From contig NZ_LN831029.1 of the NCBI RefSeq assembly GCF_001457475.1, positions 4,712,001 through 4,776,000 of the forward strand: a DNA stretch of 64,000 nucleotides, in the 5' to 3' direction. Under the pieces are notes generated by a model. The model did no database searches. It was not told the DNA's origin and saw only the letters and a list, made by a program, of their open reading frames with translations. Shown piece after piece: positions 1 through 64,000 of the stretch. Position numbers and translations under genes: made by a program. How positions within the stretch are numbered: the first letter of the stretch is position 1; the number at the start of each line of letters is the position of its first letter. This stretch comes from Achromobacter xylosoxidans. GTDB lineage: Bacteria > Pseudomonadota > Gammaproteobacteria > Burkholderiales > Burkholderiaceae_B.

Positions 1-635
<635 letters not shown>

Positions 636-688
636 GGCCGCCGGCCCCGCCCCCTGCCCCGATGACAACGACAATGGAGACAACCCGC

Positions 689-1507
689 ATGAACAAGTCC
701 GTATTCCCGCCGCGGCTGCGCGCCGCTTTCGCCGGCCTGGCCCTGATCGGCGGCCTGGCCGTGTCCGGCGCCGCCCACGCCGACCAGCTCGACGACATCA
801 TGAAGGCCGGCAAGCTGCGCGTGGCCATCGACCTGGGCGTGCCGCCCTACGGCATGAAGGACGCCGCGCTCAACCCCACCGGCTCCGACGTCGAGACCGC
901 GCGCCTGCTGGCCAAGGGCCTGGGCGTGACGCTGGAGATCGTGCCCACCACCGGCGCCAACCGCGTGCCGTTCCTGCAGACCGGCAAGGCCGACATCGTC
1001 ATCTCCAGCATGTCGGTCACGCCCGAACGCCAGAAGGTCATCGACTTTTCCACGCCCTACGCCGCCATCCTGGCGGTGGTCGGCGCGCCCAGGGACATGA
1101 AGCTGACCAGCGCGGCCGACCTGTCCAGCAAGAAGGTCATCGCCACCCGCGGCACCACCAACGACACCGAGCTGACCAGGATCGCCCCCAAGGACGCGCA
1201 GATCATCCGCTTCGACGACGACGCCACCTCGATCACCGCGGTGGTCAGCGGCCAGGCCGACATCTTCGCCACCGCGCCCGCCCTGCTGCGCACCATCAAC
1301 GAAAAGGCGCCGGCCAAGCAGATGGAATCGAAATTCGTGATGCGCCTGAACATGCTGGCCATCGGCCTGCGCAAGAACGAGCCCGCGCTCAAGGACAAGC
1401 TGGACGGCTGGGTGCGCGCCAATCTCAAGAGCGGCGAACTGAACACCATCTACAAGCAATTCCACGGCGTCGACCTGCCGCAGGAAGTCGGCAAGGCCGG
1501 CGGCTGA
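689..1507 (+). CDS. Family 3 solute-binding protein of an amino-acid type ABC transporter
   Basis: Periplasmic receptor (SBP_bac_3 fold) that delivers a small polar solute to the ABC importer whose ATPase is encoded just upstream. The start at 689 is chosen over an in-frame ATG at 662 because a GGAGA ribosome site lies 8 bases before it and a normal Sec signal follows (basic start, hydrophobic core, AHA cleavage, mature start DQLDDIMKAGKLRVAID). The KLRVAID/PPYG opening and a GKADIVISSMSVTPER segment are typical of the family. Mature length is near the usual 245 or so residues. An enolase-superfamily gene follows after 13 bp, which suggests that the imported solute is the dehydratase substrate or a relative of it. 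Confidence 0.9.
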   Translation: MNKSVFPPRLRAAFAGLALIGGLAVSGAAHADQLDDIMKAGKLRVAIDLGVPPYGMKDAALNPTGSDVETARLLAKGLGVTLEIVPTTGANRVPFLQTGKADIVISSMSVTPERQKVIDFSTPYAAILAVVGAPRDMKLTSAADLSSKKVIATRGTTNDTELTRIAPKDAQIIRFDDDATSITAVVSGQADIFATAPALLRTINEKAPAKQMESKFVMRLNMLAIGLRKNEPALKDKLDGWVRANLKSGELNTIYKQFHGVDLPQEVGKAGG

Positions 1508-1520
1508 CCCAGGAGGCTCC

Positions 1521-2624
1521 ATGGCCCGCATCGCTTCCGTCGAGATCCTGCAGGTCGACCTGCAGCCCAAGGTCCGGCGCACCGACGCCGTGCAAAGCTT
1601 CGAGCGCCAGGAAACGCCGATCGTGCGCATCACCGACGCCGATGGCGTCACCGGCACCGGCTACAGCTACACCATCGGCACCGGCGGTTCGTCCGTGATC
1701 CGGCTGCTGGACGACCACCTGGCGCCGCTGCTCCTGGGCCGCGAGGCTGACGACATCGAACAGCTCTGGCGCGACCTGATGTACCGCGTGCACGCCACCA
1801 CCGTGGGCGCGCTGACCTCGATCGCGCTGGCCGCCATCGACACCGCGCTGTGGGACCTGCGCGCGCGCCGCGCCGGGCTGCCGCTGCACCGGCTGGCGGG
1901 CGGCGCCAAGGCGGACATCCCGCTCTACACCACCGAGGGCGGCTGGCTGCATCTGGCGCCGTCGCAACTGGTGGAAGAGGCCCTCAAGGCCCGCGAGGCC
2001 GGCTTCGGCGGCGCCAAGATCAAGGTCGGCCGGCCGCACGTGGCCGAGGACGTGGCGCGGCTGTCCGCGGTGCGCGCCGCCGTCGGCGCGGACTGGGACA
2101 TCATGACCGACGCCAACCAGGGCTTCTCGCTACCCGAGGCGATCCGCCGCGCGCGCTGTTTCGAGCCGCTGGACCTGGCCTGGTTCGAGGAGCCCATCCA
2201 CGCCGACGACGTGCAGGCCCATCGCCGCCTGAGCCAGTCCACCACCCTGCCCATTGCCGTGGGTGAATCGCTCTACAGCCTGTCGCAATTCAAGGACTAC
2301 CTTCAGGGCGAGGCCTGCTCCATCGTGCAGGTGGACGTGGGCCGCATCGGCGGCATCACGCCGTGGCTCAAGGTGGCGCACATGGCCGAAGCCTACAACG
2401 TGCCGGTGTGCCCGCACTTCCTGATGGAGATCCACGTGGCGCTGTGCTGCGCGGTGCCCAACAGCCGCTGGCTGGAATACATCCCGCAGCTGGACATGGT
2501 GACCGAGCACGGCATGCGCATCGAGAACGGCCGCGCCATTGCGTCGGACGCGCCCGGCCTGGGCATCGCCTGGGACTGGGACCGCATCGGCAAGCTGACC
2601 CTGCACCGCAGCCGGCACGGTTGA
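1521..2624 (+). CDS. Mandelate racemase/muconate lactonizing enzyme family protein
   Basis: Enolase-superfamily enzyme that abstracts the alpha-proton of a carboxylate through a Mg-stabilised enediolate. It could be a dehydratase or a racemase. Visible active-site residues are the KxK pair K166/K168, metal ligands D197, E223 (WFEEP) and E249 (GES), and the D272/H299 dyad, which is the mandelate-racemase subgroup pattern. Its 367 residues are typical. The start has an AGGAGG site just upstream. It sits 13 bp after the binding-protein gene, so transport and catabolism are probably one operon. The exact substrate (a sugar acid or a hydroxy acid) is not deducible. Confidence 0.9.
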   Translation: MARIASVEILQVDLQPKVRRTDAVQSFERQETPIVRITDADGVTGTGYSYTIGTGGSSVIRLLDDHLAPLLLGREADDIEQLWRDLMYRVHATTVGALTSIALAAIDTALWDLRARRAGLPLHRLAGGAKADIPLYTTEGGWLHLAPSQLVEEALKAREAGFGGAKIKVGRPHVAEDVARLSAVRAAVGADWDIMTDANQGFSLPEAIRRARCFEPLDLAWFEEPIHADDVQAHRRLSQSTTLPIAVGESLYSLSQFKDYLQGEACSIVQVDVGRIGGITPWLKVAHMAEAYNVPVCPHFLMEIHVALCCAVPNSRWLEYIPQLDMVTEHGMRIENGRAIASDAPGLGIAWDWDRIGKLTLHRSRHG

Positions 2625-2662
2625 AAGCGCGAGGCGGCCGGCCCATGCGGGCCGACCCGCCC

Positions 2663-4261
2663 TCACGCGGCGGCAACATCCTCCAGGATCATCTCGGCGC
2701 CGCGCTCGGCCACCATCATCACCGCCGCCTGGGTGTTGCCCGACACCATCTTCGGCATCACCGAGGCGTCCACCACCCGCAGGCCGGCAATGCCGTTGAC
2801 CCGCAGGCGCGGATCGGTCACCGCGCCGGCATCCGCGCCCATGCGGCAGGTGCCGATCGGGTGATAGATGGTCTGGCCGTTGCGGCGCGCGAAGTCCAGC
2901 CATTGCTCGTCGCTGTCCACATCCGCCCCCGGGCTCAACTCGCTTTCGATATAGCGCTGCATGGCCGGCCGCTGCACGATGCGGCGCGCCACTCGCATGC
3001 CGCCCACCAGGCTGTCGCGGTCGATCTGCGCCGACAGGAAGTTGGGCCGGATCGACGGCGCGGCCAGCGGATCGGCCGACTTCAGGTGGATCGACCCGAC
3101 CGACTCCGGCCGCAGCTGCGCCACGCCGATGGTCATGCCCGGCTCGCGGTCGAGGATGCGCTCGGCCGCGTTGGCATAGCTGGCATGCACGAAGAAATAC
3201 TGCACGTCGGCCGCCGGCAGGTCCGGCGCGCTCTTGACGAAGCCATGCACCAGCCCCGTGCCCAGCGTCAGGATGCCCTTGCGGCGGGTGTAGTAGCGCG
3301 CCACCTGTTGCGCCAGGCGCCAGCCGCGCGACATCTCGTTGAGCGTCACGGTGTTCCTGACCCGCCAGTTCATGCGCGTGGCGAAGTGGTCGATGTAGTT
3401 CTCGCCCACCTGCGGCTGCGCGTGCACCAGCGGAATGCCGAAGGATTGCAGCAGCGCGGGGTTGCCCACGCCCGACAGCTCCAGCAACTGCGGCGACTGC
3501 ACCGCGCCCAGGCACAGCAATGTCTCGCGCCGCGCCCGCACGGTGAATTCCTGGCCGTTCTTGCGGTAGGCCACGCCGACGCAACGCTTGCCCTCGAACA
3601 GCAGCCGCGTCACGTGCGCGCCGCACTCCACCGTCAGGTTCTTGCGGCCGGCGGCGGGCTTGAGGTAACCGTCGACCACGCTCCAGCGGCGGCCATGGTG
3701 CTGCGCCACTTGGTAATAGCCGACCCCGTCCTGGCGGCCGGCGTTGTAGTCCGGGTTGAGCGGCAGGCCATCCTCCTGCGCCGCGCGCAGGAAGGCGTCG
3801 GACAGCGCAAAGCGCTCGGCCACTTCCTCCAGGTGCATCGGCCCGGACTTGCCGCGGGTCTCGCCGCCGGGCTCATAGCGTTCAATCTTGCGGAATACCC
3901 GCTCGGCGGTGCCGCCGCCCCAGCCGGTGGCGCCGGCGGCCTCCCAGCCGTCGTAGTCCTGCGGACGGCCGCGCACGTAGATCATGCCATTGATCAGCGT
4001 CGAGCCGCCCAGGCCCTTGCCGCGCGGCACGGCGATGGTGCGGCCGTAGACGTTGTCCTCCGGCTCGGTGGCGAAGCGCCAGTTGTAGTCCGGATTCACC
4101 AACAGCTTGGAAAAGCCCGCCGGGATCGAGATCCACATGCTGCGAGCCTCGTGCCCCGCTTCCAGCATCAGCACCCGGTGGCGGCCATCGGCCGTCAGGC
4201 GGTTGGCCAGGATGCAGCCGGCGGTGCCGCCGCCCGCGATAATGAAGTCGTAGTCGCCCAT
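2663..4261 (-). CDS. GMC-family FAD oxidoreductase (choline dehydrogenase-like)
   Basis: Flavin-dependent alcohol oxidoreductase of the glucose-methanol-choline family. The N-terminus carries the FAD dinucleotide motif GGGTAGCILANRL. The middle has the GMC signatures (PRGKGLGGSTLINGM and a GAVQSPQLLELSG stretch). The C-terminus has the catalytic region HPIGTCRMG and the closing segment GLRVVDASVMP. Its 532 residues match the family. There is no signal peptide, so it is cytoplasmic or peripheral. It is the last gene of a minus-strand operon with the AroE-like and split transketolase genes and starts 19 bp after the AroE-like stop. It probably oxidises a primary alcohol or polyol intermediate. 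The substrate is inferred only from class. Confidence 0.92.
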   Translation of the reverse strand: MGDYDFIIAGGGTAGCILANRLTADGRHRVLMLEAGHEARSMWISIPAGFSKLLVNPDYNWRFATEPEDNVYGRTIAVPRGKGLGGSTLINGMIYVRGRPQDYDGWEAAGATGWGGGTAERVFRKIERYEPGGETRGKSGPMHLEEVAERFALSDAFLRAAQEDGLPLNPDYNAGRQDGVGYYQVAQHHGRRWSVVDGYLKPAAGRKNLTVECGAHVTRLLFEGKRCVGVAYRKNGQEFTVRARRETLLCLGAVQSPQLLELSGVGNPALLQSFGIPLVHAQPQVGENYIDHFATRMNWRVRNTVTLNEMSRGWRLAQQVARYYTRRKGILTLGTGLVHGFVKSAPDLPAADVQYFFVHASYANAAERILDREPGMTIGVAQLRPESVGSIHLKSADPLAAPSIRPNFLSAQIDRDSLVGGMRVARRIVQRPAMQRYIESELSPGADVDSDEQWLDFARRNGQTIYHPIGTCRMGADAGAVTDPRLRVNGIAGLRVVDASVMPKMVSGNTQAAVMMVAERGAEMILEDVAAA

Positions 4262-4280
4262 CGTCTCGTCCGTCGCCGCC

Positions 4281-5090
4281 TCAGCCCTGCGCGGCCGGCG
4301 CCACGCCCATCATTTCCGCCATCAGCTCGATCTGCCCGGCCAGCATCGGCGCGCCGTAGTGCACCTTGCAGCCGCGCGCCCGCGCCGCCACCAGCAGCGG
4401 CGTGTCGGCCGGCTGCATGATGACCTCGCACACCAGTTGGTCCGGCGTCAACCGCGCCGCGTCCAGCGGCAGCGCGTCGTCCGGTTTCATGCCGAGCGAG
4501 GTGCCATTGACCACCAGGTCGTGGCCCGACGGATCGGCCGTGCCGACGCTGATGCGGGCCTCGGGGTGCAGCGACAGGATGCGTGCCTTCAGGTCCTCGG
4601 CCTTGGCCGGCGTGCGGTTGGCAATCGTCAACCGCGACACGCCCGCCTGCGCCAGCGCGAAGCCGATGGCATTGGCCGCGCCGCCGGCGCCGGCCAGGTA
4701 GGCGCTCTTGCCTTCGGGCGCCACGCCGTGCGTGCGCAGGCCGCGCACGAAGCCCTCGCCGTCCAGCATGTGCGCCACCAGGCGGCCGTCGGCCTCGCGC
4801 CGCACCACGTTGGCGGCGCCGATCTTGCGCGCCACCGGCGTGGCCTCGTCGGCCAGGGCCAGGATCGCCGCCTTGTGCGGCATGGTGACGATCAGGCCGC
4901 CCAGGTTCTCCAGCCGCCGCAGTCCGGCCACCACCTCGGCCAGGTTGTCGGGCCGCGCATGGAACGGCACGCAGACGCCGTCGAAGCCGATGCGGGCGAA
5001 ATGCTCGTTCAGGCGCTGCGGGGTTTTGACGTGGTAGATCGGGTCGGCCAGGATGCCGAACAGGCGGGTGTTGCCGCTGATTTCCTTCAT
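4281..5090 (-). CDS. Shikimate dehydrogenase-like NAD(P)-dependent oxidoreductase
   Basis: Two-domain dehydrogenase of the AroE/YdiB/quinate dehydrogenase family. It keeps the catalytic lysine (K73 in VTMPHK), the catalytic aspartate (D110) and a Rossmann loop GAGGAANAIGFAL. The substrate pocket is altered: the usual shikimate-binding SxS near the N-terminus reads V21-K-T23 (HVKTP), and the usual HNTD reads HMLD (107-110). It lies in a catabolic operon, not with aromatic biosynthesis genes. I infer a related hydroxy-acid or cyclic polyol substrate rather than biosynthetic shikimate. Start ATG at 5090 has GGAGA upstream. A paralogue elsewhere would be expected to be the real aroE. Confidence 0.85.
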   Translation of the reverse strand: MKEISGNTRLFGILADPIYHVKTPQRLNEHFARIGFDGVCVPFHARPDNLAEVVAGLRRLENLGGLIVTMPHKAAILALADEATPVARKIGAANVVRREADGRLVAHMLDGEGFVRGLRTHGVAPEGKSAYLAGAGGAANAIGFALAQAGVSRLTIANRTPAKAEDLKARILSLHPEARISVGTADPSGHDLVVNGTSLGMKPDDALPLDAARLTPDQLVCEVIMQPADTPLLVAARARGCKVHYGAPMLAGQIELMAEMMGVAPAAQG

Positions 5091-5138
5091 TGCTGTCTCC
5101 GTGTCGTGGCGCCACGCCGGGCGCCCTTCAATGCTGTC

Positions 5139-6125
5139 CTAGCGTCGCACCAATTCCCGCGCCACCGCCTCGATGCCGGCGCCGTCCAGCCGGTAGTGGG
5201 CGTACAGCGTGGTGGGCGGGGCGATCAGGCTGTATTCGTCGTAGATGCCATGGCGCCGCAGCCGCGTGCCGCTGCCGGCATCGGCCAGCACCTCGGCCAC
5301 CGCCGAGCCCAGGCCGCCCATCACATTGTGCTCTTCCACCGTCAGCAGGACGGACGCCTGCCCGGCCGCCGCCAGCACCGCCTCGCGGTCCAGCGGCTTG
5401 AGGGTGGGCATGTCGATCACGCCCACCGACAGGCCGTCCTCGCGCATGCGGGCGGCCGCTTCCAGCGCCGCGTGCAGCGTGATGCCGCAAGCGATGATGT
5501 TCAGGTCGCTGCCGGTTGAGTGGACGATGGCGCGGCCGAACGCGAACGGCGCGCCGTCCTCGTAGACCTGCGGATCGCGGCCACGGCCGATGCGGAAGTA
5601 GATTGGCTCGGGCCAGTCCACCGAGGCCTTGATGGCGGCGGCCAGTTGCGGACCGTCGGCCGGCGACACCACGGTCAGGCCGGCGATGGCGCGCATGGTG
5701 GAGATGTCCTCGGTGGCGTGGTGCGAGGTGCCATAGAAGCCCAGGCTGATGCCGGTGTGATGGCCGATCAGCCGCACCGGCAATTTGGTGTAGGCCACGT
5801 CCATGCGGATCTGCTCGCAACACAGCAGACCCAGGAACGAGGCGAAGGTCGCCACGAACGGCATCGCGCCGGTGGTGGCCAGCCCGGCCGCGGCCGACAC
5901 CATGTTCTGCTCGGAAATGCCGAACTGCACGTAGCGCTCGGGATAGGCCGAGGCGAAGCGGTTCAGGCCGTTGGAATACTGCAGGTCGGCCGAGCCGGCC
6001 ACCACCGGATGCCCGGCCCGCGCCAGGTCGATCAGCGCGTCGGAAAGATACGACAGCCCGGGGTTCACCGCGTTCAGCGCGCGGTACTGCCAGGAATCTG
6101 GGGAAAGCGTCTGTGCCTGTGCCAT
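5139..6125 (-). CDS. Transketolase family protein, C-terminal subunit (Pyr and C-terminal domains)
   Basis: The second half of a split transketolase or DXS-like enzyme, 328 residues. It carries the pyrimidine-binding domain (FGISEQNMVSAAAGLA, with the glutamate that activates thiamine diphosphate) and the C-terminal domain of unknown binding. It pairs with the subunit encoded immediately upstream: the upstream TGA directly abuts this ATG (6126/6125), so translation is likely coupled. Split transketolases of this type move two-carbon ketol units in sugar catabolism. The GMC and AroE-like partners downstream suggest a dedicated catabolic use rather than the general pentose phosphate pathway. 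Confidence 0.9.
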   Translation of the reverse strand: MAQAQTLSPDSWQYRALNAVNPGLSYLSDALIDLARAGHPVVAGSADLQYSNGLNRFASAYPERYVQFGISEQNMVSAAAGLATTGAMPFVATFASFLGLLCCEQIRMDVAYTKLPVRLIGHHTGISLGFYGTSHHATEDISTMRAIAGLTVVSPADGPQLAAAIKASVDWPEPIYFRIGRGRDPQVYEDGAPFAFGRAIVHSTGSDLNIIACGITLHAALEAAARMREDGLSVGVIDMPTLKPLDREAVLAAAGQASVLLTVEEHNVMGGLGSAVAEVLADAGSGTRLRRHGIYDEYSLIAPPTTLYAHYRLDGAGIEAVARELVRR

Positions 6126-6983
6126 TCAGATCTCGCGGGTCATGATTTCGTCGATGGCGGCCTGCGCGTCCTGCGGCGCCAGGTAGCCCAGATGCCAGCC
6201 GGGTTCGGTCTCCATATAGGAAACGCCCTTGCCCTTGATGGTTTTGGCGATGACGCAGGCCGGCCGCTCGCGCGCCTCGTCCGCGCGCAGCCGCCGCAGC
6301 AGCGCGGTCAGCGCCACCAGGTCGTGGCCGTCGACCTCGTGCACCTCCCAGCCGAAGGCCTGCCACTTGTCGCGCAGCGATTCCACGCCGATCACGTCGT
6401 CGACCTTGCCGTCGAGCTGGTAGCCGTTGCGGTCGATGATGGCGACCAGGCGCGACAGCTTGTGGTGCGCGGCGAACAACGCCGCCTCCCACACCTGCCC
6501 TTCCTGCATCTCGCCATCGCCCAGCATCACGAACACGTTGAAATCGCGCTGGCTCATGCGGCCGCCCAGCGCCATGCCGGCGCCGTTCGAGAGCGCATGG
6601 CCGATGGAGCCGGAGCTGAAATCGACGCCCGGCACCTTGGTCATGTCGGGGTGGTCGCCCAGGGGGCTGCCCAGGCGGGTGTAGCCGTCCAGCAGTTCAT
6701 GCGGGATGAAGCCATGGTCGGCCAGCACCGGGAACAGTCCCACCGCGGCGTGGCCCTTGCCCATCAGGAAGCGGTCGCGGTCCGGCCAGGCCGGCTCGCC
6801 CGGGCGCAGCCGCATCACGTCGTAGTACAGCGCGGCAAAGATCTCGGCGCACGAAAAGACCGAGCTGTAGTGCCCGACCTTGGCGATCTCGATCAGCCGG
6901 ATGGTTTCCAACCGGATGTGGCGGGCCTTTTCCCGCAGCATCCGGACCTCGTCTTCGCTTGGGTCTCCCCGGTCCTGGCGCAT
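6126..6983 (-). CDS. Transketolase family protein, N-terminal subunit (PP domain)
   Basis: Thiamine diphosphate and Mg-binding half of a split transketolase, 285 residues. The motif GDGEMQEGQVWEA with a following N (IIDRNGYQ) is the classic diphosphate-binding signature, and KGHAAVGLFPVLA and SSGSIGHALSNGAGMA are typical transketolase segments. ATG at 6983 has an AAGGAG site 6 bases upstream. It is the first gene of the minus-strand operon that runs to 2663. Its promoter region contains the AT-rich operator at 7006-7018, shared with the divergent GntR gene, so repression by that regulator is likely. Confidence 0.92.
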   Translation of the reverse strand: MRQDRGDPSEDEVRMLREKARHIRLETIRLIEIAKVGHYSSVFSCAEIFAALYYDVMRLRPGEPAWPDRDRFLMGKGHAAVGLFPVLADHGFIPHELLDGYTRLGSPLGDHPDMTKVPGVDFSSGSIGHALSNGAGMALGGRMSQRDFNVFVMLGDGEMQEGQVWEAALFAAHHKLSRLVAIIDRNGYQLDGKVDDVIGVESLRDKWQAFGWEVHEVDGHDLVALTALLRRLRADEARERPACVIAKTIKGKGVSYMETEPGWHLGYLAPQDAQAAIDEIMTREI

Positions 6984-7005
6984 GGCGTCTCCTTCGCTTA
7001 TCAGA

Positions 7006-7018
7006 ATATATGATATAT
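7006..7018. promoter_or_regulatory. Putative GntR operator, ATATATGATATAT (site 1)
   Basis: A 13-bp inverted repeat (two ATATAT arms around one base) in an AT-rich island in otherwise GC-rich DNA, between the divergent transketolase operon and the GntR gene. With two flanking bases (GA) it is identical over 15 bp to the reverse complement of the site at 11969-11981. Placement between divergent start codons fits autoregulation plus control of the catabolic operon. The link to the GntR protein is inference. Confidence 0.7.
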
Positions 7019-7118
7019 AATATACCCATCGCGCTTGAATTGGCCAGGGCGGGATAGAATTCAGCCGGGCGCCGTTTCACGGCCTCCGCCATTCCATCGA
7101 ACCCAAGCCTCGACCGTC

Positions 7119-7823
7119 ATGCCCAGCCTTAAACCGGTAAAAAAAGAGAACCTCTCCGTCAAGGTCTACAACGAGATCCGTAACGCCCTGATCAACGGGC
7201 AGTACGAACCCGGAGAGCGCCTCATCATTGGCGAGCTGGCCCAGGAAATGGGCGTCTCGATCACGCCCGTGCGCGAGGCCATCTTCCGCCTCATCAGCGA
7301 ACAGGGCCTGGAAATGCAGGCCGCCACCGCGGTCTACGTGCCCTACGTCAATTCGGAAAAGCTGCGCGAGATCCAGCAGATCCGCTTCCACCTGGAAGGC
7401 ATGGGCGCGGCCGAGGCCGCCAGGAACATCACGCGCAAGCAACTGGACAACCTGATCGCGCTGCAGAAGGACTTCATCTCCTGCACCTCGACCGATCCCA
7501 AGCGCGCCAGCTACCTGAACCGCAAGTTCCACTTCGGCATCCTGGAAGCCAGCAACAAGCCCATCCTGCGCAATACCGTGGAATCGTTCTGGGTCATCAC
7601 CGGCCCGATCCTCAAGGTGTTCCACATCAAGACGGCCGGGCTGGACTACTCCCAGGATGAACACCGCCACGAGGCCGTGCTGGCCGCGCTGGAGGCGCGC
7701 GACCCCGAAGCCGCCACCAAGGCGATCCAGGCCGACCTGGTGTGGGGCGGCAAGATCATGATCGACTGGCTGGTCGAACGCGAAAAAGAACTCGACTACC
7801 GCCCGCCCGGGCCTCGCAAATAG
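7119..7823 (+). CDS. GntR family transcriptional regulator with FCD domain
   Basis: DNA-binding regulator of the FadR/FCD subfamily, about 234 residues from the chosen start. An N-terminal winged helix (YNEIRNALINGQYEPGERL, then LAQEMGVSITPVREA) is followed by an all-helical FCD ligand domain with metal-ligand type histidines (RKFHFGILEAS, and DEHRHEAVLAALEARD near the C-terminus). A longer ORF opens at 7035, but that extension is low-complexity, so ATG 7119 is preferred. It lies between the transketolase operon and a co-directional dehydrogenase gene and next to an AT-rich palindrome that recurs at two more promoters of this cluster. It probably senses a pathway carboxylate and derepresses the cluster. 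Confidence 0.93.
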   Translation: MPSLKPVKKENLSVKVYNEIRNALINGQYEPGERLIIGELAQEMGVSITPVREAIFRLISEQGLEMQAATAVYVPYVNSEKLREIQQIRFHLEGMGAAEAARNITRKQLDNLIALQKDFISCTSTDPKRASYLNRKFHFGILEASNKPILRNTVESFWVITGPILKVFHIKTAGLDYSQDEHRHEAVLAALEARDPEAATKAIQADLVWGGKIMIDWLVEREKELDYRPPGPRK

Positions 7824-7832
7824 GAAGACTCG

Positions 7833-8900
7833 ATGCTGAAGATTTTCGGCGCTCCCGGCCGCTACATCCAGGGAGCCGGCGCGCTCGACGCGCTGGGCGG
7901 ATACGCCGCCCTGTTCGGCCGCCGCGCCGCCCTGGTCATCGACCGCTACGTGCAGGGCGTGCTGGGCCCGAGAATCGAGGCATTGTGCGGTGCCCACGGC
8001 GTGGCGCTGACGGCCCTGCCGGTCGAGGGCGACATCACGCCCGAATCGATCGCGGCGCTGCGCGCGCAGGCCGCGGCCGCCGGCATCGACATGGTGATCG
8101 CGGTGGGCGGCGGCAAGGCGCTGGACGCCGGCAAGGCGGTGGCCAAGGCCGAGCACTGCCACCTGGTCACGGTGCCGACGGTGGCCTCCAACGACGCCCC
8201 CACCAGCAAGAACTACGTGCTGTACGACGCCCATCACAACCTCCTGGCGGTCGAGCACATGCTGTTCAACCCCACCATCGTGCTGGTCGACACCGCCATC
8301 ATCGCCACCGCGCCGGCGGCGTTCTTCCGCGCCGGCCTGGGTGACGCCATCTCCAAGAAATTCGAAGCCGAACAATGCGCCCGCAACGGCGGACGCAACA
8401 TGTACGACGGCGTCCCGCCGCTGACCGCCCAGTTGATCGCCGACGGTTGCCTGCGCACGCTGCTGGCCGACGGCGCCGACGCGCTGGCCGTGGCCGGCAG
8501 CGGCCAGCCCACGCCCGCCTTCGAACGGGTGGTGGAAGCCATGATCCTGATGAGCGGCCTGGGCTTCGAGAGCGGCGGCCTGTCGATCGCCCACGCCCTG
8601 ACGCGCGGCCTGCCGAAGATCGCCGGGCTGGCCAGCGCGCCGCATGGCCTGCAGGTGGCCGTCGGCCTGCTGGTGCAGCTGGACCTGGAGGCGCGCCAGG
8701 ACGGCATGCTGGCCACCCTGACGCAGTGGTATGAACAGGTGGGGTTGCCCACCACGCTGCAAGCGCTGGGCGCGGCCGCGCCGTCCGACGCCGAACTGGC
8801 GCGGGCGGCCGAGTTGACGCTGGCCGCGCGCCATGCCGCCAATTTCGATCGTCCCCTGGACATCAAGACCCTCGTCGCCGCCCTGCGCCGCCACGCCTGA
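7833..8900 (+). CDS. Iron-containing alcohol dehydrogenase, glycerol dehydrogenase type
   Basis: NAD-dependent, metal-dependent dehydrogenase of the GldA family, 355 residues. Seen are the NAD loop GGGKALDAGKAVA, the TVASNDAPTS segment typical of glycerol dehydrogenases, an aspartate (AGLGDAISKKFEA) and histidines (SIAHALTRG and APHGLQVAVG) at the metal-ligand positions. It starts 9 bp after the GntR gene with AGGAAG upstream, so the two are likely one transcript. It could oxidise a vicinal diol or polyol, or reduce an aldehyde, in the same pathway. The substrate is unassigned. Confidence 0.9.
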   Translation: MLKIFGAPGRYIQGAGALDALGGYAALFGRRAALVIDRYVQGVLGPRIEALCGAHGVALTALPVEGDITPESIAALRAQAAAAGIDMVIAVGGGKALDAGKAVAKAEHCHLVTVPTVASNDAPTSKNYVLYDAHHNLLAVEHMLFNPTIVLVDTAIIATAPAAFFRAGLGDAISKKFEAEQCARNGGRNMYDGVPPLTAQLIADGCLRTLLADGADALAVAGSGQPTPAFERVVEAMILMSGLGFESGGLSIAHALTRGLPKIAGLASAPHGLQVAVGLLVQLDLEARQDGMLATLTQWYEQVGLPTTLQALGAAAPSDAELARAAELTLAARHAANFDRPLDIKTLVAALRRHA

Positions 8901-9038
8901 CGCCCCGCCGCTCGCGCTGGCGGCGTCCCGCGGGCGGCGCCCGCGAGCGCCGCGACCCGCATCCGGCGGGCCGCGCGCCTCCCCATCGGCGGGGGCATCA
9001 ATCCGGCGGCGGCGCGCACGCCCTTGCCCGGCCTGGCG
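8901..9038. other. Short convergent intergenic region with GC-rich hairpins
   Basis: About 140 bp between two convergent genes. It contains overlapping GC-rich inverted repeats (GCGGGC-ggc-GCCCGC around 8930-8945) without a T-tract. It could be a weak transcription barrier. Nothing else is seen. Confidence 0.35.
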
Positions 9039-9974
9039 TCAGAACGCCACGTTGTCGCCGCCCTTCAGGCCCAGCTTGGCGCGGGTATCGGCGGGCGTGG
9101 CCACTTCCAGGTTGAGCGCCTCCAGGATGGTGCGGATGCGCTCGACCTGCGAGCGGTTCGACTCGGCCAGCTGGCCCGGCCCGATCCACAGCGAATCCTC
9201 CAGCCCCACCCGCACGTTCGAGCCCATGGCCGCGCCGATGGTGGCCAGCGGCATCTGGTTGCGGCCGGCGCCCAGGATCGACCATTCGTATTCATTGCCG
9301 AACAGGCGGTCGGCGGTGCGCTTCATGTGCATCAGGTCTTCGGGGTGCGGGCCAATGCCGCCCAGGATGCCGAACACCGACTGGATGAACGGCGGCGACT
9401 TCACCAGGCCGCGGTCCACAAAATGCGCCAGGTTGTACAGGTGGCTGATGTCGTAGCACTCGAACTCGAAACGGGTGCCGTTGGCGTTGCCCAGCTCCAG
9501 GATCGATTCGATGTCCTGGTAGGTGTTGCGGAAGATCAGCGAGCGGCTGTTCTCCAGGTGCTCGCGCTCCCACTCATGCTTGAAGTCCTGGAAGCGGCCC
9601 AGCATCGGGAACAGGCCGAAGTTCATCGAGCCCATGTTCAGCGACGCCAGCTCCGGCTTGAAGGTGGTGGCCGGCCGCATGCGCTCCTGCACCGTCATGT
9701 GCGGGCTGCCGCCGGTGGTGATGTTGATGATGGCGTCGGTCTCGGCCTTGATGCGCTTGAGGAACGGCTCGAACAGCGCCGGGTCCTGCGACGGCTTGCC
9801 GGTCTGCGGGTCGCGCGCATGCAGGTGCAGCACGGCGGCGCCGGCGCGGGCCGCGCCGATGGCGGCCTCGGCGATCTCGTCGGCCGTCACCGGCAGGTGC
9901 GGCGACATGCTGGGCGTGTGGATGGCGCCCGTCACGGCGCAGGTGATCACGACTTTCTGCTTGGCTTTAGCCAT
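9039..9974 (-). CDS. Beta-keto acid cleavage enzyme (BKACE, DUF849)
   Basis: Zn-dependent Claisen-type enzyme of the BKACE/Kce family, 311 residues. The family condenses a beta-keto acid with acetyl-CoA and releases acetoacetate plus a new acyl-CoA. Visible hallmarks are the opening VVITCAVTGAIHTP, metal histidines H50 and H52 in LHLHARDPQTG, and the INITTGGSP segment. It overlaps the upstream dehydrogenase gene by 8 bp, so the likely sequence is beta-hydroxy acid to beta-keto acid to acyl-CoA. The particular beta-keto acid is unknown. Family members act on 3-keto-5-aminohexanoate, dehydrocarnitine and others. Confidence 0.92.
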   Translation of the reverse strand: MAKAKQKVVITCAVTGAIHTPSMSPHLPVTADEIAEAAIGAARAGAAVLHLHARDPQTGKPSQDPALFEPFLKRIKAETDAIINITTGGSPHMTVQERMRPATTFKPELASLNMGSMNFGLFPMLGRFQDFKHEWEREHLENSRSLIFRNTYQDIESILELGNANGTRFEFECYDISHLYNLAHFVDRGLVKSPPFIQSVFGILGGIGPHPEDLMHMKRTADRLFGNEYEWSILGAGRNQMPLATIGAAMGSNVRVGLEDSLWIGPGQLAESNRSQVERIRTILEALNLEVATPADTRAKLGLKGGDNVAF

Positions 9975-10929
9975 TTTCGTCTCCGTTGTCTTGCTGTTGC
10001 TTGTGGCGCATCAGGCGCATCAGTTGTTCGTCGCGCCAGTAGCGGCGCGCCGTCAGGTCATCGTCCGGCAGCAGGCCGCGCCGCTCGGACGCCAGGGCCT
10101 CGACCAGCGCGCCGTCCCAGGGCACGGGTTCGCGCTGGCTGGCGCCGATGGATTGGTACAGCCCGCCGTAGCGCGCGCAGTAGTCGGCAAGGCCGCCGGG
10201 CGCGTTCAGGTCGATGGTCTCGAACGGCCCCATGAACGACCAGCGCAGGCCCAGGCCGTCCTTGACCGTGGTGTCGATGTCCTCGGCGCTGGCGATGCCG
10301 GCGGCGGCCAGGCGGAAGGCCTCGTGCAGCAGCGCGCCCTGCAGGCGGTTGAGGATGAAGCCCTCGATCTCGCGCCGCATCGTCACCGGCTTCTGGCCGA
10401 TATCCAGCATGATGTCGCGCGCCGCCTGCATGGCGGCCTCGCTGGTCCAGGGCGCCGGGCACAGCTCCACCACCGGGATCAGATAGGGCGGATTGACCGG
10501 ATGCGCCACCAGGCAGCGCGCCCGGCCGGGCAGGCCTTCGGTGAATTCGCTGGCAGGAATGCTGGAAGTGGAACTGCCGATGATGGCGTCGGGATCGGCC
10601 GCCGCGTCCAGTTGCGCGAACAGATCGCGCTTCAGAGCCAGCCGCTCGGGCGAGTTCTCCTGGATGTAGCGGGCGCCGGCCAGCGCCTCGGGCAGGCTGG
10701 CGGCCACCTCGATGCGGGCGGCGGCCGCCGCCGCGTCGCGCAGCAGGCCGTGCGCCTGCAATGCATCCAGCTGGCGCCGGATCAGCGCGCCGGCCTCGGC
10801 CAGCATGGCGGCGTTGACGTCGTACAGCCGCACCTGCCAGCCCTGGCGCGCGAACACGATGGCCCAGGCCTGGCCGATCAGTCCGGTGCCGATGATGGCG
10901 GCGCGGCGCCGCCGCGGATCGGCCGCCAT
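9967..10929 (-). CDS. 3-hydroxyacyl-CoA dehydrogenase family protein, lambda-crystallin/L-gulonate 3-dehydrogenase type
   Basis: NAD-dependent beta-hydroxy acid dehydrogenase, 320 residues, the length of mammalian lambda-crystallin (CRYL1). The Rossmann loop IIGTGLIGQAWA opens it. The catalytic region GSSTSSIPASEF, CLVAHPVNPPYLIPVVEL and GFILNRLQGALLHEA, with the tail ARRYWRDEQLMRL, resembles CRYL1 more closely than carnitine dehydrogenase or FadB. The frame stays open upstream, but the start is placed at 10929 because it overlaps the SDR stop as TGATG. It is followed by the BKACE gene (8-bp overlap), so it probably makes the beta-keto acid for that enzyme. The substrate is inferred only as a 3-hydroxy acid. 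Confidence 0.9.
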   Translation of the reverse strand: MAADPRRRRAAIIGTGLIGQAWAIVFARQGWQVRLYDVNAAMLAEAGALIRRQLDALQAHGLLRDAAAAAARIEVAASLPEALAGARYIQENSPERLALKRDLFAQLDAAADPDAIIGSSTSSIPASEFTEGLPGRARCLVAHPVNPPYLIPVVELCPAPWTSEAAMQAARDIMLDIGQKPVTMRREIEGFILNRLQGALLHEAFRLAAAGIASAEDIDTTVKDGLGLRWSFMGPFETIDLNAPGGLADYCARYGGLYQSIGASQREPVPWDGALVEALASERRGLLPDDDLTARRYWRDEQLMRLMRHKQQQDNGDENG

Positions 10930-11711
10930 CAGTAGAGCTTCTGCGTGAAGCCGTCCACCACGATGGCCTGCCCCGTGACGCTGCGGGCGGCCTCGCTGGC
11001 GTTGAACAGCACCATGTTGGCGATGTCGCGCGCCGTGACCATGCGGCCCAGCGCCGCCTGGTTTTCGTAGAGCGCGGCAATTTCCTCGACCGGCTTGTCC
11101 AGCGTCCTGGCCTTGGCCTCGATCACGGCGCGGATGCGCGGCCCTTCGACCGCGCCCGGCAGGATGGCGTTGACGCGGATGCCGTGGCCGCCCAGCTCGA
11201 TCGCCAGCGACTTGGTGAAGCCGATCACCGCCCACTTGGACGCCGAATAGACCGAGCGCCCGGCAAAGCCCAGGTGGCCCGCGGCCGACGACAGGTTGAT
11301 CATGACGCCGGCGCGCGACTGCTTGAGCAGCGGGATGGCCTGGCGCCCGCACAGGAACTGGCCGGTGATGTTGACCGCCAGGGTGCGATCCCAGTCGGCC
11401 TTGGACAAGGTCTCGACGAAACCGGTGGGGCCGGCCACGCCAGCGTTGTTGACCAGGATGTCCAGGCCGCCCAGCTGCTGGCGCACGGCGTCGAACAGGG
11501 CGGCCACGCTGTCTTCATCCGACACGTCGGCATGCACCGCGCGCACGCCGGGCAATTCGGCCGGCAGCGCGGCCAGCCGCTCGCGGTTGACATCGCACAC
11601 CAGCACCGACGCCCCGGCCCGGTGGAACACCTGCGCCATTTCCAGGCCCAGCCCATCGGCGCCGGCGGTGATCAGTACCTTTTTTCCGGCGAAATCCACT
11701 TCCTCGAACAT
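10929..11711 (-). CDS. Short-chain dehydrogenase/reductase
   Basis: Classical SDR of about 260 residues. Coenzyme loop TAGADGLGLEMA (the usual TGxxxGxG is slightly changed), NNAG, catalytic serine (NLSSAAGH) and YSASK are all present, and the C-terminus ends GQAIVVDGF. An in-frame ATG at 11774 would add 21 residues and run through the AT-rich operator, so ATG 11711 with an AGGAG site is preferred. It is the first gene of an SDR-dehydrogenase-BKACE operon. Its promoter region carries a near match to the GntR operator at 11755-11767. Confidence 0.9.
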   Translation of the reverse strand: MFEEVDFAGKKVLITAGADGLGLEMAQVFHRAGASVLVCDVNRERLAALPAELPGVRAVHADVSDEDSVAALFDAVRQQLGGLDILVNNAGVAGPTGFVETLSKADWDRTLAVNITGQFLCGRQAIPLLKQSRAGVMINLSSAAGHLGFAGRSVYSASKWAVIGFTKSLAIELGGHGIRVNAILPGAVEGPRIRAVIEAKARTLDKPVEEIAALYENQAALGRMVTARDIANMVLFNASEAARSVTGQAIVVDGFTQKLY

Positions 11712-11754
11712 GCTCTTTGTCTCCTGGATTCTTGTGCTCAAACGCCTTTTGATC

Positions 11755-11767
11755 ATATAGGATATAT
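11755..11767. promoter_or_regulatory. Putative GntR operator, ATATAGGATATAT (site 2)
   Basis: Matches site 1 (7006-7018) at 12 of 13 bases and lies inside a wider imperfect palindrome, ATCATATAGGATATATGAT (11752-11770). It sits about 40 bp upstream of the SDR start codon on the minus strand, where a repressor would block transcription. Assignment to the GntR regulator at 7119 is inference. Confidence 0.6.
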
Positions 11768-11968
11768 GATTCAAAGGGGAGTTTTCTTGCCATCAAAGCA
11801 GCCATGAAAAGGGCCGCGAAACAGCGTCCGGACAGCGGAATTTGACCTGCCGCGCAGCGGAAAACTGCCCGCAAACGCTTTATTCATGCGGCTTGAGGGA
11901 AATCCCCGATTCAGCCGGCCAAGTCCGGCACTAGAATCCAGGACGAGGTTCTCACACCCCGCCGGCGC

Positions 11969-11981
11969 ATATATCATATAT
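11969..11981. promoter_or_regulatory. Putative GntR operator, ATATATCATATAT (site 3)
   Basis: Exact reverse complement of site 1, and with the following TC identical over 15 bp. It lies 63 bp upstream of the start of the binding-protein gene at 12044 and so would control the branched-chain-type ABC transporter operon. The 11712-12043 gap thus holds two such sites, one for each divergent operon. Nothing else was recognised in the gap. Confidence 0.65.
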
Positions 11982-12043
11982 TCAAAAACAGACGGACGAC
12001 TCAGACAACAGTCCGCATCCAAACCCACAAAGGAGCGTAGACA

Positions 12044-13243
12044 GTGTTCAAGATCAAACAATTCGCCATCGCGCTGGGCCTGTGCGGCGCCATGGCCAGC
12101 GGCACCGCGGCGGCCGACATGAAAGTGGGCGCGCTCTTCCCGTTCAGCGGCGCGCTGGCGTTGCTGGGACAGGAGAGCTATCGCGGCCTGGAACTGGCCG
12201 TCAACGAAATCAATGCCGCCGGCGGCATCAACGGCGAGAAGATCCAGATCATCAAGGCCGACGCGGTCGACCCGACCCAGGCGGTGTCCGAGACCAAGCG
12301 ATTGATCTCATCGAACGTGGTCGGCGTGTTCGGCAGCTACGCCTCGGGCATCTCATACGCGGCCTCGCCCGTGACCGAACTGGCCGGCGTGCCCTACTTC
12401 GAGCTGGGCGCCACCGCCCACAAGATCACCACGCGCGGCTACAAGTACCTGTTCCGCAGCAACCCCAACACCGCGCTGTACGGCGTGTCGGTGGTCAACG
12501 CGCTGCACGACATCATCGGGCCGGGCATGGGCCTGAACCCGAAGGAAGTGCGCATCGGCATCATCCACGAGGACGGCCCCTACGGCACCGACGTGGCCGC
12601 CACCGAGAAAAAGCGCGCCCAGGAACTCGGCTACACCGTGGCCGAGGTGCTGCCCTATTCGGCCAAGACGGTCGACCTGTCCTCGCTGATCCTGCGCCTG
12701 AAGGGCGCCAAGGTCGACGTGGTGCTGCAGACCGCCTACCAGAACGACGCCATCCTGTACTTCAGCCAGGCGCGCGCCGCCGGCTTCAAGCCCAAGGTGG
12801 TGATCGGCGCCGGTGGCGGCTATTCGCTGGCCGACACCGCCAAGGCCGTGGGCGCCGACATGAACGGCGTGTTCGACCTGGACTTCCCGCAGGCGTCCAT
12901 CAATCCGGCCGGCGCGCCCGGCCTGGACAAGTTCCTGGAAGCCTACAAGACCACCTACAAGAGCGACCCGCAGTCCGGCCACAGCCTGACCAACTATGTC
13001 GGCGCCAAGGCCTTCTTCGAAGCCATCGCCAACGCCAAGTCGACCGACAAGGACAAGATCCGCGCGGCCGTGCTGGCGTACAAGAAGCCGGCCGGCCAGA
13101 CCGCCAACGGCTGGGCCTTCGACTTCGGCGAGGACGGCCAGAACAACGCCTCGACCTTCTACGTGATGCAGTGGCAGGATGGCAAGCTGGTCACCATCGC
13201 GCCTGACAACCTCGCGCTGGGCAAGCCCGTCTTCAAGAAATAG
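12044..13243 (+). CDS. Branched-chain amino-acid type ABC transporter substrate-binding protein
   Basis: Periplasmic receptor of the LivJ/Peripla_BP_6 type, 399 residues. A GTG start with AGGAG 8 bases upstream is followed by a Sec signal (KIKQFAIALGLCGAMASGTAAA) and a mature start DMKVGALFPFSGALALLGQ, which is characteristic. It opens the operon that also encodes LivH-, LivMG- and LivF-like parts. In the Burkholderiales such systems often import aromatic or carboxylic acids, so leucine need not be the ligand. The operator at 11969 and the nearby catabolic genes suggest the pathway substrate. Confidence 0.92.
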   Translation: MFKIKQFAIALGLCGAMASGTAAADMKVGALFPFSGALALLGQESYRGLELAVNEINAAGGINGEKIQIIKADAVDPTQAVSETKRLISSNVVGVFGSYASGISYAASPVTELAGVPYFELGATAHKITTRGYKYLFRSNPNTALYGVSVVNALHDIIGPGMGLNPKEVRIGIIHEDGPYGTDVAATEKKRAQELGYTVAEVLPYSAKTVDLSSLILRLKGAKVDVVLQTAYQNDAILYFSQARAAGFKPKVVIGAGGGYSLADTAKAVGADMNGVFDLDFPQASINPAGAPGLDKFLEAYKTTYKSDPQSGHSLTNYVGAKAFFEAIANAKSTDKDKIRAAVLAYKKPAGQTANGWAFDFGEDGQNNASTFYVMQWQDGKLVTIAPDNLALGKPVFKK

Positions 13244-13290
13244 AACGCCGGGGCCGCCACCCGGCAGGCCCGGCACGGCAAGCCAGCAAA

Positions 13291-13312
13291 CCGGACGCTC
13301 GGGGGCGTCCGG
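13291..13312 (+). terminator. Intercistronic hairpin between receptor and permease genes
   Basis: Perfect 8-bp GC stem CCGGACGC/GCGTCCGG with a 6-base loop in the 149-bp gap between the binding protein and the LivH-like permease. It has no strong T-tract (cgtttca follows). It could act as a 3' mRNA stabiliser or partial terminator that keeps the receptor more abundant than the membrane parts. Confidence 0.5.
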
Positions 13313-13392
13313 CGTTTCACTGGGGCCCGCGGCCCCGGCCCCGCCGGCGACGGCGCGCGGCCGGGACGCGCCCCGTTCCAAGAGGTTGCACC

Positions 13393-14259
13393 ATGGATAT
13401 CTTCATTCAACTGGTCATCAACGGCCTGTTGCTGGGCGGCGCCTACACCATCATCAGCCTGGGGCTGACGCTGATCTTCGGCGTGGTCCGCGTCGTCAAT
13501 TTCGCGCACGGCGAATTCCTGATGATCGGCATGTACGCGGTCTACCTGATCGCGGCGCAGTTCGGCGTGCACCCGTACATCGGCCTGGTGCCGGTGGCGG
13601 TCATCCTGTTCGCACTGGGCGCGCTGACGCAGAAAGGCATCATCCAACCGCTGCTCAACGCCGACCAGCACATCCAGATCTTCGCCACGGTGGGCGTGTC
13701 CACCATCCTGCTGAACCTGGCGCTGGTGATCTTCGGCGCCAACGTGTTCCGCGCCCCGGTGCAACTGGGCACCAGCACCCTGGACGTCGGCAACTACTCC
13801 ATGGTCACCGGCCAGTTGGTGACCTTCGTGGTCGGCCTGAGCCTGGCCGCGCTGCTGCACCTGTTCATGCACCGCACCTACCTGGGCCGCGCGCTGCGGG
13901 CGGTGGCGCAGCACCGCTACGCCGCCACGCTGATGGGGGTGAACGTCAACAACGTCTACGCCATCGCCTTCGGCCTGGGCACCGCCTTCGTCGGCATCGC
14001 CGCGGGCCTCCTGGCGCCGCAGTATCCGGTGTTCCCGACGGTGGGCACGTACTTCGTGCTGACCGCCTTCGTGATCGTGGTGCTGGGCGGCCTGGGCAGC
14101 CTGTACGGCGCGGTGGCCGGGTCGATGATCATCGGCATCGTCGATACGCTGGCCGGTTACTACATCGCCCCCGACCTCAAAGAGGTCGTCTATTTCGGGA
14201 TCTTCCTCTTGATCCTTGTCCTGCGTCCGACCGGCCTGTTCGGCGTCGGCACAGAGTGA
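13393..14259 (+). CDS. Branched-chain amino-acid type ABC transporter permease (LivH class)
   Basis: Inner-membrane permease of 288 residues with about eight hydrophobic segments. The opening (LVINGLLLGGAYTIISLGL) and the VNFAHGEFLMIGMY and TAFVIVVLGGLGSLYGA segments are LivH signatures. It pairs with the LivM-like half of the next protein to form the translocation path. RBS AGAGG precedes ATG 13393. The next gene follows after 22 bp. Confidence 0.94.
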   Translation: MDIFIQLVINGLLLGGAYTIISLGLTLIFGVVRVVNFAHGEFLMIGMYAVYLIAAQFGVHPYIGLVPVAVILFALGALTQKGIIQPLLNADQHIQIFATVGVSTILLNLALVIFGANVFRAPVQLGTSTLDVGNYSMVTGQLVTFVVGLSLAALLHLFMHRTYLGRALRAVAQHRYAATLMGVNVNNVYAIAFGLGTAFVGIAAGLLAPQYPVFPTVGTYFVLTAFVIVVLGGLGSLYGAVAGSMIIGIVDTLAGYYIAPDLKEVVYFGIFLLILVLRPTGLFGVGTE

Positions 14260-14281
14260 TCAGAGCCACAAGGAGCGAGAC

Positions 14282-16063
14282 GTGTTTCCCGACTTTCGAA
14301 GCCCCAAAGCCTACGTCAGCCTGATTCTGCTGATCGTCATGTTCATCGTGCCCGTCGCCACGGGCACGCCGTTCTGGACCAACCTGTTCGTCCTGCTGTT
14401 CGTCTTTTCCGCGCTGTCGGTGGCCTGGAACATCGTCGGCGGCTACGCCGGCCAGCTGTCGCTGGGCCACGCGGTGTTCTACGGCATCGGCGGCTACACC
14501 GCCACCCTGCTGACGCAGAACTTCGGCATCTCGCCGTGGTTCGGGATGCTGGTGGGCGCGGCCATCTCGGCCGTGGTGGCCATCATCATCAGCTATCCCA
14601 CGCTGCGGCTGCGCGGGCCGTTCTTCGCGCTGGCCACCATCGCCATCCTGGAAGTGGTGCGGCTGCTGGTGATCCACGAGGAAAGCTGGACCGGCGGCTC
14701 CAGCGGCATCAGCCTGCCGCTGAACATCGGCTGGGCCTGGATCGTGTTCCGCGAGAAGATCAACTACGTGATCATCGCCTTCGGCCTGTTCCTGCTGGTG
14801 ACCTGGGTGTCGTGGACCATCCGCAAGTCGCGCATCGGCCATTACCTGATCGCCATCCGCGAACGCGAGGACGCGGCGCTGGCGGTGGGCATCCACACGG
14901 TGCGCGTCAAGATCATCGCCGCGGTGGTGTCGGCCATGCTGACCAGCATCATCGGCACCTTCCACATCACCTACCTGACCTTCGTCGATCCCAGCTCGGC
15001 GTTCTCGCTGGAACTGTCGATCCAGGTGGCGATGTTCGCGCTGATCGGCGGCCTGGGCACGGTGGCCGGCCCCATCGCCGGCACCTTCCTGGTGCTGCCG
15101 ATCGCCGAGCTGGCGCGCGGCTGGCTGTCCAGCGTGGGCAACGGCATGCACGGGCTGATCTACGGCCTGATCCTGGTGGCGGTGGTGCTGACCATCCCGC
15201 GCGGCCTGGCCGGCGCTTTCGGTCCGGCCATCGAGCGCGCCCTGGCGCGGCTGCCCTACCTGGGCACGCCGCGCGCCCGGCGCCAGCTGGTCGAGGCGGC
15301 CCGCCCGACCGACGCGGCGCGGCGCGAGCAGCCGGTGCTCAAGGCCGAGAACCTGTTCAAGAGCTTCGGCGGCCTGCGCGCCACCAACGACGTGTCGCTG
15401 ACGCTGAACCAGTACGAGATCCTGGGCATGATCGGCCCCAACGGCGCCGGCAAGACCACGGTGTTCAACCTGCTGTCGGGCTTCCTGTCGCCGGACAAGG
15501 GCGCGGTGTCGATGGTCGACGCCAAGGGCAACTGGGTCTCTTGCAGCACGCCGGACCAGTTCGCCCACCAGGGCCTGGGCCGCACCTTCCAGATCGCCAA
15601 GCCGTTCACCGGCCTGACGGTGCTGGAGAACATCATGCTGGGCGCCTTCATCCGCACGTCCGACCGCGAGGAGGCCGAGCAGATCGCGCTCAAGGTGGCC
15701 GAGGAAACCGACCTGCTCAAGTACCTGAACACCGAGGCCCGCAGCCTGACGGTGGGCGGCATGAAGCGGCTGGAGATCGCCCGCGCCCTGGCGATCCGGC
15801 CGCGCATCCTGCTGCTGGACGAGGTCATGGCGGGGCTGAACCCCACCGACATCGAGAAGTCGATCAAGATGATCCGCCGCATCCGCGATTCGGGCGTGTC
15901 GGTGCTGCTGATCGAGCACATGATGCAGGCCACCATGGCGCTGTCGGACCGCATCATCGTGCTGAACGAAGGCGCGGTGCTGGTGAGCGGCGCGCCGAAG
16001 GACGTGGTCGAGAACCCCGCCGTCATCGAGGCCTATTTGGGCAAGGAGTACCAGGATGCTTAA
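14282..16063 (+). CDS. Fused ABC transporter permease and ATP-binding protein (LivM-LivG fusion)
   Basis: One 593-residue polypeptide joins a LivM-type permease (about residues 1-330; GGYAGQLSLGHAVFYGIGGY, several membrane spans, FALIGGLGTVAGPIAGTFLV) to a LivG-type ATPase (about 350-593; Walker A GPNGAGKTTVFNLLSG near 385, signature LTVGGMKRLEIARAL, Walker B ILLLDEVMAGLNP, and a LLIEHMM H-loop). The start is GTG at 14282 with AAGGAG just upstream. An upstream in-frame ATG at 14216 lies inside livH and is rejected. LivM and LivG are usually separate genes. The linker (RARRQLVEAARPTDAARR) is charged and looks intact, so this is a real fusion and not a missed stop. Confidence 0.92.
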   Translation: MFPDFRSPKAYVSLILLIVMFIVPVATGTPFWTNLFVLLFVFSALSVAWNIVGGYAGQLSLGHAVFYGIGGYTATLLTQNFGISPWFGMLVGAAISAVVAIIISYPTLRLRGPFFALATIAILEVVRLLVIHEESWTGGSSGISLPLNIGWAWIVFREKINYVIIAFGLFLLVTWVSWTIRKSRIGHYLIAIREREDAALAVGIHTVRVKIIAAVVSAMLTSIIGTFHITYLTFVDPSSAFSLELSIQVAMFALIGGLGTVAGPIAGTFLVLPIAELARGWLSSVGNGMHGLIYGLILVAVVLTIPRGLAGAFGPAIERALARLPYLGTPRARRQLVEAARPTDAARREQPVLKAENLFKSFGGLRATNDVSLTLNQYEILGMIGPNGAGKTTVFNLLSGFLSPDKGAVSMVDAKGNWVSCSTPDQFAHQGLGRTFQIAKPFTGLTVLENIMLGAFIRTSDREEAEQIALKVAEETDLLKYLNTEARSLTVGGMKRLEIARALAIRPRILLLDEVMAGLNPTDIEKSIKMIRRIRDSGVSVLLIEHMMQATMALSDRIIVLNEGAVLVSGAPKDVVENPAVIEAYLGKEYQDA

Positions 16064-16760
16064 GGTTTCGGATCTGTCGTCGGGCTACGGCAAGAGCCAG
16101 GTGCTCAACGGCCTGAACTTCGAGGTCAATGCCGGCGAGATCGTGACGCTGATCGGCGCCAACGGCGCCGGCAAGACCACCACCCTGAAGACGCTGTGCG
16201 GCGTGGTTCCCGCCACCGCCGGCCGGGTCGAGTTCGAGGGCCGCGACCTGACCAACCGCACGCCCTACGACATCGTCGACGCCGGGATCACCATGATTCC
16301 CGAGGGCCGCCAGCTGTTCCCGCACTTCACGGTGCGCGACAACCTGCTGATGGGCTCGTACAAGCGCGCCGCCCGCCCCATCGTGCAGCGCAAGCTGGAG
16401 GAAGTACTTCAGATCTTCCCGCGGGTGCGCGAGCGCCTGGGCCAGTATGCCGGCTCGCTGTCCGGCGGCGAGCAGCAGATGGTGGCGATCGCGCGCGGCA
16501 TGATGGCCGACCCCAAGCTGCTGGTGTTCGACGAGCCCTCGCTGGGGCTATCGCCGCTGCTGGTGCAGCAGATGTTCGACATCATCCGCGACGTCACCTC
16601 CCACGGCGTCACGGTGCTGCTGGTGGAGCAGAACGTGTTCCGCACGCTGCGCCTGGCCGACCGCGGCTACGTGCTGGAGAACGGCGCCATCGTGCGCACG
16701 GGCACCGGCGCCGAACTGCTGGCCGATCCCCATGTCAAGAAGGCCTATCTGGGCCACTGA
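16056..16760 (+). CDS. Branched-chain amino-acid type ABC transporter ATP-binding protein (LivF class)
   Basis: Second ATPase of the transporter, 234 residues. Walker A GANGAGKTTTLK, signature SLSGGEQQMVAIARG, Walker B LLVFDEPSLGLSP and LLVEQN are seen. Its ATG overlaps the end of the LivM-LivG gene by 8 bp, which implies translational coupling and a 1:1 ratio of the two nucleotide-binding halves. Confidence 0.95.
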   Translation: MLKVSDLSSGYGKSQVLNGLNFEVNAGEIVTLIGANGAGKTTTLKTLCGVVPATAGRVEFEGRDLTNRTPYDIVDAGITMIPEGRQLFPHFTVRDNLLMGSYKRAARPIVQRKLEEVLQIFPRVRERLGQYAGSLSGGEQQMVAIARGMMADPKLLVFDEPSLGLSPLLVQQMFDIIRDVTSHGVTVLLVEQNVFRTLRLADRGYVLENGAIVRTGTGAELLADPHVKKAYLGH

Positions 16761-16779
16761 AATCCGAAGGACCGCATTC

Positions 16780-17775
16780 ATGTCTCTACGCTGCACATTC
16801 ATCGACCACGGCACCGGCGGCGCGCCCGATTGCCTGCGCCTGGCCGAACGCGAGATGGCCGCGCCCGCTGGCCGCCAGGTGCTGATCGAGGTCGCCTACG
16901 CCGGCGTCAACCGCCCCGACGTGCTGCAACGCTCCGGCTCGTATCCGCCGCCGCCCGGCGCCTCGCCCTACCTGGGGCTGGAGGTCGCGGGCACCGTCAT
17001 CGCCGTCGGTCCCGACGCCACGCGCTGGCAGGTCGGCGACCGGGTCTGCGCGCTGACGCCCGGCGGCGGCTACGCCCAGTACTGCCTGGCCGACGAGCGC
17101 CATTGCCTGCCGGTGCCGCGCGGCCTGGACCTGCTGTCGGCCGCCGCCATCCCGGAAAACTATTTCACCGTCTGGACCAACGTGTTCGAGCGCGCCCGCC
17201 TCGCGGCTGGCGAGAAGTTCCTGGTGCACGGCGGCTCCAGCGGCATCGGCCTGACCGCGATCCAGCTGGCGCGCGCCTTCGGCGCCGAGGTCTGGACCAC
17301 GGTGGGCAACCAGGAAAAGGCCGAGGCCTGCCTTAAGGCCGGCGCGCAGCACGCGCTGATCTACCGCGACACCGACTTCGAGGCCGACATCCGCCAGGCC
17401 ACCGGCGGCCAGGGCGTGGACGTGATCCTGGACATGGTCGGCGGCGCCTACATCAACAAGAACATCCGCCTGCTGGCGGTGAACGGTCGGCTGGTGCAGA
17501 TCGCCTTCCTGGAAGGCAGCAAGGCCGAGATCGACGCCCTGCCCATCATGACAAAGCGGCTGTCGTTCACCGGTTCCACCCTGCGTCCGCGTTCCGACGA
17601 AGACAAGGGCGCCATCGCCCAGGCGCTGGCCGACAAGGTGCTGCCGCTGATGGAACAGGGGCGCTGCCTGCCGCTGATCCACCAGGTGTTCCCGCTGGAA
17701 CAGGCGGCCCAGGCCCACGCGCTGATGGAAAGCAGCCGGCACATCGGCAAGATCATGTTGAAGGTGCGGGCATGA
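16780..17775 (+). CDS. NAD(P)H-quinone oxidoreductase, zinc-less MDR family (QOR/PIG3-like)
   Basis: Medium-chain reductase of 331 residues. It has the GroES-like N-terminal domain (VAYAGVNRPDVLQRSGSYPPPPG), the Rossmann motif HGGSSGIGLTAIQLAR, and no catalytic zinc ligands, which points to the quinone oxidoreductase/PIG3 branch. Start ATG 16780, 19 bp after livF; the in-frame ATG at 16732 lies inside livF and is rejected. It overlaps the following SDR by 4 bp (ATGA). Its place in the transporter operon suggests reduction of an enoyl or quinone-like pathway intermediate, but the substrate is unknown. Confidence 0.9.
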   Translation: MSLRCTFIDHGTGGAPDCLRLAEREMAAPAGRQVLIEVAYAGVNRPDVLQRSGSYPPPPGASPYLGLEVAGTVIAVGPDATRWQVGDRVCALTPGGGYAQYCLADERHCLPVPRGLDLLSAAAIPENYFTVWTNVFERARLAAGEKFLVHGGSSGIGLTAIQLARAFGAEVWTTVGNQEKAEACLKAGAQHALIYRDTDFEADIRQATGGQGVDVILDMVGGAYINKNIRLLAVNGRLVQIAFLEGSKAEIDALPIMTKRLSFTGSTLRPRSDEDKGAIAQALADKVLPLMEQGRCLPLIHQVFPLEQAAQAHALMESSRHIGKIMLKVRA

Positions 17776-18539
17776 GCGCGCGCTTCCAGGATCAGGTCAT
17801 CATCGTCACCGGCGCCGTCGGCGGCATCGGTTCGGCCATCGTCGAGGGCTTCCTGGCCGAAGGCGGCAAGGTCGGGCTGATCGACTTCAATTCGCAGGGC
17901 GGCCAGGCCTACGAGAAGGAACTGAAGAAGCGCGGCCACGCCGTGAGCTTCGTGCACGCCGACGTCTCGCATTTCGACCAGTGCCAGGCCGCCTACGAGC
18001 GCATCACGCGCGACCTGGGGCCGGCCACCATCCTGGTCAACAACGTCGGTATCTCGCCCAAGACCGACGGCCGCGCGCTGAAGGTGTGGGAGATGACGCC
18101 GGGCGAATGGGACAAGGTGGTGGCGGTCAACCTGAACAGCGTGTTCTACATGACCCACCTGGCCACGCCGCACATGGTGCGCCAGCGCCAGGGGCGCGTG
18201 ATCAACATGTCGTCGGTGGCGGGCAAGGCCTATTGCGACATCGTCGCCGCGCACTACGCCGCCACCAAGGCGGCGCTGCTGGGCCTGACGCGCCACTGGG
18301 CCGCGGAACTGGGCGAGCACGACGTCACCGTCAACGGCCTGGCGCCGGGGCGCATCAGCACGCCGCTGCTGAAAAGCGTGCCCAAGGAGATCAACGACGC
18401 CGTGGCCGAGGTCACCGCGCTGCGCCGGCTCGGCACGCCCGAGGAAGTGGCCGACGCCTGCCTGTTCTTCGCCTCGGACCAGGCGCGGTTCGTGACCGGG
18501 CAGGTGCTGGACGTGGCGGGCGGCTGGCTGATGACCTAG
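17772..18539 (+). CDS. Short-chain dehydrogenase/reductase
   Basis: Classical NAD(P)-dependent SDR of 255 residues, FabG-like. Coenzyme loop TGAVGGIGSAI, VNNVGISPKT (NNVG in place of NNAG), catalytic serine (INMSSVAGK) and YAATK, with a normal GQVLDVAGGW end. Start ATG overlaps the preceding oxidoreductase stop, so it is the last gene of the transporter operon. The substrate is unknown. A 3-hydroxy acid or secondary alcohol intermediate is likely. Confidence 0.91.
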   Translation: MSARFQDQVIIVTGAVGGIGSAIVEGFLAEGGKVGLIDFNSQGGQAYEKELKKRGHAVSFVHADVSHFDQCQAAYERITRDLGPATILVNNVGISPKTDGRALKVWEMTPGEWDKVVAVNLNSVFYMTHLATPHMVRQRQGRVINMSSVAGKAYCDIVAAHYAATKAALLGLTRHWAAELGEHDVTVNGLAPGRISTPLLKSVPKEINDAVAEVTALRRLGTPEEVADACLFFASDQARFVTGQVLDVAGGWLMT

Positions 18540-18600
18540 ACCGCCGGGGCGTTGCCTTTCCTGGCCTGCGCGGCGCCCGCCTGGCGGCGGGCATCCGCGC

Positions 18601-20802
18601 TCAGAAGTCCATGCTGGCGCTCAGCGAGAACGTGCGCGGGCCGCCCAGCACCAGGTAGCCGTTGCCCGGGTAGCCGCCCACCGACGACCAGTAGTTGCGG
18701 TTGGCGATGTTCTCGACGCGGGCGCGCAGCGTCACCACGTGGCCGTCGACGTCCATCATGTAGCGCAGGCCGGCGTCGAAGCGGGTCCAGCCGGGCACCT
18801 TGAGGGTGTTGGCGTCGTCCGCATAGGAGGCGCCGGTGTAGACCACGCGCCCATCCACCGTCAGGCCCTGCACGCCGGGAATGTCCCATTCGGCGCCCAG
18901 GTTGGCCTGGAAGCGCGGCACGCCGATGACGCGGTTGCCGTCGATGGCGCTGTTGCCAGTGGAGCGCTGCTTGGCGTCCAGGAAGGTCATGCCGCCCAGC
19001 ACGCGCACGCGGTTGACGGGTTCGCCGAACACCGTCAGTTCGATGCCCTGGTGGCGGTCCTTGCCGGAGGCGGTGAACCGATTGGACGCGTCGTAGGCCG
19101 CGCGCGGCTTGTCGGTGGAGAACAGCGCCAGGCCGGCGCCCAGGCCGCCGCCGTCGTACTTGACGCCGATCTCCTTCTGCTTGGACACGTAGGGCTGCAG
19201 GCTCTGGCCGGCGTTGGGCACGGGCTTGCCGTTGGCCGTCTGCGGCGCCGTATCGCCGGCCACCAGGGCTTCGATGTAGTTGGCGTACAGCGACACGCTC
19301 GGCGCCACCTTGAAGACGATGCCGGCGGCCGGCGAGTTGCGGCTGGCGTCGTAGGCGCTTTGCTCCTTGCCGGTGTTGTAGGCGTAGTCACGCTGCGACA
19401 GGCGCTGGTGGCGGATGCCCAGCGTCAGCAGCACCTTGTCGTCCAGGAACGACATGGTGTCGCCGAACGCATAGCTGCTCAGGCGGGTGCGGCCCTGCAG
19501 CGCCGGATCGTCCAGGTCGTTGCCGAACAGCGCCTTGGAGCCGTAGGCGGGACGGTCGTAGCTGACCGGGTCGTAGATGTTGGTCGGGAAGGTGTTCAGG
19601 TAGTCCATGACGTACGCGTTCTTCTTCTTGAGATCGAAGAAGGACGCGGACGCGACGAATTCGTGGCCGACCGGGCCGGTGCGCACCTTGGCGCGCAGGC
19701 CCAGTTCGCCCGTGTTCACGCTGTCTTCACGGGTATTGTCGAAACGGTAGAAGTTGCCGTCGCCCGTGCTGCCATTGGTCACGGTGACGTTGCCGAGCGA
19801 ATTGGCCTCGTCGCTGCGGCGCATGCCGAAGGCGGCCCAGCCGGTCAGCTTGTCGCTGAAATCGTGCTCGGCGCGCACCGTGCCGAACACATCGCGTTCG
19901 TTCGAGTACGACCAGGGTTGGGCGTAGTTGGAACTGGCATCCGGAGCGTCCGGCACGCTGGTCACGCCGCGCAGCGTGACGTTCGGCCGCGCGCGCTTGA
20001 GCTTGTTCTCCTGCCAGCCGATATCCGCCGACAACCGCGTGTCGGCCGAGCGCCAGTCCAGGCCCAGCGACACCAGGCTGGTGCGGGAATGTTCGTCATC
20101 GATGCCAGTGTCGCCGCTGCGGTTGGCCACGTTCAGGCGGATGCCGGTGCTGTCGTCCGGCCCGAAACGGCGCGCGATGTCGGTCGACACGGAGAACTGG
20201 CCGCCGCTGGACACGCCGGTGGTGAAGCGGGTGAGCGGCTCGTTGGGCGCGCGCTTGGGCACCAGGTTGATGACGCCGCCGATGCCGCCGCCACTGGGCG
20301 CCGCCCCCGTCAGGAAGGCCGACGCCCCGCGCAGCACTTCGACGCGCTCGAACAGTTCGGTGGCGATGTACTGGCGCGGCAGCAGGCTGTACAGGCCGTT
20401 GTAGGCCACGTCATCGGAGCTCAGGATGAAGCCGCGGATGAAGTACGACTCCTGGAAGTTGCCGAAGCCCCGCGCCACGCGCACGCCGGCATCGTTCTGC
20501 AACACGTCGCCGACGCTGCGCGCCTGCTTGTCCTGGATCAGCTCGTTGGTGTAGCTGGTGACGCTGAACGGCGTGCTCATGATGTCTTGCGTGCCCAGCA
20601 CGCCGACGCGGCCGCCGCGGGCCACCTGGCCGCCGGCATAGGGCTGGGCCAGGCCGCCGGCCGAGGCGTCGGCGCTGGCCTCGACTTTGATCGCTTCCAT
20701 CGAGACGACGGAACCGTCGGCGGCGGGCGCGGCGGACTGGGCGTGGACGATGGCGGTGTACGGCAGGGCCGCAACCACGCACGCAAGAGTTCGTATTTTC
20801 AT
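18601..20802 (-). CDS. TonB-dependent siderophore receptor
   Basis: Outer-membrane receptor of 733 residues. A Sec signal (ALPYTAIVHAQ) precedes the plug domain (MSTPFSVTSYTNELIQDKQA, VLQNDAGV, YFIRGF, RVEVLRGASAFLTG) and a 22-strand barrel ending in the terminal phenylalanine (SLSASMDF). The plug motifs are those of ferric-siderophore receptors such as FpvA/FhuE. No N-terminal signalling domain is seen, so it is not a surface-signalling transducer. A Fur-like box lies about 180 bp upstream. No siderophore biosynthesis genes are beside it, so uptake of a foreign siderophore is plausible. Confidence 0.93.
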   Translation of the reverse strand: MKIRTLACVVAALPYTAIVHAQSAAPAADGSVVSMEAIKVEASADASAGGLAQPYAGGQVARGGRVGVLGTQDIMSTPFSVTSYTNELIQDKQARSVGDVLQNDAGVRVARGFGNFQESYFIRGFILSSDDVAYNGLYSLLPRQYIATELFERVEVLRGASAFLTGAAPSGGGIGGVINLVPKRAPNEPLTRFTTGVSSGGQFSVSTDIARRFGPDDSTGIRLNVANRSGDTGIDDEHSRTSLVSLGLDWRSADTRLSADIGWQENKLKRARPNVTLRGVTSVPDAPDASSNYAQPWSYSNERDVFGTVRAEHDFSDKLTGWAAFGMRRSDEANSLGNVTVTNGSTGDGNFYRFDNTREDSVNTGELGLRAKVRTGPVGHEFVASASFFDLKKKNAYVMDYLNTFPTNIYDPVSYDRPAYGSKALFGNDLDDPALQGRTRLSSYAFGDTMSFLDDKVLLTLGIRHQRLSQRDYAYNTGKEQSAYDASRNSPAAGIVFKVAPSVSLYANYIEALVAGDTAPQTANGKPVPNAGQSLQPYVSKQKEIGVKYDGGGLGAGLALFSTDKPRAAYDASNRFTASGKDRHQGIELTVFGEPVNRVRVLGGMTFLDAKQRSTGNSAIDGNRVIGVPRFQANLGAEWDIPGVQGLTVDGRVVYTGASYADDANTLKVPGWTRFDAGLRYMMDVDGHVVTLRARVENIANRNYWSSVGGYPGNGYLVLGGPRTFSLSASMDF

Positions 20803-20978
20803 ATCGGGAGTCAGTAGGCGGGCGCTTCGCGAGAAGCTGGGAATCGCAAAAATCCCGATGGGGGGTCACGCGGGTAACGGCTTGCCACTCGAACTGCGGC
20901 AGGGCCGGTCGTGCCGGCCTTGTCGAGCCCGTTCACCATGGGAGGGATTGAGATCGTGCGTTTTGAATTCTATATAAA

Positions 20979-20997
20979 GAGAAATCATTCTCATTGC
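20979..20997 (-). promoter_or_regulatory. Fur-box-like operator upstream of the TonB receptor
   Basis: On the minus strand GCAATGAGAATGATTTCTC resembles the Fur consensus (repeats of GATAAT, with AATGAGAATGATT the best-fitting part). It sits within an AT-rich patch flanked by inverted arms CTATATAA (20970-20977) and TTATATAG (21003-21010), which could include the -10 element. The leader to the receptor start (20802) is long, about 175 bp, with nothing else recognised in it. Iron repression is the natural reading. Confidence 0.65.
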
Positions 20998-21086
20998 GTC
21001 CCTTATATAGAAAGCCATTTTGTTGCCATCACACAACAGATCTGTCCCCTATCCTGACAGCCCGCTGTCACCGGGCGGCGCCTTGC

Positions 21087-22082
21087 TCAGCCCGGCACGC
21101 CGCTCTCCTGGCGCAGCTGGCCGAAGTCGCCCGCTTCGTAGGCCGCGACGGCCTGCGCCAGGGCGCGCGCGTCCGTCATGACGAAGGGGCCGCGCTGGAT
21201 CACCGGCTCGTCGATGGCCGCTCCGGCCACCAGGATGAAGTGCGCCGGCGCGCCCGCCGCCAGGAGTTGAAGAAAGCCGTCGCGGTCCGCCGTGGCGGTC
21301 AGCGCCGCGCCCGGGGGCAGGACGGCGAAATCGGGATCGGCCGCGCGCCGACCGGTCGTCGCCGCGCGCCCGGCGGGGCGGAACCGTGCCGCCGGAATGA
21401 CCGGCGCCGCTTCTACCGGCGGTCGCGGCGGCGGCGTGGTCTCATGCCGTGCCCGCACGCCCACTTCCCCCTGCGCCGCGTACAACCAGGCGTTCCAGCC
21501 CGCCGGCAGCGGCACCAGGCGCGACGCTCCCGGCCGCAGCCAGCCGTCCAGGATGAGCAGCGGCTCGGGCGTCGCCAGCGGCGCGTCCCAGCCGTCGTAG
21601 CGGCCCGACACCACCCGCACCCGGCCCGCATCGCTTTGCAGCACCGGCATTTCCCAGCCCCGCACCAGCGTTGCCGATGGTGGCATCGATTTCAGTCGCG
21701 CCGGCAGGTTGACGTACAACCGCAGGCCATTGAGCCGCGCCGCGCCCACCAATTCGTGGCCGTGCACGATGCCGCGACCTGCCACTGTCCAGTGCAGGTC
21801 GCCCGCCCGGGCTTCGTGTTCGTTGTCCAGGCTGTCGCGGATGCGCAGGCCGCCTTGGGTGTCTTCCAGCAGCAGCGTCACCGTCGATATGCCGGCGTGA
21901 GGGTGCGGCGCGACCGCCGGCCCGGTCATGATGAAGTGGTCCACCAGCACCAGCGGCGACATGCCCTGGGGGAAATCGGAATGCCGAAAATGCCGGTACG
22001 AACAGATGTCGCCCTCGGGTTCGAACGGGCGGGCGACGGGCGGGCTGAGGCGGATGGTCAAGGATGTATGGCCTGATGACAA
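21087..22082 (-). CDS. Pirin family protein
   Basis: Bicupin of the pirin family, 331 residues. The N-terminal cupin shows MSPLVLVDHF, PHPHAGISTVT and HGHE, the usual metal-binding histidine/glutamate set. The C-terminal cupin is degenerate and separated by a Pro/Arg-rich insert around residues 210-250. Some pirins are quercetin dioxygenases or redox regulators; the role here is unknown. The start is uncertain: the 22082 start is TTG without a clear ribosome site, and another in-frame TTG lies at 22061. It is divergent from a LysR gene, which probably controls it. Confidence 0.85.
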   Translation of the reverse strand: MSSGHTSLTIRLSPPVARPFEPEGDICSYRHFRHSDFPQGMSPLVLVDHFIMTGPAVAPHPHAGISTVTLLLEDTQGGLRIRDSLDNEHEARAGDLHWTVAGRGIVHGHELVGAARLNGLRLYVNLPARLKSMPPSATLVRGWEMPVLQSDAGRVRVVSGRYDGWDAPLATPEPLLILDGWLRPGASRLVPLPAGWNAWLYAAQGEVGVRARHETTPPPRPPVEAAPVIPAARFRPAGRAATTGRRAADPDFAVLPPGAALTATADRDGFLQLLAAGAPAHFILVAGAAIDEPVIQRGPFVMTDARALAQAVAAYEAGDFGQLRQESGVPG

Positions 22083-22179
22083 ATTGGCGCAGAGCTTATG
22101 GGTTCCGCCATCGGCACAGTAGAGCCAAATTTCAGGAATAATTGTCCTGCGCTACAGGACAATCACTCGCCCAGCCCCC

Positions 22180-23088
22180 ATGCATTCCTATATCCATCAC
22201 CTCGACGATCTGCTGCTTTTCACCGAGGTGGTGGAAAAAGGCGGCTTTTCCGCCGCCGCCCGCGTGCTCAACATGCAGCGCTCCAAGCTCAGCCGGCGCG
22301 TGGCCGAGCTGGAGGCGCGCCTGGGCCTGCGGCTGCTCCAGCGCAACACGCGGCGGGTCTCGCTCACGCCCATGGGTGAACAGATCTACGTGCATGCGCT
22401 GGCGATGGCGCGCGAGGCCCGCAGCGCCTTCGACCTGGCGGCCGCCATGGGCGACACGCCCAGCGGCCTGCTGCGCATGACGGCGCCCTCGGCGCTGGCG
22501 GTGACGCTGCTGGGCGAACTGGTGGCTCGCTTTTGCCTGCAGCATCCCGGCGTGCGGGTGCTGCTGGACACCCGCGACCAGGTCATCGACCTGGTGGGCG
22601 AAGGCTACGACCTGGCCTTCCGCGCCCAGGGCGCCTCGCTCACCGACTCGCGGCTGGTGGCGCGCGAACTGGCGCCGGTGCCGCTGATCCTGGTCGCAGC
22701 CCCCGCCATGGCCCGGGCCGCGCCGCGCCATCCGCGCGACCTGAACGCGCTGCCGCTGCTGGCCCATGCGACCCAGGACAGCCCGCAGAGCTGGCACTTC
22801 GTCGGCCCGGCGGGCGAGGCCGAATCGATCGAATTCCGCCCCCGCTGCCTCAGCAGCAACCTGGCGGCGCTGCGCGAAATGGCGCGCGCCGGACTGGGGG
22901 TGGCGCTGCTGCCGCACTACCTGTGCGCCGGCTCCCTGGCCAAAGGCGACCTGGCGCAATTGCTGCCCGCCTGGCGCGCCGCGCCGGCACGCATCTACGC
23001 CGTCATGCCCGCCCGCCGCGGCGCGCCCTTGGCCTTGCGGCGCTTCCTGGATTTCGCGGCCGCCGAAATGCCGGCGTTGCTGGCCTGA
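22180..23088 (+). CDS. LysR family transcriptional regulator
   Basis: 302 residues with an N-terminal winged helix (LLLFTEVVEKGGFSAAARVL, RSKLSRRVAELEARLGLRLL, NTRRVSLTPMG) and a C-terminal periplasmic-binding-like effector domain (GLLRMTAPSALAV through GLGVALLPHYL), of the CrgA/AaeR type. It is transcribed away from the pirin gene across about 100 bp, the classic arrangement for a LysR regulator and its target. Confidence 0.93.
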   Translation: MHSYIHHLDDLLLFTEVVEKGGFSAAARVLNMQRSKLSRRVAELEARLGLRLLQRNTRRVSLTPMGEQIYVHALAMAREARSAFDLAAAMGDTPSGLLRMTAPSALAVTLLGELVARFCLQHPGVRVLLDTRDQVIDLVGEGYDLAFRAQGASLTDSRLVARELAPVPLILVAAPAMARAAPRHPRDLNALPLLAHATQDSPQSWHFVGPAGEAESIEFRPRCLSSNLAALREMARAGLGVALLPHYLCAGSLAKGDLAQLLPAWRAAPARIYAVMPARRGAPLALRRFLDFAAAEMPALLA

Positions 23089-23098
23089 CGCGCGCCTC

Positions 23099-24082
23099 TC
23101 AATCCAGGCGGATATGGTTGGCCTGGATCACCCCATTCCAGCGCTCGCGATCCTCGGCCAGATAGGCGTCGACCTCGGCCTGGCCGCGCGGCGCCTGGAT
23201 CACCAGGCCTTGCGCCTGGAAGCGGTCGCGGAAATCCGCCTGGCGCATCACCGCGGCCACGGCCTCGCGCAGCCTGTCCGCCTCGGCCGGCGGCGTGCCG
23301 CGCGGCACGGCCACGCCGAACCAGGTCGCGGCGCGAAAGCCGGCGAACCCGCTCTCGGCCACGGTGGGCACGTCAGGCAGCACCGGCAGCCGCTGGGCGC
23401 CGGTCACGGCCAGGGCCTTGATCTTGTTCTCGCGAACCAGCGGCAATGACGTGCTGATGACGTCCACCATCAGCTGGGTGTCGTTGGCCATCAGCGAACT
23501 CAATGCCGGCGCGCTGCCGTTGTAGGGAACATGCGCCACGTCGATGCCGGTGCGCGACTTCAGCAGTTCGGTCGCCAGTTGCAGCGGATTGCCGATACCC
23601 ACGGAGGCATAGTTCAACTTGCCCGGGCGGGCGCGGGCGTAGTCGACGAATTGCGCCAGCGTCGAGGCCGGCACGCTGTTGTTGGCGACCACCACCAGCG
23701 GCAATTCCGCCACCACCGACAGCACCCGGAAGTCCCGCTGCGCGTCGTACGAGATCTTGCGATAGAGCATGGGGTTGAGCACCATGCTGGCATTGCTGGC
23801 CAGGAACAGCGTGTAGCCATCGGGCTGGGCCCGCGCCACTTGCGTGGCCGCGATCATCGTGTTGGCGCCCGGCTTGTTTTCCACCACCACCGGTTGCGCC
23901 AGTTCCTGCGACAGCCTTTCGGCCAGCACTCGCGACAACAGGTCGGCCGCGCCGCCCGGCGTATACGGCACGACCAGCTTGACCGGCCGCTCCGGAAACG
24001 CCGCCTGGGCGGGCGATACGGCGGCCATGCACAACAGCAGCGCGGCCGCGGCGCGGCCTATCCCAGAATTCTTCATGAACAT
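23099..24082 (-). CDS. Bug family tripartite tricarboxylate transporter substrate-binding protein
   Basis: Periplasmic receptor of the Bug/TctC family, 327 residues, which is highly expanded in Bordetella and relatives. A Sec signal ending SPAQA is followed by FPERPVKLVVPYTPGGAADLLSR and, later, GYTLFLASNAS, all hallmarks. It lies 57 bp after the acyl-CoA ligase gene, so it is probably the third gene of the SDR-ligase-Bug operon and binds the carboxylate the ligase activates. No TctAB membrane genes are adjacent; such orphan Bug genes are common. Confidence 0.93.
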   Translation of the reverse strand: MFMKNSGIGRAAAALLLCMAAVSPAQAAFPERPVKLVVPYTPGGAADLLSRVLAERLSQELAQPVVVENKPGANTMIAATQVARAQPDGYTLFLASNASMVLNPMLYRKISYDAQRDFRVLSVVAELPLVVVANNSVPASTLAQFVDYARARPGKLNYASVGIGNPLQLATELLKSRTGIDVAHVPYNGSAPALSSLMANDTQLMVDVISTSLPLVRENKIKALAVTGAQRLPVLPDVPTVAESGFAGFRAATWFGVAVPRGTPPAEADRLREAVAAVMRQADFRDRFQAQGLVIQAPRGQAEVDAYLAEDRERWNGVIQANHIRLD

Positions 24083-24139
24083 GCTTGTCTCCCCTGTGGT
24101 GATGGCGTACGGCCCGGGATGCGCGCCGCCTTGGTATTC

Positions 24140-25651
24140 CTAGACCTTCCTGTCGCGCTCGGCCCAGAACGCGTCGCGCAGGCGGCGCTTGGCGATCTTG
24201 CCGTTGTCATCGCGCGGCAGGCTCTGCCGCAACCGCAATTCGCGCGGCACCTTGTAGCGCGCCACCCTCGTGGACAGCCAGCGCAGCACTTCCTCGGGCG
24301 CCAGCGCGGTGTCCGCCGCCGGCTGAACCAGTGCCAGCAAGCGCTCGCCGAACTCGTCGTCAGGCACGCCGAACACCGCGCAATCGGCCACGCCCGGGTA
24401 CTGCGTCAGGTGGTGTTCGATTTCCGCGGGATAGATGTTCACGCCGCCGGAGATCACCATGTCCGATTCGCGGTCGCACACGAACAGGTAGCCGTCGTCG
24501 TCCAGGTAGCCCAGGTCGCCGAGGCCGATCAATCCATCGCGTTCGATCCGGCTGCGCGCTTCCGGGTTATTGCGGTAGGTGAAGTCGGCGTAGGCCGGCT
24601 GGCGCACATGGATGCGGCCGATCTGGCCGGGCGCGCAGAGCGCGCCGTCGTCGCCGTAGATCCGAATCTGCGCGCCGCCGATCGGCCGGCCGGCGCTGCC
24701 CGGCCGGGCCAGCGCTTCGTGCGAATCGATGACCGTCACCATGCCGGCCTCGCTGGAGGCATAGGTCTCGTGGATCACCGGCCCCAGCCAATCGATCATG
24801 GCGCGCTTGAGCGCCGGCGCGCAGGGGGCCCCGGTCGAGGCCACGAAGCGCAGCGAAGACAGGTCGAAGGCGGCGCGCTGGGCCGGATCCAGCTTGAGCA
24901 GGCGCACGTACATGATGGGCACCAGGTAGACCGTGTCGATGCGATGGCGCTCGATCAGGCGCAACACCTCCAGCGGATCGAACCGCGGCGCCAGCACCAG
25001 GGTCTCGCAGACCCGCAGCGCCACCTGGGCGAACACGCTGGGCGCGCTATGGTAGACCGGCGCGGGCAGCAATGCGCGGCAGCCGGGCCGCAAACCGTAC
25101 GCCTGCTCCACCACCGCCTCGACCGCCGCCAGCCGCTGCGCCAACTGGTCCAGCGGAAACGGCGCGCGCACCACGCCCTTTGGCCGGCCGGTGGTGCCGG
25201 AGGTATAGGCCATGTGGCCGCGCGGCGCGACCACCGGGCCGTCGTAGGGCGCCTGCGCCTCGCGCCAGCTGGCGTAATCCTCGGACACGGCAGCCGCGCC
25301 CACGCGACGCGACGGCAGGTCCGCCGGCAGCGCCGCCCTGGCGGCCTGCCACAAGTCTTCCTCGGCGATCAGCAGGCGCGCGCCGCTGTCGCGCACCAGG
25401 TAGGCAACCTCGTCGGGCGTGTAATGCCAGTTGATCGGGCAGTAATAGCAGCCCAGGCGCTTGCAGGCCTGGATGATCTCCAGGTAGGGCATGCCGTTGC
25501 GCAGCAGCACCGCCACCACGTCGCCCTGCCCGATCCCCATGGCCGCCAGGCCCGCCGCGACCTGCTCGCCGCGGCGCATCAGGGCCGCGCGGTCCAGCTG
25601 GCAGTCGCCGGCGATGATGCGGCCGGCCCCTTGCGTGACGGATGCGCTCAT
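24140..25651 (-). CDS. AMP-binding acyl-CoA synthetase
   Basis: ATP-dependent carboxylate-CoA ligase of the ANL superfamily, 503 residues. Motifs are the P-loop YTSGTTGRPKGVV, the adenylate-binding stretch YASSEAGMV, GDLGYLDDDGYLFVCDR, SGGVNIYPAEIE and the C-terminal lysine in DDNGKIAKRRL. Start ATG at 25651 overlaps the SDR stop by 4 bp; a longer open frame upstream lies within the SDR gene. It resembles CaiC/FadD-type ligases. With the SDR and the Bug receptor it suggests uptake, CoA activation and reduction of one carboxylic acid. Confidence 0.92.
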   Translation of the reverse strand: MSASVTQGAGRIIAGDCQLDRAALMRRGEQVAAGLAAMGIGQGDVVAVLLRNGMPYLEIIQACKRLGCYYCPINWHYTPDEVAYLVRDSGARLLIAEEDLWQAARAALPADLPSRRVGAAAVSEDYASWREAQAPYDGPVVAPRGHMAYTSGTTGRPKGVVRAPFPLDQLAQRLAAVEAVVEQAYGLRPGCRALLPAPVYHSAPSVFAQVALRVCETLVLAPRFDPLEVLRLIERHRIDTVYLVPIMYVRLLKLDPAQRAAFDLSSLRFVASTGAPCAPALKRAMIDWLGPVIHETYASSEAGMVTVIDSHEALARPGSAGRPIGGAQIRIYGDDGALCAPGQIGRIHVRQPAYADFTYRNNPEARSRIERDGLIGLGDLGYLDDDGYLFVCDRESDMVISGGVNIYPAEIEHHLTQYPGVADCAVFGVPDDEFGERLLALVQPAADTALAPEEVLRWLSTRVARYKVPRELRLRQSLPRDDNGKIAKRRLRDAFWAERDRKV

Positions 25652-26547
25652 GCCTGGCCCGCCGGGCGTTGCGCCTTGTCGGCGGCGGTGCGCGCCTCGA
25701 TGGCGGCGCGCGCGGCGGCCCAATCGTCGTCCGACCAATCGAAATACTGCTTGAAGTACGCGCCATTGGCCAGGTAGTCGCCACCGTCCAGGGCGATGGT
25801 CTGGCCGTTGATCCAATCGTTGCCCGGCGCCAGCAGGAACGCGGCCAGTTCGCCGATATCCTGGCCCTGCCCCAGCCGCTGCATCGGATTCTGCTTCACC
25901 AGCGCGTCGGTGCCGCTGTCGTTGGGCCGCAGCCGCGCCGATGCGCCCTCGGTCGGGATGACGCCCGGCGCAATGGCGTTCAGGCGGATGCCGCGCCGGC
26001 CCCATTCGACGGCCAGCGATTTGGTCATGGCGTCGATGCCGGCCTTGGACATGGCGGACGGCACCACGAACGGCGAGCCGGTCCAGACCCAGGTCACGAC
26101 AATGGACACCACCGCCCCGGACGCGCCGCTGCCGATCCAGCGCTTGCCCACGGCCTGGGTCATGTAGAACGTGCCACGAAAGACCGTGTCGGCGATGGCA
26201 TTGAAGCCCCGTTCGGACAGTTTTTCGGTGGGGCTGATGAAATTGCCGGCGGCATTGTTCACCAGCGCATCCAGCCCGCCATGCTGGTCCCAGATGCGCG
26301 CCACCATCGCGTCCACCGCGCCGGCGTCGCGAATGTCGACCGGATGGACGTGGACCTGGCCGCCGGACTCGCCCCGCAGCGCCTGGGCGGCCTGCTCCAG
26401 CACCGCCAGGCGGCGTCCGCACAGGTGCACGGTGGCGCCCAGCGCCGCCAGCTGGCGGGCCATGGCATAGCCCAGGCCGGTGCCGCCGCCGGTGATCAGG
26501 ATGCGCTGGCCCTGGAACAGGTCGGCGCGGAACATGGTTTGCCGCAT
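25648..26547 (-). CDS. SDR oxidoreductase, 2,4-dienoyl-CoA reductase type
   Basis: 299-residue SDR resembling peroxisomal 2,4-dienoyl-CoA reductase: TGGGTGLGYAMA, NNAAGNF, TWVWTGSPFVVPSAMSKAG and GGDYLANG. The tyrosine of the classical YxxxK is replaced here (the SAMSK segment), as in dienoyl-CoA reductases, where other residues do the proton transfer. It is the first gene of the operon with the acyl-CoA ligase and the Bug receptor and is divergent from a LysR gene across 106 bp. A role in breakdown of an unsaturated acyl-CoA follows from the family. Confidence 0.88.
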   Translation of the reverse strand: MRQTMFRADLFQGQRILITGGGTGLGYAMARQLAALGATVHLCGRRLAVLEQAAQALRGESGGQVHVHPVDIRDAGAVDAMVARIWDQHGGLDALVNNAAGNFISPTEKLSERGFNAIADTVFRGTFYMTQAVGKRWIGSGASGAVVSIVVTWVWTGSPFVVPSAMSKAGIDAMTKSLAVEWGRRGIRLNAIAPGVIPTEGASARLRPNDSGTDALVKQNPMQRLGQGQDIGELAAFLLAPGNDWINGQTIALDGGDYLANGAYFKQYFDWSDDDWAAARAAIEARTAADKAQRPAGQA

Positions 26548-26653
26548 GGGGTGTCTCCTTGGTTTTTTTTCAGAATATCCACGAACCCTTTCCGCGACAA
26601 TCCTTCAGGATGGGTAAACTCTGTTTCCTCACAGGCAACAATGAAGACTGCCC

Positions 26654-27583
26654 ATGACCACCCCGCCCGTGCTCGACCTGAACCTGATCCAGCTGTTCGT
26701 GACGATCGTCGAGGCCGGCACGCTGAGCGAGGCGGCGCTGCGCCAGGGTGTGACGCGCTCGCATGTGAGCCGCAACCTTCAAAAGCTGGAGCGGGCCTTC
26801 GGCGCGCAGTTGATCCGCCGCACCACCCGGCGGCTGGAACTGACGCACGAGGGTAGCGTCCTGTACGACCATGGCGCCCGCATGGCGCGCGAAGTGGAAT
26901 CGGCGCGCCATGCCCTGCAGAAGCTGGGCGCCGAGCCCACCGGCCACGTGCGGCTGAGCCTGCCCACCGGCCTGGGCGAACTGGACATGCTGCGGCCCCT
27001 GCTGGTGCGCTTCGCCCTGGAACACCCCAGCCTGAGCCTGCGGGTGCTGTTCTCGAACCGCGTCAGCGACCTGATTTCTTCGGAGATCGACGTGGCGCTG
27101 CGGGCCATCTCGGTGCCGCCGCAAGACTATGTGGCGCGCGAACTCGGCCGCATCAAGTGGCACCTGTGCGCCGCGCCCGAGTACCTGGCGCGCATGGGCA
27201 TGCCGGCCCATCCCCGCGACCTGGGGCGCTTCGATTTCCTGGGGCCGCCCGGCGCCCGCCCCCAGGCAACGCTGCGCCTGCGCGGCAAGGGCCAACCGCA
27301 TGAAGTCAAGCTGGCCACTCGCCTGCAATCCGAGTATTTCCCGTTCCTGGCCCAAGCCGCCCGCGAAGGCGCGGGCGTGGCGCTGTTGCCGGCCTACATC
27401 GTGCGTCCCGACCTGGAGGCCGGGCGCCTGCTGCAGGTGCTGCCCGCCTACCAGGCCGAAGGCCCGGGCGACAAGCTCTATATCCTGACCTCGCCAACCC
27501 CTTATCCCTCGAGCGCCCAACGCGCCCTGGTCGATTTCCTGAAACGGGAACTGGAACCCCTGCTGCGCACCTTCCTGGCCTGA
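26654..27583 (+). CDS. LysR family transcriptional regulator
   Basis: 309 residues: N-terminal HTH (LIQLFVTIVEAGTLSEAALRQ, SHVSRNLQKLERAFG, RRTTRRLELTHEG) and a substrate-binding-like C-terminal domain. It is divergent from the SDR-ligase-Bug operon, so it most likely activates that operon in response to the imported acid. The 106-bp gap contains a T-rich stretch and no further feature that I can name. Confidence 0.93.
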   Translation: MTTPPVLDLNLIQLFVTIVEAGTLSEAALRQGVTRSHVSRNLQKLERAFGAQLIRRTTRRLELTHEGSVLYDHGARMAREVESARHALQKLGAEPTGHVRLSLPTGLGELDMLRPLLVRFALEHPSLSLRVLFSNRVSDLISSEIDVALRAISVPPQDYVARELGRIKWHLCAAPEYLARMGMPAHPRDLGRFDFLGPPGARPQATLRLRGKGQPHEVKLATRLQSEYFPFLAQAAREGAGVALLPAYIVRPDLEAGRLLQVLPAYQAEGPGDKLYILTSPTPYPSSAQRALVDFLKRELEPLLRTFLA

Positions 27584-27771
27584 GCGGGGGGCTGCCACCC
27601 GGTGGCGCGCCACGGCGGCGGCCCTCCGTCCCCCGCCATGCGCTTGTAGGACTTCTTTGTTAAAAAACGGGGGACTTGCAGGGATGGCGCGGCTGCCGCA
27701 CAGTAGGGGTTTGCGCGGCCGCCGCGCAACCCGCAGGCCGGCGCGGGCGGGAACTTTGACGCGCCCCTCAA

Positions 27772-27792
27772 GTCTTATATAAGATATAAGAC
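27772..27792. promoter_or_regulatory. Perfect 21-bp palindrome upstream of acnA
   Basis: GTCTTATAT-AAG-ATATAAGAC is a 9-3-9 perfect inverted repeat 95 bp before the acnA start, in an AT-rich patch. Its form fits an operator for a dimeric regulator of the GntR (FadR) type and may overlap the acnA promoter. It differs from the ATATATGATATAT sites near 7,000 and 11,900, so a different regulator is likely. The rest of the 27584-27887 gap shows nothing else recognisable. Confidence 0.65.
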
Positions 27793-27887
27793 ATAGACCG
27801 AACCCGCGCCGCTGTCGCCCGGAATGACAAACGCGCCGAAACGCCTGAAAATGCCGGCTTTACGCGGGCAAAACCACGGAGTCCATC

Positions 27888-30593
27888 ATGCCGCACAACA
27901 CCCTCGATACACTCAAGAATTTCAAGATCGGCAACAAGTCCTGTCAGTACTATTCGCTGCCGGCGCTGGGCAAGGCCCTGGGCATCGACGTGCAGCGGCT
28001 GCCGGTCTCCATCCGCATCGTGCTGGAATCCGTGCTGCGCAACTGCGACGGCAAGAAGGTCACCGAGGAACACGTGCGCCAGCTCGCCAACTGGCAGGCC
28101 AACGCCAAGCGCGAGGATGAAATCCCGTTCGTGGTGGCCCGCGTGGTGCTGCAGGACTTCACCGGCGTGCCGCTGCTGGCCGACATCGCCGCCATGCGTT
28201 CGGTAGCCGACAAGATGGGCAAGAGCCCCAAGAGCATCGAGCCGCTGGTGCCGGTGGACCTGGTGGTGGACCACTCGGTCATGATCGACTACTTCGGCAC
28301 CAAGAATGCGCTGGACCTGAACATGAAGCTGGAATTCAAGCGCAACCAGGAGCGCTACCAGTTCATGAAGTGGGGCATGCAGGCCTTCGACACCTTCGGC
28401 GTGGTGCCCCCGGGCTTCGGCATCGTCCACCAGGTCAACCTGGAATACCTGGCGCGCGGCGTGCACCAGGACAAGAAGAACAACGTCTACTATCCGGATT
28501 CGCTGGTGGGCACCGACAGCCACACCACCATGATCAACGGCATCGGCGTGGTCGGCTGGGGCGTGGGCGGCATCGAGGCCGAGGCCGGCATGCTGGGCCA
28601 GCCGGTGTACTTCCTGACGCCTGACGTGGTCGGCGTGGAACTCAAGGGCAAGCTGCGCGGCGGCGTCACCGCCACCGACCTGGTGCTGACCATCACCGAA
28701 ATGCTGCGCCGTGAAAAAGTGGTCGGCAAATTCGTCGAGTTCTGTGGCGAAGGCACGGCCAGCCTGTCGGTGGCCGAACGCGCCACCATCGGCAACATGG
28801 CGCCCGAGTACGGCGCCACCATGGGCTTCTTCCCGGTCGACGGCCGCACCATCGACTACTTCCGCGGCACCGGCCGCACCGAAGACGAAATCGCCGCGTT
28901 CGAGGCCTATTTCAAGGCCCAGGACATGTTCGGCGTGCCCGCCGCCCAGGACATCAACTACACCAAGCTGCTGACGCTGGACCTGTCCACCGTGGCGCCG
29001 TCGCTGGCCGGCCCCAAGCGCCCGCAGGACCGCATCGAGATCGGCAACGTCAAGAGCACCTTCATCGACCTGTTCTCCAAGCCGGTCGCCGAGAACGGCT
29101 TCAACCAGCCGGCCGAGAAGCTGCAGCAGACCTTCACCACCAGCACCGGCACCAAGGTCAAGAACGGCGACATCCTGATCGCCGCCATCACCTCGTGCAC
29201 CAACACGTCCAACCCCAGCGTGCTGCTGGCGGCGGGCCTGCTGGCCAAGAAGGCCGTCGAAGCCGGCCTGAAGGTGCCCAAGCACATCAAGACCTCGCTG
29301 GCCCCCGGATCGCGCGTGGTCACCGAATACCTGACCAAGACCGGCCTGCTGCCCTACCTGGAGAAGCTGGGCTTCGACGTGGCCGCCTACGGCTGCACCA
29401 CCTGCATCGGCAACGCCGGCGACCTGACGCCCGACCTGAACGAGGTCATCACCAGCAACGACCTGGTGTGCTCGGCGGTGCTGTCCGGCAACCGCAACTT
29501 CGAGGCGCGCATCCACCCGAACATCAAGGCCAACTTCCTGGCCTCGCCGCCGCTGGTGGTGGCCTACGCCCTGGCCGGCACCGTGACGCGCGACCTGATG
29601 ACCGAACCGGTCGGCCGCGGCAAGAACGGCGACATCTGGCTGGGCGACATCTGGCCGACCACCGAGGAAGTCGAGGCGCTGCTCAAGTACGCGCTGGACC
29701 CCAAGGCGTTCGAGGCCAACTACGGCCAGGTCAAGAGCAACCCCGGCAAGCTGTGGGAGAACATCAAGGGCGTCACGGGCGAGACCTACAACTGGCCCGA
29801 CTCCACCTACATCGCCGAGCCGCCGTTCTTCGAGGGCTTCGGCATGACCCCGGGCGCGATGCCGACCGTCAAGAACGCCCGCGCGCTGGGCGTGTTCGGC
29901 GACTCGGTCACCACCGACCACATCTCGCCGGCGGGCTCCATCAAGGAGACCTCGCCCGCGGGCAAGTGGCTCAAGGAAAACGGCGTCATGAAGGCCGATT
30001 TCAACAGCTACGGCTCGCGCCGCGGCAACCATGAAATCATGATGCGCGGCACCTTCGCCAACGTGCGCATCAAGAACCTGATGATCCCGGCGCGCCCCGA
30101 CGGCAGCCGCTTCGAGGGCGGCGAAACCCTGTTCCAGCCCACCGGCGAACAGATGTCGATCTACGACGCGGCCATGAAGTACGTGGCGGCGGGCACCCCC
30201 ACCGTGGTGTTCGGCGGCGAAGAATACGGCACCGGCTCGTCGCGCGACTGGGCCGCCAAGGGCACCCAGCTGCTGGGCGTCAAGGCCGTCATCACGCGCA
30301 GCTTCGAGCGCATCCACCGCAGCAACCTGGTGGGCATGGGCGTGCTGCCGCTGCAGTTCAAGGGCAGCGACAGCGTGCAGTCGCTGGGCATCACCGGCGA
30401 GGAAACCTACGACATCTCGGGCCTGGAGAACGGCATCAAGCCGATGCAGGACGTGACGCTGACGATCACCCGCAAGGATGGTTCGAAGCAGGACGTGACG
30501 CTGCTGCTGCGCATCGACACCCCGATCGAGGTCGACTACTACCAGCACGGCGGCATCCTGCCCTTCGTGCTGCGCCAGCTGCTGGCCGCGTAA
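27888..30593 (+). CDS. acnA: Aconitate hydratase A
   Basis: Converts citrate to isocitrate through cis-aconitate in the TCA cycle, cytoplasmic, using a [4Fe-4S] cluster. Its 901 residues match bacterial AcnA/IRP1-type enzymes (E. coli 891). Cluster cysteines are C437 (SCTNTSNP), C503 and C506 (GCTTCIGN). [10 protein letters not shown], the swivel segment [15 protein letters not shown] and the arginine region [16 protein letters not shown] are present. It stands alone, with an operator-like palindrome before it and a strong terminator directly after it. Confidence 0.98.
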
Positions 30594-30612
30594 CGCCCGG
30601 GCCGCAAAGGCA

Positions 30613-30647
30613 AAGCCCCTGGAACCGCGAGGTTCCAGGGGCTTTTT
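30613..30647 (+). terminator. Rho-independent terminator of acnA
   Basis: Perfect 14-bp stem AAGCCCCTGGAACC/GGTTCCAGGGGCTT with a GCGA loop and a T-tract, 20 bp after the acnA stop. Confidence 0.92.
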
Positions 30648-30746
30648 CATCGCCGAGCCGCCTCAAGATGAAAAATGCCCCCTCGGGGGGCAGCAAGCCG
30701 AAGGCGCGGCGTGGGGGCCCTTTTCATCGCAGAGCCGCCTCAAGAT
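30644..30746. repeat. Intergenic repeat element: 26-bp direct repeats around a GC-rich hairpin unit
   Basis: Two copies of TTTTCATCGC(C/A)GAGCCGCCTCAAGAT, with one mismatch, start 77 bp apart (30644 and 30721). Between them lies a G/C-rich block with the hairpin CCCCC-tcg-GGGGG and a GCAAGCCGAAGGCGCGGCGTG stretch. I recall this kind of block as recurring between genes in Bordetella/Achromobacter genomes, so it is probably a dispersed intergenic repeat. On the minus strand it also ends in a T-run. Confidence 0.6.
30671..30692 (-). terminator. Probable terminator of the OmpA-domain gene
   Basis: Read on the minus strand the hairpin TGCCCCCCGAGGGGGCA is followed by TTTTTC, about 70 bp beyond the stop of the OmpA-domain gene. 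It is part of the repeat element, which suggests that the repeat doubles as a terminator. Confidence 0.6.
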
Positions 30747-30763
30747 TAGGCAGGCTCACCGCG

Positions 30764-31726
30764 TCATTGGGCGACCAGTTCGACCCGCCGGTTCTTGGCG
30801 CGGCCCGCCTCGGCGTCGTTGGCCGCCACCGGCGCCAGCGAGGCCACGCCGCGCGCCGACAGGCGCGCGGCCGGGATCTTGTAGCCTGCTTCCAGCGCCT
30901 TGACCACGGCGTCGGCGCGCTTTTGCGACAGCTCCAGGTTGCCGGCCAGCGTGCCCTGGTTGTCGGTGTGGCCGACCACGTAGACCTTCAGCTTGGGGTT
31001 GGCGTTGAGCAGCTTGCCCATCTCGTCCAGCGCCGCCTTCGATTCGGCCTTGACCTCGGCCTTGTCGGTATCGAAGTACACGCCGTAGACCGCGACGCGG
31101 CCCGATTCGGCCAGTGATTTCTGCATGGCGGCCATGTCCAGCACCTTGACCTGCCCGGTCTGCATGGGCTTGGTCTCGATCACCTGCTGGAACACCGGCG
31201 TGATGTTGTTGGAGCTGTCTTCCATCACGTCCAGGAACACGTAGATGTCGCCAGTGGGCGCCTCTTTCTTTGCCAGCACGACGTAGTACTTGCCGCCGAA
31301 CGCGGCGTCGCCCTGCCCGGGCTGGCTGACCTTGCCGCTGTTCAGGACGAACGACTGGAAGTCGCCGCCGCACTGCTCGTCGCCCTTGCATTCGAACACG
31401 GTCTTGAAGCCGCCGGCCTGCAGCGCGCCCTGGTAGTTGCGGTAGACCTCCAGCGCCGACTTCTTGCCGTCGATGCGATAGGCGATGCGCGTCAGCTTGC
31501 CTTCCAGCGTCAGGCCCTTGGCCTCGGATTCCCGCGCGACGGGCCGGTCGGGCATCAAGGCTTCGTCGTAGTCCTTGTGTTCGTAGGCGCGGATCTCGGC
31601 GCCCTCGAAGCGGGTCAGGGCGGGATGGTCGCGCGAGCCCTCGACGTCCTCGGCCCAGGCCGGCGATGCCGTCAGCGTGGCGGCGACGATGGCCAGACTC
31701 GCGACTTTCACGATATGCGCTTTCAC
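30764..31726 (-). CDS. OmpA domain-containing periplasmic/cell-envelope protein
   Basis: About 320 residues. A GTG start at 31726, with GGGAG upstream, gives a clean Sec signal (IVKVASLAIVAATLTASPAWA). An upstream in-frame start at 31882 would add a poor, Cys/Arg-rich extension. The N-terminal half (DHPALTRFEGAEIRAYEHKDYDE, then a Cys-containing ECKGDEQCGG) is not recognised with certainty. The C-terminal third is an OmpA peptidoglycan-binding domain (VYGVYFDTDKAEVK, VVGHTDNQG, KNRRVEL). No beta-barrel is seen, so it is a soluble envelope protein bound to the wall. The function is unknown. Confidence 0.85.
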   Translation of the reverse strand: MKAHIVKVASLAIVAATLTASPAWAEDVEGSRDHPALTRFEGAEIRAYEHKDYDEALMPDRPVARESEAKGLTLEGKLTRIAYRIDGKKSALEVYRNYQGALQAGGFKTVFECKGDEQCGGDFQSFVLNSGKVSQPGQGDAAFGGKYYVVLAKKEAPTGDIYVFLDVMEDSSNNITPVFQQVIETKPMQTGQVKVLDMAAMQKSLAESGRVAVYGVYFDTDKAEVKAESKAALDEMGKLLNANPKLKVYVVGHTDNQGTLAGNLELSQKRADAVVKALEAGYKIPAARLSARGVASLAPVAANDAEAGRAKNRRVELVAQ

Positions 31727-31878
31727 GATCTCTACACTCCCGGCCGGCAGGCGCCGGCATGCGTCCAGAACAAGGAAACGCCCGCGATGCGGGCGGCAGC
31801 CATTATGCATAGACGGTCCACCGTTTGGAACCGCATCGGGTAACCAAACGTTGGTCGCGGTGACCAACGCCGACAGCG

Positions 31879-32790
31879 TCACCGGCCGCTGATCGCCAGG
31901 CTGATCCGGTGCACCATCTGCCGGATGGCGCGATGGGCCGGGTCTTCGTTGAAGCGCGGATGCCAGGCCTGCGAGATGGTCACGGCGGGGGTGTCGAAGG
32001 GCAAGGCGCGCATCTGCAGGTCGTCGCGCAGGTGCAGCGTGAGCAGGTCCGGCACGGTGGCGACCAGATCGGATTTGCGGGTGATCGCCAGCGCCTCGGC
32101 AAAGGAATGCGTGACGGCGCTGATATGGCGCGCCAGGCCGACCTTGCCCAGTTCGATGTCCACCGGACCGCTCAGCACGCCGCGGCGCGAGACCGTGGCG
32201 TGGCGCGCCCTGGCAAAGCGTTCGGGGGTGAGCTTGCGATGCCGCGCCAGGGGATTGGCCGGCCGGAACACCGCCACGAAACGATCGGGAAACAGGCGTT
32301 GCCGCACGATCTCGGGCCCCATGTCCTCGATCACGCCGATGTCCAGGTCGATGGCGCCTTCGCGCAGCGACAGCACGTCCTGCTTGCCCTGCGAGATGAA
32401 GCGCACCGTGACCCGCGGCGCCTCTTTGGCCAGCGTGTCGAGCAAGGCCGGCCCGAGCGTGCTGACGGCGCCGTCGTCGGCGCGGATGGTGAACACGCGC
32501 CGCAGGGTCTTGAGATCGAAGGCGGCATCCTGCGCCAACAGTTCCCGGGCCTGCGCCACCAGGGTGCGCACCGGTTCGCGCAGGGCTTCGGCGCGCGGCG
32601 TCGGCACCAGGCCGCGCCCGGCCCGCACGAACAGCGGGTCGCCCATCATGCGGCGGATGCGCTCCAGCGTGCGGCTCATGGCGGGCACGCTCAATTGCAG
32701 GCGTTCGGCGGCGCCGGTGACGCTGCCCTCGGCCAGCAGCGCATCGAGCGCGACCAACAGGTTCAGATCCATCAGTTGCACCAAACGCAA
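31879..32790 (-). CDS. LysR family transcriptional regulator
   Basis: 303 residues from the first start, or 297 from an internal ATG at 32772. HTH segment LLVALDALLAEGSVTGAAERL, then SVPAMSRTLERIRRMMGDPLF, with a C-terminal effector domain. It is transcribed away from the NodT-EmrA-EmrB operon (first start 32870), which it most likely controls. The gap of about 80 bp would hold both promoters. Confidence 0.92.
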   Translation of the reverse strand: MRLVQLMDLNLLVALDALLAEGSVTGAAERLQLSVPAMSRTLERIRRMMGDPLFVRAGRGLVPTPRAEALREPVRTLVAQARELLAQDAAFDLKTLRRVFTIRADDGAVSTLGPALLDTLAKEAPRVTVRFISQGKQDVLSLREGAIDLDIGVIEDMGPEIVRQRLFPDRFVAVFRPANPLARHRKLTPERFARARHATVSRRGVLSGPVDIELGKVGLARHISAVTHSFAEALAITRKSDLVATVPDLLTLHLRDDLQMRALPFDTPAVTISQAWHPRFNEDPAHRAIRQMVHRISLAISGR

Positions 32791-32869
32791 GTATTAGTTA
32801 TCAGCTTGTCCATATACGCAACTGTAGCGCAGCGGCACCATGGCGGCCAGTTCAACACGGAAGCACGCC

Positions 32870-34369
32870 ATGATTCACTCAACACGGTATCGCCCCGACG
32901 CCCGGCCCGCGCGCCGCATGCGTTTGCGGCATGCCCCGCTCGCCGCCGCGCTGGCGGCGCTTGTCGCCGTCGCGGGATGCGCAAGCCACGACGGCCTGCG
33001 CCCCGCCGGCAAGCCCCTGGACCTGGCCGCGCTGGATGCCGGCCAGGATATCGCCGCCGCCGTCCGCGACACGGCCGACGACGCCGCGCCCTGGTGGCGC
33101 GCGTGGGGCGACGATCAACTCGACCGCCTGATGGCGGATGCGCTGCGGCAGGCGCCGGGCGTGCGGGCCGCCCAGGCCCGCCTGGGCCAGGCCGAAGCCG
33201 TCTTCGGCAGCGTCGACGCGAACCGCCAGCCGACACTGGACGGCAGCGCCACCATCACCGCCGACCGCTACCCCGGCCATTACACCTACGGCGCCCCCTA
33301 CGCCGACAACACCGGCGGCAGCGGCTCGCTGCTGGCTTCGCTGCGCCTGCGCCTGGACATCTGGGGCAAATGGCGCGCGCTGGCCGATGCCGCGCGGCTC
33401 GATGCCGAAGGCGCGGCGCTGGCCCATGCGGATGCGCAACTGGCCTTGCAACAAGGCATCGCCGCCGCCTACCTGCGCCTGGACGCCGCCTTCCGGCTGC
33501 ACGAGCTGGCGCGGCAACAGCGCGAGCGGCAGCGGCAAGCGCTGGAATTGCACCAGACGCGCCGCCAGGCCGGCCTGGGCAGCGACGCCCCCGTCGCCGA
33601 CGCCCGCGGCCGCCTGGCCCGGATGGACGCCGAGGTCGAACGGCTGGACCGCGAGATTGCGCGCCAGCGCCATGCGCTGGCCGCGCTGGCGGGCCAGGCC
33701 CCCGGCTACGGCGATGTGCTGCGCCGCCCCCGGCTGGCGCTGCGCGCCGACCCCGCCCTGCCCGCGGCCCTGCCCGCCCGCCTGCTGGGCCTGCGGCCCG
33801 ACGTGCTGGCGCAGCGCAAGCGCCTCGACGCGGCGGACCGGCGCATCGAGGCCGCCAAGGCCGAGTTCTATCCGGATATCGACCTGAAGGCCTTTGCCGG
33901 CCTGCAAAGCCTGGGGCTGTCGCACCTGCTGCAAGGCAACAGCCTGGCGGCCGGCATCGGCCCCGCCCTGACCCTGCCCATCTTCGACGGCGGCCGCCTG
34001 CGCGCCGGACTGCGCGACCGCATCGCCGGCTACGACCTGGCGGTGGCCGACTACGACGCCACCGTCGTGCGCGCCCTGCAGGAAGTCGCCGACGGCCTGG
34101 CCGGCATGGCCCAGGCGCGCGCCCGGCGCGACGCCGCCCGCGTCTCGCTGCGCGAGGCCGGCACGCTGGCCAGGCTGCAAGCGGTGCGCGCCAGCCGCGG
34201 CCTGTCGGCCCGGCAGGACGAAATCGACACCGACCTGGCACGCCTGCGCGCCGACAGCGAGCTGGCCGCGGCCGACCTGGACCTGGGCCTGGCCCGGACG
34301 GCGCTGGCCGGCGCGCTCGGCGGCCGCTGGTCGCCCTCCCAATCCTCTGACAACGAAGCCCTGAAATGA
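32870..34369 (+). CDS. Outer-membrane efflux lipoprotein, NodT/OprM type
   Basis: Outer-membrane factor of a tripartite efflux pump, 499 residues. The start at 32870 has GGAAG upstream (an earlier ATG at 32840 is less likely). A signal with lipobox LVAVAGC predicts a lipoprotein. Two OEP repeats follow, with typical PWWRAWGD, LPARLLGLRPDVLAQR and LPIFDGGRLRAGL segments. It overlaps emrA by 4 bp. Tunnel proteins of this type pair with EmrAB to cross the outer membrane. Confidence 0.93.
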   Translation: MIHSTRYRPDARPARRMRLRHAPLAAALAALVAVAGCASHDGLRPAGKPLDLAALDAGQDIAAAVRDTADDAAPWWRAWGDDQLDRLMADALRQAPGVRAAQARLGQAEAVFGSVDANRQPTLDGSATITADRYPGHYTYGAPYADNTGGSGSLLASLRLRLDIWGKWRALADAARLDAEGAALAHADAQLALQQGIAAAYLRLDAAFRLHELARQQRERQRQALELHQTRRQAGLGSDAPVADARGRLARMDAEVERLDREIARQRHALAALAGQAPGYGDVLRRPRLALRADPALPAALPARLLGLRPDVLAQRKRLDAADRRIEAAKAEFYPDIDLKAFAGLQSLGLSHLLQGNSLAAGIGPALTLPIFDGGRLRAGLRDRIAGYDLAVADYDATVVRALQEVADGLAGMAQARARRDAARVSLREAGTLARLQAVRASRGLSARQDEIDTDLARLRADSELAAADLDLGLARTALAGALGGRWSPSQSSDNEALK

Positions 34370-35502
34370 CTGCCACGCAAACTCCCGACTCGCGGACCTC
34401 GACCCGCAAATCCCGCCTGATGCTCGCCGGCGGCGCCACCCTGCTGGCCGGCGCCGGCTGGGCCGCCTGGACCTTCCTGGCGGGCGCCGCGACCCAGACC
34501 ACCGACAACGCCTACGTGAATGGCCACGTCGTGGCCATCACGCCGCAGGTCGGCGGCGCCGTCTCGGCCATCTGGGCGGACAATGCCGACCGCATCCGCG
34601 CCGGCCAGACGCTGGTGGAGGTGGATCCCGCCGACACCCAGATCGCCCTGGCCGGCGCCCGCGCCGACCTGGCCCGCGCCCGCCGCCGCGTGCAGGCGTT
34701 GTTCGCCAGCCGCGACCAGGCCGGCGCCGAAGTCGCGCGCCGCCAGGCCGAACTGGACCGCGCCCAGGCCGACGTCTCGGCCCGGCGCGGCATCGCCGCG
34801 CAAGGCGCCATCACGTCCGAAGAAGCCCGCCATGCGGCCGACGCGCTGAACGCCGCCCGCGCCGCGCTGGCGGTGGCGCAAGCCGCCGAGCGCGCCGCCC
34901 AGGCCCAGGTGGACGGCGTGACCCCGGATACCCATCCCGACGTGACGCTGGCCCAGGCGCGCCTGCGCGCCGCCGCGCTGGACGCGCAGCGCACCACCAT
35001 CCGCGCGCCGGTCGGCGGCATGGTTGCCCAGCGCAGCGTGCAGCTGGGCAAGCACGTGGCGATCGGCGACAAGCTGATGGCCGTGGTGCCGCTGGACCAG
35101 ATGTGGATCGACGCCAACTTCAAGGAAATCCAGCTGGCCGGCATCTGCCCCGGCCAGCCGGCCGTCGTCACCGTCGATGCCCACGGCGCCAAGGTGCGCT
35201 ATCGCGGCCGCGTCGGCGACGTGATGGCGGGCAGCGGCTCGGCCTTCGCGCTGCTGCCGTCGCAGAACGCGACCGGCAACTGGATCAAGGTGGTGCAGCG
35301 GGTGCCGGTGCGCATCAACCTCGATCCCAAGGAACTGGCGGACCACCCGCTGCGCATCGGCCTGTCGGCCGAGGTGACGGTGGACACGGCGCGCTGCGAT
35401 CCGGCGCAGGCCGGCGCGGCCCGGGGCGAGACCACCGACATCTACCGGCAGCAGCGCCAGGCCGCCGACACGCTGGCGCAGGCCGGCCAGGGATTGCAGT
35501 GA
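34366..35502 (+). CDS. HlyD/EmrA family membrane fusion protein
   Basis: Periplasmic adaptor of 378 residues with one N-terminal membrane anchor (about 15-37). A biotinyl-lipoyl half (TTDNAYVNGHVVAITPQVGG), an alpha-hairpin coiled coil (about 85-185, Ala/Arg-rich) and the beta-barrel with RSVQLGKHVAIGDKLMAVVPLD follow. It links the MFS pump to the NodT tunnel. The stop shares one base with the start of the pump gene (TGATG). Confidence 0.94.
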   Translation: MTATQTPDSRTSTRKSRLMLAGGATLLAGAGWAAWTFLAGAATQTTDNAYVNGHVVAITPQVGGAVSAIWADNADRIRAGQTLVEVDPADTQIALAGARADLARARRRVQALFASRDQAGAEVARRQAELDRAQADVSARRGIAAQGAITSEEARHAADALNAARAALAVAQAAERAAQAQVDGVTPDTHPDVTLAQARLRAAALDAQRTTIRAPVGGMVAQRSVQLGKHVAIGDKLMAVVPLDQMWIDANFKEIQLAGICPGQPAVVTVDAHGAKVRYRGRVGDVMAGSGSAFALLPSQNATGNWIKVVQRVPVRINLDPKELADHPLRIGLSAEVTVDTARCDPAQAGAARGETTDIYRQQRQAADTLAQAGQGLQ

Positions 35503-37031
35503 TGTCCGCCGCGCCCCGTCCCATCGAGCCGATGACCGGGCTGCCGCGCGTGGTCGCGGCGGTGGCCATCAGCCTGGCGTCCTTCATGGCGGTGGTGGAC
35601 ATCACCATCGCCAACGTCTCGGTGCCCACCATCTCCGGCAACCTGGGCGTCAGCCCGGAAATCGGCGAATGGGCCATCACCTTTTTCGCCATCGCCAACT
35701 CCATCTGCATTCCCCTGACCGGCTGGCTGTCGCGCCGGCTCGGGCAGGTGCGCCTGTTCGTGCTGTCGGTGGCGGCCTTCACGCTGGCCTCGGTGCTGTG
35801 CGGCGTGGCGCAGAACTTCGAATCGCTGCTGGCCTTCCGCGTGCTGCAAGGCATGGTGTCCGGCCCCATCGTGCCGCTCAGCCAGGCGCTGCTGGTCGCC
35901 ATCTTCCCGCCCGACAAGCGCACGCTGGCGCTGTCGATGTGGGCCATGACCAACATGGCTGGCCCCGTGGCCGGGCCGGTGCTGGGCGGCTGGCTGACCG
36001 ACGATTTCAGCTGGCCCTGGATCTTCCTGGTCAACGCGCCCGTCGGCATCGCCGTGGTCGCCGTGACCGCCACCATGTTCCGCGGCCGCGACACGCCCAG
36101 CACCCGCCTGCCGGTGGACCTGCGCGGCCTGATCCTGCTGGCCGTTGCCATCGGCTGCCTGCAATTGACGCTGGACCGCGGCCGCACGCTGGACTGGTTC
36201 GCCTCGCCGTTCATCGTCACCACCGCGCTGCTGTCGGCGCTGGGCTTCGTGTTCCTGGTCATCTGGGAACTGGGCGAAGCGCATCCGATCGTCGACCTGA
36301 GCCTGTTCCGCCACCGCAACTTCGCCATGGGCACGCTGGCCGTGGCGGTGGGCTTCGGCCTGTACTTCGCGGCGCTGGTGCTGATCCCGCTGTGGCTGCA
36401 GACCGACATGCGCTACACGGCCACGTGGGCCGGCCTGGCCACGGCGCCGATGGGCGTGTTCGGCATCCTGCTGGCGCCGCTGCTGGGCCGCTGGGTGCAG
36501 CGCGGCGACGCCCGCGTGTTCGCCAGCCTGGCCTTCGTGGCGTGGTCGCTGGTGGCCTGGTGGCGCGCGTCGATGACCACGGACGTCGGCGTCGGCCTGA
36601 TCTCGCTGGCCTGCCTGCTGCAGGGCATCGGCATCGGCCTGTTCCTGACGCCGCTGGTGTCCTTGTCGCTGGCCGGCCTGCCGCCCGAGCGCATCGCCGC
36701 CGCGTCCGGGCTGCAGACCGCCATCCGCATGATGGCCGGCAGCCTGGTCGCCTCGCTCGCGTCGACGTACTGGGACGAGCGCTCGCGCTACTACCAGAAC
36801 GTGCTGGTCGACAGCGCCACGCCCGCCCGGCCCGCCGTGCAGGACACCCTGAACGCGCTGGCGGGCGCGGGCCTGGACGAGCCGCAGTCGTGGGGCGTGA
36901 TCTGGAACGGCCTGAAGACCCAGGCCGACATGCTGGCGCTGAACGACTTCTTCCTGTGGTCGAGCCTCGCGTTCGCGTTGTCCATCGCGCTCGTCTGGCT
37001 GGCCCGCCACCCCCGCGCCGCCAAGGCCTGA
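35502..37031 (+). CDS. DHA2-family MFS drug transporter (EmrB type)
   Basis: Proton-driven 14-TM exporter of 509 residues. The opening segment SFMAVVDITIANVSVPTISG, the motif GWLSRRLGQVRLF and motif C-like GPVAGPVLGGWLTD are typical of DHA2. A longer open frame upstream lies inside emrA; ATG 35502 is set by the overlap. With the adaptor and tunnel genes it forms a complete envelope-spanning pump. The cargo is not evident. A flavoprotein of the siderophore-interacting family follows after 35 bp. Confidence 0.95.
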   Translation: MSAAPRPIEPMTGLPRVVAAVAISLASFMAVVDITIANVSVPTISGNLGVSPEIGEWAITFFAIANSICIPLTGWLSRRLGQVRLFVLSVAAFTLASVLCGVAQNFESLLAFRVLQGMVSGPIVPLSQALLVAIFPPDKRTLALSMWAMTNMAGPVAGPVLGGWLTDDFSWPWIFLVNAPVGIAVVAVTATMFRGRDTPSTRLPVDLRGLILLAVAIGCLQLTLDRGRTLDWFASPFIVTTALLSALGFVFLVIWELGEAHPIVDLSLFRHRNFAMGTLAVAVGFGLYFAALVLIPLWLQTDMRYTATWAGLATAPMGVFGILLAPLLGRWVQRGDARVFASLAFVAWSLVAWWRASMTTDVGVGLISLACLLQGIGIGLFLTPLVSLSLAGLPPERIAAASGLQTAIRMMAGSLVASLASTYWDERSRYYQNVLVDSATPARPAVQDTLNALAGAGLDEPQSWGVIWNGLKTQADMLALNDFFLWSSLAFALSIALVWLARHPRAAKA

Positions 37032-37066
37032 CGGCCGCCGCGCTTACCGCCCCAAGGAGATCCGAC

Positions 37067-37771
37067 ATGCAACCCTTTTCCCTGCCGCGCCGTGACGTGC
37101 CCTGCATCGTGCTGCGGGCGCGCGATGTGGCGCGCGACATGCGCCGGCTGACGCTGGGCGGCCCCGAACTGAGCGCCTGGCTGGCGCGCCCGGGCGTCGA
37201 CCAGCCCGGCGCCTGGGTCAAGGTGTTCCCGCCCGGCGTGCCGGGCCGGGCCTATACCCTGCGCGGCATCGACTTCGAGGCGTCCAGCGTCGAGATCGAC
37301 TTCGTGGTCCACGGCGACGCCCCCGGCACCGTCTCCGAATGGGCGCGCCGCGCCCGTCCCGGCGATGCCGTCTCGATCGCCGGGCCGCGCGACGGCGGCT
37401 TCTCGCTGCTGGCGGACACGCGCTGGGTCTGGCTCGGCGCCGACGCCTCGGCCTGGCCGGCGGCCTCGCGCATCATCGAATCGCTGCCCGGCGGCATCCA
37501 GGTCCTGGGCGTGCGCCACCCGGCCGGCGACGACGACTGGCCCGCCATCGCCAGCGCGCGCGCGCCGCAATGGGCGGCGCGCAGCCTGCCGCCCGGCGGC
37601 GATGAACCTTCCGCCCCCGCCCCCGACGGGCCCGGCCAGGTCTGGCTGGCCGGCCAGGCCGCCTGGGTCAAGGCCTGGCGCGCGCACTGGCTGCAACGCC
37701 TGCGTTTCGACCCGGCGCGGCTCTCGGCCAAGGGCTACTGGAAGGCGGGCGAGCAGGACTACAAGGAATAG
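37067..37771 (+). CDS. Siderophore-interacting protein (FAD-binding ferric reductase family)
   Basis: SIP/ViuB-type flavoprotein, 234 residues, a little short for the family. Seen are the FAD motif RAYTLRGID, DFVVHGDAPGTVSEWARRARPGD and the C-terminal GYWKAGEQDY that marks SIPs. Such enzymes reduce ferric siderophores in the cytoplasm and release iron. It follows emrB by 35 bp with its own AAGGAG site and is probably co-transcribed, which hints that the pump deals with a siderophore or other metal chelator. The NADPH-binding half seems shortened. Confidence 0.87.
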   Translation: MQPFSLPRRDVPCIVLRARDVARDMRRLTLGGPELSAWLARPGVDQPGAWVKVFPPGVPGRAYTLRGIDFEASSVEIDFVVHGDAPGTVSEWARRARPGDAVSIAGPRDGGFSLLADTRWVWLGADASAWPAASRIIESLPGGIQVLGVRHPAGDDDWPAIASARAPQWAARSLPPGGDEPSAPAPDGPGQVWLAGQAAWVKAWRAHWLQRLRFDPARLSAKGYWKAGEQDYKE

Positions 37772-37806
37772 GCGCCGGCCTGGGCCTGTGAACAGGAGGA
37801 ACGACC

Positions 37807-38697
37807 ATGAAGAAGGAACTGGATCGCATGCGGGACATGGCGTTGTTCGTCCAGGTGGCGGCCCTGGGCTCGCTCACGCGCGCCGCTGAAAGCACCGGCG
37901 TGCCGGCCTCGACGCTGTCGCGCCGGATCTCCGAATTCGAAAGCCAGATCGGCGTCAAGCTGCTCCATCGCAGCACCCGCCGCCTGGCGCTCACCGACAT
38001 CGGCCAGCGCTATCTGGAACGCATCACCGACGTCGTCGACCGCGCCCGCGCCATCAGCGGCGAACTCGAAGAAGAAATGGGCCGCCCCACCGGCCACCTG
38101 CGCGTCTGCGCGCCGGTCGACTTCAACGCCTATTTTCCGGAAGCCGCGCTGGCCGACTACTGCGCCAGCCATCCCGGCGTGCGCTTCGAGCTGCATTGCT
38201 CAGCGCAGCTGCCGGACCTGGCCACCGAGCCTTATGACATCTGCATCGCCACCACCGAACCGCCGCAGGCCAGCCGCATGGTGCGGCGGCGCATCGGCAT
38301 GGCGGAGTATCAGCTGTATGCCGCGCCCGCCTATCTGCGCGCCTACGGTGTGCCGGCGCATCCGGCGGAGCTGGCGCGGCACCGTTGTGTCGTCATGCCC
38401 GACTCCGAATCGGGCCTGGCGTTGACCGACGGCAACGCCAGCGCGCAAGTGGCGCTGGCGCCGCTGCTGGTGCTGAACAATCAGCTGGCGGTGGAAAACC
38501 TGCTGCGCGACGGCCTGGGTATCGGGCCGCTGACGCGGGGACGCGCCGACGCGCTGGTGCGCGAGGGCGCCCTGGCGCCGGTGCTGCCCGGCTGGACACT
38601 GCCGCCGCGGCCCATCCTGGCGCTGACGGCATCGCGGGCGCTGCCGGCTCGGGTCCGCGGCTTCATCGACCTGCTCGTGGCCCGGGTGGTGACGTAG
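37807..38697 (+). CDS. LysR family transcriptional regulator
   Basis: 296 residues of the CrgA/AaeR-like group: MALFVQVAALGSLTRAAEST, STLSRRISEFESQIGVKLL, RSTRRLALTDIG, and a C-terminal ligand domain. It has an AGGAGG site. It lies 35 bp after the siderophore-interacting gene and convergent with the dioxygenase gene. Either could be a target; the sequence does not decide. Confidence 0.92.
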   Translation: MKKELDRMRDMALFVQVAALGSLTRAAESTGVPASTLSRRISEFESQIGVKLLHRSTRRLALTDIGQRYLERITDVVDRARAISGELEEEMGRPTGHLRVCAPVDFNAYFPEAALADYCASHPGVRFELHCSAQLPDLATEPYDICIATTEPPQASRMVRRRIGMAEYQLYAAPAYLRAYGVPAHPAELARHRCVVMPDSESGLALTDGNASAQVALAPLLVLNNQLAVENLLRDGLGIGPLTRGRADALVREGALAPVLPGWTLPPRPILALTASRALPARVRGFIDLLVARVVT

Positions 38698-38737
38698 GCC
38701 GGCGTCGGGATGGCGCGCAACGACCGGGAAGAGCCGC

Positions 38738-39511
38738 TCAGTCGAAGGCGTAGGCGTCCATGGCCAATGCGCCATACGAAATCTCGTCCGTGAGCCGCGT
38801 GGCCCGCGCTCCGCCGGCCCCCAGCGCCACGTAGAGCGGCATCAGGTGGTCGTCGTGCGGATGGGCCTGCGCCGCGCCCGGCGCCCGCGCCTGCCAGTCG
38901 AGCAGCGCCGGCACGTCGTGGGCCGCAAGGCGATCGGCATACCACGCCTGGAAGGCCGGCACGTACGGCGCGGGCGGCGCATCCTGCGGCATGCGCACGT
39001 CGCGCAGGTTGTGCGTCAGCGAGCCCGAGCCGATGATCAGGACGTCCTCGTCGCGCAACGGCGCCAGGGCGCGGCCCAGTTCCAGCTGGCCGGCGGCATC
39101 GCGGCCCATGTCCAGCGACAGTTGCACCACCGGCACGTCGACTTCGGGATACAGGTAGCGCAGCGGCACCCAGGCGCCATGGTCCAGCGGCCGGCGCGGA
39201 TCGCGGTCGGCGGCGATGCCACCCTCGGCCAGCAGGGCCTGGACGCGCGCCGCCAGCTCGGGCGAGCCGGGCGCGGCGTATTGCAGCGTGTAGAGCTCGG
39301 GCGGAAAGCCGCCGAAGTCGTGCCAGGCCACCTGCCGGTCTCGGGTGGACAGGGCCAGGCCGTGGCCCATCCAGTGCGGCGACACCACCAGAATCGCGCC
39401 GGGCTTGCGGCCCAGGGAGCGACTCCAGGCGGCCAGCGCCGGGCCCGTCGCGCCGGGCTCGACGGCCAGCATGGGAGAACCGTGGGAAACGAAAAGCGTG
39501 GGCCAGCGCAT
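38738..39511 (-). CDS. DODA-type extradiol aromatic ring-opening dioxygenase (YgiD family)
   Basis: 257-residue class III extradiol dioxygenase-like protein related to plant DOPA dioxygenase and E. coli YgiD. Likely metal histidines lie in LFVSHGSPM, VVSPHWMG and LDHGAWVPL, with a further HPHDDHLMPL near the C-terminus. The start at 39511 has GGAGG 8 bases upstream; an earlier in-frame ATG (39700) gives an Arg/Cys-rich extension and is rejected. It probably cleaves a catechol. The substrate is unknown. Confidence 0.9.
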   Translation of the reverse strand: MRWPTLFVSHGSPMLAVEPGATGPALAAWSRSLGRKPGAILVVSPHWMGHGLALSTRDRQVAWHDFGGFPPELYTLQYAAPGSPELAARVQALLAEGGIAADRDPRRPLDHGAWVPLRYLYPEVDVPVVQLSLDMGRDAAGQLELGRALAPLRDEDVLIIGSGSLTHNLRDVRMPQDAPPAPYVPAFQAWYADRLAAHDVPALLDWQARAPGAAQAHPHDDHLMPLYVALGAGGARATRLTDEISYGALAMDAYAFD

Positions 39512-39755
39512 GGCGGCGCCTCCAGGAAATATCGATGCCTTGATTGTCGGGCGATTCCAATCGGCAATAAACCCTTTCAAAAGGGATGGTCTGTTGCCAT
39601 ATAAGCACCAATGCAGGCACGCCGCGCAACAGCGGCCCGATGGCGACGGACCGCGCCAGCGGCCGGACCCGCGCACGCCGGCAGGCGACGGCGACCGCAA
39701 GCGTGGCGGGCGTTAAACTACGTCGTTGCACACTTACTGGACGTCCTCCGAAGTT

Positions 39756-40958
39756 ATGGCCCGATCCCGCAGCCAATCCGCTCCCCGCTTGACCCGCGAC
39801 GCCACCCGCCTCATCACGCTTGCCCAATCGCTGAACCGCTCGGGCAGCCGCGTCGAAGACGTGTACTGGGAGAATCAGCTTGGCGAAGCGATCCCGAAGC
39901 TGCTCAAGGCAGGCCAGGATGCCCCGCTGGAAGCCGCGCTGGACCATCTGGCCCAGGGCGACGTGGGCGCCTATGAAGTCCTGATCGAGCAGGCCGAGAC
40001 GCTGTCCGAGTCGATGAAGATAGACAAGAACGGCGTGCGCTACGACATCCTCCTGATCGTCGCGCCCGTCGTCGCCTGGACGCGCTACGCCATCCCCACC
40101 GGCCCGGTCCCGGCCAGCGCCCAGCAGGCGCTGCTGGCGCAGCTGCATGGCCATGTGCTGTCGAGCCAGGCGCGCAGCGCGCTGATGCCGCACCTGGTCA
40201 GCGTCGACCAGATGCCGCGCACGTTCTCCGAAACCTGGCAATGGCTGCAACGGCTGGGCTCGCAGGCGCTGGGCGCCGAGACCACCAAGCCGGCGCTGAA
40301 CACCGAAGTCGAAACCGCCAACATGCTGGCCGACACGCGCTACATCGTGGCGGCCGTGGCGGTGCCCGAGTTCGCGCCCGTGTTCCGCTGGCAGGAACAG
40401 ATCGGCGAGGCCGACGCCAGCCGCGACGCCTGCCTGGCGCAATGGGCCGCGCAGGCCCAGCCGACGCTGGCCGGCCTGCTGCCGGGCTGCGGTTTCGAGG
40501 CCCTGCTGCCGGACGCCTACTACGTCAGCAACCGCGAGGCCGACCGCCGCGTGCGGCCGCTGTCGCTGCGCGCCGCCATCAGCTGGCTCGAAGGCGCGGT
40601 CAGCCTCGATGCCTCGCAGCTGCGCGCCGTGATCGCCGGCTGTGGCGAAAGCCGCGTCGACGAATACCGCGTCAGCTTCACCGCGCGCAACAGCAACGAC
40701 GTCTACTACGGCTGCGTCTGGCCGTTGTACGGCCGCGAGGAAGACCTGCCGGCCGACGAGGGCCAGCCCGACGTGGTCGATGAAATCGCCGCGCTGCTCA
40801 AGGAATACGGCGTGAGCGACGTGCGCCGCATTCCCGGCGTGCTGCCGCCCGAATACTGCGAGGATTGCGGCGCGCCCTACTTCCCCAATCCGCTGGGCGA
40901 ACTGGTGCACGCCGAGCTGCCCGAGGACGCCGAGGCCGCGCCCGCCAAGTTCCACTGA
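39756..40958 (+). CDS. DUF2863 family protein
   Basis: 400 residues with no signal or membrane span and no catalytic motif I recognise. Near the end CEDCGAPYFPN is a short CxxC element that could bind a metal. The architecture and the position beside earP fit the DUF2863 family of Burkholderiales. An in-frame TTG at 39726 is possible, but ATG 39756 is preferred. It ends 9 bp before earP, so the two are probably co-transcribed, and a link to translation or EF-P modification is worth considering. The function is unknown. Confidence 0.75.
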   Translation: MARSRSQSAPRLTRDATRLITLAQSLNRSGSRVEDVYWENQLGEAIPKLLKAGQDAPLEAALDHLAQGDVGAYEVLIEQAETLSESMKIDKNGVRYDILLIVAPVVAWTRYAIPTGPVPASAQQALLAQLHGHVLSSQARSALMPHLVSVDQMPRTFSETWQWLQRLGSQALGAETTKPALNTEVETANMLADTRYIVAAVAVPEFAPVFRWQEQIGEADASRDACLAQWAAQAQPTLAGLLPGCGFEALLPDAYYVSNREADRRVRPLSLRAAISWLEGAVSLDASQLRAVIAGCGESRVDEYRVSFTARNSNDVYYGCVWPLYGREEDLPADEGQPDVVDEIAALLKEYGVSDVRRIPGVLPPEYCEDCGAPYFPNPLGELVHAELPEDAEAAPAKFH

Positions 40959-40967
40959 GCCGCGCCG

Positions 40968-42083
40968 ATGCAAGCGGACATCTTCTGCCGCGTGGTCGAC
41001 AACTACGGCGACATCGGCGTCTGCTGGCGCCTGGCGCGGCGGCTGGCGCACGGCCATGGCTGGGAGGTGCGCCTGTGGGTCGACGACCTGGCCAGCTTCG
41101 CGCGCATCCAGCCCGGCATCGACGCCGGCCTGGCGCGCCAGGCCTTCAATGGCGTGGATATCGTGCGCTGGTCGGACGCGCCCGACCCGGCGCTGGGCGC
41201 GCGCGACGTGGTGATCGAAGCCTTCGCCTGCGACCCGCCCGAACCCTTCCTGGATAGCATGCGCCAGCGCCATCCGGCCTGGATCAACCTGGAATACCTG
41301 AGCGCCGAAGCCTGGGTGGAAAGCTGCCACGGCCTGCCGTCGCAGCGGCCCGACGGGCTGGTCAAGCACTTCTACTTCCCGGGCTTCACGCCGGCCACCG
41401 GCGGCCTGCTGCGCGAACCGGGCCTGTCGGCCGAACGCGACGCATTCCAGGCCGACACGGCGGCCCAGGACACGTTCCTGCGCGGCCTGGGCGTGGCCGA
41501 GGCGCATCTGTCGCTGCGGCACAACGGCGCCCGTACCATGTCCCTGTTTTGTTATCCGGATGCCCCCGTCGACGGCCTGGCGCGAGCCCTGGCCGCGGAC
41601 CCGCGGCCGGCATTGCTGCTGGCGCCGGAAGGGGTCGCCCCGGGCCTGGAAGCGGCCTGCGCCATGCCCGGCGGCCCGGCCGTGGCGCGCCTGCCGTTCG
41701 TGGCCCAGCCGGATTTCGACCGCGTGCTGTGGTGCGCCGACCTGAACTTCGTGCGCGGCGAGGATTCCTTCGTGCGCGCCGCCTGGGCCGCCAGGCCGCT
41801 GGTCTGGCAGATCTACCCCCAGGACGAGAACATCCATCTGGAAAAGCTGGACGCCTGGCTGGCTCGCTATCCGGCCCCTGAAACCGCCACCGCGCTCATG
41901 CGCGCCTGGAACCAGCCCGGCGCGGGCGCGGCAACCGCCGCGGCGCTGGCCGCCGCGCTGGCGCCGCCGGCCTGGCAGGCCTGGGCCCGCGCCGCGCGCG
42001 ACTGGGACGCGGCACAGGCCGCCCGTCCCGACCTGGCGGAAAATCTGGCCGGCTTTTGCGCAGAGTTGGCCAAGAAACGCTAG
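40968..42083 (+). CDS. earP: EF-P arginine rhamnosyltransferase
   Basis: Inverting glycosyltransferase (GT-B fold, formerly DUF2331) that transfers rhamnose from dTDP-L-rhamnose to an arginine of elongation factor P. The 371 residues open with FCRVVDNYGDIGVCWRLAR, including the aspartates of the catalytic pocket (DNYGD), and later show LNFVRGEDSFVRAAWAARPLVWQIYPQ, the donor-binding end. It lies just upstream of efp, the usual pairing, and the target arginine is present in the encoded EF-P. rml genes for the donor must lie elsewhere. Confidence 0.95.
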   Translation: MQADIFCRVVDNYGDIGVCWRLARRLAHGHGWEVRLWVDDLASFARIQPGIDAGLARQAFNGVDIVRWSDAPDPALGARDVVIEAFACDPPEPFLDSMRQRHPAWINLEYLSAEAWVESCHGLPSQRPDGLVKHFYFPGFTPATGGLLREPGLSAERDAFQADTAAQDTFLRGLGVAEAHLSLRHNGARTMSLFCYPDAPVDGLARALAADPRPALLLAPEGVAPGLEAACAMPGGPAVARLPFVAQPDFDRVLWCADLNFVRGEDSFVRAAWAARPLVWQIYPQDENIHLEKLDAWLARYPAPETATALMRAWNQPGAGAATAAALAAALAPPAWQAWARAARDWDAAQAARPDLAENLAGFCAELAKKR

Positions 42084-42086
42084 AAT
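42056..42086 (+). promoter_or_regulatory. Possible efp promoter
   Basis: A TTGCGC hexamer and TAGAAT hexamer with a 19-bp gap overlap the end of earP. The 206 bp to the efp start are otherwise without a recognised element, so efp may have its own promoter here. The spacing is long, and the assignment is tentative. Confidence 0.3.
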
Positions 42087-42289
42087 AGAGAGTTTTCTGA
42101 GACGCCTGGAATTTTCGGCGCCTCAACTATGACGCCTCCCGGGGTGTGCATGAAGCCGAGTGTGCGGGCCCCTTTGCGGGCCTTCGGGCTCAGGACGGAC
42201 GGGCCTTGCGGCACCGGCGCCTGGCGCCTTCATTTGCGGCGGCTTCCTGCAAGCACGGCGAGTGCACCCTTTCCCCCGGAGTTTTATCG

Positions 42290-42850
42290 ATGAAAACCGC
42301 TCAGGAATTGCGAGTCGGCAACGTGGTCATGGTCGGCAAGGATCCCCTCGTGGTCCAGAAGGCCGAATACAACAAGTCCGGCCGTAACGCCGCCGTCGTC
42401 AAGCTGAAGTTCAAGAACCTCTTGACCGCCTCGGCCAGCGAATCGGTCTACAAGGCCGACGAAAAGTTCGAAGTCGTCCAGCTGGATCGCAAGGAGTGCA
42501 CGTACTCCTACTTCGGCGACCCGATGTACGTCTTCATGGACGAAGAGTACAACCAGTACGAAATCGAAGCCGAAAGCATGGGCGACGCGCTGAACTACCT
42601 GGAAGAAGCGATGCCCGTGGAAGTGGTCTTCTACGACGGCCGCGCCATCTCGGTGGAACTGCCCACGACCATCGTGCGCGAAATCACCTACACCGAACCG
42701 GCCGTCCGCGGCGACACGTCGGGCAAGGTGACCAAGCCCGCCAAGATCAACACCGGCTACGAACTGAACGTGCCGCTGTTCTGCGCCATCGGCGACAAGA
42801 TCGAAATCGACACGCGCACCAACGAATACCGCAGCCGCGTCAACAACTGA
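42290..42850 (+). CDS. efp: Elongation factor P
   Basis: Three-domain translation factor of 186 residues that rescues ribosomes stalled at polyproline. The tip of domain I reads YNKSGRN with arginine at position 32, the site of rhamnosylation by EarP; EF-Ps modified by EpmA have lysine there. The C-terminal signature [13 protein letters not shown] is normal. The start at 42290 has CGGAG 8 bases upstream; an upstream open frame to 42146 lacks EF-P similarity. A terminator follows. Confidence 0.98.
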
Positions 42851-42870
42851 TCCGGCAGCAGGCACGAAAA

Positions 42871-42905
42871 AGCGCCAGCCCTTCGGGGTCTGGCGCTTTT
42901 TTTTT
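42871..42905 (+). terminator. Rho-independent terminator of efp
   Basis: Stem AGCGCCAG/CTGGCGCT (42871-42878 and 42890-42897) with an inner GC-rich loop and a run of nine T. It can also serve the convergent DUF1178 gene, as A's precede the stem. Confidence 0.93.
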
Positions 42906-42938
42906 GGCCGTCGCGCGCGAGCGCCCGGGGCGGCTGGC

Positions 42939-43397
42939 TTACTGCAGGCGCTCGTCGTCCAGGAAGTCGGGCACGGCCATCACGTCGATGCCATCCTCGG
43001 CCAGGGCCTCGCGCTCTTCGCGCGTGGCGGTGCCGCGGATGGGGCGGTCGTCGGCATCGCCGTCATGGATACGGCGCGCTTCCTCGGCGAAACGCGCGCC
43101 GACGTTTTCGGTATTGCGCAACAGCGCCCGCACCTGGCGCATGACCACCGCCTGCAGCGCGGCCATCTTCTCGGCCTCGGAGGCGCCGGCCGGCGGCGCC
43201 GGCTGCGTGGCCGGCGCATGCAGGTGCGCCACGTTCAGGCGCGGGGCGGACAGGCGCTTGGTGATGCTGGCCGAGCCGCAGACCGGGCACGACACCAGGC
43301 CACGCGCCTGCTGCGCGTCATAGTCTTCGTGCGAACCGAACCAGCCTTCGAAGATGTGGCCGTGGTCGCACTGGAGGTCGAAAACTTTGAGAGCCAT
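42939..43397 (-). CDS. DUF1178 family protein
   Basis: 152 residues with a likely zinc ribbon at the start: FDLQCDHGHIFEGWFGSHEDYD, then SCPVCGSASITKRLSAPRLN, a four-Cys/His pattern of the DUF1178 family. A Pro/Ala-rich linker and a helical C-terminal half (MRQVRALLRNTENVG) follow. The function is unknown; it is widespread in alpha- and betaproteobacteria. It is convergent with efp. Confidence 0.87.
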   Translation of the reverse strand: MALKVFDLQCDHGHIFEGWFGSHEDYDAQQARGLVSCPVCGSASITKRLSAPRLNVAHLHAPATQPAPPAGASEAEKMAALQAVVMRQVRALLRNTENVGARFAEEARRIHDGDADDRPIRGTATREEREALAEDGIDVMAVPDFLDDERLQ

Positions 43398-43442
43398 GAT
43401 GGAAATATGGGGGCTAGCGACCAGAATACAAGAAAGCCAAAG

Positions 43443-43467
43443 AAAAAGCGGGCCCTGGGGCCCGCTT
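43443..43467 (-). terminator. Terminator of the DUF2968-like gene
   Basis: Perfect 10-bp stem AAGCGGGCCC/GGGCCCGCTT with a 2-base centre; on the minus strand it is followed by TTTTT. It lies 18 bp beyond the stop at 43485. Confidence 0.85.
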
Positions 43468-43484
43468 CCTGGCGCGCGAGGCGC

Positions 43485-44192
43485 TTACTTGCCGCGCTTG
43501 GGCGTGGCCGGCGCCTGGCCGATCTGCGCCTGTTGCGCCTGCAAGGCGTCGATCTGGCGTTGCAGGTCGCGCAGTTGCTGGCGCACGTCCTTCTGCTGGT
43601 CGGCCAGCGCGGTGGCTTCCTGGCGCGACTGCTCCTGGCGCGCGGCGACCTGTTCTTCCTGCTGCATGCGCAGGCTGCGGTCGGCCTGCAGCGTGCTCAG
43701 TTCGGCGCTGCGGGCGGCCAGCAGCTTCTCGGCATGGGTGTACTCGGCCTGCAGCTTGATGCGCTTGATGTCCACCTCGGCCAGGTCGGCCGACTGGGCG
43801 GCGAAAGCGCGGTAGGTGGCTTCGGCCTGCTTGTCCGACTTGGTCTTGAGCACCCGCCAGAAATCCTTCTGCTGGAACAGGGCCACGTAATAGGTCAGGT
43901 CGTCCGGCTTGAACAGCAGGCTGGCGCCGTACGTGCCGTTGTAGCTGGTGCGCAGCTCGGAGACCTGGCGGTTCTGGATCAGCCCCTGCAGCTCGGACAC
44001 GGTGGAGGCCGGGCGCGCGGCGGGCGCCGGCGCGGGCGGGGTCACCGGCGTGGACGCGGCCTGCTTGTCCTCGACCTGCTGCACCGTGGGACGCGGGGGC
44101 TCGGATTGCGCGCTGGCGCAGGCCGCCAGGCCGGACAGGGCCGTACCCAACAGCGCCATGCGCGCAGCGGCACGGATAAAGTGGACGTTCAT
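43485..44192 (-). CDS. DUF2968-like coiled-coil lipoprotein
   Basis: 235 residues. The N-terminal signal ends in LSGLAAC, a lipobox, so it is probably an envelope lipoprotein. A Pro/Ala-rich linker (about 30-65) is followed by a globular part (LQGLIQNRQVSELRTSYNGTYGASLLF) and a long Gln/Arg/Ala-rich coiled coil (about 130-225). The arrangement fits the DUF2968 family of Burkholderiales as I recall it. The function is unknown; a periplasmic scaffold role is only a guess. The start has GGGGAAGG just upstream. Confidence 0.75.
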   Translation of the reverse strand: MNVHFIRAAARMALLGTALSGLAACASAQSEPPRPTVQQVEDKQAASTPVTPPAPAPAARPASTVSELQGLIQNRQVSELRTSYNGTYGASLLFKPDDLTYYVALFQQKDFWRVLKTKSDKQAEATYRAFAAQSADLAEVDIKRIKLQAEYTHAEKLLAARSAELSTLQADRSLRMQQEEQVAARQEQSRQEATALADQQKDVRQQLRDLQRQIDALQAQQAQIGQAPATPKRGK

Positions 44193-44307
44193 GCCTTCCC
44201 CAAAAAAATCGTTGCGGAACTATAGCAATTTATTTCGTTCGCGGCTGACGCGCTTACATGTGCCGCGCCCCCGCTGTCGCGCCCTAAGGGCCATTCCCTA
44301 TTGCGCC

Positions 44308-45714
44308 TCATGAGGCCTCCACGATGCCGTCCGCGGTTTCGCCCTGGCCGCCGCCCAGATGCAGTTTGCGCATCTTTTCCCACAGCACCTTGCGGCTGAT
44401 GCCCAAGGTATTGGCGGTGTCCTGGCGGCGCCAGCCGTTGACGTCCAGCGCCGCCAGGATGCGGGCCCGTTCGGCGCGTTCGGCATCGGTGAAGACGGGC
44501 GGTTCGCACTGCGTGCTGGCGCTGGCGGCGGCCAGCGCGCCCGGCCCGCGCAGCGGCTCGGCGAGCTGGTCGAAGATGCGCTCGATGCGCGGCCGGTCCC
44601 AGGCCTGGAACTGGCGCCGCACGATGGCCACGCGCTCGGCCACGTTGGACAGCTCGCGCACGTTGCCGGCGTAGCGGGTGCGCGCCACGCGCTCGATCAG
44701 CCAGTCCGGCGGTTCGCCCTCGGCGCCCAGCCGTTCCAGCAAGACGCGGAAGATCGCCGCCTTCTCCTCGGGGCCGCGCTGCTCCAGGTTGGGAATGCGC
44801 AGCTCGATCACCGCCAGCCGGTAATAGAGGTCGGCGCGGAACTCATCCTGCCCCACCAGGACGCGCAGGTCCTTGTTGGTGGCCGCCACCAGGCGGAAAT
44901 CGACCGGCACTTCCACCGTCGAGCCCAGCCGCGTCACCGCGCTCTGCTCCAGCACGCGCAGCAGCTTGACCTGCTGGTACAGCGGCAGGTCGCCGATTTC
45001 GTCCAGGAACAGGGTGCCGCCGTTGGCCTGCTCGAAGTAGCCCTTGTGCGCGCCCACCGCGCCGGTGAATGCGCCCTTGGCATGGCCGAAGAAATGCGCC
45101 TCGAACAGGCCTTCGGGGATGGCGCCGCAATTGACCGCCACGAACGGCCCGTCCGACCAGGCGGCGCGATCGTGCAGCAGGCGCGCGACGCGTTCCTTGC
45201 CCACGCCGGTCTCGCCGTGGATCAGCACGTTGCTGCGGCAGTCGGCGAACATGTCGGCCTCGGCCAGCAGCGCCCGCATCGGTTCGGACACCGCGATCAG
45301 CGGCTGCTCGCGGCGCGGCGCGCTGCGGCTGAACTGGTCCAGCGTGCCCAGCAGCTCGAACAGCAGCTTGCGCAGGTCCGAGGTGGTGAAGGCCAGCGGC
45401 AGCGTGTAGGAGTATTCGGGCGGGTAATAACGCGGATCGCGGCCGCGGGCCTCGGCCGCCACCCAGATCACCGGCATCGCCTGGCCCGACAGCCAGTCGT
45501 AGCCGCTGAAGCGGTTGTCGCCCATGACCGAGACCGATACCAGCGCCACCGCCGGCCGCGACGGATCGCGCGGCGGCGGGAAGGCGGTGCCGGCGTCGGC
45601 CCGCACCAGCGAGACATCCATGCCGGCCAGGCAACGTTCAGCGCGGCTGGCGATGTCGGAGGTGCCTTCCCAGACGTAGACGTCGAACTCTTCGCGCGCG
45701 AATTTCTGGGTCAT
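44308..45714 (-). CDS. Sigma54-dependent transcriptional activator with degenerate receiver-like N-terminus
   Basis: 468-residue enhancer-binding protein. The N-terminal 115 residues look like a response-regulator fold (beta strand [10 protein letters not shown], then PVIWVAAEA), but no aspartate stands at the usual phosphorylation strand, so it is probably a pseudo-receiver. The AAA+ core has Walker A GETGVGKE (167-174), GAFTGA (214-219) that contacts sigma54, and LFLDEI. The C-terminus has a Fis-type HTH ([17 protein letters not shown]). Start ATG 45714 has GAGGGT upstream. It lies 49 bp after tadG and probably controls the tad locus. Confidence 0.9.
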
Positions 45715-45763
45715 GGCGACCCTCGCGCCGGCCGGGGTTGGGCGGAAATCATGGGCTTCATCA

Positions 45764-47863
45764 TCAGTACACCAGACGGGGCTTGCCGCAGTCCACCGAC
45801 AGCAGCGATACATCGGTTTGGCCGACGCTCAGGCCAAGCAGGTCCAACAGCTGCTGCAACAGGCTCGACAGCATGCCCAGCAGCGGCTGCAGCAACGTCA
45901 CCACGATCGACAGCACGCCGCCCACCTGGTTGCCGCCGCTCAGCGCCAGCGTGGAGACGCCGTTGATGCGGCATTGGCGCAGGGCGTCCGGCGTGAAGGT
46001 CAGCGCGCAGCTCAGGTCGCCCAGCGGTGCGAACAGCAAGGAATTGAGCAGGTTGCCGACCACCTGCAACGTCCCGCCCAGCAAGCCGGTCAGGCCGCCG
46101 GTGGACATGCGCTGGCCCAGCTGGTTGAGCGCGGTCGAGGACCACTGCATATCGTTGACCACCTGCGAGATGGATTTGCCGGCATTGTTGCCACCGCCGC
46201 CCACCAGAGTGGTGGCCAGCCCCGTGCGCTGCGCCGGCGTGAGCGGCGTGCCAGTACCGATCAGGTCGCCCAGGATGCCGCCGACCACGGCGTCGGCCAG
46301 GTTCGAGGCCAGCGCCCCCAGGTTGACTGAAGTGGCCGTGACCGTGGCCGTGGAATTGGGCGACGGAGGCTCCGTCAGCGTGACCGAGACCGGCGCGGTC
46401 GAATTGAAGATCGGCAGCGTGACCTTGCTCGTGAGCGGCAGCAGATTCAGCACGTTCAGCACCCGGTAGGGCTGGATCGCCGCGAACGAGCTAGGCTGGC
46501 AACTGTTGGTGAGAGACAGGAAATTGTTTTTCAGGTCGTCGGTGTCCGAGGCCATGCCCGGGAAGCGCCCCAGGCAGATATTGGCCACCGAGGACGTTAC
46601 GTCGATGGTGGCCTGCGACTCGGTCAGCGGCGCCTGGCACAGCTTGGAGACGGTGCCGGTGGACTGCGCCACGTCGATGATGATGGGCAGGTCGATCTTG
46701 GTGCCGAGCGTGTTGGCCAGCAAGGGGCCGACCAGCGGAATGTTGCTGGTGTTGGCGCGCAGATAGACCCGGATGCCGGCGCTGGTGGCCTGCGCGCCGA
46801 CGCCGCCCACGCCGATGGACGGCGGCTCGACGATACGCACCTGCGACTGCACCCCCAGCAACGGCACGTTCAGGCCGAGGTTCACCAGGTTCTGTCCATT
46901 GGCGATGACCAGCGCCGTCTCCAGCACGTTGAGCGCGTTGATGTTGGCCTGCAGCGCGGAGTTGATGTCGCCGCTGACCACATTCAGGTCCAGCACGCCG
47001 CCATCGCCGAACAGCTTGACCGGCAGGTTCACCGGCATCACGTTCAGCACCACGTTGATGGCGTTGGTCAGCAGCCCGAGGCTGGCGCCGGCGGTGTCGC
47101 CGGCCTTGTTCATGACCGTCAGCGTGGCCTGCAGCAGCTGGCCCAGCGTCAGGTTGTTGAGCGCGGCCAGTTGCGCCGGCGTGCCGACGCCGGTGGCCAC
47201 CGACACCGGCAGGCCCAGCGCTTCCAGCAGGCCGGACGGCGTGATGTTGACGCTCGCCAGGCCGGCGGCATCGAGAATGTCCAGCTGCGCCGGCGTGGCG
47301 CCGACGGTGGCCAGCAGCTGCGACAGCAGGCCGCCCTTCTGCAGGCGCACCAGGCGCGAGCCGACCGTGAACACGGCCACCGGCCGCGTGCTGACCGCCA
47401 CCGAGACCACCCGGACCGGCGCGCCGTCGACGACGATGTCCGGCAGCAGGCTGCTCAGAGTCTTGTTGACCGTGATGCGCAGCGCGTTCGGCGTCTGCCC
47501 GGCGGCCGGGTCGAACACGTACATGCCGCTGGCGTCGGCGCGCGTGCTGTCCCACACCTTGCATTCGACGGTGACGTCGTCCGCGGAAAACGTGTCTAGG
47601 ATTGCGGGCACGTTGGCCAGCACCGCCGTCCTGCCGGCCTGCTGGGCCCGCGCGCAATCGGCCGGCGCGCCCAGGCCCAGCACCTGCACCGCCGACAGCG
47701 CGGCCAGGTCCGAGGCCTTTTGTATCTCGCGCTTCATGTAATAGGCATAGCCCAGCTGGGCCACGCCCAGCAGCACCAGGCCGACGATGACGGCGAAAAC
47801 GATGGCCACGGTCATGCTGCCACGCTGTCGCACGGGAAACGCAGGACGTGAATGGGCTGGCAT
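45764..47863 (-). CDS. tadG: TadG family pilus assembly protein
   Basis: 699-residue membrane-anchored protein of the Flp pilus machine. The N-terminus [22 protein letters not shown] resembles a pseudopilin-like anchor, followed by [20 protein letters not shown], typical of TadG. The large remainder is a periplasmic, Leu/Asn/Val-rich domain. It is long for TadG. Start ATG 47863 is chosen over 47935. It is the last structural gene of the tad operon. Confidence 0.88.
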
Positions 47864-47895
47864 GATCGCGGCTCCGGGATTCGGTGGGACCGGCC

Positions 47896-48345
47896 TCAGT
47901 TGGTGTTTTCCGTTTCCACCCGCTTGGTGAACCACTCGGGAATCGGCCGGGTGAAGCTGTTCACGTAGCGGTTCCAGGCGGCGGTGGAGACCGCGCCCAG
48001 CACCGGCAGCGCCGCGCCCGCGCGGCGGCCATCGGCCTGGGCGGCCAGCAGGCCGCGCGTGATGTCGCCAAAGGCCTCGGGCGCCGGTTCGGCGGGGGCA
48101 GCCTGGGGAGCCGCCTGCGGCATCGGCGTCTGCACCTGCTGCACCACCGGCCGCGCCGGCATCTGCGCGGCCGCGGCCGGCGCGGCCGTGGGCGCCGTGG
48201 CGGGCACCGGGGTGGCCTGGGCCACGCCGCCGCCGCTCATGGCGCCGGTCAGGGGAGCGTTCGATTGCGCGCGGCCGGTCGCGGGCATGGCCGCCGCCAG
48301 GGCCAGCGCGAGGGAGAACGGAGCGAGGAAAAGGGTTCGGGGCAT
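47896..48345 (-). CDS. DUF3613-like periplasmic protein of the tad locus
   Basis: 149 residues: a Sec signal (ALAAAMPATGRAQ), a long Ala/Pro-rich linker (about 30-90) and a short C-terminal domain (GDITRGLLAAQADG, then RYVNSFTRPIPEWFTKRV) like the DUF3613 family found in betaproteobacterial tad loci. It lies between tadD and tadG. The role in the pilus is unknown. Confidence 0.78.
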   Translation of the reverse strand: MPRTLFLAPFSLALALAAAMPATGRAQSNAPLTGAMSGGGVAQATPVPATAPTAAPAAAAQMPARPVVQQVQTPMPQAAPQAAPAEPAPEAFGDITRGLLAAQADGRRAGAALPVLGAVSTAAWNRYVNSFTRPIPEWFTKRVETENTN

Positions 48346-48367
48346 GGTTGTGGTTCCTGAGAGCGCG

Positions 48368-49258
48368 CTAGCGCATGATCGGGCCGTTGCCCAGCCTGTC
48401 CATCAAGGGGCTCATGACGGGCATCACGAAACTGTCGCCGCGCGATACGCGGGTGGACGCGGCATCGGCCGCCGGCGCGGCCGCCACCGGCGCCGCCGCC
48501 TGGCTGCGGATCTCGGATGCCAGGCGCAGCACCTGGCTGCGCGCCTCGTCGCCGAGCTTGGCCCGGTCCATGACTTGCTGCGCCCGCGCCGGTTCGCCTT
48601 CCACCAGCAACAGCAAGGCCAGGTTGGCCAGCACCTTGCCGCTGTCCGGCGCCAGTTCGGCGGCCTGGCCGAGCGGCACGCGGGCGCCGGCCGGATCGCC
48701 GGCCCGCAGGCGCGCATAGCCCAGGTCGCCCAGGATGCGCGGGTCCATCGGCGACAGCTTGGCGGCGCGCGCGAAATAATCGGCCGCCTGGTCGAACTGG
48801 CCGCGCGAACCGGCGATCAGCCCAAGCCCGTGCCAGCCCTCGGCCGCCTGCGCGGTGCCGATCAAGGCGCGGTACGCCTGTTCGCTCGACGCGGGCTGCC
48901 CGGTCTGGCGCAGCGCTTCGGCGCGCAGCACCGCGATGCGCGGATCGTTGCCGAACTTCTGCTGGAACGCGTCGATGTATGCCAGCGAAGCGAAATAACG
49001 CTCCTGGCGCTGCGATTCGGCGATCATGGACAGCATCATTTCCGGCTCGGCCGGCTTGCGCCGGTTCTCCGCCTCGTCCTCGCGCTGGCGCATCAGCGCC
49101 TGCTCCTGCTGCTGTTGCTGGATCAGCTGCCAGGCGGTCTCGGCGTTGTTGGTCTGGCAACCCGCCAACGTCCCCGTTCCCGCGGCCAGCGCCGCCACCA
49201 GCATCCAACGCCCCGCGCGCCGCGCGCTGCCACGCGCCCTTCCCATGCCGCCCGCCAT
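48368..49258 (-). CDS. tadD: TadD-like TPR lipoprotein
   Basis: 296 residues. A signal with lipobox TLAGC predicts an outer-membrane lipoprotein. About three TPR units follow (YFASLAYIDAFQQKFG, GWHGLGLIAGSRGQFDQAADYFARAAKLSP, then LGDLGYARLRAGDPAGARVPL). TadD is the pilotin-like partner of the secretin. Its start shares one base with the tadC stop (TGATG), so the longer upstream open frame is rejected. Confidence 0.88.
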   Translation of the reverse strand: MAGGMGRARGSARRAGRWMLVAALAAGTGTLAGCQTNNAETAWQLIQQQQQEQALMRQREDEAENRRKPAEPEMMLSMIAESQRQERYFASLAYIDAFQQKFGNDPRIAVLRAEALRQTGQPASSEQAYRALIGTAQAAEGWHGLGLIAGSRGQFDQAADYFARAAKLSPMDPRILGDLGYARLRAGDPAGARVPLGQAAELAPDSGKVLANLALLLLVEGEPARAQQVMDRAKLGDEARSQVLRLASEIRSQAAAPVAAAPAADAASTRVSRGDSFVMPVMSPLMDRLGNGPIMR

Positions 49259-50259
49259 CACATGCCCCCCATGCGCGACAAGCCGCGCAATACCGCCACG
49301 AAGCCCGCGCCGCCGGTCACGATCAACAATGCCGGCAGCAGGGTCACGATCATCACCGCCGTCATCTTGACGGTGGTCTTGCCCACCTTTTCCTTCAATT
49401 CGAGGCGGCGCTTCTCGCGCAGCCGTTCGCCGAAACGGTTCAACGGTTCCTGCACCGCGCCGCCGTGCTGGTCGACCTGGGCGATCAGGCGGCAGATGGC
49501 CGACAGGTCGTCGTTGTCGAACCCCGCCGCCAGCCGCGCCAGCGACTGCTCGCGGGTGCGGCCGCGCACATACAGTTCGGACGCCAGCCGCAGCTCGTAG
49601 GCCAGCACCGGCAGCACCTGGGCGAATTCCTTGATCAACACCTGCAGGCTCTGGTCGATCGACAGGCCCACCCCCTGCAGCAGCCGCAGCAGGTCGATCA
49701 GCAGCGGCAGTTCGTTGGCCGCCTGCCGCCGGCGCCGCGACACGCGCCTGCGCACGAACCACTTGGGCAGCATGTAGCCGATGGCGAAACCGAAGAACGC
49801 CGCCACGAACAGGCCCAGCGACGAGCCGCCGATGCCGCGCCCCAGGTCCAGCGCCACCGCCGCCGCCGGCAGCAGCAGCGCCAGCGTGAAGCGCGCCACG
49901 ATGAAGCGCAGCCGCGCCGTGCCCGGGTTCTCGTAGCCCGCCAGGTCCACCAGCTTGCGGTCCTCGCCAGCCAGCAGGGCCTCGGCGAAACGGCCTTCGC
50001 TCAGGCGCTTGCCGAACGAGTCGGCGGCGCGCGTGGCCGCCGCCAGGCGCCCGCCCTGCGCGCCGTCGGCCGGCGCGGCGGCCAAGGCCGGGACGCGGCC
50101 CTCGCGCGTGGCCAGGGCCTGGTCCACCACCTGGCGGCTGCGGTCCTGTCCGCGCAGGCGCCGCGCCAGGCTCAGGCCCAGGATCAGCATGGCGGCGGCG
50201 ACCAGCATCAGCGCCACCGCCAGCACGGTCGAGACATTCCAGGATTGGATCGCTTGCAT
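49258..50259 (-). CDS. tadC: TadC inner-membrane platform protein
   Basis: 333-residue type II secretion GspF-like platform protein with N-terminal and C-terminal membrane spans. The cytoplasmic domain has LPLLIDLLRLLQGVGLSIDQSLQVL, and KEKVGKTTVKMTAVMIVTLLPALLI leads into the last span. It works with TadB above the TadA ATPase. It is 10 bp after tadB. Confidence 0.92.
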   Translation of the reverse strand: MQAIQSWNVSTVLAVALMLVAAAMLILGLSLARRLRGQDRSRQVVDQALATREGRVPALAAAPADGAQGGRLAAATRAADSFGKRLSEGRFAEALLAGEDRKLVDLAGYENPGTARLRFIVARFTLALLLPAAAVALDLGRGIGGSSLGLFVAAFFGFAIGYMLPKWFVRRRVSRRRRQAANELPLLIDLLRLLQGVGLSIDQSLQVLIKEFAQVLPVLAYELRLASELYVRGRTREQSLARLAAGFDNDDLSAICRLIAQVDQHGGAVQEPLNRFGERLREKRRLELKEKVGKTTVKMTAVMIVTLLPALLIVTGGAGFVAVLRGLSRMGGM

Positions 50260-50269
50260 GGGAGCGCCC

Positions 50270-51198
50270 TCAGATGGCCTTGGCCATGCGATACAGGATG
50301 TACGAGCCGGCCACCTGCAGGCAGACCGCCGTCAGCAGCATCTTGAAGCCCAGCGGGTCGACCCACAGGCCCATGAAGAGGTCATTGTTGGCCACCATGA
50401 TGAAGCCGGCGATGCCCAGCGGCAGCAGCGCCAGGATCCAGGCCGACAGCCGGATCTCGGCCGAGCTGGCCGACAGTTCGGCGCGCGCCTGGCCGATATC
50501 GCGCATGAACGCCGCCATGCGTTCGAGCACCTGGTCGCTGCGGCCGCCAAAGCGCAGCGCCACCGAGACCACCGCCGCCACCATGTAGAGCTCCTTCATG
50601 TCGTACTGGCGCGAAACCTGCACCAGCGCGGCGTCCAGTTCCTTGGCCGAGCGGCTCAGCGCGGCGGCGGTCTCGACCACTTCGCGCAGCGGCTCGTCGG
50701 TGCTGGCCGCCGCGGTCTGGAAGGCCGCCGCCATGCTGTTGCCGATGGTGACCAGGCGCACGATGTTGTCCAGGAAAGCCGGCAGTTGCGACACCCGCCG
50801 GCGTTGGCGCCGGTCGGCGCGCAGCCATAGCAGGAAATAGGCGAACACCGCCAGCAGCACCAGCGTCACCAGCCCGGACAGCCAGCCCAGCAACGTCCAG
50901 GCCAGCAGCGCGCCGGCCAGGATCGGCAGCGCCAGCCTGGCGTAGAAGGCCGGGCTCTGGCGCACGCCGCCCTGCAGCAGCAGCATGTCCCAGCGCGAAA
51001 AGCCGCTGCGCAGGGCGCGCGAACCCTGCGCGAAAGGCATCTTGTCGCTCACCGGCGCGCCGCGGCTGCGCCGCAACTGGTCTTCCAGGAACGCGGAACT
51101 GGCGGCCCGCCGCTGGCCGCTGTTGGCGTGGCGCCACAGCAGCACCGCCGCCAAGGCCAGCACCAGCGCCAGACCCGCGACCACCCCGGCTTGCAGCA

Positions 51199-51199
<1 letters not shown>
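50270..51199 (-). CDS. tadB: TadB inner-membrane platform protein
   Basis: 309-residue partner of TadC, also GspF-like. Membrane spans lie near the N-terminus (AGVVAGLALVLALAAVLLW), the middle (LLGWLSGLVTLVLLAVFAYFLLWL) and the end. The cytoplasmic part shows LPAFLDNIVRLVTIGNSMAAAFQTAA. Its start shares one base with the tadA stop. Confidence 0.92.
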
Positions 51200-52554
<1,355 letters not shown>

Positions 52555-52574
52555 GTCGGTTCCGCCGCCGTCCG

Positions 52575-53906
52575 TTACTCGACCACCATGCGGCGATGCA
52601 CGCCGGGCAGCCAGGTGGCCAGCCAGCTCGCGCGGCCGCCGGGGGTGTTTTCTTCCGCGCTCAGCTTCTCGGCCAGCGCCTGCACCGCGCGCACGTAGAT
52701 GTCGCGCTCGGCCTCCTCGTGCAGCAGGTGCCCCTGGTTGGTACACACCATCAGCGCCAGCGTGCGATCCGGCAGCGTGCCGACCAGCTCCAGCTGGAAG
52801 CGCTCGGCGATCTGCTGCGCCGTCATGCCGTAGCGCTCGTCGTAGCGGTTGACGATCAGGCCCAGGCTGCGCCGCTCCACGTGCAGTTGCTCCAGCTCTT
52901 GCAGCAGCCCGGCCAGCGACACCAGCGCGCCCACGCTCTGGTCGGTGACGATCCAGTTCTGCTGCGAGGCGCGCGCCAGCCCGGCCACGAATTCGGGATT
53001 GGTGAAGCCGCCCGAATCGGCCACCACCACGCCGAAATGCTGGCGCATGCGCTCGAACACCAGCAGCGAATCCGATTGCGACACGTCGCGCATCTGGCCC
53101 AGGTCGCGCGGCAGCGCCAGCACGCTCAGGCCGTTGGGGGTATGCGACATGGCCGAACCCAGCAAGGTCGAGTCGAGCCGCCGCAGGTTGCGCGCGGCCT
53201 CGGCGAAGTCGAAGTCGCCGCCGATGTTCAGGTACAGCTGGCAGTCGCCCACCGGCCAGCCCAGGTCCATCAGGGCCACCCGGCTGCTCAGCGGCAGATG
53301 GCTGCCGGCGTCGGCCGCGGGCTTGGCGGCCTTGGCGCCCGCCGCCGCGGCGCGCGCCAGGTGCTGCTGCTTGAGCCGGTCCTGCACCATGCCGGCCAGG
53401 TGCACCGCCAGGGTACTGGTGCCCACGCCCGGGCGCGCGCCCAGCAGCAGCACGCTGCGGCGCGAGCCATCCATGCGGCCGCCGCTGGCCGGCACGTCCA
53501 GCAGCCGCTGCACCACGTCCTTGACCTCCTGCGGCGCCACGGTCGGGTCGACGAAATCGCTGACGCCGGCACGCAGGGCTGCGATGGCGCCTTCCGGCTG
53601 GCTCAGCAGGCCGACCGCGACCCGCGGAATCGCCGGCGCGATGCGGGCCAGCAGGCGCGCCAGTTCGGCCGACTTGAACAGCTTGCCCGGCTCGTCCTCG
53701 CTCAAGGTGAAATCCAGGAACACCACCTGCGGTTCGATCTCGGCCAGGCGCCTGCCCAGTTCTTCGACGCCGGGCACTTCCTGGGTCAGCAGGCCCATGT
53801 CGCCCAGCGCCTGCCCGAGCTGCGCGGCGACGCCGTCGCCCTTGGAACAAAATAGAAACCGGTTGCCGTTCTGCAAGCCAACCCACTCCCTGGCATGTGT
53901 CTTCAT
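52575..53906 (-). CDS. tadZ: TadZ/CpaE-like pilus localisation protein
   Basis: 443 residues with an N-terminal receiver-like domain (about 15-150, VVFLDFTLSED) and a MinD/ParA-like C-terminal domain. The P-loop is degenerate, GARPGVGTSTLAVHL: the catalytic lysine of GGxGK is replaced by threonine, as is known for TadZ proteins. These place the machine at a pole without a normal ATPase cycle. Start ATG 53906 follows the rcpA stop by 5 bp. Confidence 0.9.
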   Translation of the reverse strand: MKTHAREWVGLQNGNRFLFCSKGDGVAAQLGQALGDMGLLTQEVPGVEELGRRLAEIEPQVVFLDFTLSEDEPGKLFKSAELARLLARIAPAIPRVAVGLLSQPEGAIAALRAGVSDFVDPTVAPQEVKDVVQRLLDVPASGGRMDGSRRSVLLLGARPGVGTSTLAVHLAGMVQDRLKQQHLARAAAAGAKAAKPAADAGSHLPLSSRVALMDLGWPVGDCQLYLNIGGDFDFAEAARNLRRLDSTLLGSAMSHTPNGLSVLALPRDLGQMRDVSQSDSLLVFERMRQHFGVVVADSGGFTNPEFVAGLARASQQNWIVTDQSVGALVSLAGLLQELEQLHVERRSLGLIVNRYDERYGMTAQQIAERFQLELVGTLPDRTLALMVCTNQGHLLHEEAERDIYVRAVQALAEKLSAEENTPGGRASWLATWLPGVHRRMVVE

Positions 53907-53911
53907 ATCGC

Positions 53912-55288
53912 TCACCGTGAGAAACCCGGCATTTGCTGCCCGCCGACAGGGCCCATCAGGTAATAGCCCCAAGCGTTGAACGCGGTATCGGCCGCTTCCT
54001 GTTTGGCCCCCGGCAACGGCAACGTCACGCCGCGCGCAATGGGCCGCACCAGGCGCGGCGTCACCACGATGACCAGCTCGGTATCCTCCTGGGTGTAATC
54101 GACGCTGCGGAAAAACGAGCCGATGATGGGCAGGTCGCCCAGCATCGGCACTTTGTTGACCAGCGCCCTGGTCTGGCGCGACACCAGGCCGCTGACCACG
54201 AAGCTTTCGCCATCGCCCAACTCGACCGTGGTGTCGGCGCGACGCGTGCGCAGGGCCGGGATCAGCGTGGTCGAATTGGTGCCGTTGGACACCGCGATGG
54301 CGTTGCTGTAGTCCAGCTCGCTGGCTTCCGGCGCCACCTTCAACGCGATCCGCTCGCGCGACAGCACCGTGGGCGTCACCGTCAGGCCGATGCCGAACGG
54401 CTTGAACGTCACCGTGGTGGTGCCCAGGCCGCCGGCCTCTGGAATCGGCAGCTCGCCGCCCGCCAGGAAGCTGGCGCTCTGGCCCGTCAAGGCGACCAGC
54501 GTCGGCTCGGCCAGCACGCGCGCCATGCCATTGTTCTGCAGCAGGCGCAGGCGGGCGCTGAAGTCATTGGAGTCGTAGAACAGCGAAAAGCCCGAGGCCA
54601 GGGCCGCTCCCTTGTTGAATCCGAGCGGCGCCGGGAAGCCGTCCGGGGTGATCGAATTGGTACTGCCCCACGGGCCGCTGCGGCCGGCGAAACTGATGCC
54701 GGCCTGCTTCATCACCGAACGCGACACCTCGACCACCTTGACTTCCACCTGCACCACGCCGCCGGTGCCGGCGGTCGATACGTCGACCACGTTCTTGTCG
54801 CCCACCGCCGCGCCGGCCGCCGCCACCGAGGCCTGGTGCGTCAACGGCGATTCGGCCTGGCCCGACACCACCGCGCGCTCGCCCGCCACGTCGACGTTGG
54901 CGCCGCCGGCGACACCCCGTCCGGCCATGACCTGCTGCACGTTGCCCGCCACCCGCACGGTCCAGACCTGCGGCGCGGCGTTGGCGCCGGTCCAGATCTG
55001 CAATTGGGTGGTGCCGGCCTTCTTGCCATACAGCAGCACCGACGCCTGCCGCTTGCCCGAGGCCGCCAGCACCTTGACGTCGGCGACGTCCGGATCGCCG
55101 ATGGCGATGCGGACCGGCGCGCCGTCCAGCATGAGCGCCTGTTGGCCCTTGACGGCAACCGCGATGTCGCGGGCCGGCGCGCTGGCGCCCGCCGCGGGGG
55201 CGGTCTGCGCCAGGCTGGCCGCGCCGCAGGTCATTGCCGCTGCGGCCGACAGGACGCAGATCAGGGTGGTGCGCTGAAATCTCATCAT
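53912..55288 (-). CDS. rcpA: RcpA/CpaC outer-membrane secretin of the Flp pilus
   Basis: 458 residues. A Sec signal (LICVLSAAAAMTCGAASLAQ) precedes a pilus-secretin N-domain and BON-like segment, then the secretin core: GGVVQVEVKVVEVSRSVM, VLAEPTLVALTGQSASFLAGGELPIP and VPMLGDLPIIGSFFRS. It forms the outer-membrane pore for the pilus. An MM start at 55288 is chosen over an upstream start at 55417. Confidence 0.93.
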   Translation of the reverse strand: MMRFQRTTLICVLSAAAAMTCGAASLAQTAPAAGASAPARDIAVAVKGQQALMLDGAPVRIAIGDPDVADVKVLAASGKRQASVLLYGKKAGTTQLQIWTGANAAPQVWTVRVAGNVQQVMAGRGVAGGANVDVAGERAVVSGQAESPLTHQASVAAAGAAVGDKNVVDVSTAGTGGVVQVEVKVVEVSRSVMKQAGISFAGRSGPWGSTNSITPDGFPAPLGFNKGAALASGFSLFYDSNDFSARLRLLQNNGMARVLAEPTLVALTGQSASFLAGGELPIPEAGGLGTTTVTFKPFGIGLTVTPTVLSRERIALKVAPEASELDYSNAIAVSNGTNSTTLIPALRTRRADTTVELGDGESFVVSGLVSRQTRALVNKVPMLGDLPIIGSFFRSVDYTQEDTELVIVVTPRLVRPIARGVTLPLPGAKQEAADTAFNAWGYYLMGPVGGQQMPGFSR

Positions 55289-55355
55289 TGTGCTGGATCT
55301 GGTTTGACAGGTTAGGTCCAGCCGCGGGCGGCACCTGGCCACGCGCAGCCACGTT

Positions 55356-56309
55356 TCAATAGCGCACGCGCTCGGATTTGTCTCCTCGCAATATTTCGAC
55401 GCTGCGCCCGCCGCCACCGCCGGTGGCGCGGACCGCCGCGGGCCTGGCCGCCGGCGTCGTGCCCTCGAGCTGCGCCAGGCTTTCGCCGGCGTAGGCGCGG
55501 TTCGGGCCGCTCTGCAGCAAGGCGCGCTGCTCGGGCGTCAGGTCCGGCCGCGGCGGCAGCACGGCGCCGCGCTGCGCGAACAACTGGGTATCGGGCCCGC
55601 CGTCATCGCCGACCGGGCGCAAGGCCAGTTGCAGGCGGCCGGAGCGGCCCGCCAACAGCAACTCGCTGACCTGCTCGACCGGCACCGCCAGCACCGCGGT
55701 CCTGGCCGGCTGGCCCGGCGGGCCCGGCAGCGTGCCTTTGTCCTCGGGGCCGTCCACCGACGCCGTGCCATAGGCCAGCACGCGCACCCGCGACTGCAGC
55801 AGCCGGGCCTGTCCGGCCTGGATCTCGACGCCCTTCTCCAGCAGGAAGAACACGTCCACCAGGTCCCCCGGCGCGATGCGGTTGCCGCCGCCCACCACTT
55901 CGTCCACCGCGATCGCCACCGCGCGTTCGCCCGGCTTGAGCTGGCGGCCCAGGCCCTGCGCCAGCATGCTGGGCAACAGCGGATCGCCCGCGGCGATATC
56001 GACGCGGGCATAGGCGCCCTGCAGCGGCGCGGGCGAGCTGTAGCTGCCCGACAGCGCCACCTGCCATTGGTCCACCTTGAGCATCCTGGCGCCATCGATG
56101 CGGGTGCCGGCCGGGATCGCGGCGGCAGCCACCACCACCGGATAGCGCTTGGCCGGCGGCTCGGCCGGCGCGCTCGCCTGGGTGGCGACCGGGCTGGCCG
56201 GGGCCGGTGGCGGGGGGGAAGGCTGCGAGGCCAGGCGCCACGCCACGAACGCCAGCACCAGGCCCGCCGCCAGCAATACACCCGCGATGATCTTGCTCAG
56301 ACTGCTCAT
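55356..56309 (-). CDS. cpaB: CpaB/RcpC periplasmic pilus assembly protein
   Basis: 317 residues with a single N-terminal membrane anchor (IIAGVLLAAGLVLAFVAWRL), a Pro/Ala-rich linker, an SAF domain (VVVAAAAIPAGTRIDGARML) and the RcpC-type domain (ERAVAIAVDEVVGGGNRIAPGDLVDVFF). It supports secretin assembly. Its ATG overlaps the tadE stop (ATGA). Confidence 0.92.
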   Translation of the reverse strand: MSSLSKIIAGVLLAAGLVLAFVAWRLASQPSPPPPAPASPVATQASAPAEPPAKRYPVVVAAAAIPAGTRIDGARMLKVDQWQVALSGSYSSPAPLQGAYARVDIAAGDPLLPSMLAQGLGRQLKPGERAVAIAVDEVVGGGNRIAPGDLVDVFFLLEKGVEIQAGQARLLQSRVRVLAYGTASVDGPEDKGTLPGPPGQPARTAVLAVPVEQVSELLLAGRSGRLQLALRPVGDDGGPDTQLFAQRGAVLPPRPDLTPEQRALLQSGPNRAYAGESLAQLEGTTPAARPAAVRATGGGGGRSVEILRGDKSERVRY

Positions 56310-56797
56310 GGTGTCCCTTGCGAAATTTGCACGATGGCCTTCGATGACAGGCGGGTCGGAATCCAGTTCTTGTCCGTCCCGGGCAACATGGCAATCAGGG
56401 CCTGGAAGGTCGACAGCACCGGCCAGTCGTCCACCTTGAAAGCCATGGTGACCGTGGCGCACGTCGCCGTCTTGCCCTCCGCCCCCTCCCAGGAACATTG
56501 CGCATTGGTGGTCGAGCATGCCACCGCCGATCCGGCGCCGAACACGCTCATCGCCGCCGCACAGGCCACGGTCGGCACGTCCGCCTGGCCGGCAAAGCGC
56601 GCATGGACCGCCGCGCGCGCGCCTTCGGACGCGGCCGATGCCAATTGCTGCTGCATCCAGAACAGCACGCCATAGCCGACCACGGCGCAGACGAACATCA
56701 GCAGCATGGTCACCGTCAGCGAAAACTCGAGCGTGGCGATGCCGCGTTGGACACGCCGGCGGCCGCGGGGCTCATCGGGATCGCGGTGCCTGTCCAT
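56306..56797 (-). CDS. tadE: TadE-like minor pseudopilin
   Basis: 163-residue TadE-family protein. A charged start is followed by QRGIATLEFSLTVTMLLMFVCAVVGYGVLFWM, a pseudopilin-like segment with Glu at the +5-like position, and then a periplasmic part with four cysteines (ACAAAM, VACST, AQCSW, TCATV) that may form disulfides. Prepilin peptidase cleavage after RG is expected. Start ATG 56797 is preferred over 56821. A related TadE-like frame lies just upstream. Confidence 0.87.
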   Translation of the reverse strand: MDRHRDPDEPRGRRRVQRGIATLEFSLTVTMLLMFVCAVVGYGVLFWMQQQLASAASEGARAAVHARFAGQADVPTVACAAAMSVFGAGSAVACSTTNAQCSWEGAEGKTATCATVTMAFKVDDWPVLSTFQALIAMLPGTDKNWIPTRLSSKAIVQISQGTP

Positions 56798-56798
56798 G

Positions 56799-57278
56799 TC
56801 AATTGCTCCCGTCCAGCGCATTGCCCAGGTGGACCGTGGCGCGGGCCGTCAACACACTCGAAGGCGGCATCAGGGCCTGGGCCAGCAACGGCAGATTGGG
56901 GATCAGCGGGTTGGCGCCATAGGGGTAGCTGACCGTGACTTCGATCTGGTCGGCGCTCAACGGCAAGCCGCTGCAGGTGCCCCCGCCGGTGCTGCTGAGC
57001 GTGCCGCCGGGGCCGCACACCGCCACCGCCACCGCGGCCGAGGACATGGCGGTGATCCAGCCCGAGCGATCCAGCGCCGTATCGCGGCCGGCATTGGCCC
57101 GCACCGTAAGGGACGCGGCGCCCGGCTGCCACTGCAGGACCTTGCGGGCGCCGTCCTGCGCCGCCAGGGTGACTGAATGCTGGGCGGTGAAGACCAGTGC
57201 GTACGTCAGGATCGCGTAGAACACCAGGAAAAACACCACGAATACCAGGCCGAATTCAAGGGAATAAGCGCCACGCTG
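56799..57278 (-). CDS. Second TadE-like pseudopilin, start codon not identifiable
   Basis: The frame encodes QRGAYSLEFGLVFVVFFLVFYAILTY and a periplasmic part ending TVHLGNALDGSN, a TadE-like pseudopilin of about 160 residues. The region of homology begins near 57278, inside the prepilin peptidase gene in another frame. No ATG, GTG or TTG lies within about 50 codons before it; the first in-frame GTG (57239) would cut into the hydrophobic helix. The frame itself is open back to 57899. A frameshift, a rare start codon or fusion by slippage are possible. The left boundary of homology is given as the start. Confidence 0.7.
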   Translation of the reverse strand, partial: QRGAYSLEFGLVFVVFFLVFYAILTYALVFTAQHSVTLAAQDGARKVLQWQPGAASLTVRANAGRDTALDRSGWITAMSSAAVAVAVCGPGGTLSSTGGGTCSGLPLSADQIEVTVSYPYGANPLIPNLPLLAQALMPPSSVLTARATVHLGNALDGSN

Positions 57279-57757
57279 AGCGCGGCAACGCCCAGATAGG
57301 CGCCGTACGGCGTCTGGCGGGCCCGAAGCGGCAGCGCCCGGCTTCGGGAAAGAAACAGGTACGACAAGGCATGCAGGCCGGCCAGCAGGCTGGCGGCCAC
57401 CAACGTCATCACCAGCGGCGCGAAGCCCGCCAGCAATCCGAGGATGGCGATCGCCTTGACGTCGCCCGCGCCCATCAGGCGCCGGCTCCAGAGCGGAAAG
57501 AACGGCAAGGCCAGCGCGAATCCGGCCAATGCCATGGGCCAGCCGGCCCAGCGCGGCGGATACCCCCATGCCGGCGCCAGCCATGCCGCCAGCAGCCACA
57601 GCGCCTGTCCCGCGAAGCCCGCGACGATAAGCGTGTTGGGTACGCGGCGATAGCGCAGATCGGTGTATATCAACACCAGATTCCAGCATGCGAACAACAG
57701 CCACCACAGCACTTCCCCTGGATACAAGGCAGGACCTTCCGACGGTTTCGGTTTCAA
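57206..57757 (-). CDS. tadV: TadV/CpaA prepilin peptidase
   Basis: 183-residue membrane aspartic protease that cleaves Flp and the TadE pseudopilins. The two catalytic aspartates are seen in LIYTDLRYRRVPN and MGAGDVKAIAILGLL, and there are about five membrane spans. The start is uncertain: TTG 57757, or TTG 57727 with GGAAGG 7 bases upstream. The C-terminus after GAYLGVAALS is unusual (SWCFSWCSTRS) and overlaps the second TadE-like frame. The 187-bp gap to flp has GC-rich hairpins (for example GGCC-GAAGGCCCC-GGCC near 57925-57945) that may attenuate transcription beyond flp. Confidence 0.87.
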   Translation of the reverse strand: MKPKPSEGPALYPGEVLWWLLFACWNLVLIYTDLRYRRVPNTLIVAGFAGQALWLLAAWLAPAWGYPPRWAGWPMALAGFALALPFFPLWSRRLMGAGDVKAIAILGLLAGFAPLVMTLVAASLLAGLHALSYLFLSRSRALPLRARQTPYGAYLGVAALSVALIPLNSAWYSWCFSWCSTRS

Positions 57758-57944
57758 TGCGGCAATACATGGTCGCGCGGCCCCCGGGAGCCGATGCGCG
57801 CAACGCCGTCAATCCACAACCGCCCGAAATCGCCGCGCGGGAAGTGTTGCCAACATCAGCTCCGCGCCAGGCGGGGCGGGGACCCGGCCTTCCGCGCATG
57901 CCTGGCTGGGACCAGGCCCGTCGGATCGGCCGGGGCCTTCGGCC

Positions 57945-58121
57945 TCACGTGGACGCGGCGGCCAGCTTTGCTTGCAGCGACGTGAACAGGTCGCCGAGCG
58001 CGCCCGTGAATGTCGCCAAAGCCGCTACCAGCGCCACCGCGATGGTGCCCGCGATCAGGCCGTATTCCAGGGCGGTGATGCCTTCTTCTTCGTTCCAGAA
58101 CTGCGCAAGTTTCGCTTTCAT
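57945..58121 (-). CDS. flp: Flp major pilin subunit
   Basis: 58-residue type IVc pilin. Prepilin cleavage is expected between G14 and I15 of EEG-ITALEYGLIAG; Glu and Tyr at +5 and +6 of the mature protein are the Flp hallmark. A single hydrophobic helix makes up most of the mature pilin. Start ATG 58121 has AGGAG 6 bases upstream; a longer frame to 58217 is rejected. It is the first gene of the tad operon. Confidence 0.94.
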   Translation of the reverse strand: MKAKLAQFWNEEEGITALEYGLIAGTIAVALVAALATFTGALGDLFTSLQAKLAAAST

Positions 58122-58266
58122 GTCGAGCTCCTGAGGTCTCGCTTGATAATCGAGCCATGCCGCGGGGCGGCGCTGGCCCCCTAAACCCGGTGCAACCGGC
58201 GCGCTGGCATGTTCCACGCCCGCGCGCTTCCGGGGTACTCAGGCCGCAAAGGCCCTTGACTCACCC

Positions 58267-59097
58267 TCAACCCGGCCCCAGCGTGGAGCCGGGCGCCCTG
58301 CCCCCCTCCACCGCCGGCGCCGATTCAATGATCGAATCGATACGTTGCGCAAGGCGCGCGCGGAAACGGCGCGAGGCCCGCTGCAAATGCCAACGCATCA
58401 CCAGCAGCATGACCGCCGACAGCGCGAACGCGATATACGGCAGCATCACCCCGCCGATCTGCATGCTGGAGAATTCGCGCGGCGTGGTGCAGACCACCGT
58501 GCCGGCCGCCACGCCCGTGTAATGCATGCCGCACACCGCCACCGCCATCAAAATGGCCGCGGCGGCGCGCTGAAACTCATTCTGCGTGTTGAAGGCCAGC
58601 CACAATGCGGCTGACGCGGCAATAACCGCTATGAGCACCGATAAAACCACCATCGGCAGATTCCACATGAATACCGCCGGCATGCGCATGGCGCTGATGC
58701 CCACATAATGCATGGCCGCCACGCCGAGACCGGCGGCCAGGCCGCCCACCAGGCAGCGCGTAAATGTGAAACGGTCGCGGCCGACATACCAGAAGGCCCA
58801 GCCGGAAAAACCGGCGGCCACCAGGAAACTGAGCGCCGTCAATCCCGTCTGGTAACCCACCTCGAACGGCAGCTGCTGCGCCTGCATGCCGATGAAATGC
58901 ATGCTCCAGATACCCACCCCGCCCATCGCCAGCGCGCCGATGATGATGTAACCGATGCGGATCTCGCCGTCCCGCGTTTCCGCCCGGATGCCCACCGCGG
59001 CCAGCAAGGCGACGTAGGAGCCGAGGACCGCGATCAGGAACGACAGCGCCACCAGCCCGGCATGGAACGACAGCGGAACGATATCGCCCGGGTTCAT
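58267..59097 (-). CDS. MHYT domain integral membrane sensor protein
   Basis: 276 residues with about seven membrane spans. Three MHYT-type motifs (MHFIG, MHYVG, MHYTG) lie near the outer ends of helices and are proposed to bind copper and sense O2, CO or NO. Unlike many family members there is no GGDEF or EAL domain; the C-terminus is a short Arg-rich tail. It may act as an orphan sensor or be related to the tad pilus by position only. Start ATG 59097 is chosen over 59148. Confidence 0.9.
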   Translation of the reverse strand: MNPGDIVPLSFHAGLVALSFLIAVLGSYVALLAAVGIRAETRDGEIRIGYIIIGALAMGGVGIWSMHFIGMQAQQLPFEVGYQTGLTALSFLVAAGFSGWAFWYVGRDRFTFTRCLVGGLAAGLGVAAMHYVGISAMRMPAVFMWNLPMVVLSVLIAVIAASAALWLAFNTQNEFQRAAAAILMAVAVCGMHYTGVAAGTVVCTTPREFSSMQIGGVMLPYIAFALSAVMLLVMRWHLQRASRRFRARLAQRIDSIIESAPAVEGGRAPGSTLGPG

Positions 59098-59590
59098 GCG
59101 CGGCCCCTGTGAGCCGGCCGCCGGCAGACGCATCTCGCGGGCCGGCATACGACGATTCTGTGGCGGTCATCCTGGTCCATCTTGCGGACTCCCGAAAGCC
59201 TGTAAACCCGATGTGTTTTGAAACGTTTATATAGTCTTATCTATTAACAATTAATACACATCAGGGTTTATACCAGTATTCGCAATGCTGCGACAGCTTA
59301 CTTGTAACGAATACCCGGAAATTAGCCAGCTTCATTTTCAAATACCCCGGAAAACCCTCGATCAGGCGCCGTCCGGATTGCCTTCCATTGCGCGCTGTTG
59401 TTATATCCACGTTTCCGGCCAGTCACAATGAAATAATTTGTCATTGGCTTGCCGCGCTGGCAACATACCGCCTGAACGACGCGCACGGTTTAACTCCTTA
59501 TAAAGCGGCCCCATTCAGTCACGCCCTTATTCAGGTATTTATCTTCGGCCTGTTTAAACGGCGTCAGCGGCAAACGAGAGACCACCAGGC
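59098..59590. other. Long AT-rich intergenic region before the TpsB gene
   Basis: Nearly 500 bp without a convincing gene. 59210-59560 is clearly more AT-rich than the surroundings (TTTATATAGTCTTATCTATT, ACAATTAATACACAT). A 68-codon frame (59388-59594) is present but has no recognised similarity. It probably holds the promoters of the divergent MHYT and TpsB genes. AT-rich upstream DNA of this kind is often bound by H-NS-like silencers. Confidence 0.5.
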
Positions 59591-61300
59591 ATGAGACGTA
59601 CGCTTCCCGCAAGTCCGCTTTCCCTTGCCCTTTTCTGCATGCTGGCCGCCGTCGGCGCGGCGCGGGCCGACGGCCCCTTGCGCGGCAATCCGGTCGATGC
59701 CATGCCGCAGATCGAACGGCCGCCCGGCGCCACCCAGCCTCCCCCGGTGGTACAGGCCGCCACGCCGGAACAACTGGCGCTGCAGGCGCGGCTGGCGCAA
59801 CGCATCGTGCCCCGGCATTTCGATGTCACGGGCGTGCACGAAATGCCGTTCGAGGAGGTTTCCGCCCTGCTCGCGCCGCTCTCGGGCAAGGAGATCAGCC
59901 TGGGCGAACTGGTGCAGCAGGTCGACAAGATCACGCAGTTGTACCGCGACCGCGGCTATCCGCTGTCGTTCGCGCTGGTCCAGAACCAGAGCTTCGCCAA
60001 CGGGCTGGTGGTCGTCACCGTGGTCGAAGGCTATATCGGCACGGTGCGCATCGAAGGCGATATCGGCAACGCCCAGGACCGGCTGGAATCGTTGGCCGAG
60101 CCGCTCAAGCAGGAGAAACCGCTGAAGCAGGCCACGCTGGAGCGCGTGCTGAACCTGATGCGGACCGTGCCGGGCGTGAAGTTCACGCCTTCGCTGGACC
60201 TGCCGCGGCGCGCCGACGGCGCCACCGAACTGGTGCTGGCCGCCTCGCGTCAGCCGGTCAGCCTGACCGGCGGCGTGGCCGACCTGGGCACCGGCATGCA
60301 ACCCCTGGTGAACGCCGCCACCAACAGCCTCACGCCGCTGGGCGAGCAGGTCAAGCTGACGGCGTCGATACCGTTCAATACCGACGACGTCAAATACGTG
60401 TCCGGCGAGATCCGCGTGCCGCTGGGCAACGACGGCCTGGCCGTCAAGGTGGACGGCTATCACTATGACGCGCGGCCCGAGGACGAGGCGATCGAGTACC
60501 TGGGCTTCAATCGCCGGGTCAAGAACGACCGCATCGGCATCGGCGTCAGCTATCCGTTCCTGTTGAACAACACCCGTTCGCTGACCGGCACGCTGGGCGT
60601 CTACGCCGCCAACTCCAAGGATCGCTACGAAGCCAAGAATTCCGATCGCTGGCTGCAGCAGGATTCGCAGGTGCGCGCCGCCAACCTCGAAATGCGCTAT
60701 ATCCAGGTGTCGGAATCCATGACGACCGACGTGACACTGGGCGTGGCCAAGGGCTTCGATGCGGCCGGCGCGAAGAAGGAGATCAGCACCAACTATGGCT
60801 ATTCCGCCGTTCCCGTCCTCGACCTGGATTTCACGCGCTACAACCTGAACGCCAAGCAGACCTTCGCCCTGCCGGCCCAGTTCGGCCTGACCCTGTCTGG
60901 CGCGGCCCAGTATTCCAGCAACATCCTGCCGTCGTCGGAGCAAGTGTCGTACGGCAGCTGGCGCTACGCGATGGGCTATCCGCAGGGCGAGCAAAGTGGC
61001 GACAAGGGCGTGGGGGTTTCCGCCGAAGTCAATCGCCGCTTCGGCATCGGCTGGGAATATCTGACGAATGTGCAGCCTTACGCGCTGATCGACTATGCGC
61101 GCACCTGGTACAACAATTCAGGCTTGCAGCAATTGAATCAGCGTCACCTTTCCTCGGTGGCGCTGGGACTGCGCTTTACCGACGACAAGTACTACCTGTT
61201 CGATTTCAATGTGGCCAAGCCTATCGGTTCGGCGACGGTGAACAACGACCGCGACCTGCGCTTCAACGCCAATTACTCGCTGTATTACGACGCATTCTGA
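59591..61300 (+). CDS. ShlB/FhaC family TpsB-type outer-membrane transporter
   Basis: 569 residues. A Sec signal (FCMLAAVGAARA) precedes a Pro-rich linker, two POTRA domains (about 75-150 and 150-225; FEEVSALLAPLSGKEISLGELVQQVDK, YRDRGYPLS, VVEGYIGTVRIEG) and a 16-strand barrel ending in phenylalanine. TpsB proteins secrete a large TpsA exoprotein, but no TpsA gene lies in this window. The loop-6 motif that is usually VRGY/F seems to read AMGY (M461) before PQGEQSGDKG, so the near-invariant arginine may be missing. A strong terminator follows. Confidence 0.88.
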   Translation: MRRTLPASPLSLALFCMLAAVGAARADGPLRGNPVDAMPQIERPPGATQPPPVVQAATPEQLALQARLAQRIVPRHFDVTGVHEMPFEEVSALLAPLSGKEISLGELVQQVDKITQLYRDRGYPLSFALVQNQSFANGLVVVTVVEGYIGTVRIEGDIGNAQDRLESLAEPLKQEKPLKQATLERVLNLMRTVPGVKFTPSLDLPRRADGATELVLAASRQPVSLTGGVADLGTGMQPLVNAATNSLTPLGEQVKLTASIPFNTDDVKYVSGEIRVPLGNDGLAVKVDGYHYDARPEDEAIEYLGFNRRVKNDRIGIGVSYPFLLNNTRSLTGTLGVYAANSKDRYEAKNSDRWLQQDSQVRAANLEMRYIQVSESMTTDVTLGVAKGFDAAGAKKEISTNYGYSAVPVLDLDFTRYNLNAKQTFALPAQFGLTLSGAAQYSSNILPSSEQVSYGSWRYAMGYPQGEQSGDKGVGVSAEVNRRFGIGWEYLTNVQPYALIDYARTWYNNSGLQQLNQRHLSSVALGLRFTDDKYYLFDFNVAKPIGSATVNNDRDLRFNANYSLYYDAF

Positions 61301-61342
61301 TTGGGCATCCATACCTGGGGGTCCATATACCCGCCCGCCACC

Positions 61343-61369
61343 ACGCCTGTTTCGACAGGCGTTTTTTTT
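61343..61369 (+). terminator. Rho-independent terminator of the TpsB gene
   Basis: Perfect 8-bp stem ACGCCTGT/ACAGGCGT with a TTCG loop and eight T, 42 bp after the stop. It separates the TpsB gene from the repeat lipoprotein gene. Confidence 0.95.
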
Positions 61370-61387
61370 GGCCTGTTCCATACACCG

Positions 61388-61439
61388 CGTTACGTAACGT
61401 GGCCCGTAACGTAACGGCTGTTACCCCCTTCGGCGTAAC
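61388..61439. promoter_or_regulatory. Cluster of six GTAAC/GTTAC boxes
   Basis: Within 52 bp there are six GTAAC or GTTAC pentamers (61389, 61394, 61406, 61411, 61420, 61435). The first two form the 12-bp perfect palindrome CGTTACGTAACG, the next two a tandem direct repeat, and the last two an inverted pair with a 10-bp gap. It lies about 220 bp upstream of the repeat lipoprotein and looks like a multi-site operator. The remaining AT-rich DNA to 61658 probably holds the promoter. Confidence 0.55.
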
Positions 61440-61658
61440 ATTCGCAGGTCAGGCGTGATCGTAAAAATGGGGGATTCAAAACATTGGTACAAACCCTCTA
61501 ATATACAAATAACACATTGATTTAAAAGGATTTTTTAAGGAAAGAAAAATACCTCGCCACGTTGCCGGACGGCATTCGGAAAATATTGGCACGGTTTATG
61601 CATGTAGGGATGTATCGGGCAGTTTCGACGCCTGACACTTCCCCCACAGGAGCTCGCC

Positions 61659-63257
61659 ATGAATGCCAAGATTGAAACGCAGCGCGTACAACGTATTCTG
61701 ACCTCCACCGTCATGGCGGCCGCTCTGATGAGCGCGCTGGCCGCATGCGGCGGCGGTGGTGGTGGCCACAAGAGTTCGGCTTCCCTGCCCGGCACGAATA
61801 TTCCCACCAATCCCGGCGGTCCGAATAACCCGAACAACCCGAATAATCCGAACAACCCGACCGATCCGGTCACGACCGGCTTGCTGCAGACCACGCTCGG
61901 CAATACCGGCGGCGCCGTCGACAATACGCTGCCGTTAAATCTGGGCACCACGCTGGGCGGCGTCGGCAAGGCGCTGGATCCCACCGTCAAGCCGGTGGTC
62001 GATACGGTGGTTGGCCTGACGCAGGAGATCGGCGCCACCACCGGCCTGGGCCAACCGGTCGACGGCACCGTCAAGCAGGTCGGCGGACTGGTGCAGGACC
62101 TGGGCACCACGGTCAAAGGCACCGGGCTGCCCGGCGGCCTGAGCAGCGGCGTCGGCGGCCTGGTCGAAGGCCTGGGCAAGACGGTCGCCAGCACCGGCGG
62201 CCTGCTCAATGCCGATCCCAAGAATCCGCAACCGCTGACCACGGTGCTGGGCAATGCCACCAACGCGGTGGGCGCCCTGACCGCCGGCCTGTCCGGCCAG
62301 GGCGGCCTGCTGAACCCCGTGACCCAATTGGTCGGCGGCGTGACCGGCGGCGTGCTGGGGGGACCGTCCAAGCCTTTGCTCGAACCGGCCCTCGGCAACG
62401 TCGGCAAGACCGTCGACAACGTGTTGCCGCTGGGCCTGCAACCGACCCTCGGGGGCATCGGCGCGGCGCTCGACCCGACGGCCAGCCCCCTGGCCGGCAC
62501 GGTGGTCGGCCTGACCCAGCAAGTGGGCGCCACCACCAAGCTGGGCGCGCCGGTCGCCGGCCTGCTCAACACCCTGGGCGGCACCGTCAGCAACCTGGGC
62601 ACGCAATTGCCCGGCGGCAACGTGGCCGGTTTGAATGGCGTGCTGCAAGGCCTGGGCGGCGCGGTCAGCAGTGCCGGCGGCCTGTTGAATGCCACGCCCG
62701 GCAACACCAACCCGCTCGGCAACACGCTGGCCAATGCCACCGGCGCGGTCGCCTCCCTGACCAGTGGCCTGGGCCTGGGCGGCGCGGTGGGCGGCAACAA
62801 CGGCGGCCTGCTCAGCCCGATCACCGGCATCCTGGGTGGCGTGACCGGCGGCGCGGCGGGCGGTAACGGCGGCCTGCTGGCTCCGGTGACCGGCCTGCTC
62901 GGCGGCGTGACCGGCAACCTGGGCGGGGCCACGGGCGGCGCGGCCAACGGCGGCTTGCTGGGGGGCCTGCTGGGCGGCGTGACCGGCGCCACCGGTGGCA
63001 CGGCCGGCGGCGCCGCGGGCGCCAACGGCGGCCTGCTGGGCGGCTTGCTGGGCGGCCTGACGGGCGGCGCGACGGCCAGCGCGGGCGCGGGCGCCAGCGC
63101 CGGTGGCGGCGCCACGGGCACGGCCAGCAACGGCGGCCTGCTCGGCGGCCTGCTGGGCGGCGTGACGGCCGGCGTCAGCGGCGGCGCCAGCACCGGAGGC
63201 ACCACCAACGGCGGCTTGCTGGGCGGCCTGCTCGGCGGCCTGACCGCCAAGAAGTAA
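61659..63257 (+). CDS. Gly/Leu-rich repeat lipoprotein (collagen-like repeat annotation type)
   Basis: 532 residues. A signal with lipobox ALAAC is followed by a poly-Gly run and an Asn/Pro linker (NPNNPNNPNNPTDP). Two homologous blocks follow (about 75-234 and 240-401), each with LGNxGxxVDN, LGGxGxALDP, TVVGLTQ and GGLLNA. The C-terminal 130 residues have four copies of NGGLLGGLLGG(V/L)T, with Gly/Ala/Thr spacers. Such proteins are often annotated as collagen-like, but no regular Gly-X-Y pattern is seen. Start has AGGAG 6 bases upstream. It may be surface-exposed or form beta-helical/amyloid-like layers. The function is unknown. Confidence 0.85.
   Translation: MNAKIETQRVQRILTSTVMAAALMSALAACGGGGGGHKSSASLPGTNIPTNPGGPNNPNNPNNPNNPTDPVTTGLLQTTLGNTGGAVDNTLPLNLGTTLGGVGKALDPTVKPVVDTVVGLTQEIGATTGLGQPVDGTVKQVGGLVQDLGTTVKGTGLPGGLSSGVGGLVEGLGKTVASTGGLLNADPKNPQPLTTVLGNATNAVGALTAGLSGQGGLLNPVTQLVGGVTGGVLGGPSKPLLEPALGNVGKTVDNVLPLGLQPTLGGIGAALDPTASPLAGTVVGLTQQVGATTKLGAPVAGLLNTLGGTVSNLGTQLPGGNVAGLNGVLQGLGGAVSSAGGLLNATPGNTNPLGNTLANATGAVASLTSGLGLGGAVGGNNGGLLSPITGILGGVTGGAAGGNGGLLAPVTGLLGGVTGNLGGATGGAANGGLLGGLLGGVTGATGGTAGGAAGANGGLLGGLLGGLTGGATASAGAGASAGGGATGTASNGGLLGGLLGGVTAGVSGGASTGGTTNGGLLGGLLGGLTAKK
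61881..62861 (+). repeat. Internal tandem duplication in the repeat lipoprotein gene
   Basis: Two units of about 480 bp (61881-62360 and 62376-62861) encode related 160-residue blocks in the same order of motifs. The DNA has diverged, so the duplication is old and both copies were kept in frame. Confidence 0.75.
62946..63245 (+). repeat. Four NGGLLGGLLGG repeat units
   Basis: Short coding repeats at residues 430-442, 456-468, 491-503 and 517-529 of the lipoprotein, each NGGLLGGLLGG(V/L)T, with variable Gly/Ala/Ser spacers. Codon use differs between copies (ttgctggggggcctg against ctgctgggcggcttg), so selection at the protein level is likely, and slippage could change the copy number. Confidence 0.75.
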
Positions 63258-63285
63258 TCGACGGGATCCGTGAGGGAGCGACGCC

Positions 63286-63825
63286 ATGCTGCAACAAGAA
63301 ACCATCGTCCACCACGAGCATGTGACCGTGATGCCTGAATCCCGCAATAGTGACCTGCGTCCCGGAATGCTTGACGATATCGCCCTGATGCTGGGCCGGC
63401 AGTTCGCCGTGTACAACGCGGCGTGCCAGTCGGCCCTGGCGGAGAAACTGGGTATCCCCCTGGCGGATCTGAAAGCGCTGGAACTGGTGATGGAGTTCGA
63501 TGCCCTGCCCACCGGGCAACTGGCCCAGCTGATGGGCATCAGCTCCGGCGGCGCCACCGCCTTGATCAACCGCCTGGAGGCGGCCGGCTATGTGCAACGC
63601 GGCCGCCATCCGCTGGATCGCCGCATGATCGTGATCCGGCCGGTCGAGGAGCAATGCCAGCAACTGGCCCAGGAACGCCAGTGGGTGGCCGAGGCGGTGG
63701 TGTTGATGGCCCGGCGCTACGACGCCGGCGAGCTGGAAGTGGTGCATGCCTTCCTGGCGCAATGTGTCCGCGCCCTGCGGCACGACACGCTGGTCTGGCT
63801 CGAAACCCGCAACGCCCACGACTGA
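63286..63825 (+). CDS. MarR family transcriptional regulator
   Basis: 179 residues. The winged helix core is LPTGQLAQLMGISSGGATALINRLEAAGYVQRGRHPLDRRMIVIRP, with the D-R wing typical of MarR, between dimerisation helices. It starts 28 bp after the repeat lipoprotein, on the same strand, and could be co-transcribed with it and control it. The ligand is unknown. Confidence 0.92.
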   Translation: MLQQETIVHHEHVTVMPESRNSDLRPGMLDDIALMLGRQFAVYNAACQSALAEKLGIPLADLKALELVMEFDALPTGQLAQLMGISSGGATALINRLEAAGYVQRGRHPLDRRMIVIRPVEEQCQQLAQERQWVAEAVVLMARRYDAGELEVVHAFLAQCVRALRHDTLVWLETRNAHD

Positions 63826-63845
63826 GCCGCCCAGGCGCGCGCATG

Positions 63846-63881
63846 CCGCGCCCCGATCCGCCAGGATCGGGGCGCGGTTTT
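63846..63881. terminator. Bidirectional terminator between MarR and the ABC ATPase gene
   Basis: Perfect 14-bp stem CCGCGCCCCGATCC/GGATCGGGGCGCGG with a GCCA loop and TTTT after it on the plus strand. It can end MarR transcripts and, overlapping the stop of the convergent gene, those from the other side. Confidence 0.8.
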
Positions 63882-64000
63882 CATTCGGGCGCGCCGAATT
63901 GCAGCCGCGGCACCGCGTCGAGCAGCCGGCGCGTCATGTCCTGGCGCGGCGCGTGCAGCACCGCGTCGGCCTCGCCCAGTTCGACAATGCGGCCGCCGTC
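63881..64000 (-). CDS. C-terminal end of a dipeptide/oligopeptide-type ABC transporter ATP-binding protein (partial)
   Basis: The last 39 codons of a minus-strand gene that runs out of the window. It reads GGRIVELGEADAVLHAPRQDM then TRRLLDAVPRL, the usual end of a DppD/OppD/OppF-type ATPase (G.IVE.G....V...P....TR.LL.AVP). The nucleotide-binding core lies outside the window, so the class rests on this tail only. Confidence 0.75.
   Translation of the reverse strand, partial: DGGRIVELGEADAVLHAPRQDMTRRLLDAVPRLQFGAPE

Follow-up and report, generated by a model that had tools for sequence, protein, structure and literature searches.

A putative ATATAT-N-ATATAT operator for the GntR/FCD regulator of a catabolic gene cluster in Achromobacter xylosoxidans and its relatives

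An AT-rich palindrome, ATATAT-N-ATATAT, is very probably the operator of the GntR/FCD regulator encoded in a catabolic gene cluster of Achromobacter xylosoxidans, through which three operons would be repressed until a ligand releases the protein. This reading is drawn from sequence comparison: the palindrome stands at the cluster promoters and follows the genes through rearrangements, and thus is very likely the switch of the cluster's GntR-type regulator. The earlier note on the DNA analysed here (the window, 64,000 nucleotides) had proposed a candidate GntR regulon with three promoters. Two of the outcomes that it named as refuting, random occurrence elsewhere and absence before orthologous operons, were examined and not borne out, and the predicted regulon is supported by the rarity of the site in the genome and by its conservation before orthologous operons. 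The proposed control of the cluster is well supported, though of a fairly ordinary, local kind. The features are listed below with their coordinates in the window and their strands.

2663..4261, minus: GMC oxidoreductase; constant core
4281..5090, minus: shikimate-dehydrogenase-like protein; constant core
5139..6125, minus: split transketolase, C-terminal half
6126..6983, minus: split transketolase, N-terminal half
7006..7018, plus: putative operator O1, ATATATGATATAT, between the divergent transketolase and gntR operons
7013..7025, plus: additional half-site, a one-mismatch copy overlapping O1 at a 7-bp step
7055..7060, plus: TAGAAT-like box, candidate -10 of the gntR promoter
7119..7823, plus: GntR-family regulator, PF00392 and PF07729 (FCD), proposed reader of the operators; constant core
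7833..8900, plus: iron-containing alcohol dehydrogenase (glycerol-dehydrogenase-like), downstream of gntR
9039..9974, minus: BKACE, NF053538 (3,5-dioxohexanoate:acetyl-CoA acetone transferase)
9967..10929, minus: 3-hydroxyacyl-CoA-dehydrogenase-type enzyme (HCDH); nearest solved chain lambda-crystallin 3ado
10929..11711, minus: short-chain dehydrogenase (SDR), first gene of the BKACE operon
11752..11770, minus: putative operator O2, 13-mer at 11755-11767 with one mismatch, before the SDR-HCDH-BKACE operon
11932..11937, plus: TAGAAT-like box, candidate -10 of a transporter-operon promoter
11969..11981, plus: putative operator O3, ATATATCATATAT, before the transporter operon
12044..13243, plus: periplasmic binding protein of a branched-chain-type ABC transporter; constant core
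13393..14259, plus: LivH-type permease, named by eye from the translation; constant core
14282..16063, plus: fused LivM-type permease and LivG-type ATPase; constant core
16056..16760, plus: LivF-type ATPase; constant core
16780..17775, plus: zinc-binding/quinone-type dehydrogenase, transporter operon end; start codon by eye
17772..18539, plus: second short-chain dehydrogenase, transporter operon end

The 13-mer at 7006-7018 and its reverse complement at 11969-11981 are both present where the earlier note had placed them, as is the copy with one mismatch at 11755-11767. The identity of the first two extends to 15 bp with their flanks, 7004-7018 being the reverse complement of 11969-11983, and the surroundings are indeed very GC-rich, with a GC content of 0.688 for the window versus 0.54 and 0.52 for the two intergenic regions. 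At O2, the 13-mer is embedded in a 19-bp dyad, ATCATATA-GGA-TATATGAT (11752-11770), while O1 is common to the divergent gntR/iron-containing alcohol dehydrogenase operon as well as the transketolase operon. Across loci, the conserved form of the putative operator is the palindrome ATATAT-N-ATATAT.

The motif is not randomly scattered over the genome. For ATATATGATATAT in the window, allowing two mismatches, shuffling gave an expected count of 0.00, and under a first-order Markov model 0.0006 exact occurrences of ATATATNATATAT, and 0.045 at one mismatch or better, were expected in the 6.81 Mb of the genome, where we observed 2 exact occurrences and, within one mismatch, 5 matches in 4 places. 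Three of these places are the cluster sites; the fourth, at 1732390, is 3 Mb away inside an AT-rich gene, falls within an open reading frame of an AT-rich stretch and was treated as background. The reversed pattern, used as a control, gave 0 exact matches and 4 within one mismatch (motif: 5), namely three copies of TATATAAGATATA, which is another element, and site 1 itself, shifted by one base; at one mismatch, control and motif were about equally frequent in 12 genomes as well. At two mismatches, the genome holds 35 motif matches versus 25 of the reversed control, which gives no sign of a wider regulon, and we therefore claim no further targets. One two-mismatch match, at 27777, was rejected as a target; it resembles the SdhR palindrome quoted in PMC4494728.

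Conservation was assessed in 60 sequences, comprising the window, 48 loci and 11 of 18 further stretches (L088-L093 and L101-L105), from which rows were dropped when the gene was absent, when its start could not be assigned to within six residues of where the alignment begins or when there was less than 150 bp upstream; the genes not placeable by this rule numbered 8 for gntR, 32 for transketolase, 20 for SDR, 10 for the binding protein and 9 for the shikimate-dehydrogenase-like protein. The site proved to be kept before the orthologous operons: it is present upstream of gntR in 51/52, of the split transketolase gene in 28/28 and of the transporter's binding-protein gene in 50/50 placeable loci, and internal genes had an upstream site in 0/190. 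As L105, judged by length and gene positions, is the same contig as L040, the counts for distinct genomes are 50/51 for gntR and 49/49 for the binding protein. The sole gntR miss, counted as such, is L052 (57% identical, labelled Rhizobiales), where gntR comes after a dehydrogenase open reading frame and a transketolase half that is truncated at the end of the contig; the gntR promoter therefore probably lies off the contig. The orthologue in L101, a 54%-identical GntR, has one-mismatch sites at both promoters, its binding-protein gene being excluded by the placement rule despite the site before it.

Further, the sites travel with the operons through rearrangement. Before the SDR gene of the BKACE operon the site was found in 33/40 placeable loci, and six of the seven misses are fused operons, in which the BKACE operon stands behind the transporter and lacks a site, the transporter promoter alone retaining one. 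The shikimate-dehydrogenase-like gene has an upstream site in 13/51 loci, all of them without intervening transketolase genes. The columns of the site average 1.88-2.00 bits, compared with 1.29 for the flanks at the transketolase promoter and 0.46-0.61 for those at the other three. The identity of two sites over 15 bp would fit three matches that are due to chance or to recent functionless copying of one sequence, but chance expectation is near zero and the sites are conserved across genera, with GntR proteins about 54-100% identical, despite diverged flanks, leaving this explanation with next to no probability.

A second alternative takes the element for a conserved core promoter, AT-rich and -10/UP-like, instead of an operator. 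Promoter-like matches do run over the sites (TGGCCA-N16-TATATT over O1 on the minus, transketolase strand and TTCTCA-N17-TATCAT over O3), and in 45/51 loci TA[GAT]AAT occurs at the offset of the 7013-7025 copy, overlapping O1. Two promoters, however, have a separate conserved TAGAAT-like box, which at the gntR promoter (7055..7060) lies at +49/+50 from the start of O1 in 42/51 loci and at the transporter promoter (11932..11937) at -35 to -37 from the start of O3 in 43/50 loci, both as TA[GAT]AAT. Nearly all 13 columns of the element, in both dyad arms, are close to 2 bits, its sequence is nearly unique in the 6.8-Mb genome, and the median distance from site centre to start codon differs among the operons (28 bp for transketolase, 48 bp for SDR, and 68 and 95 bp). 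We consequently regard a core promoter as quite improbable and retain an operator as the preferred reading.

The proposed reader of this operator has the domain architecture of its family, with an N-terminal GntR winged helix-turn-helix (PF00392, 52.8 bits, cut-off 27) and a C-terminal FCD domain (PF07729, 68.5 bits, cut-off 24.3). No other regulator occurs in the cluster (2.6-18.5 kb), as had been noted earlier, or among the seven genes that were present in 45/45 loci compared (44 of the 48 loci and L101, with L008, L014, L026 and L052 excluded as short or cut, and with the open reading frames of window positions 1-24000 tested). Two LysR-type genes lie beyond the cluster, at 22180 and 26654. 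The protein remained below the cut-offs of PRK11414, which we take to be the McbR model (136.8 versus 225 bits), and of TIGR03338, the model for the Burkholderiales phosphonate regulator PhnR (76.9 versus 271.5 bits).

The exact 13-mer was present in 26/26 genomes of the family with a close gntR orthologue versus 10/125 other family genomes (Fisher P 2e-21, the genomes not being independent). Five of these ten belong to one genus with genomes of 0.7-0.8 Mb (G007, G048, G078, G121 and G140); the other five are G012, G028, G051, G107 and G129, and four of the ten were examined (G012 as L100, G028 as L097, G107 as L099 and G129 as L098). In three genomes of another genus, the 13-mer is located at an aminotransferase-like gene, after which comes a relative of this GntR with 30% identity; in L094 it is beside what by eye is a different kind of GntR-type gene, and in L098-L100 beside other genes. 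As regulators elsewhere also have the 13-mer beside them, the motif does not belong to this GntR exclusively. In searches for gntR orthologues outside the family, the 369 genomes of the class yielded no match but the window's own, and the 399 genomes of the order only 5, all of the same family (E 1e-55); as few candidates were scored per genome, distant orthologues could be missed. The cluster is present in one named locus, L036 (Comamonas).

The occurrence of the 13-mer near other regulators, together with the 30 FCD matches in the genome, 1 of them in this cluster, would allow the sites to be read by a different DNA-binding protein, for instance an AT-binding nucleoid protein or one of the other FCD regulators. 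Against this stand the strong co-occurrence of the 13-mer with this gntR, the near-constant site at gntR's own gene and the conserved core without any other regulator, and we hold such a reader to be improbable; the cluster's own GntR is preferred.

The nearest solved relative of the protein is E. coli McbR/YncC (4p9f; E 6e-29), with an identical SITPVREA stretch. McbR sites are said, second-hand, to include ATATAT (PMC13343897); McbR, however, has roles in stress, biofilm and virulence and very many AT-rich sites according to the same text, whereas here there are three sites in one catabolic cluster. In the deoxyribonate/BKACE cluster of Pseudomonas simiae, as described in PMC6365646, a gntR-like gene also stands beside SDR and BKACE genes and a conserved upstream palindrome was also found by comparison, but the palindromes differ (GTGATCAC versus ATATATNATATAT here), as do the transporters (MFS versus ABC here), and the word transketolase is absent from that paper whereas a split transketolase is in the cluster here. 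Operators of FadR-subfamily regulons are likewise mostly palindromic, and the additional, weaker half-sites described for them, which lie 7-12 nt off the centre, are comparable to the 7013-7025 copy (PMC4494728). That source gives the subfamily consensus as NyGTM-N0-1-KACNy, with TKGT/ACMA boxes, from which the conserved operator here, lacking the GT/AC pair, departs; it also describes the consensus as common and not universal, naming BioR (TTATMKATAA) and NanR as exceptions, and for this reason the protein stays in the GntR FadR/FCD subfamily, its putative operator being atypical, without the usual GT/AC core. Our search of the available literature found no paper on this regulon or operator.

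As a mechanism, we propose that a GntR dimer would bind the palindrome and, by covering the promoter or the transcript start, repress the three operons (transketolase, BKACE and transporter); repression rather than activation is suggested by geometry alone. GntR would be released by a substrate or intermediate of the pathway, probably a carboxylate that these genes transport or produce, and the three operons would then be switched on together. For the pathway substrate, the nearest solved chain of the GMC oxidoreductase and the family name of the BKACE, predicted by profile to be of the 3,5-dioxohexanoate type (NF053538, 562.7 bits versus a cut-off of 430), are leads only. Because the likely gntR promoter (box 7055) is about 50 bp beyond the operator and probably outside it, gntR itself may be only weakly controlled and stay on.

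In a broader reading, to which we give about even chances, a fixed core of transporter, GMC and shikimate-dehydrogenase-like genes is combined with interchangeable modules (split transketolase, iron-containing alcohol dehydrogenase and BKACE) wired by one operator, such that modules forming their own unit carry or share a copy and joined ones have none, and the operator, having no GT/AC core, would define a class, ATATAT-N-ATATAT, whose readers are McbR-like FCD regulators. The analysis thus proposes a specific, testable pair of regulator and operator for a catabolic cluster conserved in Achromobacter, Bordetella and relatives, in which the operator would tell which operons belong to one pathway. 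It also offers a candidate FCD operator that departs from the usual GT/AC consensus, and a candidate case in which operators are gained and lost as operons rearrange.

The three copies of the 13-mer proposed as operators were found at the positions claimed, and the 15-bp identity of sites 1 and 3 in opposite orientation was likewise borne out. The sites and their surroundings, with operons grouped by strand and close spacing, are as follows.

7006-7018, site 1: to its right, gntR is followed by an iron alcohol dehydrogenase (Fe-ADH); reading to its left come a split transketolase, then a shikimate-dehydrogenase-like gene, then a GMC oxidoreductase
7119-7823, plus strand, gntR: regulator carrying GntR and FCD domains, and thus a GntR/FCD member
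11755-11767, site 2: followed by SDR, a 3-hydroxyacyl-CoA-dehydrogenase-type enzyme and BKACE; a 19-bp dyad is the extended form of this site
11969-11981, site 3: followed by a branched-chain-type ABC transporter, including a fused permease-ATPase, and two dehydrogenases

Within this cluster gntR is the sole regulator, as the earlier note held, while two LysR-type genes stand outside it. BKACE passes the 3,5-dioxohexanoate family model. The nearest solved chain to the GMC oxidoreductase (2663-4261) is the chloramphenicol-inactivating oxidoreductase 8b7s (365.8 bits), a match that may offer a lead to the pathway and is no evidence of resistance. In the transporter, one reading frame at 14282-16063 joins a LivM-type permease and a LivG-type ATPase, and a stretch matching this fusion was found in 45 of 45 loci compared.

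Chance scatter of the motif was also considered. A whole-genome search for ATATATNATATAT with at most one mismatch returned five matches at only four places, namely the three sites (site 1 counted twice, since a copy with one mismatch overlaps it at a 7-bp offset) and one inside an ORF that belongs to an AT-rich stretch 3 Mb away, against first-order expectations per genome of 0.0006 exact matches and 0.045 at up to one mismatch. The reversed 13-mer pattern, searched as a control, had zero exact matches in the same genome and four with one mismatch: site 1 itself, read with a one-base shift, plus three copies of TATATAAGATATA. At two mismatches the excess was bare (35 motif versus 25 control matches).

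The site is conserved before orthologous operons. In 48 loci with gntR relatives, obtained by scanning genome contigs, gntR was preceded by a site (at most one mismatch) in 47. Counting 220 bp before placeable start codons in the window, these loci and 11 further stretches, with other rows dropped, we found the site upstream of gntR in 51/52, transketolase in 28/28, the binding-protein gene in 50/50, SDR in 33/40 and the shikimate-dehydrogenase-like gene in 13/51 cases, counts that are not independent, since the loci are related and many come from one genus. The same search found none before the internal genes Fe-ADH (0/42), BKACE (0/40), GMC (0/51) and LivH (0/57). Mean information was 1.88-2.00 bits in site columns and 0.46-0.61 bits in the flanks at three promoters; for the transketolase promoter, whose countable loci were fewer and more closely related, the flanks averaged 1.29.

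Rearranged loci retain the site. The 13 shikimate-dehydrogenase-like matches are loci mapped without intervening transketolase genes, and this gene therefore heads the leftward operon there. Six loci (L033, L034, L043, L044, L046, L051) have the BKACE operon on the strand of the transporter genes and downstream of them; the 220 bp ahead of SDR contain no site, and all six loci carry an exact copy immediately upstream of the binding-protein gene. Three others (L035, L037, L039) share a single site between divergent SDR and binding-protein genes, Comamonas L036 has the transporter on the opposite side of the cluster with the site still present, and L101, whose GntR is 54% identical, carries one-mismatch copies at both promoters.

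Seven genes occur in 45/45 loci compared (gntR, GMC, shikimate-dehydrogenase-like, binding protein, LivH, fused LivM-LivG and LivF), and gntR alone among them is a regulator, antisense ORFs set aside. It is also the single one of 30 FCD matches in the genome that lies near the sites. Across 151 genomes of the family, 27 had a gntR match at E 1e-40; the exact ATATATGATATAT occurred in 26/26 of those with gntR at least 77% identical, versus 10/125 of the remainder, including the 27th (G126), although the Fisher P of 2e-21 overstates the evidence because the genomes are related. The 13-mer thus co-occurs with orthologues of this GntR.

Five of the 10 motif-positive genomes without a close gntR are of 0.7-0.8 Mb and one genus. 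One of the 10, G028, has the site at an aminotransferase-like gene with another GntR relative after it, and two genomes of the same genus that do carry gntR (L095, L096) show this layout too, at an additional site; the 13-mer is thus not confined to the gntR regulator. At about 2000-2050 in L095, L096 and L097 (the last from G028), ATATATGATATAT lies between divergent hydroxyacid-dehydrogenase-like and aminotransferase-like genes (named by eye); behind the latter stands the GntR relative, 30% identical, and the arrangement is possibly a second regulon using the same operator. Additionally, L099 (1844-2022) has an exact and a one-mismatch copy of the motif, which share their flanks and are separated by 166 bp. 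Both copies lie between two minus-strand ORFs, past the 3' end of one (2170-3447) and before the start of the other (655-1569, arginase-like by eye).

With regard to mechanism, the median distance from site centre to start codon is 28 bp for transketolase and 48 bp for SDR, leaving scant room save for a promoter overlapping the operator, which points to control by repression. Promoter-like matches overlap sites 1 (transketolase strand) and 3. A conserved TAGAAT-like box stands at near-fixed distance at the transporter (43/50) and gntR (42/51) promoters; if these boxes serve as -10 elements, the early transcript would contain the transporter operator, and the gntR promoter would lie downstream of its operator, so that repression may not reach gntR. 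The promoter positions given here are predictions from sequence.

Among solved structures McbR is the regulator's nearest relative, and the two share an identical SITPVREA stretch; the discussion of a 2026 paper (PMC13343897) relays second-hand that ATATAT seems to be part of McbR sites. The operator departs from the GT/AC consensus of the FadR subfamily, as do exceptions named in PMC4494728; that paper also quotes an SdhR palindrome, which TCTTATATAAGATATAAGAC at 27773-27796 resembles. TCTTATATAAGATATAAGAC precedes an aconitase-like ORF (named by eye) that starts at 27888, and its core TATATAAGATATA also stands at genome positions 1666908 and 5201744. The closest functional parallel is a BKACE cluster of P. 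simiae that has a gntR-like gene of its own together with the palindrome GTGATCAC (PMC6365646); for Clostridium scatologenes, PMC10470551 reports triacetate cleavage by a BKACE. The regulon was absent from the literature searched. The GntR regulon first read from the nucleotides is supported: the 13-mer is a real, conserved operator, most likely of a local GntR/FCD regulon, and the system is an operator regulon of a known kind.
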